A stretch of 21,013 nucleotides of DNA from a virus, in IMG/VR virus record IMGVR_UViG_3300028837_000972, positions 1 to 21,013 of that record, one strand, 5' to 3'. Below the pieces are notes generated by a model. The model had not been told where the DNA came from, searched no databases, and saw only the letters and a program-made list of their open reading frames with translations. Position numbers and translations under genes: made by a program. Positions within the stretch are counted from its first letter, which is position 1; every line of letters starts with the position of its first letter. This document shows, in pieces, positions 1 to 21,013 of this stretch.

Positions 1-1685
1 TTGTTATTCCTTACGATTGTACGGAGACAGCCGGCAGCGATATTGACACCAGTTGTGCAACTACGAAACCATTGCCCCTCAACTCTCACGTCCTCGTTGG
101 CATTGGCTATATCAATCGCGGTTGCAAGGAAATACCACTCACCAGCTCCGCCGATTACAGTTCTGTCTGCTCCAGTCCCTAGAAAGTCTACACCTGTGCC
201 CAATGGGCCACCCTCTGTCGTACCATAGCCCTTAAACGAAAGTAACTTATTTCCGGGGCCACAGGTTGCCGCCAGCTTAACCACTGTCCCATTCCTTCGA
301 CACCTGCCTACAAACCGCTCAATGATGTTCCCGTAGGCGCTTTCGGTAATCTGGATACAAACCCCCGCCTCCTCAACGGTAACACCTGAGATTAAGTTGT
401 CCGTAGTATAGGTATGTCTTATCTCTAATCCTATACTTGATCCTAGAGTTGACCCAACATGGACAACATTGATATTGCTCAGCAAATTAAAGTCGCCACA
501 CAGGGAAAACCCAGCCTGCTGTGCATTGATGATATTCAGGTTGATAAACTTACAGAAGCGGTTACGATATACTCCGGCACCTTCTCCTGGCCCGGCATCC
601 AGGGCAGGACCACCCCCAGAAGCCGTTGGGTTATATCTCTGCTCAAGGGTGCATCCGTCAACAATCAACCAACGGTTGCCGTGAAGTTCCAATGCCTCAT
701 CATTGGCGAAAGTCAGCGCAAGGTTCTTAATCGTTGAGAACGCCACCCCTGGCCAGGTAGCTATGAGCGTGTCATCTCCGATAGCTTGGTTTGTAGAGTC
801 GCCAGTAGCACGGAAGTTGTCCAGTGTAATAAACCCCACCATCCAGCGCAGCCAATCGAAGTTCCAGGTGGTAGTCTTATTCACTACTATGCTAATACCA
901 TCAATCGCAGTTTGGTCAAAAGTGCCTGAGCTACCATCATAGGAATCGAAGGGGAAGAACACCTCCACGAACTGCTTTTGCTCTCCGATGTTAAATCTCT
1001 TGCTGATATAAGCAGCGCCACTCCACAGCTTAACAGTAACAAGCCCAGTGGCTCCTGACTGCTGCCTAATCCAGAGAGAAAATACAGCCGCCTTAGATAA
1101 ATCCGCAGCTACGAATGTTCTTTTGATTTCGCAATAGCCGCCAACGAGAGCTGTCACCACTGATTTAAGGGAACCCGTACCCTGTTCTACGACTACGGCA
1201 TCATTCGATAACGCCGAAGTGCCAGATTCTACTGTCCAGTTGGCAGCGTCAGCCTCAAGCTGCATCCAATTCCATATTCCAGGACCTCCAAGCCTATCAA
1301 CGTAAAATATCCCCACGTTGTCCGTATCACAGAGGAGCCTTGCCCCGGGATTACCTCTAACTGAAAGATAAGATTTCAGGTACTCATAGCCACTCCAAGC
1401 CAACGTTCCTGCTCCAATGTTTATCTCGCCCTTGTCAATGGCATCCACTAAAGTTTCGAATTTGTCGTTATCCAAAACCCCATCCCCAACCTCTACGGGA
1501 TACCCTAACCCCTCAAGGATAGCAGCATAGGCTTTCTCAAGCACCTCGGCATCATCCGGAACCATATATGCGGTAGACCCCAGGTTGCCTAGATTCATAA
1601 TCCTCGCAGCTAGGGCATGAGTCCCATCGCCTAGATCAACCGCTTTGGTTGGAGGTAGTAGGTTTGTAAATGTCTTATCGGCCAT
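1..1685 (-). CDS. Phage tail fibre/tailspike-like protein, 3' end off window
   Basis: The frame is open from ATG at 1685 to the left edge, giving 561 codons with no stop; SD AGGAG lies 6 nt upstream. Seen: an N-terminal segment (about residues 1-30) containing LPPTKAVDLGDGTH, which resembles the two repeats in the preceding 65-aa protein. Residues about 130-290 are rich in W, G, S and beta-branched residues and read like a jelly-roll or carbohydrate-binding module (ESGTSALSNDA, LWIRQQSG, VKLWSGAAYIS). From about 310 onward there are short repeating strands rich in N, I, V and G (IKNLALTFAN, LLSNINVVHV, NLISGVTVEE, NIIERFVGR), typical of a right-handed parallel beta-helix. Inferred: a virion fibre or spike that binds or degrades a surface polysaccharide, with the N-terminal module as the virion anchor. 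No catalytic residues can be assigned. It is the last gene seen in the late block. Confidence 0.75.
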   Translation of the reverse strand, partial: MADKTFTNLLPPTKAVDLGDGTHALAARIMNLGNLGSTAYMVPDDAEVLEKAYAAILEGLGYPVEVGDGVLDNDKFETLVDAIDKGEINIGAGTLAWSGYEYLKSYLSVRGNPGARLLCDTDNVGIFYVDRLGGPGIWNWMQLEADAANWTVESGTSALSNDAVVVEQGTGSLKSVVTALVGGYCEIKRTFVAADLSKAAVFSLWIRQQSGATGLVTVKLWSGAAYISKRFNIGEQKQFVEVFFPFDSYDGSSGTFDQTAIDGISIVVNKTTTWNFDWLRWMVGFITLDNFRATGDSTNQAIGDDTLIATWPGVAFSTIKNLALTFANDEALELHGNRWLIVDGCTLEQRYNPTASGGGPALDAGPGEGAGVYRNRFCKFINLNIINAQQAGFSLCGDFNLLSNINVVHVGSTLGSSIGLEIRHTYTTDNLISGVTVEEAGVCIQITESAYGNIIERFVGRCRRNGTVVKLAATCGPGNKLLSFKGYGTTEGGPLGTGVDFLGTGADRTVIGGAGEWYFLATAIDIANANEDVRVEGQWFRSCTTGVNIAAGCLRTIVRNN

Positions 1686-1694
1686 CCTCAGCTC

Positions 1695-1892
1695 CTATAC
1701 AATAGATGTCGCCACGTTATAAGTCCCGTCACCGTTGTTGACCGCTTTGAGTGGAGGTAGGACCGTGCGGAAGGTCGTGTCGGTCAAGCCCGCTGGCTCA
1801 GCGATAGCGTACAAGGCGATAACATAAGTCCCATCGCCCAAATCGATCGTCTTCGTTGGGGGTAGCGCAAGCACAAGTGTTTTGTCAGCCAT
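1695..1892 (-). CDS. Small protein made of two GDGTY modules
   Basis: 65 aa, ATG with SD AAGGAGG 8 nt upstream. The protein is essentially two copies of one module: LPPTKTIDLGDGTYVIAL (about residues 11-28) and LPPLKAVNNGDGTYNVAT (about 46-63). The downstream fibre carries a third, similar copy after a near-identical start (MADKT). Inferred: a small virion component that shares a docking module with the fibre, or a partial duplication of the fibre N terminus. It ends 9 bp before the fibre ATG, so the two are probably co-translated. No function is established. Confidence 0.7.
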   Translation of the reverse strand: MADKTLVLALPPTKTIDLGDGTYVIALYAIAEPAGLTDTTFRTVLPPLKAVNNGDGTYNVATSIV

Positions 1893-1895
1893 TCC

Positions 1896-2087
1896 TCAAT
1901 CCTCCTTGACGTACCGATTGTAGATTCTCTCAATAGCCGTATAGGGGAATGCTTGCTCTAGCCTATCAAAGTATCTAACTAGCTCCCCCTCAAGCCTTTC
2001 TCGTTGTCTTATATTTGCGGGGTTGTTTGGGTTTGCCGGTATCTCCGCTTCCAGTAAACTGATTATCTCGTTTAGTGTCGCTATCAT
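1896..2087 (-). CDS. Small hypothetical protein, helical
   Basis: 63 aa, charged and probably alpha-helical (LNEIISLLEAEIP near the start, RERLEGELVRYFDRLEQAF in the middle). The nearest SD (CAGGAG) abuts the ATG, and GAAGGA about 11 nt upstream is the better-spaced alternative. It ends 3 bp before the next start and overlaps the upstream zinc-binding ORF by 98 bp in another frame, so one of the two may be shorter than drawn. Not recognised. Confidence 0.55.
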   Translation of the reverse strand: MIATLNEIISLLEAEIPANPNNPANIRQRERLEGELVRYFDRLEQAFPYTAIERIYNRYVKED

Positions 2088-2199
2088 CTCCTGTTATTTC
2101 CTTCGCTAATGCTATTCCCTTTTCGCAATCACAAAATATCCTCAGAAGCCCATGCTCCTGCTCTATAAAACCCCAATCAAGACACTTTTCACACGTCAT
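1990..2199 (-). CDS. Small putative zinc-binding protein
   Basis: 69 aa, ATG preceded by AGGAG. The N-terminal 30 residues carry CEKC and CDCEKG, a plausible four-cysteine zinc site. The C-terminal half (after about residue 38) is polar and basic (KPKQPRKYKTTRKA) and overlaps the next ORF. Overlaps the upstream gene by 11 bp. Function unknown; the paired cysteines suggest a nucleic-acid or protein-binding zinc knuckle. Confidence 0.55.
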   Translation of the reverse strand: MTCEKCLDWGFIEQEHGLLRIFCDCEKGIALAKEITGDDSDTKRDNQFTGSGDTGKPKQPRKYKTTRKA

Positions 2200-2437
2200 C
2201 TCTCACTCCTATGGGAACATTACCATGAGAAAGCAGAGCGTCAATATAGCATTCATAGCAGATACCCCTATGGCATTCCCCGTAACCATCACTATACTTG
2301 CCTAGCTGCTCATTGTAATAATTTACATTTTCTAGAGTTCTATCCTTCGGAAGGATTGATACATCAACCTTAATCCCCGTTATGGTCATCCCCCCATCTG
2401 CCCTATCCATTTCCTTGCCACACTTCTCGCATATCAT
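2189..2437 (-). CDS. Small putative zinc-binding protein
   Basis: 82 aa. CEKCGKEMDRADGG at the N terminus and CHRGICYEC at about residues 55-63 give a split set of cysteines. SD AAAGGAG lies 6 nt before the ATG. Its start overlaps the stop of the upstream 33-aa membrane peptide in an ATGA arrangement, indicating coupled translation. Function not recognised. Confidence 0.65.
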   Translation of the reverse strand: MICEKCGKEMDRADGGMTITGIKVDVSILPKDRTLENVNYYNEQLGKYSDGYGECHRGICYECYIDALLSHGNVPIGVRDDV

Positions 2438-2535
2438 CCCTTACTCCTTTTGATAGCTGCTGCTATAAGAATCACCCCAAATACCCCTGCTAGTATCAAG
2501 CCCAGGATTATACCTGTGATGGCCGCATCAAACAT
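2434..2535 (-). CDS. 33-aa single-pass membrane peptide
   Basis: Starts at ATG with SD AAAAAGGAG 6 nt upstream and ends in the ATGA overlap with the next gene. The sequence is almost all transmembrane helix (ITGIILGLILAGVFGVILIA) with a short basic tail (AIKRSKG), so positive-inside topology would place the C terminus in the cytoplasm. It lies 3 bp after the portal stop. It could be a holin-like or virion membrane peptide, but the size and composition alone do not decide. Coding support comes from the SD, the coupled overlap and the coherent hydrophobic pattern. Confidence 0.6.
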   Translation of the reverse strand: MFDAAITGIILGLILAGVFGVILIAAAIKRSKG

Positions 2536-2538
2536 TTT

Positions 2539-3957
2539 CTACTCCTTTTTCCTTAGACTCTCTTTTATTCCCTTGAATACCCTAAGCAGAGCAGCTTCGG
2601 TATTCTCAGTCTCTGGGGGCTCCTCTGGCTTTTCCTCCTCTTCCTTTTTTAAGAGTTCTATTACCTCCTTGGGGTCATTCACCCCCAACGTCATCAACGC
2701 TATCTGTTTGACATCATCCGAAGCGGCAAGGGAAGGCATGACTTGAAGTATCTGAACCATTGCTGTCGCCGCTTGCTCTATATCCGATGGTGCTATCTGC
2801 GGAAAGTCTCTGTCTATATACCACTTATTAGGCTTAATACCAGTATGCTCCAGCACAATCTCATCAATATCCTGATAGGTATCGTTCCAGACCTGCTGAT
2901 AGGACTGGAACATCTTCATCATCGGGAGCTCGACGGTCTTGGCAGTGGCAAGGTTACCAATCGAGATGTCTCCAAAATACTGCTCAGGGATACCTACCGC
3001 AGCCGCTATCTGGAGCTTAATCATCCTACCGTCCTGGTAAGCCGAAGCAGCCCCAGATTCAGTTTTAATCGGCATAGTGTCTACACCTAGATTTTCAACT
3101 AACTGCGAACCAGCCGCTACCTGTAATTGGTGAGTCTTTGCCTTAATAGCGTCTACAGCAGTCTGCCCGCCCTTGACTTTGGATCGCCATGCAAACCTCG
3201 CTAAGGCCAACATAATTGCTACCCGGGAAGCCAAGAAACGTCTATATTGTTTAATCCAGTCCAGTGCTGGAAGTAACAATGGATTCCCTCGCTGGCTGAT
3301 AGTGTTGTAGGTCAGGTGGTAAACAAGGGCATCCTGACTGTGCTTAATTGAGGCACCTGAACTATCAAGAGCTGCTTTGCCCTTGATATTCGCTACATCC
3401 CTATAAATATCTATGTGAGGAGCGCTTTGTGCATCCATCCACTCCCGGCGGTAGAACATCACGTTATCTTTGTCTTCTTCGTCAGAGATTATTTCGGTTA
3501 TCTCTAATGGGTCGATGCGCCTAATAGTAGTTGTCTCCCCCAAGAAGATAGCGAAGAATATCTCCCCATCTACCAGTAGCTTATCAGAGGACTTACGCTG
3601 CCCTCGTGCTGATAACAAAGATTGATTAACCTTAGCCCCCCAGAACGCTTCCATCGCCTCATTAGCCTCTTTGTCCTCAGTCTGCCATGTCATGCCAGCG
3701 CCAAATGTGTAGTCTGTCCATAATCTAATCGACTGGCGGGCAAGTGGGTCTTTGGCAAAATAGAGACGGGACAACTTAAGGTTTGTCTGTCTCTCAGAAG
3801 ATCCAATGACATCAGCGGTTCCAACACTAAGGTTTATCCATCCCGTATCTTCGAGTTTTAGCTCGTCTTCAACAGTTTGGGTAGCCTCATGGACAAGAAC
3901 ATCTAGTTCGTCTCTAGGCGCCAATTCTCTTAAGCGAGCTTCTGCTTTCTCTGTCAT
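2539..3957 (-). CDS. Phage portal protein
   Basis: 472 aa, usual length for portal proteins. Seen: an N-terminal acidic/helical region, then ARQSIRLWTDYTFGAG (about residues 93-108), a central beta-rich part with RRIDPLEITEII and YRREWMD, SQRGNPLLLPALDWIKQYRR (clip/stem-type helix region), and VGIPEQYFGDISIGNLATAK, a motif common in portals. The C terminus is a charged tail (KKEEEEKPEEPPETEN). Known: the portal forms the dodecameric channel at the capsid vertex where terminase docks. Its ATG overlaps the terminase stop by 4 bp (ATGA), as expected for a packaging operon. No capsid protease or major capsid gene follows within the window. Confidence 0.88.
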   Translation of the reverse strand: MTEKAEARLRELAPRDELDVLVHEATQTVEDELKLEDTGWINLSVGTADVIGSSERQTNLKLSRLYFAKDPLARQSIRLWTDYTFGAGMTWQTEDKEANEAMEAFWGAKVNQSLLSARGQRKSSDKLLVDGEIFFAIFLGETTTIRRIDPLEITEIISDEEDKDNVMFYRREWMDAQSAPHIDIYRDVANIKGKAALDSSGASIKHSQDALVYHLTYNTISQRGNPLLLPALDWIKQYRRFLASRVAIMLALARFAWRSKVKGGQTAVDAIKAKTHQLQVAAGSQLVENLGVDTMPIKTESGAASAYQDGRMIKLQIAAAVGIPEQYFGDISIGNLATAKTVELPMMKMFQSYQQVWNDTYQDIDEIVLEHTGIKPNKWYIDRDFPQIAPSDIEQAATAMVQILQVMPSLAASDDVKQIALMTLGVNDPKEVIELLKKEEEEKPEEPPETENTEAALLRVFKGIKESLRKKE

Positions 3958-5423
3958 AAATCCAAATCCCTTACTTCACTCATTGCGTCATAGATTACAA
4001 CGGACTCCTGCCCCTCTACTGTACGCATAAAGGACAATGCCTGAGTCGTGCTGTCCACTTGGTCGTCATGCTCGGCATTTGGGAAGGCTGACATCTCCTC
4101 AATATAGTCAAATAGCCAGGGCGCTGACTCTGGAAGTAGCACCTTGCCCGCTTCTATAAGGGGGGTGACTGAATAAGCTCGAGCGATCTTGTCCCTATCT
4201 ACTTTAACGGGAAATGCCGGTATCCTTGTATTTCGTTGCATCTCTTGGATTAAGCTCTGCCCAGAGGCTTTGTCTTCAACCAAAACCAAACTAGGCTTAT
4301 CCCTGTCATAAAGAGCTATTGCAACCTGCTTTAACTCGGGAAACTCTACCTTGCCTCGCCACACATCAAGGAGATAAAACCCATGTTTTGCCTCTCCCCA
4401 TACTGTGCAGACTGAGTAATCGTTTTGAGCTCGGTCCTTGAAAGCTGTATCCCAACTATGTATTACTCTCAAGATATGAGCAGGCTCCTGGTAGTACTTC
4501 CACCATTCCCGTTTGACTATCTGCCCTTCAGCTATAGTGGGGTTGCCCTGGTACAAGCTTTCAAAAGCCCTGCCCCCTATTGATGAGCGTATCTTCTTAA
4601 GCTCCTCTAGATCATATCTTTTAGGCCATAATGCCTGCTCGTTATCAATAGCGCTGAAATGCAAGATTTTCCATTGGTCAGCGGTGGGGTCTTCTCTCGC
4701 TTGCTTCAGGAGTTTACCTACAAGATCATCTTGGTGCCATCTTGTCATCACCACTATGATAGAGGCATCCGGCTCCGCCCGTGTCCTGAATACCTTCCCG
4801 TACCATTCCCAGACCTTTTCCCTTATGGTTTGGCTTGCGGCTTCCTCCTCGTCTTTGACAGGGTCATCTATGATCCCTATATTAAAACCTCGCCCCGTCA
4901 ACCCCCCACCTATACCTACAGCATAATAAGACCCGCCTTGCTTGGTCCCCCATTCGTGCGCAGCCTGCCTCTCAGGCACTATGGATTCCTGAGCTGCCCG
5001 CTCAGGGCGATAGTAGATATTAGGGAATAACCTAAACATCTCAGGAGCTATAAATATGTCCCTTGCCCGACGGGAATGCGTCAGGGCTATTGATTCAGCA
5101 TAGCCCGCTTGAACCATATAGTCTGTCGGGTGTTTTGCTAAATACCAACAGGGGAAGCGAAGTGAAATCATCTCGCTTTTGCCATGCCTTGGTGGCATCA
5201 AGACCATGAGCCGTTTTAGCTCCCCTCTTTCTATGGCTTCGAGGGCATCGGCAAGGGCTTGGATGTGCGGGGGGGCTTGGTACTCGGGAAGGGTGTATTG
5301 GCAAAATGGGATTAGACTTCTACGAGCTTTCCGCCTCCTCAGCAACTCCTTTGCTGCGTCTATTATGGATAATTCGCTCAAGCTCCTCGTCGGGGAGGTC
5401 ACTGGCTTCGCTAATATGGCCAC
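3954..5423 (-). CDS. terL: Terminase large subunit
   Basis: 489 aa, standard length. ATPase: Walker A MPPRHGKSE (residues about 76-84), Walker B IGIIDDP (about 182-188), and a coupling-type segment VVMTRWHQDD (about 224-233). C-terminal RNase H-like nuclease: HSWDTAF (D325), LVEDKASG (E383) and HDDQVDS (D453/D454) supply the acidic metal ligands. Known: it powers DNA translocation into the prohead and cuts the concatemer. The start chosen is GTG with AGGAG 10 nt upstream. This makes a 104-bp overlap with terS, long enough that a downstream start is possible, although the motifs are unaffected. Confidence 0.93.
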   Translation of the reverse strand: MAILAKPVTSPTRSLSELSIIDAAKELLRRRKARRSLIPFCQYTLPEYQAPPHIQALADALEAIERGELKRLMVLMPPRHGKSEMISLRFPCWYLAKHPTDYMVQAGYAESIALTHSRRARDIFIAPEMFRLFPNIYYRPERAAQESIVPERQAAHEWGTKQGGSYYAVGIGGGLTGRGFNIGIIDDPVKDEEEAASQTIREKVWEWYGKVFRTRAEPDASIIVVMTRWHQDDLVGKLLKQAREDPTADQWKILHFSAIDNEQALWPKRYDLEELKKIRSSIGGRAFESLYQGNPTIAEGQIVKREWWKYYQEPAHILRVIHSWDTAFKDRAQNDYSVCTVWGEAKHGFYLLDVWRGKVEFPELKQVAIALYDRDKPSLVLVEDKASGQSLIQEMQRNTRIPAFPVKVDRDKIARAYSVTPLIEAGKVLLPESAPWLFDYIEEMSAFPNAEHDDQVDSTTQALSFMRTVEGQESVVIYDAMSEVRDLDL

Positions 5424-5745
5424 TATGCTCTATCTCCTGTTTTTCAATGTAGCCCCGCTTCTTGCCTTGTGTCTTCAGATAGAAGATTATAGAAGTGACA
5501 TCCCCATCGCTTATCTTCCCATATAGCTTCCCCTCGGCTAAATCAGTTACGGCTTCTTTGGCTTCCTCCACAGCCTCTCTCACCGAGGGGAGTTCATTGG
5601 CATAGCGATTCACCGTCCTATAGGAGACGCCAGCCTTGCGTGCAGCGAGCGTTAAAAGCCCTTGCGTTTCTTTGAGGGCGATGATTATCCTCTTAGCTGT
5701 ATTTTCCTTTTTTTTAGATATGCCATTCTCGCCATTGTTGTTCAT
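5320..5745 (-). CDS. terS: Terminase small subunit
   Basis: 141 aa. The N-terminal half contains a helix-turn-helix, TLAARKAGVSYRTVNRYANE (about residues 31-50), followed by a helical segment (SVREAVEEAKEAVTDLAEGKLYGKI) and an SIIFYLKTQGKKRGY motif common in small terminase subunits. The acidic C-terminal tail overlaps terL. Known: TerS recognises the packaging site and loads TerL. The SD is weak (GAAGAG, 8 nt from ATG), and a 12-bp perfect hairpin lies just upstream, a candidate packaging or translational control site. Confidence 0.85.
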   Translation of the reverse strand: MNNNGENGISKKKENTAKRIIIALKETQGLLTLAARKAGVSYRTVNRYANELPSVREAVEEAKEAVTDLAEGKLYGKISDGDVTSIIFYLKTQGKKRGYIEKQEIEHSGHISEASDLPDEELERIIHNRRSKGVAEEAESS

Positions 5746-5766
5746 TAATAATACTCTTCAAATAAG

Positions 5767-5805
5767 GCAACCCGCCAAAGTCGCAAAACGTCATTGGCGG
5801 GTTGC
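5767..5805 (-). promoter_or_regulatory. Perfect 12-bp hairpin upstream of terS
   Basis: GCAACCCGCCAA (5767-5778) and TTGGCGGGTTGC (5794-5805) are exact reverse complements around a 15-nt loop. The hairpin ends 21 nt before the terS ATG. In the transcribed sense no clear U-run follows, so an intrinsic terminator is not favoured. A TerS/pac or cos recognition site, or an mRNA stability or translation element, fits the position. Confidence 0.65.
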
Positions 5806-5819
5806 TATGACATGTTGCT

Positions 5820-5885
5820 GGGGCTAGTTTATTGGCTTAGCGGGGATCAGTCGCTACAGTCAGACCTAGACGGGATAACTGCCCC
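5820..5885 (-). other. Terminally paired non-coding stretch before terS
   Basis: GGGGCTAG (5820-5827) pairs with CTGCCCC (5879-5885) with one bulged base. An internal TGCC/GGCA mini-stem lies across the element's upper edge (near 5881-5894). The interior shows no ORF with a ribosome site. It precedes the 12-bp hairpin, so the 155 bases between the last upstream stop and terS contain two nested structures. It may be an outlying member of the terminal-stem family described elsewhere in the window. Confidence 0.35.
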
Positions 5886-5900
5886 TTTAGGCAAGTTTCC

Positions 5901-6128
5901 CTACCTGGACGTCTCCAGTGCCTTCCTTTCGGCCACCCCAGCTCTCAAGGCTTCTCTAGTTTGATCAGGTGATAATCCCCCAACATCACACCACATAACA
6001 AATGCAGGGGATTTACGGAACTCCGTATCTCTTTTACCGCTAGCCAATACCTTAAGCCCTAATAGGCGATAGGGTCTAAATCGCAAAGGGCATCTTAAAT
6101 CTATATGTATGTATGCACACCTTCTCAT
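5901..6128 (-). CDS. Hypothetical 75-aa ORF at the late promoter
   Basis: Starts MRRCAYIHIDLRCP, with a charged C-terminal part (SPDQTREALRAGVAERKALE) that looks protein-like and helical. No SD is present. The ATG sits only about 5 nt downstream of the transcription start predicted from the consensus promoter at 6140-6168, so the message would be leaderless. The alternative is that this stretch is mostly the untranslated leader of terS. Not recognised. Confidence 0.4.
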   Translation of the reverse strand: MRRCAYIHIDLRCPLRFRPYRLLGLKVLASGKRDTEFRKSPAFVMWCDVGGLSPDQTREALRAGVAERKALETSR

Positions 6129-6139
6129 ATTGTGATTCT

Positions 6140-6168
6140 ATTATAGCATATAGCTACGGGTTTGTCAA
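6140..6168 (-). promoter_or_regulatory. Perfect-consensus sigma70 promoter for the late (terS) block
   Basis: On the minus strand -35 TTGACA (6163-6168) and -10 TATAAT (6140-6145) are both exact consensus with an ideal 17-bp spacer. The 5' flank CTTGACAAACC is shared with the promoters at 6753 and 17045. Predicted start is about 6133. It lies in the gap between the gene ending at 6198 and the terminase block, so it most likely drives terS-terL-portal. Confidence 0.88.
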
Positions 6169-6197
6169 GCCCCCTGGACAAACGGACATTTTCAAAG

Positions 6198-6329
6198 CTA
6201 GGACTTCTTTGGCCTATCCCAGTAGGGGGACTTGCACTTGGGGCAGATGCGAACCTCAGCCTGGCGGGGTATCCAGTGATGCCCACGCCGAAGGCAGCTA
6301 AGGCTTACTAGGGTGATTCTATTAGGCAT
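6198..6329 (-). CDS. Small zinc-ribbon-like protein with one cysteine lost
   Basis: 43 aa: CLRRGHHWIPR (about residues 12-22), then ICPKCKSPYWDRP (about 28-40). Known: a widespread prokaryotic/phage zinc-ribbon type reads CLRCGHxWxPR...CPKCKSPYW. Here the second cysteine of the first knuckle appears replaced by arginine, leaving C, C, C and nearby histidines as possible ligands. Overlaps the upstream gene by 22 bp and has only a purine-rich GAGAAAGAG as ribosome site. Likely a DNA-binding or regulatory mini-protein. Confidence 0.65.
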   Translation of the reverse strand: MPNRITLVSLSCLRRGHHWIPRQAEVRICPKCKSPYWDRPKKS

Positions 6330-6454
6330 CGATTGTCTCTTTCTCTAATTTCAGCCTCCCAAATTTCTCTTGGGATGCCAAAGGGTCTTGGGCCTGCATG
6401 ACCCTCTTCAATCAGTAACTTGACCAACATTACCACGTAGGGGTGTAGGTGCAT
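6308..6454 (-). CDS. Small hypothetical protein
   Basis: 48 aa, beginning MHLHPYVVMLVKLLIEEG and continuing with a charged helix (PREIWEAEIRERD). SD AGAGGAG 6 nt upstream of ATG. It follows the preceding gene's stop by 15 bp. The sequence looks like a small helical phage protein. No family recognised. Confidence 0.65.
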   Translation of the reverse strand: MHLHPYVVMLVKLLIEEGHAGPRPFGIPREIWEAEIRERDNRCLIESP

Positions 6455-6469
6455 TGTTCTCCTCTTTGT

Positions 6470-6700
6470 CTAGTCTATTCCTCGACCAATGAAACTCCGC
6501 TTAAACTCCTCTTGCCTCCGGGCTTTTTCTCTCTCCTCCCATTTCTCCCTCTCTGCTTTTTCCGCTGCTGCCTCAAGGGGATACTCCTGCTCGCACATCA
6601 GGTCTTTCCTTGCCCGATAAAGTGCCATAAGGTATCCGCTGGGAGGGTCAACCATCCGCTTCGCCTGCTGGAACATCTTGCTGATTTCTGGCCTTGTCAT
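6470..6700 (-). CDS. Small charged helical protein
   Basis: 76 aa with an excellent SD (AAAGGAGGT). First half: SKMFQQAKRMVDPPSGYLMALYRARKD. Second half: a long charged helix (EAAAEKAEREKWEEREKARR) likely to be a coiled coil. It is the first gene after the promoter at 6730-6758, with a leader of about 23 nt. Function unknown. Confidence 0.75.
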   Translation of the reverse strand: MTRPEISKMFQQAKRMVDPPSGYLMALYRARKDLMCEQEYPLEAAAEKAEREKWEEREKARRQEEFKRSFIGRGID

Positions 6701-6729
6701 TTTCCTTACCTCCTTTATTTTCTACCTAT

Positions 6730-6758
6730 AGTATAACCCCATACGTAAGGTTTGTCAA
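6730..6758 (-). promoter_or_regulatory. Near-consensus sigma70 promoter
   Basis: Minus strand TTGACA (6753-6758), 17-bp spacer, TATACT (6730-6735). The context AAACCCCTTGACAAACC is nearly the same as at 17045, so a shared origin or shared regulator is plausible. It drives the 76-aa gene and the small genes after it. Confidence 0.85.
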
Positions 6759-6808
6759 GGGGTTTGCACTATACTCTTTTGCAAGTAGCACTCGTAATTT
6801 TGGAGATT

Positions 6809-7028
6809 TTACTTCGCACTATTATATCCTCTAAGGTGGCTCTGCCTTTCGATTATCTTCACGGCATCGTCCCATTCGCCATGCTCATCGTCCCATTCGC
6901 CATGCTCATCCCTGGGATATTTCTTGGAGTGGGCCTCTGCTCTTAGAGAAAACATGGGAGGGTCCTTTTCCCCAGGCTTTGTAAATCTCCTGAATATTTG
7001 TGTGGACTACAAAATGGTGCTCGCACAT
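6809..7028 (-). pseudogene. Split small gene with tandem duplication
   Basis: Two overlapping frames look like halves of one protein. The first starts at ATG 7028 (SD AAGGAGG) as MCEHHFVVHTNIQEIYKAWG and runs to a stop at 6906. The second, one base shifted (6809-6955), reads SLRAEAHSKKYPRDEHGEWDD...AVKIIERQSHLRGYNSAK. The sense changes smoothly from KAWGKGPSHVF in one frame to RAEAHSKKYP in the other around TTTTCTCTAAG. Interpretations: an indel mutation, a sequencing error, or recoding. If the frames are separate genes, the second has an internal ATG at 6955 but no convincing SD. The hallmark DEHGEWD motif is duplicated in tandem. Confidence 0.55.
6869..6910. repeat. Tandem 21-bp duplication
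   Basis: Two exact adjacent copies (6869-6889 and 6890-6910). In the minus-strand frame each adds seven residues, DEHGEWD. The in-frame unit length suggests slippage that was tolerated while the region was coding. Confidence 0.9.
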
Positions 7029-7040
7029 ATTGCCACCTCC

Positions 7041-7490
7041 TTAATCTGTTCTTCTGTTTCCGCATTGCAAACATATGTACTCCCTGTCCTCCTCCTCTAA
7101 ATACAAATCACCGCCACAACGTGGACACCCTTTCAACTGCCACCTTGGCCAATCAGGCTTTTTGAGCAAGTGCGCCTTCATTGCCGGAGTCATTGCGTCT
7201 ATTAAGGCATCAATCACTATGCCCCAATCTCTTATTATCGTCTTTTCTGAAACGAATAAGCGGCTAGCAATGGTTTCCACCGGCCACCCATCTATATAAT
7301 GCCTCCTGGTGGCCTCTAGAGCGCGCTGAGATAGCCTTCCCTTGTCCATCAGTGCCCAACCCCCTGACCCTTCCAGTTTGCGCACAAACCACTCCTTTAG
7401 ACCACCATTCTCATCGATTTGCCCTGAGGTGCTCCCTAAGCTCCATTTCAGCCGCCGACGGAGCTCTATATTATCAACTGCATCTTGCAT
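7041..7490 (-). CDS. HTH plus zinc-ribbon transcriptional regulator
   Basis: 149 aa from the ATG with SD AAAGGAGG; a TTG further upstream lacks this support. Domain 1 (about residues 50-100): ALEATRRHYIDGWPVETIAS and LFVSEKTIIRDWG, a sigma-region-4/RinA/ArpU-like helix-turn-helix. Domain 2 at the C terminus: CPRCGGDLYLEEEDREY then CLQCG, a canonical zinc ribbon. Inferred: a phage regulator, possibly of late genes, placed directly before the late-side promoters. The cluster of CGTAAC sites immediately upstream is a candidate autoregulatory operator. Confidence 0.75.
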   Translation of the reverse strand: MQDAVDNIELRRRLKWSLGSTSGQIDENGGLKEWFVRKLEGSGGWALMDKGRLSQRALEATRRHYIDGWPVETIASRLFVSEKTIIRDWGIVIDALIDAMTPAMKAHLLKKPDWPRWQLKGCPRCGGDLYLEEEDREYICLQCGNRRTD

Positions 7491-7514
7491 AATTACCCCC
7501 TCCTTTATAATGAC

Positions 7515-7590
7515 CGTAACAGCGTAACACCTGTTACGCAACTGCTACGTAACAACTCCCCCCCTATAGGGGGAGTGTTACGGTGTTACG
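7515..7590. promoter_or_regulatory. Cluster of six CGTAAC sites with nested hairpins
   Basis: CGTAAC or its complement GTTACG occurs at 7515, 7523, 7533, 7548, 7577 and 7585. Positions 7523-7538 form a perfect CGTAAC-4-GTTACG palindrome. Positions 7548-7582 form a long hairpin, ACTCCCCC (7555-7562) with GGGGGAGT (7569-7576), extended by CGTAAC/GTTACG across a one-base bulge. GTGTTACG is repeated in tandem at 7575-7590. The last site overlaps the ATPase stop codon. Candidate roles: an operator for the adjacent HTH protein, replication iterons for the adjacent RepA-like ATPase, or an attenuator. Confidence 0.7.
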
Positions 7591-8791
7591 CTATATCCTT
7601 TGAGAGTAATCCCCATTCCTCCCCTATCCTTACAAAGACATCCTTGTAACGATTTAGCGTTGACCGAACTGTGCCTTCCGTGGCATCCAGTTCTTCAGTA
7701 ATGTCCTTAACGCTCAGTTTGCCATCTCTAAGGATTCCTTGAACTTGATCCCTTAGGCTCAGGTTTTCCGCAAAGTCTGGCATGTCCCTTACCTCCTGGC
7801 GTTGAAATACGGCTCGCTCTGTGCGCTCCTCGTTGCCATAGAAGTCCAGATGGAACCCCTGGGGCTTGGTAAGAGCCCCGTCATTGACCTTTGTATGAAA
7901 TATAGCTGTATCCAAAAATAATTCACCTGGGTTTTGTTTCGCCTTAATTTCAAATGCACTCCGCACTTCGTTGGTCTTGTAGATTGAGCCGAACATAGAG
8001 TTTTCCTTCTTAGGTTTGTGGTCGATAAGTAGCGCCGAGATACCAAGGCTTCTTACTGCCCGAAGCATATTGATAGCTGCCGAGTGCCACTCACCGTCCA
8101 GTCCAGAAGCCATACCTACCGAGTCAATAATGGCTAACCCTATTTTATTGTCCATGACTATCCTCTGTATCTCTGCTATATCATAGGTTAGCTGCCGAGA
8201 GCAACGCCTGTAAAGAGGCAATTCAGACGATGCTATATTCATGCCTCTTTTGATAGCCTTTACCCGCTCGTCAACGGTATATTTAGTTGTCTCCCAGTCA
8301 AGGTAGAGGACCTGGCATTGGAGCGGCTGGAAGCTAAGTGCGGATTCGCCAGTTAGGATAAGTACAGCCCAAAGGAGAGCCATGTACGATTTTGCCGACC
8401 CCCCATATCCATAAAGCGAGGACATCTCCCCGTCCAGGATGTATGGGTAGAGGCGGTATTTAGGCTTGGTGCGTTCAGGTAAGTTACCTACTCTTACAAC
8501 TGGGTCGCCCTTCCGATATTCCCGTAGGGTAAGAACGGTAGCATATTCGATGATTGCTTGCCAATCAAGCTCCACACGCTCGCTCAGTTCCTTCGCCAGG
8601 CTTCTCTTGGAGGGCGGGTATAGGAGATTAAGGCGTGAGTGAGAAAGGTGCTTGTTGTCTACGGATATAACCACCTCGGCTGATACGCTTGCCTTGTCCT
8701 CATATATATGATCTACCTTTATTTTTACGGAATTAGAATAGGTTAGGACATATACATCGCCCACACTTTCGATTTTAGGGGGGTCAATCAT
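7586..8791 (-). CDS. RecA/RepA-like replication ATPase (AAA_25 type)
   Basis: 401 aa. Walker A GYGGSAKS (about residues 128-135), an internal LYLDWETT (about 162-169), Walker B GLAIIDSVG (about 218-226), and SALLIDHKPKKE, a sensor-like segment. A C-terminal winged-helix follows (LSVKDITEELDATEGTVRST, about 355-374). The first 110 residues are a phage-specific domain. Known: AAA_25/RepA-like ATPases act as replicative helicases or helicase-like proteins in plasmids and phages. Overlaps the upstream gene by 4 bp (ATGA). Inferred role: phage DNA replication, supported by the nearby SSB-like and helicase genes and the iteron-like cluster at its 3' end. Confidence 0.82.
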   Translation of the reverse strand: MIDPPKIESVGDVYVLTYSNSVKIKVDHIYEDKASVSAEVVISVDNKHLSHSRLNLLYPPSKRSLAKELSERVELDWQAIIEYATVLTLREYRKGDPVVRVGNLPERTKPKYRLYPYILDGEMSSLYGYGGSAKSYMALLWAVLILTGESALSFQPLQCQVLYLDWETTKYTVDERVKAIKRGMNIASSELPLYRRCSRQLTYDIAEIQRIVMDNKIGLAIIDSVGMASGLDGEWHSAAINMLRAVRSLGISALLIDHKPKKENSMFGSIYKTNEVRSAFEIKAKQNPGELFLDTAIFHTKVNDGALTKPQGFHLDFYGNEERTERAVFQRQEVRDMPDFAENLSLRDQVQGILRDGKLSVKDITEELDATEGTVRSTLNRYKDVFVRIGEEWGLLSKDIA

Positions 8792-9030
8792 AAATCAAGT
8801 CCACCTTTCGTCTTCTTTTGGGGTCTATCAAGATGTGTGTTGAGCCTGTTTTCGTGATGTACCAAGCCTCCCCTTAGCTGTTGGAGCATGTCATAGACCG
8901 TTGAGTTAAGCCATACCTCAATCGGTTCCATGTTCTTCAGCTTCTCCTCAACTACCAGCAACCGCTCGTGGAGTTCGGTAAGGCTTAGATACCTTGCCGG
9001 GTCTTCTGAGGTAGGGTAGTCTTCTATCAT
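8788..9030 (-). CDS. Small helical protein coupled to the ATPase
   Basis: 80 aa: RYLSLTELHERLLVVEEKLK is a probable coiled coil, followed by a polar basic tail (DRPQKKTKGG). SD AAAGGAG lies 6 nt before ATG. The stop overlaps the ATPase start by 4 bp, so the two are translationally coupled and may interact. No family recognised. Confidence 0.7.
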   Translation of the reverse strand: MIEDYPTSEDPARYLSLTELHERLLVVEEKLKNMEPIEVWLNSTVYDMLQQLRGGLVHHENRLNTHLDRPQKKTKGGLDL

Positions 9031-9047
9031 AACTTCTCCTTTCCTGT

Positions 9048-9166
9048 GCCCTGCGGGGCTACACCCTTTCGGAACCCTTTATTATAGAACCCTAGGAGCA
9101 TATAGTGCGCTCCTCTCCATCCAAGGACTCAGCCTTAGCTGTTCCCTGACCCTCACCCCGCAGGGC
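9048..9166 (-). ncRNA. Structured element A (terminal stem, upstream of SD)
   Basis: GCCCTGCGGGG (9048-9058) and CCCCGCAGGGC (9156-9166) are an exact 11-bp inverted repeat enclosing 97 nt. In the transcribed sense the interior contains a CC-GAAA-GG mini-hairpin and the string GAAAGGGTGTAGCCCCGC. The 3' arm ends 17 nt before the next ATG, next to its SD. Both boundaries resemble elements B, C2 and D2. Not recognised as a known RNA class. Confidence 0.55.
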
Positions 9167-9171
9167 TTCAT
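9082..9171 (-). CDS. Possible 29-aa peptide inside element A
   Basis: ATG at 9171 is preceded by GGAGG from copy 1 of the 22-bp repeat and reads MKPCGVRVREQLRLSPWMER before ending at TAA. Because the ribosome site is part of a repeat and the coding part is part of a structured element, this may be chance. It is listed because the initiation signal is good. Confidence 0.25.
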   Translation of the reverse strand: MKPCGVRVREQLRLSPWMERSALYAPRVL

Positions 9172-9193
9172 TCCTATACCTCCATTGGTAGGG

Positions 9194-9376
9194 TTACTTC
9201 TCTCTTTGCAGTCTTGTTGTTTGGTTTACCACCTTTAGATCAACTATGGCTTCGGCTGTGCGTATCGCTCCATAGGCCATCATCTCATTGATATCTGATA
9301 GGGCATCGATCTCCTTGAGTATATTATGAGACATTTCCCAAGCCTTGACTAGTTTATCCTTTTGCTCGCTATCCAT
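9194..9376 (-). CDS. Small helical hypothetical protein
   Basis: 60 aa, SD GGAGGAG before ATG. Mostly helical and charged (DSEQKDKLVKAWEMSHNI, IDALSDINEMMAYGAIRTAE). Lies between two copies of the 22-bp repeat. Not recognised. Confidence 0.65.
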   Translation of the reverse strand: MDSEQKDKLVKAWEMSHNILKEIDALSDINEMMAYGAIRTAEAIVDLKVVNQTTRLQREK

Positions 9377-9390
9377 TTTTCTCCTCCTTC

Positions 9391-9594
9391 CTATACCTCC
9401 ATTGGTAGGTTTGGGGCATATTCCTTAACAGCTCTGTCAAACTTTTCCATCACCATGCCTAGGTTAGTTCCGCAAAAGACTGCCCACCCTTCTTTGGCGT
9501 CAAAAATGGCTTGGTTAAAACCCTTTCTGCGGGCATCGTGTGTCTCGCTGTCCTCTGTTAAATACTTTAAGAATAACTCTCTCAGGTCTTCCAT
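9391..9594 (-). CDS. Small hypothetical protein
   Basis: 67 aa: LRELFLKYLTEDSETHDARR, then GFNQAIFDAKEGWAVFCG. Its SD (GGAGG, 7 nt from ATG) is inside repeat copy 3 and its stop is inside copy 2, so the gene is framed by the repeat and may have moved or duplicated as a cassette. Function unknown. Confidence 0.65.
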   Translation of the reverse strand: MEDLRELFLKYLTEDSETHDARRKGFNQAIFDAKEGWAVFCGTNLGMVMEKFDRAVKEYAPNLPMEV

Positions 9595-9628
9595 TCCTAT
9601 GCCTCCATTGGTAGGGGTAATAGACTAT

Positions 9629-9763
9629 CTACTCCTCAGTAATCTCAGTAATTTCATCTTCTACAACAATAACGCTATCAAGAGCGTTAAGCCGTGCTTT
9701 TTCCTCTGAATTAGCATCTACTTCAATGTATCCCTCTATCGTTAGTCCAACTCTGTATTTCAT
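9629..9763 (-). CDS. 44-aa acidic protein
   Basis: Reads MKYRVGLTIEGYIEVDANSE, then EKARLNALDSVIVV and an acidic end (EITEITEE). The beta-strand, E-x-A-R-x-x-A-L helix, acidic strand pattern is common among very small phage proteins. SD AAGGAGG 6 nt upstream of ATG. It ends 14 bp before repeat copy 3. Confidence 0.7.
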   Translation of the reverse strand: MKYRVGLTIEGYIEVDANSEEKARLNALDSVIVVEDEITEITEE

Positions 9764-9779
9764 CTTTCTCCTCCTTAGA

Positions 9780-9842
9780 TTAGCGGTAATGTAACCTGCT
9801 CCACCCGGCGCTGCGATAGATTGCCGTAATCCTCCGAAGCAT
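9780..9842 (-). CDS. Possible 20-aa basic peptide
   Basis: MLRRITAIYRSAGWSRLHYR, ATG immediately after the helicase-methylase stop (TAGATG), with AGGAGG at proper spacing formed by the last codons of that gene. Arg-rich. It could be a true mini-gene or chance. Confidence 0.3.
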   Translation of the reverse strand: MLRRITAIYRSAGWSRLHYR

Positions 9843-12194
9843 CTATTCCTCCTGTTTATACGAGAACAAATCTTGACTTATAGCCTCTGCTTCCCTAAGA
9901 TTGCTAACTGCCACATGGTAGTATTCAGGCTTCAATTCAATCAATACAGCTTTTCGCCCTAATTTAATAGCAACGTAAGCCTCACTCCCAATGCCCCCGA
10001 ATGGTGTTAGAACCGTCTCGCTGGGGTTGGAATAAAGTTTTATGCAGCGCTCGATAGTTCCTAGTTGTAAAGGGCAAATATGTTTTTCGTCATCTATTGC
10101 CCTGGCAGTTGTAAATTGTAATGTTTCCGTTTCTCGAATTCCTAGCCATATTCCATGCGCCCATTCAATCCAAGTCTCATTATCCATCTCGCCATTTTTT
10201 ACTGGTGTTACTGCTACGGTGTTCTCTCCCTCTTTTTTGAATAGGAGTACTTGGTCTACAAGCGCCGGTCGTGAATGAGTGGAGTCCTTGCGCATCTGAA
10301 CAAACAGAAGGGCTTTGCTTTTTATTCTGATTGCTTGAGCCTGCGGGTTCTTCTGGACATATGCTCTGCCTATAAATACCCACCCCTCTTTTTCATAGGC
10401 TCGGATAACTTCGCCGGGGAAATCCTTGATTCCTATATACCCATCCTTCTGGGCTAGAGCTGGCAGGTCGCTAGTATGCACGCAGGTCAATCTCCCGGGT
10501 TTAGTGACCCGCAAAACGTCACGAATTACAAAACTGTAATGCGAGAAGAATTCAGCCCAACCTCTGTTATTTCCTAAATCCCGCTCGCTCGCTGAATATG
10601 TAAACAGGTCAGCAAATGGGGGTGAGTAAACTGATAAGTCTATACTATTGTCCGGAATCTCCTTTAACCTTTGACAGCAATCCCCTAACATGGCAGTCCA
10701 GTTGTGCCCCTGGTCTGTCTGTTCCTTGTAGTCGGTTGTCAGGTTTGCGTTCAATCCTAATTCCTCCCTTTCGTAGTCTTTGGCTACTTCAATTAGATTC
10801 GCTCTTAACCGTTTCGCCATAGCATCCTTCCGCATGACATTTTGGTAAATCTCAGCCTCGGCGTCATGCAGAATCAGGTAAACATTAACAGGGTTTTCTT
10901 GCCCATATCTCCATTCTCGGCGTATGCATTGATAATATGTTTCCCAAGAGTCGTTGAGTCCCAGGAATACCATATTGGAGGCATTTTGAAAATTCATGCC
11001 AAAGCCAGCAATTTTGGGCTTGGTGATAAGCACTCTGATTTTACCGTCCTGGAAATCCTCTAGAGCCTTCGCCTTGATTTCGATACTATCAGACCCTTTG
11101 ACTTCGATAGCTCCGGGCAGTAGTTCCTTTGCTTGATTACTTTCTTTGTCTAACCCGCACCAGATAATCCACTGGCCGTTATCACTATCTACAATTTGCT
11201 TCAGCTTTGAGAGTTTACCGGGAAGCGTAGACTTCCTTACGGATACCCTGTCGGTTATACCATGCAAGTGAGTAAAAAAGAGCTGGTCGTTCGGCTTATA
11301 TTCGGTGTGTATAAAAGCAGGTAGAATTTTTAGGGGTGGCAAGATAAACCCATCGTCAGGATAGCCAAGGTCTGATGGTGTAGTCATAGTTATAGCCCAT
11401 GACGCTAGCCACTGGAAGAACTGGCTCTCTGCATGATGCTTAATTCTCCATTCAGTTCCGTTTTTATTACTACCCTTCTTTCTATACGAACGCCCCTCCA
11501 CTACGAAAGTATGTTCTTTGTTAGCATTAATGAAGAAGGTTGCCAGCATTTCCGCCATCGTGCAGATACCTAAGAATTCGGTATGATTCCCCAACTCAAT
11601 ATAATCGTTGGGGGCTGGTGTAGCCGTACAACAGAGTTTGTATCGAACATCAGCACATAATTCAGTTAGCCGCTGGCGAGTTTTCCCCCCAATGGATTTT
11701 AGGATGCTCGACTCATCCAAAACCACACTATTAAAACTAGAGTAATCAAATTGGTCAATCATTTCATAGTTTGTAATCCATAGTCTATGGTCAGGGTTTG
11801 TTTCGGACTGATGGCGGATATATCTAATCTCGATATCTATCTTCTTGGCCTCTCTAATTGTTTGCCTGGCGACTGAAAGCGGAGCTATTATTAAAGTGTT
11901 TTCTCCTAACAATCTAGCCCATTCTAGCTGTATGAATGTTTTGCCTAATCCGGTATCCAAGAAAACAGCACAAACCCCCTTGTGAATCGCCCATGAGACA
12001 ATGTCTTTTTGCCACCTGAATAATTTGGAGTGAATGTTCTTAATGTCTATCTCGCACCCTCTATTTTCTACCCTGATTTGTTTACCGGATAGAAATTCCG
12101 CATAGCCCTCGCCCGCCGACTCCGCCGGCAGTTCCTTTAATATCTCCCGGGCATCGCCGCAGTATTGTCGGACGTAAGGCTCAGACCAGTTTAT
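9843..12194 (-). CDS. SF2 helicase fused to DNA methyltransferase, ATA start proposed
   Basis: 783 codons if read from ATA at 12194 (SD GGAGG 7 nt upstream). No ATG, GTG or TTG occurs in frame until TTG at 11960, which falls at the very edge of Walker A. Helicase: RWQKDIVSWA (Q-motif-like), LDTGLGKT (Walker A, about residues 78-85), VVLDESS (motif II), CTATPAPND (motif III), AGFGMNF and QCIRREWRYGQ (motifs V and VI). Methyltransferase: MLGDCCQRLKEIP, SVYSPPF (motif IV, about 522-528), then TPFGGIG near the C terminus (motif I). The IV-before-I order fits beta-class N4/N6 amino-methylases. The first residues (QYCGDAREILKELPAES) look like the start of a second, truncated methyltransferase. Inferred: phage DNA modification or anti-restriction. 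Confidence 0.82.
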   Translation of the reverse strand: MNWSEPYVRQYCGDAREILKELPAESAGEGYAEFLSGKQIRVENRGCEIDIKNIHSKLFRWQKDIVSWAIHKGVCAVFLDTGLGKTFIQLEWARLLGENTLIIAPLSVARQTIREAKKIDIEIRYIRHQSETNPDHRLWITNYEMIDQFDYSSFNSVVLDESSILKSIGGKTRQRLTELCADVRYKLCCTATPAPNDYIELGNHTEFLGICTMAEMLATFFINANKEHTFVVEGRSYRKKGSNKNGTEWRIKHHAESQFFQWLASWAITMTTPSDLGYPDDGFILPPLKILPAFIHTEYKPNDQLFFTHLHGITDRVSVRKSTLPGKLSKLKQIVDSDNGQWIIWCGLDKESNQAKELLPGAIEVKGSDSIEIKAKALEDFQDGKIRVLITKPKIAGFGMNFQNASNMVFLGLNDSWETYYQCIRREWRYGQENPVNVYLILHDAEAEIYQNVMRKDAMAKRLRANLIEVAKDYEREELGLNANLTTDYKEQTDQGHNWTAMLGDCCQRLKEIPDNSIDLSVYSPPFADLFTYSASERDLGNNRGWAEFFSHYSFVIRDVLRVTKPGRLTCVHTSDLPALAQKDGYIGIKDFPGEVIRAYEKEGWVFIGRAYVQKNPQAQAIRIKSKALLFVQMRKDSTHSRPALVDQVLLFKKEGENTVAVTPVKNGEMDNETWIEWAHGIWLGIRETETLQFTTARAIDDEKHICPLQLGTIERCIKLYSNPSETVLTPFGGIGSEAYVAIKLGRKAVLIELKPEYYHVAVSNLREAEAISQDLFSYKQEE

Positions 12195-12574
12195 AGCCTT
12201 GCCTCCTTCATCCTCTTAAGTAAATCCTTGATATAGAGTCCTACCGCTGCCTTGTCCGTCTTACCTCTTTGTTGGGACTGAATTTCCAAGAGCCGAAACC
12301 GCCTCCTCCCTAACTGTTTGCGCATCCATGCCCTAAAGATGTCCTTGTGAGTGTCCAGGTAGAAATGGCAACCCCCACATAGCCCAATGCAGTTCTCGTC
12401 ATTCCACCGGGTCGCAAAGGTGTTGCGGTTATAAAAGTGAGCACAATCAAGCTCTTTATAGCTTGTTTTGCCTCGCTTACACTTCTCGCACCCGCCGACT
12501 CTTATCATCGCCCGGCGACGGATAGCCTCGGAGAACGGCGTGTCAAGATAGTTCCATTGGCTTTTCTTACCCAC
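12191..12574 (-). CDS. NinG-like/HNH zinc protein
   Basis: 127 aa, GTG start with GGAGAG upstream. GCEKCKRGKTSYKELDCAHF, then NENCIGLCGGCHFYLDTHKD-type spacing (about residues 28-80): paired CxxC and CxxC with CAH and H residues as in NinG/HNH-like proteins of phages. The basic C-terminal half (MRKQLGRRRFRLLEIQSQQR) would bind nucleic acid. Known: NinG (Rap) in lambda promotes recombination at branched DNA. The exact match to that family cannot be confirmed here. Overlaps both neighbours by a few bases. Confidence 0.72.
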   Translation of the reverse strand: MGKKSQWNYLDTPFSEAIRRRAMIRVGGCEKCKRGKTSYKELDCAHFYNRNTFATRWNDENCIGLCGGCHFYLDTHKDIFRAWMRKQLGRRRFRLLEIQSQQRGKTDKAAVGLYIKDLLKRMKEARL

Positions 12575-13166
12575 TATCTACTCTCCTGAACTCGATTACC
12601 CAGACGAATGGATTGACTTCCCAGCCATAACCTCGCTTGGCGTTGAGGGAGTTCCAGAGGCGGGTAAAAGCAGGACGATACCATGTTATACCTTCAATCT
12701 CTGTATATATAGCCTCTACCCCCTCAGCCTTCGCATCTTCCTCGCTTATATCCTGCAACCTCTCCGCTCTCACCCTTGTAATCTCCAAGAGGATACGGCT
12801 TGCCCAGCGTGGCATGTGGATTGGGGGTCTAGTTTTCCCTACTGCATATCGAAAATCCCACCCATCAGCTAGGTAGAATATCTCACTATCCGCCGATATC
12901 TTTGATGGCTTAGTCCAATCAAATTTACTTTCGGCAGCCCAAGCCTCCTTCACCCACAGCCTATCCCCAACCTGATAGGGGCACTTAAGGATAGCCCATA
13001 CGCCGTCAACCCTACCCGATTTATAATCTCTCCAAATTCCATATGGGCATTCTATACGAAGACCGTAACGAGGCTGAGGCTTAATCACCCTTCTCGTCTG
13101 TGTTTTTGTGCCGTCAAGGATGGCTGGGATAAGTTTTGTGCTGACGATTATTGGTCTCTCTTTCAT
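12567..13166 (-). CDS. ASCH-type phage protein
   Basis: 199 aa, SD GGAGGT before ATG. The N terminus KERPIIVSTKLIPAILDGTK followed by TQTRRVIKPQP is the signature of a common phage family often labelled ASCH-domain or morphogenetic protein. Further matching parts: QVGDRLWVKEAWA (about 86-98), PIHMPRWASRILLEITRVRA (about 137-156) and the C-terminal WEVNPFVWVIEF. Known: ASCH/PUA-like folds bind RNA or modified nucleobases; some have nuclease activity. Its place between NinG and mini-genes suggests nucleic-acid processing rather than morphogenesis. Confidence 0.82.
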   Translation of the reverse strand: MKERPIIVSTKLIPAILDGTKTQTRRVIKPQPRYGLRIECPYGIWRDYKSGRVDGVWAILKCPYQVGDRLWVKEAWAAESKFDWTKPSKISADSEIFYLADGWDFRYAVGKTRPPIHMPRWASRILLEITRVRAERLQDISEEDAKAEGVEAIYTEIEGITWYRPAFTRLWNSLNAKRGYGWEVNPFVWVIEFRRVDSG

Positions 13167-13169
13167 CTT

Positions 13170-13328
13170 TTACCTCCTACGTTCTCTCCATTCTTTTCTT
13201 GCAAGCCAAACCTCAAACCGATTGGAGGGGTAAAACTTACTTGACCTTTCTATTCCAAAGAGGCAATCAGCTATGTCCTCAGCAAGCCATGCCAGATACA
13301 TAAGCGCCTTGCAGATGATTCTCTTCAC
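13170..13328 (-). CDS. 52-aa small protein, amphipathic N terminus
   Basis: GTG start 10 nt after GGAGG. Sequence begins MKRIICKALMYLAWLAEDIA, then DCLFGIERSSKFYPSNRFEV and a basic end (WLARKEWRERRR). Ends 3 bp before the ASCH ATG. The first 20 residues could associate with membrane. Not recognised. Confidence 0.6.
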   Translation of the reverse strand: MKRIICKALMYLAWLAEDIADCLFGIERSSKFYPSNRFEVWLARKEWRERRR

Positions 13329-13335
13329 TGCGGCA

Positions 13336-13467
13336 TCACCTCCTTTCACGGCCGCCGCCTGCTACTACCAAGTAACTGAACAATCAAAGCCCAAAACAGG
13401 AAAAGAATCGCAACGCTCTGGCATATGTCTATAATTGACTGCATTATCTTCACCTCCTTTCACGGCC
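13336..13467. repeat. Two exact 18-bp SD-bearing repeats
   Basis: 13336-13353 and 13450-13467 are identical. On the minus strand the unit is GGCCGTGAAAGGAGGTGA. Both include the stop TGA of one gene and the SD of the next, an upstream-stop/SD cassette repeated 114 bp apart. Confidence 0.9.
13346..13444 (-). CDS. 32-aa membrane peptide
   Basis: MQSIIDICQSVAILFLFWAL, then IVQLLGSSRRRP: one hydrophobic helix and a basic tail. SD AAAGGAGGTGA is optimal. It follows another small membrane protein directly, so the pair could be holin-like or membrane modulators, but this is only a size/topology argument. Confidence 0.6.
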   Translation of the reverse strand: MQSIIDICQSVAILFLFWALIVQLLGSSRRRP

Positions 13468-13597
13468 ACCATTGGCGGAAGACCGAATGGTCTATCCTGC
13501 CTATTCGGATATAAACCCTCACGAAATCAACAAGACAGATGGCTATTATAGACAGGAACAACGGTGATAATAATATCGCTTTCAAGATACGTTTCAT
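13460..13597 (-). CDS. 45-aa membrane protein
   Basis: MKRILKAILLSPLFLSIIAI, then CLVDFVRVYIRIGRIDHSVF: basic N terminus, one transmembrane helix, then a polar end. The ribosome site is unusual, a run of eight G before AATG. Its start lies 12 nt after the 3' arm of element B. An upstream in-frame GTG/ATG would run through the element and is less likely. Confidence 0.6.
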   Translation of the reverse strand: MKRILKAILLSPLFLSIIAICLVDFVRVYIRIGRIDHSVFRQWWP

Positions 13598-13609
13598 TCC
13601 CCCCCCTGT

Positions 13610-13687
13610 GCCCTGCGGAGCCCCGGCGCATTTCTGAGACACACACAAGTGGCCTCCGTATACTCACAACCCGGGGCTCCGCAGGGC
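13610..13687 (-). ncRNA. Structured element B (17-bp perfect terminal stem)
   Basis: GCCCTGCGGAGCCCCGG (13610-13626) and its exact complement at 13671-13687 enclose 44 nt. This is the longest perfect stem in the window. Boundary sequences GAATAAGCCCTGCGG and GCAGGGCACAGG are shared with element A. Sits 12 nt before a start codon. The 344-nt gene-free stretch 13598-13941 is filled by B, C2 and C1. Confidence 0.65.
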
Positions 13688-13698
13688 TTATTCCCTTT

Positions 13699-13861
13699 GC
13701 TCTGCGGGGCTACTCGCCTACTACATTTCCCTACCAATCTTAGGAAGCCTACACCTTTCGGTGATTCGTGTCGGATCCACTCTTATGAGTCGGCATCCTA
13801 TGTGTCCGAGAACATCTCCCCCACGAGAGTCCAAGGCCCCTCGGCTTTCACCCCCCAGGGC
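13699..13861 (-). ncRNA. Structured element C2
   Basis: GCTCTGCGGGG (13699-13709) pairs with CCCCCCAGGGC (13851-13861) with one wobble and one C-C mismatch. Interior (transcribed sense) has a CACC-GAAA-GGTG hairpin (centred near 13754) followed by TGTAGG, similar to element A, and an ACTC-ATAA-GAGT hairpin flanked by GGAT/ATCC. Directly joined to B on one side and C1 on the other. Confidence 0.45.
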
Positions 13862-13867
13862 TTATTG

Positions 13868-13942
13868 AGCCAGCCAGTAGCACAAGACTTCCCTCGTTGC
13901 CCGCTACAAGCTATCGCTCTTGTCCCTTTCGGGTAGCTGGCT
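13868..13942 (-). ncRNA. Structured element C1 (AGCCAGC ends)
   Basis: AGCCAGC (13868-13874) and GCTGGCT (13936-13942) are inverted. In the transcribed sense it opens AGCCAGCTACCCGAAAGGG, including a CCC-GAAA-GGG hairpin. Both ends match element D1, but the 75-nt length and interior differ. The junction with C2 lies in an exact 26-bp repeat (13852-13877) also present at 14930-14955. Confidence 0.5.
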
Positions 13943-14211
13943 TATCTCCCCTCCGATAGTAGCTTCATGAAATCATCCAGCTCTTCCTTGCTAACCCTCA
14001 CCGATGGCAGGAGGGTTACACCTACAATACACAGAGGCGAGTAGTCATCCGAGAGTTCTAGCTGAACACGAAAGCCCTCCTGAAGCTTGCTTAATAAGGA
14101 TACATCCCTTAGAAGATAACACTCTCGGTTTGTGCAGTAGACCTTCCAGTAGGGCTTTCCCCAACGAGCCTTAACCGTCCCAACCTCTACTACAACCGTA
14201 TCAAGTTTCAT
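13942..14211 (-). CDS. Hypothetical protein next to SSB-like gene
   Basis: 89 aa, beta-rich: VVVEVGTVKARWGKPYWKVY, then CTNREC (a CxxxxC pair) and VQLELSDDYSPLCIVGVTLL, ending in a short acidic helix (SKEELDDFMKLLSEG). Starts inside the end of the upstream gene (11-bp overlap). Possibly an OB-like or accessory protein of the ssDNA-binding candidate; not recognised. Confidence 0.65.
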   Translation of the reverse strand: MKLDTVVVEVGTVKARWGKPYWKVYCTNRECYLLRDVSLLSKLQEGFRVQLELSDDYSPLCIVGVTLLPSVRVSKEELDDFMKLLSEGR

Positions 14212-14851
14212 TATTATACACCTTTAATAGCTTGGGATGCAGGTCTTCAATGTCTATCTCTTCTACCTTCTTTACCCCTGCGAATTCAAGGATGTTGGCT
14301 TGGGATTGACCACGCTTCTGCCAGTACTGGAAAAAGGCACCTCGGTTGGCAAAGCCTTCGGTAACAACTTGCGCGGGGCTAGGAGTGGCTTGCCTTGGTG
14401 ATTCAGTGATATTTGTCCCTGCCCTTAGCTTTGCGAGAAGCCACGCTCTCAAGTCTATAATTTCTTCTGTGTCATCCAGTTTGCCAGCTATCCAGAGTTG
14501 GGCAGTAATGTCTGCTGCCTTCTGCCCTTCGATGCTTGTCCGCTCTTCGGGGCTCTTACCCCAGCTTCCTTTCCCTTCCCCCCTTATGGCTACAGGTGCC
14601 CCCTCTACATAAATCTGGTTTACCTTACGGTCCACATAAGTATTCCCGTCATGCTCGCGGGAGGAGGTTTCAACCTCGGCGTCTATCTCCTTGGAGCTCT
14701 GAATTGTTTCAAAGAGATTGCCCCGGAAGGTGAAGTAAGACAGATCGGAACCGCCCTTGCAGGTTGCCTGGAAGCTCAGCTTGGGTATTTGCTTGTTGCC
14801 GACCTTTGTAATTTCACTTACCTTCGTGATAGTTAGCTTCATTCGTTCCAT
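14201..14851 (-). CDS. Putative ssDNA-binding OB-fold protein
   Basis: 216 aa from the ATG 6 nt after GGAGG; an ATG two codons earlier touches the SD and is disfavoured. Residues 1-85 look like an OB fold: LTITKVSEITKVGNKQIPKL, FQATCKGGSDLSYFTFRGNL, and a strand ending RKVNQIYVEG. Then a GKGSWGKSPEERTSIEGQ motif, known from phage and archaeal-type phage ssDNA-binding-like proteins, followed by helices. C terminus NRGAFFQYWQKRGQSQANIL and a short acidic/neutral tail. Inferred: single-strand binding during replication. No classic acidic SSB tail is seen. Confidence 0.6.
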   Translation of the reverse strand: MERMKLTITKVSEITKVGNKQIPKLSFQATCKGGSDLSYFTFRGNLFETIQSSKEIDAEVETSSREHDGNTYVDRKVNQIYVEGAPVAIRGEGKGSWGKSPEERTSIEGQKAADITAQLWIAGKLDDTEEIIDLRAWLLAKLRAGTNITESPRQATPSPAQVVTEGFANRGAFFQYWQKRGQSQANILEFAGVKKVEEIDIEDLHPKLLKVYNNET

Positions 14852-14870
14852 TATCATCCTCCTTTCATTT

Positions 14871-14939
14871 GCCCTGGGGGCTGGCGCCCACCCACCAGCT
14901 TGTCTACCAATTTTCTGCTACAACTTCCACCCCCAGGGC
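14871..14939 (-). ncRNA. Structured element D2
   Basis: GCCCTGGGGG (14871-14880) and CCCCCAGGGC (14930-14939), exact 10-bp inverted repeat, 49-nt interior. In the transcribed sense the interior holds AAAATTGGTAGACAAGC, which resembles a tRNA-Leu D-arm, as does part of element F. Ends 19 nt before the SSB-like ATG, directly against its SD. Confidence 0.55.
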
Positions 14940-14945
14940 TTATTG

Positions 14946-15062
14946 AGCCAGCCAGGATAGGGTCTTTACGGTATCGTTCTAGCATCCCCCCGGAGGGTAG
15001 CGCCCTTTCTGCCTTGTTAGACTACTCCCGTCAGCAACAGACGCCCTTTCAGGTAGCTGGCT
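14946..15062 (-). ncRNA. Structured element D1 (AGCCAGC ends)
   Basis: AGCCAGC (14946-14952) and GCTGGCT (15056-15062) are inverted. The 22 bases at its upper end (15044-15065) match C1's (13924-13945) at all but one position, and the lower junction is the exact 26-bp repeat shared with C1/C2. The 117-nt body differs from C1. Internal GGAGTAGTC and a CTCCGGGGGG stem-like run are visible. Confidence 0.5.
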
Positions 15063-15068
15063 TATTTC

Positions 15069-15165
15069 CTAATATAGATACTCTGTGCCACAACCTTGGC
15101 AGATAGCTTTCTTAAAACTCCTTATACCCGCACTTGTCGCATACTAGTCTATCTACTTGTTTTAT
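15069..15165 (-). pseudogene. Zinc ribbon split by +1 frame change at TTT TAA
   Basis: One frame gives VDRLVCDKCGYKEF then TAA. The +1 frame continues KKAICQGCGTEYLY to TAG. Joined at TTT TAA G, they make a textbook zinc ribbon, C-x2-C-x9-C-x2-C. AAGGAG sits directly before TTT. No ATG/GTG/TTG opens the first part; the only start abutting the upstream gene is ATA within an ATAA overlap. Either the gene is decayed, or it uses +1 recoding of the prfB type with an unusual start. The two anomalies together make decay or sequence error the safer reading. Confidence 0.45.
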
Positions 15166-15362
15166 TTCCTTGTGCCTCTCCAAATCCCAAAAACAGCACA
15201 TATAGCAAGCAGACAAAAGAGACATCCAAGGACTACTGCCGTGAGTAGATTGGCAGTCATGGCTCTTGCAGTATTCTCCTGGATGAATGTCTGCATTACT
15301 ATATCTGAGACACCTGCCTCTATCAATTCCTCTAGGGCATCGATAAACCTCTCCATATGCAT
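15162..15362 (-). CDS. Small membrane protein
   Basis: 66 aa, SD GGAGG 5 nt from ATG (a second ATG two codons later is equally possible). N-terminal helix MHMERFIDALEELIEAGVSD, middle QTFIQENTARAM, then a transmembrane helix LLTAVVLGCLFCLLAICAVF and a short basic end. A large ORF overlaps it in another frame, but the hydrophobic pattern and SD favour this one. Function unknown. Confidence 0.65.
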   Translation of the reverse strand: MHMERFIDALEELIEAGVSDIVMQTFIQENTARAMTANLLTAVVLGCLFCLLAICAVFGIWRGTRK

Positions 15363-15394
15363 AGTAGCCTCCTTTCTTTATTTCCTTTCTCCAT

Positions 15395-15462
15395 CCCCGC
15401 CCACCAGCCCTATTCAATGTCGAATCTACTTGACTAGCTATCTCAATGACTGATGGGCGGGG
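15395..15462 (-). ncRNA. Structured element H
   Basis: CCCCGCCCACCAG (15395-15407) pairs with CTGATGGGCGGGG (15450-15462): 13 pairs including one G-T wobble, 42-nt interior. Lies in the gap before the membrane protein, 32 nt from its ATG. The arm sequence differs from the CCCTGCGGGG group, but the architecture is the same. Confidence 0.5.
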
Positions 15463-15482
15463 TCGAGAAACAAACTACCTCT

Positions 15483-15740
15483 TTAGTGAATCTTCTCGAT
15501 TACGTCTCTGATAAGGGCGATACGCATCTCGATGATTCCCAGAGATGCTTTCCTTAAGGCCTCGATAGACTCATCTAGGACGTTATTCCATACTCCTTCG
15601 CCTTGTGTCTTTTCTTCTTTAGCCCTAGGTGTCCTTTCAAAGGATTCCCCCAATAGACTGCGCAGAGAATTCACCTGGTTGAGAATTGATAAGCTTAGAG
15701 CCAAGAGAGTATCCTCTTTCCCCCAGCTATCGATTTGCAT
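15483..15740 (-). CDS. Hypothetical helical protein, internal start of fused ORF
   Basis: 85 aa: MQIDSWGKEDTLLALSLSIL, then NQVNSLRSLLGESFERTPRA, ending in a helix (SLGIIEMRIALIRDVIEKIH). Its ATG has an excellent SD (AAAGGAGG, 7 nt) lying inside the upstream YopX-like frame, showing that it was, and probably still is, an independent gene. Function unknown. Confidence 0.7.
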   Translation of the reverse strand: MQIDSWGKEDTLLALSLSILNQVNSLRSLLGESFERTPRAKEEKTQGEGVWNNVLDESIEALRKASLGIIEMRIALIRDVIEKIH

Positions 15741-16058
15741 GGTCTGTCCTCCTTTCTTTATTCCCGTGCCCCCTCGGTATCTTGATAAACGCCAACCTAT
15801 TGCGTCGTCAGATTGCCAAGCAACAATATATGACAAGGCAGCACCACGCATCCTTACCCTATCCCCCTCGTATATCTCCACACCATTCAAGTCGTGGAGG
15901 CCGGTATATTCTAGGAATTGTTGTATTTTTTTAAATGCGACCCACTCATCCCCACAAGCTCGCTCAATCAATGCTTTTTCCCAAAGCCAATCGATAGCCC
16001 AAACCTTATAGATCCCTGCGTCGCCTTTAATCTTTGCCATGAACCTTATCTCTCGCAT
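15483..16058 (-). CDS. YopX-like protein, read in frame into the next gene
   Basis: 191 codons with no intervening stop. Residues 1-95 match the YopX style: MREIRFMAKI at the start and FLEYTGLHDLNGVEIYEGDR (about 48-67), a hallmark of this phage family. After residue about 95 the frame runs across a ribosome site (KKGGQT encoded by AAAGAAAGGAGG...) into the 85-aa gene. A TAA (15758-15760) lies one frame away just before that SD. Losing one base from the G5 run at 15769-15773 would end the YopX-like protein as RGARE. So the fusion may be a recent 1-nt insertion or a sequencing error. YopX function is unknown. SD GGAG 7 nt from ATG. Confidence 0.6.
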   Translation of the reverse strand: MREIRFMAKIKGDAGIYKVWAIDWLWEKALIERACGDEWVAFKKIQQFLEYTGLHDLNGVEIYEGDRVRMRGAALSYIVAWQSDDAIGWRLSRYRGGTGIKKGGQTMQIDSWGKEDTLLALSLSILNQVNSLRSLLGESFERTPRAKEEKTQGEGVWNNVLDESIEALRKASLGIIEMRIALIRDVIEKIH

Positions 16059-16059
16059 C

Positions 16060-16248
16060 TTAATTCTCCCCCAGCAGAGCAGCCAGTCGTGCTAGTCGAA
16101 GTCCCTCCAAGAAACTGCGATTTGCTCGTTTTATTTCCCGTTGGCGTTCCTGCTCCCTCACCGTCTCTGGCACATCCTCTAGGCGAACAGCCCACATCCG
16201 TGATTTCTCTAGCAAGCCGAGGTTGTCCCATTCCTGTTCGGTCATCAT
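16060..16248 (-). CDS. Small charged helical protein
   Basis: 62 aa: MMTEQEWDNLGLLEKSRMWA, then EDVPETVREQERQREIKRAN and a Leu/Arg-rich end. SD AGAGGAGG directly after the GGGC-TTAAC-GCCC hairpin. One base separates it from the YopX-like start. Not recognised. Confidence 0.65.
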   Translation of the reverse strand: MMTEQEWDNLGLLEKSRMWAVRLEDVPETVREQERQREIKRANRSFLEGLRLARLAALLGEN

Positions 16249-16250
16249 TT

Positions 16251-16541
16251 TCCTCCTCTGGGCTTAACGCCCTAGCCTATGATTACCACAGGCATCCCTG
16301 AGGCATCCTGATCCAACTGCACGATACCCAAATCCCATGCGATACTTTTGCACCGGGAGCAGCCCAGTCCCCCTTCTTGAAGTTTAAGAGCTTCTATTAG
16401 CCTGCTCTCAATATCGCCCACACCAATTACATCGATAAGGATATGGTTCTTATCGCTCTCGGGAAGCCCTTCCACCAAGGCGGTTAAGGCTTCCCTTCGT
16501 TTTCGTTCCATCGTTCTCCTCCTTTGGGCTAACGCCCTAGC
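16251..16541. repeat. Two hairpin-SD cassettes
   Basis: Copies at 16251-16276 and 16517-16541 differ by one inserted base and one substitution. On the minus strand: GCTAGGGCGTTA(A)GCCC followed by an A-rich AGGAGG. The stem GGGC/GCCC ends 11 and 14 nt before the two ATGs. The first copy also contains the TAG stop of the upstream gene. Confidence 0.8.
16272..16511 (-). CDS. Small hypothetical protein with CxxC
   Basis: 79 aa: basic start MERKRREALTALVEGLPESD, then NHILIDVIGVGDIESRLIEA, GLGCSRCKSIAWDLGI (one CxxC pair) and a beta-like end. SD AAAGGAGGAG. The single CxxC could bind metal as a dimer. Not recognised. Confidence 0.65.
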   Translation of the reverse strand: MERKRREALTALVEGLPESDKNHILIDVIGVGDIESRLIEALKLQEGGLGCSRCKSIAWDLGIVQLDQDASGMPVVIIG

Positions 16542-16567
16542 AACTGAACACCGGGGGGCTGTTGGTC

Positions 16568-16765
16568 TTATTTAATTACGAGTATATCTTTTACCAGCCT
16601 GTAGGGGGCTTGCTCTCCCCATTTCATCAACCCAGCTATAAAGTGAGGATTGATACTGACGCTCACGACTTCCTTTGTTCCCCCGTTTACCATATAGACA
16701 TCGATCTCCTCGTTGCGCCTGTTTGATTCCTTCACCCAAGAGCGAAGGTCAATAGGATTTTCCAT
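16568..16765 (-). CDS. Small hypothetical protein
   Basis: 65 aa: MENPIDLRSWVKESNRRNEE, then IDVYMVNGGTKEVVSVSINP, a mixed alpha/beta sequence. SD AAAGGAG 5 nt from ATG. Not recognised. Confidence 0.65.
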   Translation of the reverse strand: MENPIDLRSWVKESNRRNEEIDVYMVNGGTKEVVSVSINPHFIAGLMKWGEQAPYRLVKDILVIK

Positions 16766-16823
16766 GAGTCTCCTTTCGCCTTGCTCCCCCGATATCCAGT
16801 TGTTAAGGTGCTAGTGTCCCCTC

Positions 16824-16991
16824 CTAGCGACGTCTAGGGATATATCTGTGGGTTTTCCCGTCTATTCGCTTGCCTGCTTTAATCTGCTGAAAGAGACATT
16901 CGGAACAGTACCTTTGTCGGCTGCCCTGCTCTGCCTCAAACCCGCCTCCGCAAGATTCGCAATGATATATTACTATTCGATTTGTTGCCAT
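16824..16991 (-). CDS. Small zinc-ribbon protein
   Basis: 55 aa from ATG with GGAGAG 6 nt upstream: MATNRIVIYHCESCGGGFEA, then RQRYCSECLFQQIKAG and a basic end (THRYIPRRR). CxxC...CxxC is a clear zinc ribbon. First gene after the promoter at 17022-17050 (leader about 24 nt), hence probably highly expressed. A longer frame extends upstream, but it crosses the promoter. Confidence 0.75.
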   Translation of the reverse strand: MATNRIVIYHCESCGGGFEAEQGSRQRYCSECLFQQIKAGKRIDGKTHRYIPRRR

Positions 16992-17021
16992 CGTTCTCTC
17001 TCCTATCTTGCCCCTGCAACC

Positions 17022-17050
17022 ATAATAAACTATTTGCCAGGGTTTGTCAA
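17022..17050 (-). promoter_or_regulatory. Near-consensus sigma70 promoter
   Basis: Minus strand TTGACA (17045-17050), 17-bp spacer, TATTAT (17022-17027). Surrounding AAACCCCTTGACAAACC is the same as at 6753. Located between the DUF4406 stop and the zinc-ribbon gene. Confidence 0.85.
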
Positions 17051-17091
17051 GGGGTTTTGGGACGATTTTTGGGGGGTTGCAAAAATTGTAT

Positions 17092-17418
17092 CTATTTACG
17101 AGCGGGCACTTGCCCAAGATTGTAGAATATCTCCTTCCCCCAAGACTGTGCCAACTTGAGCTCTCTGTCTGCGCCGGGGCTAGAGGCAACAAAAAACAAA
17201 GCATCACACTTTTCTAGCAAGGCATCATCGAGACGTATAAAATCGGCACGGCAAAGCCGTAGATCAAGCTCCCAGTGGCGGGTAAGGTTGTGGGGGCAGA
17301 CAGGCTCGTGTCCCATTGCGCATAAACCTCGTGCTACTGCATCGGCTCGCATGATGTTCTGTTCGATCTTCCAATAACTTAGATGGTCCCCATAAGGGCC
17401 TGCTACGAATATAATCAT
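17092..17418 (-). CDS. DUF4406 / nucleoside deoxyribosyltransferase-like
   Basis: 108 aa. MIIFVAGPYGDHLSYWKIEQ: a Rossmann-like first strand with AGPY, the known signature of this fold. Then ARGLCAMGHEPVCPHNLT, DDALLEKCDALFFVASSPGA (D and S/A at substrate pocket positions), and DRELKLAQSWGKEIFY with the conserved E. Known: relatives cleave or transfer 2'-deoxyribose between bases; DUF4406 members are uncharacterised. Together with the adjacent DUF1599-like gene it suggests nucleotide or modified-base metabolism. SD AAAGGAGG; the ATG follows the upstream TAA directly. Confidence 0.8.
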   Translation of the reverse strand: MIIFVAGPYGDHLSYWKIEQNIMRADAVARGLCAMGHEPVCPHNLTRHWELDLRLCRADFIRLDDALLEKCDALFFVASSPGADRELKLAQSWGKEIFYNLGQVPARK

Positions 17419-17700
17419 TTATGCCTCCTTTAATGGCAAGTTAAAACTTTCCTCTCTTAGCATAAGGGCAATAATAGCATAGCCAGCAATATCCTTCCAA
17501 GTATCCTCAGTCGACTCATTATGAGGGTCTTTGCCTTGTAGGTTCTTTAGCCTTGCTACCTTATCGTTCAGCCTCACTAATACTCCAAACTCGCCGAAGT
17601 CAAGTATGTTCGCTTTGCCATAATCCCTTTGTTTGCTTATAACTAGCTCTGCTAAGCACTCAGTTATCTCCTTACAAGCACCCTCAAATGTGAATTCCAT
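17419..17700 (-). CDS. DUF1599/Nmad1-like nucleotide-modification-associated protein
   Basis: 93 aa from ATG with SD AAAGGAGGGG. SKQRDYGKANILDFGEFGVL (about residues 19-38) followed by VRLNDKVARLKNL and EDTWKDIAGYAIIALML is the hallmark of DUF1599 (nucleotide modification associated domain 1). Known: these all-alpha proteins occur near base-modifying genes of phages and resemble MazG-type architecture. Starts within TAATG at the end of the upstream 37-aa gene. Inferred: a nucleotide pool or hypermodification accessory. Confidence 0.85.
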   Translation of the reverse strand: MEFTFEGACKEITECLAELVISKQRDYGKANILDFGEFGVLVRLNDKVARLKNLQGKDPHNESTEDTWKDIAGYAIIALMLREESFNLPLKEA

Positions 17701-17813
17701 TATTTCCCCTCCTTTTTCTTCCACTCCTCCCATAGCTCCACAGACGTCTTGTCCGGCGTCCACATAGGCCACTGTGACTTGCACCACTTGACAAACTTAT
17801 CCCAATCCTTCAT
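17700..17813 (-). CDS. 37-aa tryptophan-rich peptide
   Basis: MKDWDKFVKWCKSQWPMWTP, then DKTSVELWEEWKKKEGK. Six tryptophans in 37 residues. Starts at ATG overlapping the metallophosphoesterase stop (TAATG) and ends in TAATG with the next gene. SD GGAGG 5-6 nt upstream within the last codons of the phosphoesterase. Function unknown; the double coupling supports reality. Confidence 0.65.
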   Translation of the reverse strand: MKDWDKFVKWCKSQWPMWTPDKTSVELWEEWKKKEGK

Positions 17814-19372
17814 TAGACCTCCACTGTAACTCTAGGCTTGCCTGTTCCGGCAAACTTGATAACAGGTATATCTAGGTCTACGGGCGGGAACCCCCCCATC
17901 TCTGCATACCCACCCCATTTCAAATAGGCATTTGCTTTTACCAACATTTTCCTATGAGCGGCAACTTTCCCTACCTGAAAGCCACTCTCCTCATCCTTGT
18001 GAGTTCTAGGGTCGGGGATTAAATAGACATCGGGAGCAACGTTGACCACATGGTCGTGGCTCATAATGTAGCAGTTATGGGTTGCAATACCTTCGGCAAT
18101 AAAGGTGTGTTCGTCCGTCTCTATCCGTATCACCTCCTGCTGCCCACTCGATTCAACACTTACTACTTGCACTGTCTGTGGATGCTGAAGCCCCTTTTCG
18201 ACTAAATTGCGCGCTTTCCCTCTTAATCTTAAAGGCTGTACCATACCAATTATTTTGGCTGCATCTCTGCGCATAATTAGATTGGCTACGTCTTTATCGT
18301 TTAGATATTTGTGATAGTATATTTGGTTATCGGCGAGATAATCTTCCACGTACTCAAGAACTATGCCTTCTTTTTGCGAGAACGCTACCTGCCTGTTCCG
18401 TTGTGGATTGGTGACAGTTATTGACCCTTCCCCATCTAGCAACCCCGCAATATACCCATCCTCCCACCTGTTGCGAGTTTTCCAAACATCAAAAACCTTG
18501 AGGAGCGAATCACCCTGCTTTATATCTTTTGTTTTATACCAATTGTACCTTCCACCTAATTTGGAACCATCATGCCTCCTTTTCGTAAGCCATAAGTGTT
18601 CAGGTGTTGTTACGAATTGAGTCCCATCATTAAGACTTAATCTCAGAGTATCAGCATGTTTGTGCTGAACATAAGTCACATTGGTGTGCAGTAACCTTCT
18701 GCACAATCCAAATTCGGGGTATTCAGATACTCCAATTAGCTCGTCACCCTCACGAACACCCCCAAGTTCAACCCATTCCAAGTTGCCATTCAACACTTTT
18801 GTTTGAGGATGAAGGCAGTCAGCATGGAGCCAGGTTCCAAGCCTCTCAACTTTAACAGCTTTAGCGGATTTTGTCCGTGCTCCTCCATATCCGTGAGTGG
18901 CATAGACGAAGTAGGTATAGGGTTTCCCGGGAGTTGATTTATTGTTGTCACCAAAGGAAATCTTGAGCAGGATGCCAGAAGGTCGATAGGGAGCACCAAG
19001 TGCTTCTGCTATATCCTGACTAATGTCTACCCCGCTTTCTCGGTAAATTCGATACTCATGATTCCCGGTAGTAACTCCCAAAATCTTGTGTTTGATTGGC
19101 TTTAGTTTTTTGATATGGAAGTCTCGTTGTTGCTGAGGGGTTAGCTTTTGAGAATAGACATCGCCAACGGATAGACGAGTAGCAGAATCGCAGAGGTCGC
19201 CATTCAGAATAGTATAGGCATTGCGGGTATTTTTGAGAAAGTCCAAGGTGCGGTTATAATGAGGCTCGCTAAAAAGAGGGTCGCCATAATGAGCATCACT
19301 GAGAGGGAGAAGCAGAAGGTCTTTAAAGCGTGGATTCAGCTCGTGGGCATAGTAAATCAATTCCTTTTCCAA
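17813..19372 (-). CDS. Calcineurin-like metallophosphoesterase precursor with intein
   Basis: 519 codons: N-extein 1-185, intein 186-433, C-extein 434-519, so the mature enzyme would be 271 aa. Metal motifs: DAH (26-28), NGDLCD (57-62), TTGNHEY (101-107), THG (159-161), and SHDH (438-441) just after the intein. Known: this fold uses two metals to hydrolyse phosphomono/diesters; phage versions may act on DNA ends, nucleotides or RNA. Start is TTG, 7 nt after AAAGGAGG. A nearby ATG (19377) is out of frame and gives only a hexapeptide. First long gene after promoter 19646-19674. It cannot fold its last metal site until splicing is done, so activity depends on splicing. Confidence 0.9.
   Translation of the reverse strand: MEKELIYYAHELNPRFKDLLLLPLSDAHYGDPLFSEPHYNRTLDFLKNTRNAYTILNGDLCDSATRLSVGDVYSQKLTPQQQRDFHIKKLKPIKHKILGVTTGNHEYRIYRESGVDISQDIAEALGAPYRPSGILLKISFGDNNKSTPGKPYTYFVYATHGYGGARTKSAKAVKVERLGTWLHADCLHPQTKVLNGNLEWVELGGVREGDELIGVSEYPEFGLCRRLLHTNVTYVQHKHADTLRLSLNDGTQFVTTPEHLWLTKRRHDGSKLGGRYNWYKTKDIKQGDSLLKVFDVWKTRNRWEDGYIAGLLDGEGSITVTNPQRNRQVAFSQKEGIVLEYVEDYLADNQIYYHKYLNDKDVANLIMRRDAAKIIGMVQPLRLRGKARNLVEKGLQHPQTVQVVSVESSGQQEVIRIETDEHTFIAEGIATHNCYIMSHDHVVNVAPDVYLIPDPRTHKDEESGFQVGKVAAHRKMLVKANAYLKWGGYAEMGGFPPVDLDIPVIKFAGTGKPRVTVEV
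18074..18817 (-). mobile_element. Intein with single LAGLIDADG endonuclease motif
   Basis: 248 residues. Block A: Cys1 in CLHPQTKVLNG. Block B: TTPEHLWLT, with T and H at catalytic positions. Endonuclease: DGYIAGLLDGEGSITV, one LAGLIDADG-type motif only. Blocks F/G: RIETDEHTFIAEGIATHN ending in Asn, next residue Cys. All canonical class 1 splicing residues are present, so autocatalytic excision is expected. One LAGLIDADG motif in a region of about 90 residues suggests a homodimer-type endonuclease or a reduced one. Confidence 0.92.
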
Positions 19373-19464
19373 TTCATTACCTCCTTTATTTGGGCATAGC
19401 GATAGCAGAGACCGGGGAATTCAGGGGATTTTGTAGAGGCCACCGGAGAATTACTCCAGCTCAT
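19357..19464 (-). CDS. Possible 35-aa leader peptide overlapping the phosphoesterase start
   Basis: ATG with a perfect AAAGGAGGTA, reading MSWSNSPVASTKSPEFPGLC and ending TGA 16 nt inside the phosphoesterase. The sequence around its SD (AATAAAGGAGGTAATGA) is repeated before the phosphoesterase start. It may be a coupling leader peptide that carries ribosomes to the TTG start, or chance. Confidence 0.4.
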   Translation of the reverse strand: MSWSNSPVASTKSPEFPGLCYRYAQIKEVMNWKRN

Positions 19465-19477
19465 TACCTCCTTTATT

Positions 19478-19604
19478 CTGCGGGGCATTACGGATTTATG
19501 CCGGGGCAACTAAGGCACGGACTTGGGTGTAGTCCTCACCGTTCAGCCGTATCTCCTTACTTGCATAATTTGAGGCTACCCTTTTCCTACACTCAGCCCC
19601 GCAG
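19478..19604 (-). ncRNA. Structured element E in 5' UTR
   Basis: CTGCGGGGC (19478-19486) and GCCCCGCAG (19596-19604), exact 9-bp inverted repeat around 109 nt. Inside: GGACT-7-AGTCC hairpin and CGG-7-CCG. Lies wholly within the leader predicted for the promoter at 19646, and ends 13 nt before the next ATG, against its SD. Size and place would also suit a cis-regulatory RNA. Confidence 0.55.
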
Positions 19605-19623
19605 TCTGATAGAAGTTTGAATC

Positions 19624-19638
19624 GTACGCCCTTCGTAC
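19624..19638. promoter_or_regulatory. Operator-like palindrome at transcription start
   Basis: GTACG-5-CGTAC. Located 7-21 bp downstream of the -10 box, covering the predicted start (about 19639) and first transcribed bases, where a repressor would block initiation. No second copy seen in the window. Confidence 0.5.
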
Positions 19639-19645
19639 AGTAAAT

Positions 19646-19674
19646 ATAATAACATATTAAGATAACTTTGTCAA
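19646..19674 (-). promoter_or_regulatory. Near-consensus sigma70 promoter for the phosphoesterase block
   Basis: Minus strand TTGACA (19669-19674), 17-bp spacer, TATTAT (19646-19651), AT-rich spacer. Directly after the stop of the 60-aa gene. Drives a leader of about 175 nt including element E. Confidence 0.85.
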
Positions 19675-19675
19675 C

Positions 19676-19858
19676 TTATCTCGATTTTGACTCGATACAG
19701 TAACTTTCAATAAGGCGGTGGGCGTCATCGTAGATGTCCTCTGTAATAGTTGCTAGAAGTTTTCGGTCGCCACTACATTTCAAAGCTATATCGCACCTAT
19801 TGCGAAGTGTTTTAATCGCTTCAATATACCAGTGATCACCAAGGGCTTTCTCTTCCAT
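19676..19858 (-). CDS. Small hypothetical protein
   Basis: 60 aa: MEEKALGDHWYIEAIKTLRN, then RCDIALKCSGDRKLLATITE and an acidic helix. Start overlaps the end of the upstream zinc-ribbon gene by 23 bp with only a weak purine tract, so translation is probably coupled. Not recognised. Confidence 0.6.
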   Translation of the reverse strand: MEEKALGDHWYIEAIKTLRNRCDIALKCSGDRKLLATITEDIYDDAHRLIESYCIESKSR

Positions 19859-19988
19859 CTTTCTCGCTCAACTTCAGGATAGCCTTCAAAAGGCATTTTA
19901 GACAGATAGATACTCCGTCCTTGAACATAATAGCAAGCCTTCGTTCACCACACTCTTTACAAATGAAGCTATGCCCGACTTGTCGCAT
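19836..19988 (-). CDS. 50-aa zinc-ribbon protein
   Basis: MRQVGHSFICKECGERRLAI, then MFKDGVSICLKCLLKAILKL: CxxC (10-13) and CxxC (29-32). No SD precedes the ATG; instead element F ends 12 nt upstream. The start is fixed by an in-frame stop shortly before. Overlaps the next gene by 23 bp. Confidence 0.65.
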   Translation of the reverse strand: MRQVGHSFICKECGERRLAIMFKDGVSICLKCLLKAILKLSEKDGRESPW

Positions 19989-20000
19989 CTTTTACAATAT

Positions 20001-20134
20001 CTGCGTAGGGGCTAGGGATTTGCACCCTAGATAGTTTCTTTTCAGCCCGTTATAGCATCACGCCATAACAGTCAGAGCACGTGGCAAAAACCCTGTGTCT
20101 TCAGTGCGTCTACCTATTCCGCCACCCCTCGCAG
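20001..20134 (-). ncRNA. Structured element F with tRNA-Leu-like parts
   Basis: CTGCGTAGGGG (20001-20011) pairs with CCCCTCGCAG (20125-20134) with one bulge. In the transcribed sense the 5' part GGGGTGGCGGAATAGGTAGACGC looks like tRNA-Leu acceptor/D-arm, but is split for quotation only by its own length: key pieces are TGGCGGAAT and GGTAGACGC. The 3' part is a 6-bp T-arm-like stem CTAGGG/CCCTAG with loop TGCAAAT, followed by CCCC. An 8-bp stem, GTTATGGC with GCTATAAC, sits between. No standard anticodon arm can be drawn, the acceptor top mispairs and the length is about 45 nt too great. So it is a degenerate tRNA or a tRNA-like element. Confidence 0.45.
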
Positions 20135-20136
20135 TC

Positions 20137-20421
20137 TTATCCTCTTTGATATGGCAGTGCCAAAAGAGCCAGATCCCGAATGCCCAAAAGGATGTTGTCG
20201 AGTTCATCTGGGGTGATTGACTTCCCACCCGCACCTTCTTTAGCTAATGCCTCATCAAGGTGGCGTATCAGATCGTTGATAGCCAGAAGCATATCATCAA
20301 CATAGTCCAGATCGGCTTGAATGGGCTTAGCCTTTGCCTTTCCTAGGATATTCTCTACTATCGCCCCCAAGGCAGGGATCAGGGCTACAAGACATCGAAT
20401 TATGGTGTTTACGTAGCGCAT
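20137..20421 (-). CDS. Small protein with N-terminal membrane helix
   Basis: 94 aa from ATG with AAGGAGG 5 nt upstream: MRYVNTIIRCLVALIPALGA then IVENILGKAKAKPI, and two acidic helices (DYVDDMLLAINDLIRHLDEA; TPDELDNILLGIRDLALL). Probably membrane-attached with a cytoplasmic helical hairpin. Not recognised. Confidence 0.7.
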   Translation of the reverse strand: MRYVNTIIRCLVALIPALGAIVENILGKAKAKPIQADLDYVDDMLLAINDLIRHLDEALAKEGAGGKSITPDELDNILLGIRDLALLALPYQRG

Positions 20422-20422
20422 A

Positions 20423-20599
20423 TTAACCTCCTTCAAGATAGTAATGGCCGTTAGTGTTGCTACTATCTGTCCCGGCTACCCAATACCAGTTACAGGGAGA
20501 AGTTGGGGGGTCGTAGGAGAATTCCAGGGAGTCTACCGAGAAATCTAATGACCATATAGTAGGGACACAAACTAGCGTTTCATCATAAGGAATCTCCAC
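20423..20599 (-). CDS. Small protein, tandem paralogue (copy 2)
   Basis: 58 aa from GTG: MEIPYDETLVCVPTIWSLDF, then SVDSLEFSYDPPTSPCNWYW and VAGTDSSNTN... Matches the upstream 47-aa protein over MEIPYxE....VPxxW and again at YWV, and has the same SD context (AGGAGGTTTGAT versus AGGAGGTTGAA). GTG replaces ATG. A duplicate that has grown a longer loop and C-terminal tail. Confidence 0.65.
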   Translation of the reverse strand: MEIPYDETLVCVPTIWSLDFSVDSLEFSYDPPTSPCNWYWVAGTDSSNTNGHYYLEGG

Positions 20600-20600
20600 A

Positions 20601-20744
20601 TCAAACCTCCTGTACTATACGTTCCTCGACCCAGTAGACCCAGTAATACTCTTCCCCTTCTAAGGTAAAGAGAACTCGTCTCGGATACTCTATCGTCCAT
20701 ACGGAAGGGACATAAGCCATAGCCTCGCTATAGGGAATCTCCAT
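20601..20744 (-). CDS. Small protein, tandem paralogue (copy 1)
   Basis: 47 aa: MEIPYSEAMAYVPSVWTIEY, then PRRVLFTLEGEEYYWVYWVE. Beta-rich and aromatic. AAAGGAGG upstream; ATG follows the previous stop by one base. Ends 1 bp before the GTG of its paralogue. Function unknown. Confidence 0.65.
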   Translation of the reverse strand: MEIPYSEAMAYVPSVWTIEYPRRVLFTLEGEEYYWVYWVEERIVQEV

Positions 20745-20745
20745 T

Positions 20746-20886
20746 TCAACCTCCTTTGACTCTCTGCTCGTCTCGCTTGAGCGTTTCCTTGACGCACGGC
20801 TTGGTATAGGGGCACCTTGTACTACAGTAATAACAGTAATGGTTCCTCATGTCCCCGAAGCAGTCATCCCTTTCTTCTCTTGGCAT
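20746..20886 (-). CDS. 46-aa cysteine-rich zinc-binding protein
   Basis: MPREERDDCFGDMRNHYCYY, then CSTRCPYTKPCVKETLKRDE. Cysteines at 9, 18, 21, 25 and 31 can hold a zinc ion or Fe-S cluster; the CxxC-x3-C-x5-C spacing is compact. SD GGAGG, and ATG overlaps the previous stop (TAATG). Confidence 0.7.
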   Translation of the reverse strand: MPREERDDCFGDMRNHYCYYCSTRCPYTKPCVKETLKRDEQRVKGG

Positions 20887-21013
20887 TATGCTTCCTCCTT
20901 CGCTTGTCCTTGCGCTTTATACTTCGTTTCGTCTTTGGCATAATAATCATAACACCCCCGGGGCTTTTTGTCAAGATAGTAGCCGCACTCAGGGCAGATA
21001 TAACCTAGAAAGG
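20886..21013 (-). CDS. Zinc-ribbon-type protein, 5' end off window
   Basis: Open from the right edge to TAA: FLGYICPECGYYLDKKPRGC, then YDYYAKDETKYKAQGQAKEE. CPECG plus a later Cys indicate half of a zinc ribbon, with the rest outside. It contains the promoter-like sequence at 20946-20974. Confidence 0.6.
   Translation of the reverse strand, partial: FLGYICPECGYYLDKKPRGCYDYYAKDETKYKAQGQAKEEA
20946..20974 (-). promoter_or_regulatory. Promoter-like sequence inside a coding region
   Basis: Minus strand TTGACA (20969-20974), 17-bp spacer, TATGAT (20946-20951). Strong by score, but it lies within the zinc-ribbon frame and lacks the CTTGACAAACC flank of the other phage promoters. If used, the message starts about 53 nt before the next ATG. 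Confidence 0.45.

Follow-up and report, generated by a model that had tools for sequence, protein, structure and literature searches.

In T7-like phages the early mRNA carries intergenic processing hairpins for RNase III that lie just before ribosome-binding sites, and phi29 encodes a structured RNA, the pRNA. Conserved pseudoknots have been described for few small RNAs of phages, and the majority of ornate phage RNAs lack an assigned function. ROOL and GOLLD, found in phages and prophages, are ornate noncoding RNAs whose structures include pseudoknots; they are 600 to 800 nt long or more, often lie near tRNAs and have no known partner or function (PMC12286853). A literature search on T7 RNase III sites and phage structured RNAs returned only this paper and a study of AbiF.

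Here we describe the structured elements of a 21-kb piece of an uncultured phage (21,013 nucleotides, hereafter the window), in which the genes of interest and all of the RNA elements discussed are on the minus strand. Like the T7 hairpins, these elements are stems between genes and immediately before ribosome-binding sites; however, one of them, element E, is built on a conserved double-pseudoknot core, and its copy in the phage contig L049 is followed by a terminator rather than a ribosome-binding site. Like the pRNA and other phage small RNAs, E is a structured RNA encoded by a phage, and the L049 copy lies just before a terS-like gene, but E has no match in Rfam and the position near terS is absent from the window and from a third phage, L028. 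E shares with ROOL and GOLLD the character of an orphan, pseudoknotted noncoding phage RNA, but it is 130 to 170 nt long and no Rfam model, those of ROOL and GOLLD included, matches it. On balance we favor the interpretation that units of structured noncoding RNA occupy the gaps of the early operons; E most likely acts in trans, and two further elements, C1 and D1, probably represent a second set.

Strongly folded RNAs in the gaps between genes

Five elements are closed by perfect Watson-Crick terminal stems: A (positions 9048 to 9166, seen by fold z-score and stem scan; 11 bp, GCCCTGCGGGG / CCCCGCAGGGC), B (13610 to 13687, from the stem search; 17 bp around a 44-nt loop), D2 (14871 to 14939; 10 bp, GCCCTGGGGG / CCCCCAGGGC, before a gene with its start at 14857 or 14851), E (19478 to 19604; 9 bp) and H (15395 to 15462; 9 bp, GC-rich, CCCCGCCCA / TGGGCGGGG, unrelated in sequence to the others). 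The earlier note had described terminal stems at these positions, and each was recovered there. In the window and in 300 second-order Markov shuffles of it, we counted GC-rich stems that had 9 bp or more, including 8 or more GC pairs, around a loop of 20 to 220 nt. The shuffles gave a mean of 0.19 and a maximum of 2, and none reached the five seen (A, B, D2, E and H); in the gaps alone there are five such stems as compared to 0.04 expected by shuffling. Fold z-scores were -4.0 for A, -7.5 for B, -3.4 for D2, -4.5 for H, -3.1 for E, -3.7 for element F, -5.8 for a hairpin before terS and -2.7 for C1, with values of -0.6 for D1 and 0.2 for element C2 taken without its 3' arm. Strongly folded RNAs occupy the gaps between the genes of this phage.

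It had been claimed that the elements end 11 to 32 nt before a start codon, which holds for those listed: the distance from the 3' end to the next start is 17 nt for A, 12 for B, 13 for D2, 32 for H, 13 for E and 12 for F. The 5' ends are equally close to the preceding stop codons (2 nt for F, -2 for C1, 11 for D1, 20 for H and 27 for A). So placed, the elements occupy the gaps in a compact operon, and being near a ribosome-binding site need not carry meaning by itself. The proposed placement against ribosome-binding sites thus stands as geometry, and the contact is probably a by-product of tight operon packing.

The boundary sequences AAGCCCTGSGG and CCSCAGGGC that A, B, C2 and D2 were said to have in common are real. 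The outer stem of C2 (13699 to 13861, assigned from sequence, its homology unproven) is GCCCTGGGGGG / CCCCGCAGAGC, with 9 of 11 pairs formed. The outer stems of A, B, D2 and E show paralogous covariation (CTGCGGGG, CTGCGGAG, CTGGGGG) without a common interior; likewise, A, B, C2 and D2 share covarying stem ends around no demonstrable common core, and no homologues were proven for these four or for H. The proposal that all of the elements form one dispersed family did not survive: no other window element was found with a covariance model built on E, F derives from a tRNA-Leu, and C1 and D1 are separate.

Around A we observed a 29-codon open reading frame (9081 to 9171, minus strand, start at 9171) that is preceded by GGAGG and extends across the 5' half of the element. 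Three copies of the 20-mer CCTAYACCTCCATTGGTAGG, which on the minus strand reads CCTACCAATGGAGGTATAGG and is a ribosome-binding site, stand before successive genes, at 9173 to 9192, 9390 to 9409 and 9596 to 9615.

Element E in three phages

Scanning for relatives of the window by terminase yielded 30 contigs with a TerL 65 to 100% identical, and a helicase-methylase scan added 13 more; single-protein scans with the AAA ATPase and a 218-aa protein found no relatives. The early region of the window is not collinear with that of any of the TerL or helicase-methylase relatives. Reading the gaps of the TerL relative L028 revealed two homologues. L028:7103-7244 matches E (blastn E=5e-8). When all viral contigs were scanned for the pattern of the conserved core, a third copy was identified in L049 (blastn to E, 6e-5). 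The L028 and L049 copies are 89% identical. E was recovered by a leave-one-out profile at 6e-8 and by a covariance model at E=4e-22.

The conserved core of E spans 19494 to 19594, and helices P1, P3, P3b and P4 are kept in all three phages together with two further helices, PK1 and P5. In the window P1 pairs 19596-19604 with 19478-19486, P3b pairs 19562-19568 with 19496-19502, P4 pairs 19539-19542 with 19517-19520, PK1 pairs 19587-19592 with 19527-19532 and P5 pairs 19574-19577 with 19545-19548. Because PK1 and P5 cross P3, P3b and P4, the predicted fold contains two pseudoknots.

Several of these helices differ in sequence while remaining paired. PK1 is GTGTAG/CTACAC in E and L028 and GCAAAG/CTTTGC in L049; P3b is TTATGC/GCATAA in E and TTGCAAC/GTTGCAA in the other two; P4 is ACGG/CCGT or CTGG/CCAG. 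P1 is different in each phage (CTGCGGGGC, ATGCTGGGG and GGGCTTGTTAG) and is replaced together with its perfect complement every time. L028 and L049 also have a 5' hairpin in common, with the loop TCCCAWT and a stem that covaries (ACTC/GAGT versus GCTT/AAGC). In the core of the three-sequence alignment, 10 pairs are changed on both sides and 97.4% of cells are paired, a result matched by none of 500 shuffles; slid controls gave 0 to 1 two-sided pairs. Since two of the three sequences are 89% alike, part of this covariation rests on few events. A protein-coding explanation of the core was rejected, as L028 has stops in every frame and the changes between L028 and L049 show no third-position excess. 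The compensatory changes that had been named as support for a functional RNA are present, and at the level of sequence comparison E is well supported as a structured RNA conserved by selection on its base pairs. The functional-RNA proposal holds for E in this way and is probable for C1 and D1.

E appears from these searches to be a previously unlisted phage RNA. Rfam 15 at gathering thresholds gave no match in the window, in the regions of focus or in the L049 and L063 regions, and in the related contigs it gave one tRNA (in L004) and nothing else; lax searches produced chance matches only. Hammerhead, HDV and twister ribozymes, group I and II introns and known riboswitches were sought by eye and with Rfam, and none was found. 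A pattern scan of 84,980 genomes returned six matches to the E core, none with surrounding E sequence; blastn with E and with B to D, and megablast with the window, found no match in INPHARED, and E had no match in plasmids. Covariance-model and TerL searches of 400 genomes from the phylum of a Chloroflexus MAG were also negative.

The gene context of E differs in all three phages, and no single family lies downstream. In the window, E directly follows a sigma-70 type promoter (TTGACA-N17-TATTAT, 19646 to 19674, 11 of 12 consensus matches) and precedes a short open reading frame and a phosphoesterase-like gene. In L028, E lies mid-operon after a DUF4406-like gene and is followed by a second structured stretch and an 81-aa open reading frame. 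In both of these phages E is inside an operon. In L049, an intrinsic terminator comes after E (the stretch has 2, versus 0.2 expected), and the terS-like gene comes next; the promoter of this copy is imperfect and received no call in the promoter scan. Among the three phages, E has no conserved link to a ribosome-binding site or a terminator.

L049 and the window have unrelated terminases, and blastn of L049 against L028 and the other compared phages found no common DNA beyond the E RNA. The RNA therefore appears to be shared on its own, which lends some support to the earlier idea of small mobile RNA elements. For a horizontally shared RNA with changing neighbors, the best reading is a noncoding RNA that would act in trans.

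Two further features of this region are recorded here. The phosphoesterase-like protein (17813 to 19372, minus strand) looks as if it bears a LAGLIDADG-type intein, judged by weak Pfam matches and a C-terminal HNC. Besides the promoter before E, near-consensus sigma-70 promoters occur on the minus strand at 20946-20974, 17022-17050, 6730-6758 and 6140-6168, which indicates a bacterial host.

A probable second family, a tRNA remnant and ordinary hairpins

Directly 5' of C2 and D2 lie C1 (13866 to 13944) and D1 (14944 to 15064), which were absent from the original list of elements and have AAGCCAGCTACCYGAAAGGG...GGCTGGCTCAATAAGCCCTGGGGG in common. C1 (GCCAGCTACC...GCTGGC) begins at the stop codon of the upstream gene and was identified by alignment, profile search and its fold z-score; D1 was identified by alignment and profile and has the terminal stem, with a whole fold no better than shuffles. 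Both can be aligned with L028:821-918, L064:3241-3165 (minus strand) and L063:6322-6441. Members have a terminal stem of conserved sequence (GCCAGCTAC / GCTGGC), and their interiors align poorly; leave-one-out values were weak, at 0.02 to 0.5, with one member missed. All five members, from four phages, are followed by a GGGG...AGCCCC stem, after which comes a ribosome-binding site, except at C1, where B intervenes. Among C-rich hexamers before gapped gene starts in the phage group, AGCCCC has the highest enrichment (7 of 89, with C-rich control hexamers mostly at 0 to 1). A MAFFT alignment of the GGGG...AGCCCC elements was uninformative. From the alignments, C1 and D1 are probably a second RNA family.

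At 15074 to 15225 (minus strand), a small zinc-ribbon protein (...LVCDKCGYKEF / KKAICQGCGTEYLY*) is interrupted and split by a +1 shift at GAG TTT TAA G, for which a programmed frameshift and a sequence error are both possible.

Element F (20001 to 20134) is, by blastn to phage tRNA-Leu genes and alignment to a Kremar tRNA, a tRNA-Leu-derived remnant. Like phage tRNA genes and pseudo-tRNAs it keeps the acceptor and D-arm (GAGGGGTGGCGGAATAGGTAGACGCAC) and a recognizable T-arm (TAGGGTGCAAATCCCTA), and over 29 nt its 5' half is 97% identical to a phage tRNA. It differs from them in a large insertion of about 55 nt at the anticodon arm, and in its T-loop TTC is changed to TGC; neither ARAGORN nor RF00005 detected an intact tRNA at F. 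The other elements are not tRNA-like. The same phage has an intact tRNA gene with a CAT anticodon and encoded CCA at L004:8887-8958, beyond the left end of the window.

The remaining hairpins that had been counted with the family are ordinary. The terS hairpin (5767 to 5805) is a terminator-like match with the tail CTTATTTGAA and probably serves the late operon as a weak intrinsic terminator within its leader. The mini-hairpins at 16260 to 16272 (before AGAGGAGG) and 16525 to 16536 (before AAAGGAGG), the former a copy of the latter, are merely 4-bp GGGC/GCCC stems within a duplicated ribosome-binding-site sequence. Upstream of terS in L007, L008, L016, L022 and L024, the late genes are preceded by a promoter with a terminator-like hairpin close behind it, the arrangement that antitermination control of a late operon would lead one to expect.

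Explanations for the elements and observations in related contigs

According to the interpretation that we favor, the early-operon gaps would hold structured noncoding RNA units. E would be an RNA of 130 to 170 nt with a core of P3, P3b and P4 and the pseudoknot helices PK1 and P5, closed by a P1 of free sequence, and would act in trans by binding a host or phage protein, the ribosome or an RNA. In this phage it would be made as part of an mRNA and probably freed or trimmed at its terminal stem by host RNases. C1 and D1 with the GGGG...AGCCCC stems would probably be a second set of such RNAs. It is an even bet, in our estimate, that E founds a new horizontally shared class of phage RNA and that C1/D1 with the GGGG...AGCCCC stems form a second, whose members stand in tandem between the genes of recombination and replication operons, with these small "ornate" RNAs acting in trans on the host. 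A rather unlikely alternative is that the elements act in cis as processing sites for RNase III or other enzymes, as 5' stabilizers or as insulators that give the next gene a clean ribosome-binding site, as in T7. Every window element ends 11 to 32 nt before a start, the 17-bp perfect duplex of B would suit RNase III well as a substrate, other phages of the clade again have stems with an AGCCCC 3' arm in front of ribosome-binding sites (the 7 of 89 gapped starts), and E lies within operons in the window and L028. However, E would not require so elaborate a conserved core for such a role, and element 5' ends are just as near stop codons. The terminator, rather than a ribosome-binding site, after the L049 copy also speaks against the earlier suggestion of a translation insulator or 5' stabilizer as the common role of E. 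We therefore regard E as more likely to be an RNA with its own job than an accessory of the ribosome-binding site.

It could also be speculated that A, B, C2 and D2 are small mobile elements, of RNA or DNA, that have conserved ends, were inserted between genes and spread by recombination. The shared boundaries around different interiors, the two copies each of the C1-type and C2/D2-type units in one genome and the sharing of the E RNA by otherwise unrelated phages are consistent with this, but no target duplications or empty sites were shown, the early regions of the relatives are not collinear, and the junction GGCTGGCTCAATAAGCCC was not found in other viral contigs; we consider it improbable. 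Riboswitch-like leaders that sense a signal and control the next gene are highly improbable: E does follow a promoter and precede an operon in the window, and its fold has two pseudoknots, but the next gene is different in all three phages, there is no conserved link to a ribosome-binding site or terminator, and the Rfam riboswitch models gave no match. The likelihood that the elements are degenerate tRNA genes of a decayed array is practically negligible. F and the intact tRNA gene in L004 would fit such an origin, but the other elements have no tRNA features by ARAGORN and RF00005, and E, in contrast to a gene in decay, is conserved with covariation. This reading is refuted for E and rejected for every element except F. 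With trans action of E as the preferred reading, what looks like a "leader" structure in a phage operon can be a noncoding RNA gene embedded there. The compact, alignable core of E, its three natural variants and the copy that ends at its own terminator make structure determination and pull-down in a laboratory host practical.

Other structured sequences were observed in related contigs and elsewhere in the window. Long structured gaps without a family match occur in the same terminase clade at L017:8954-9636, L063:7449-7787 and L061:680-798. At 7521 to 7592 of the window, upstream of a 149-aa gene, inverted and repeated GTTACG motifs surround an 11-bp stem and look like an operator or origin iterons. 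At L039:401-484 and L035:598-721, long leader stems stand straight after TTGACA-type promoters and straight before an ATG, and those of L035 overlap and are mutually exclusive, in the manner of an attenuator.
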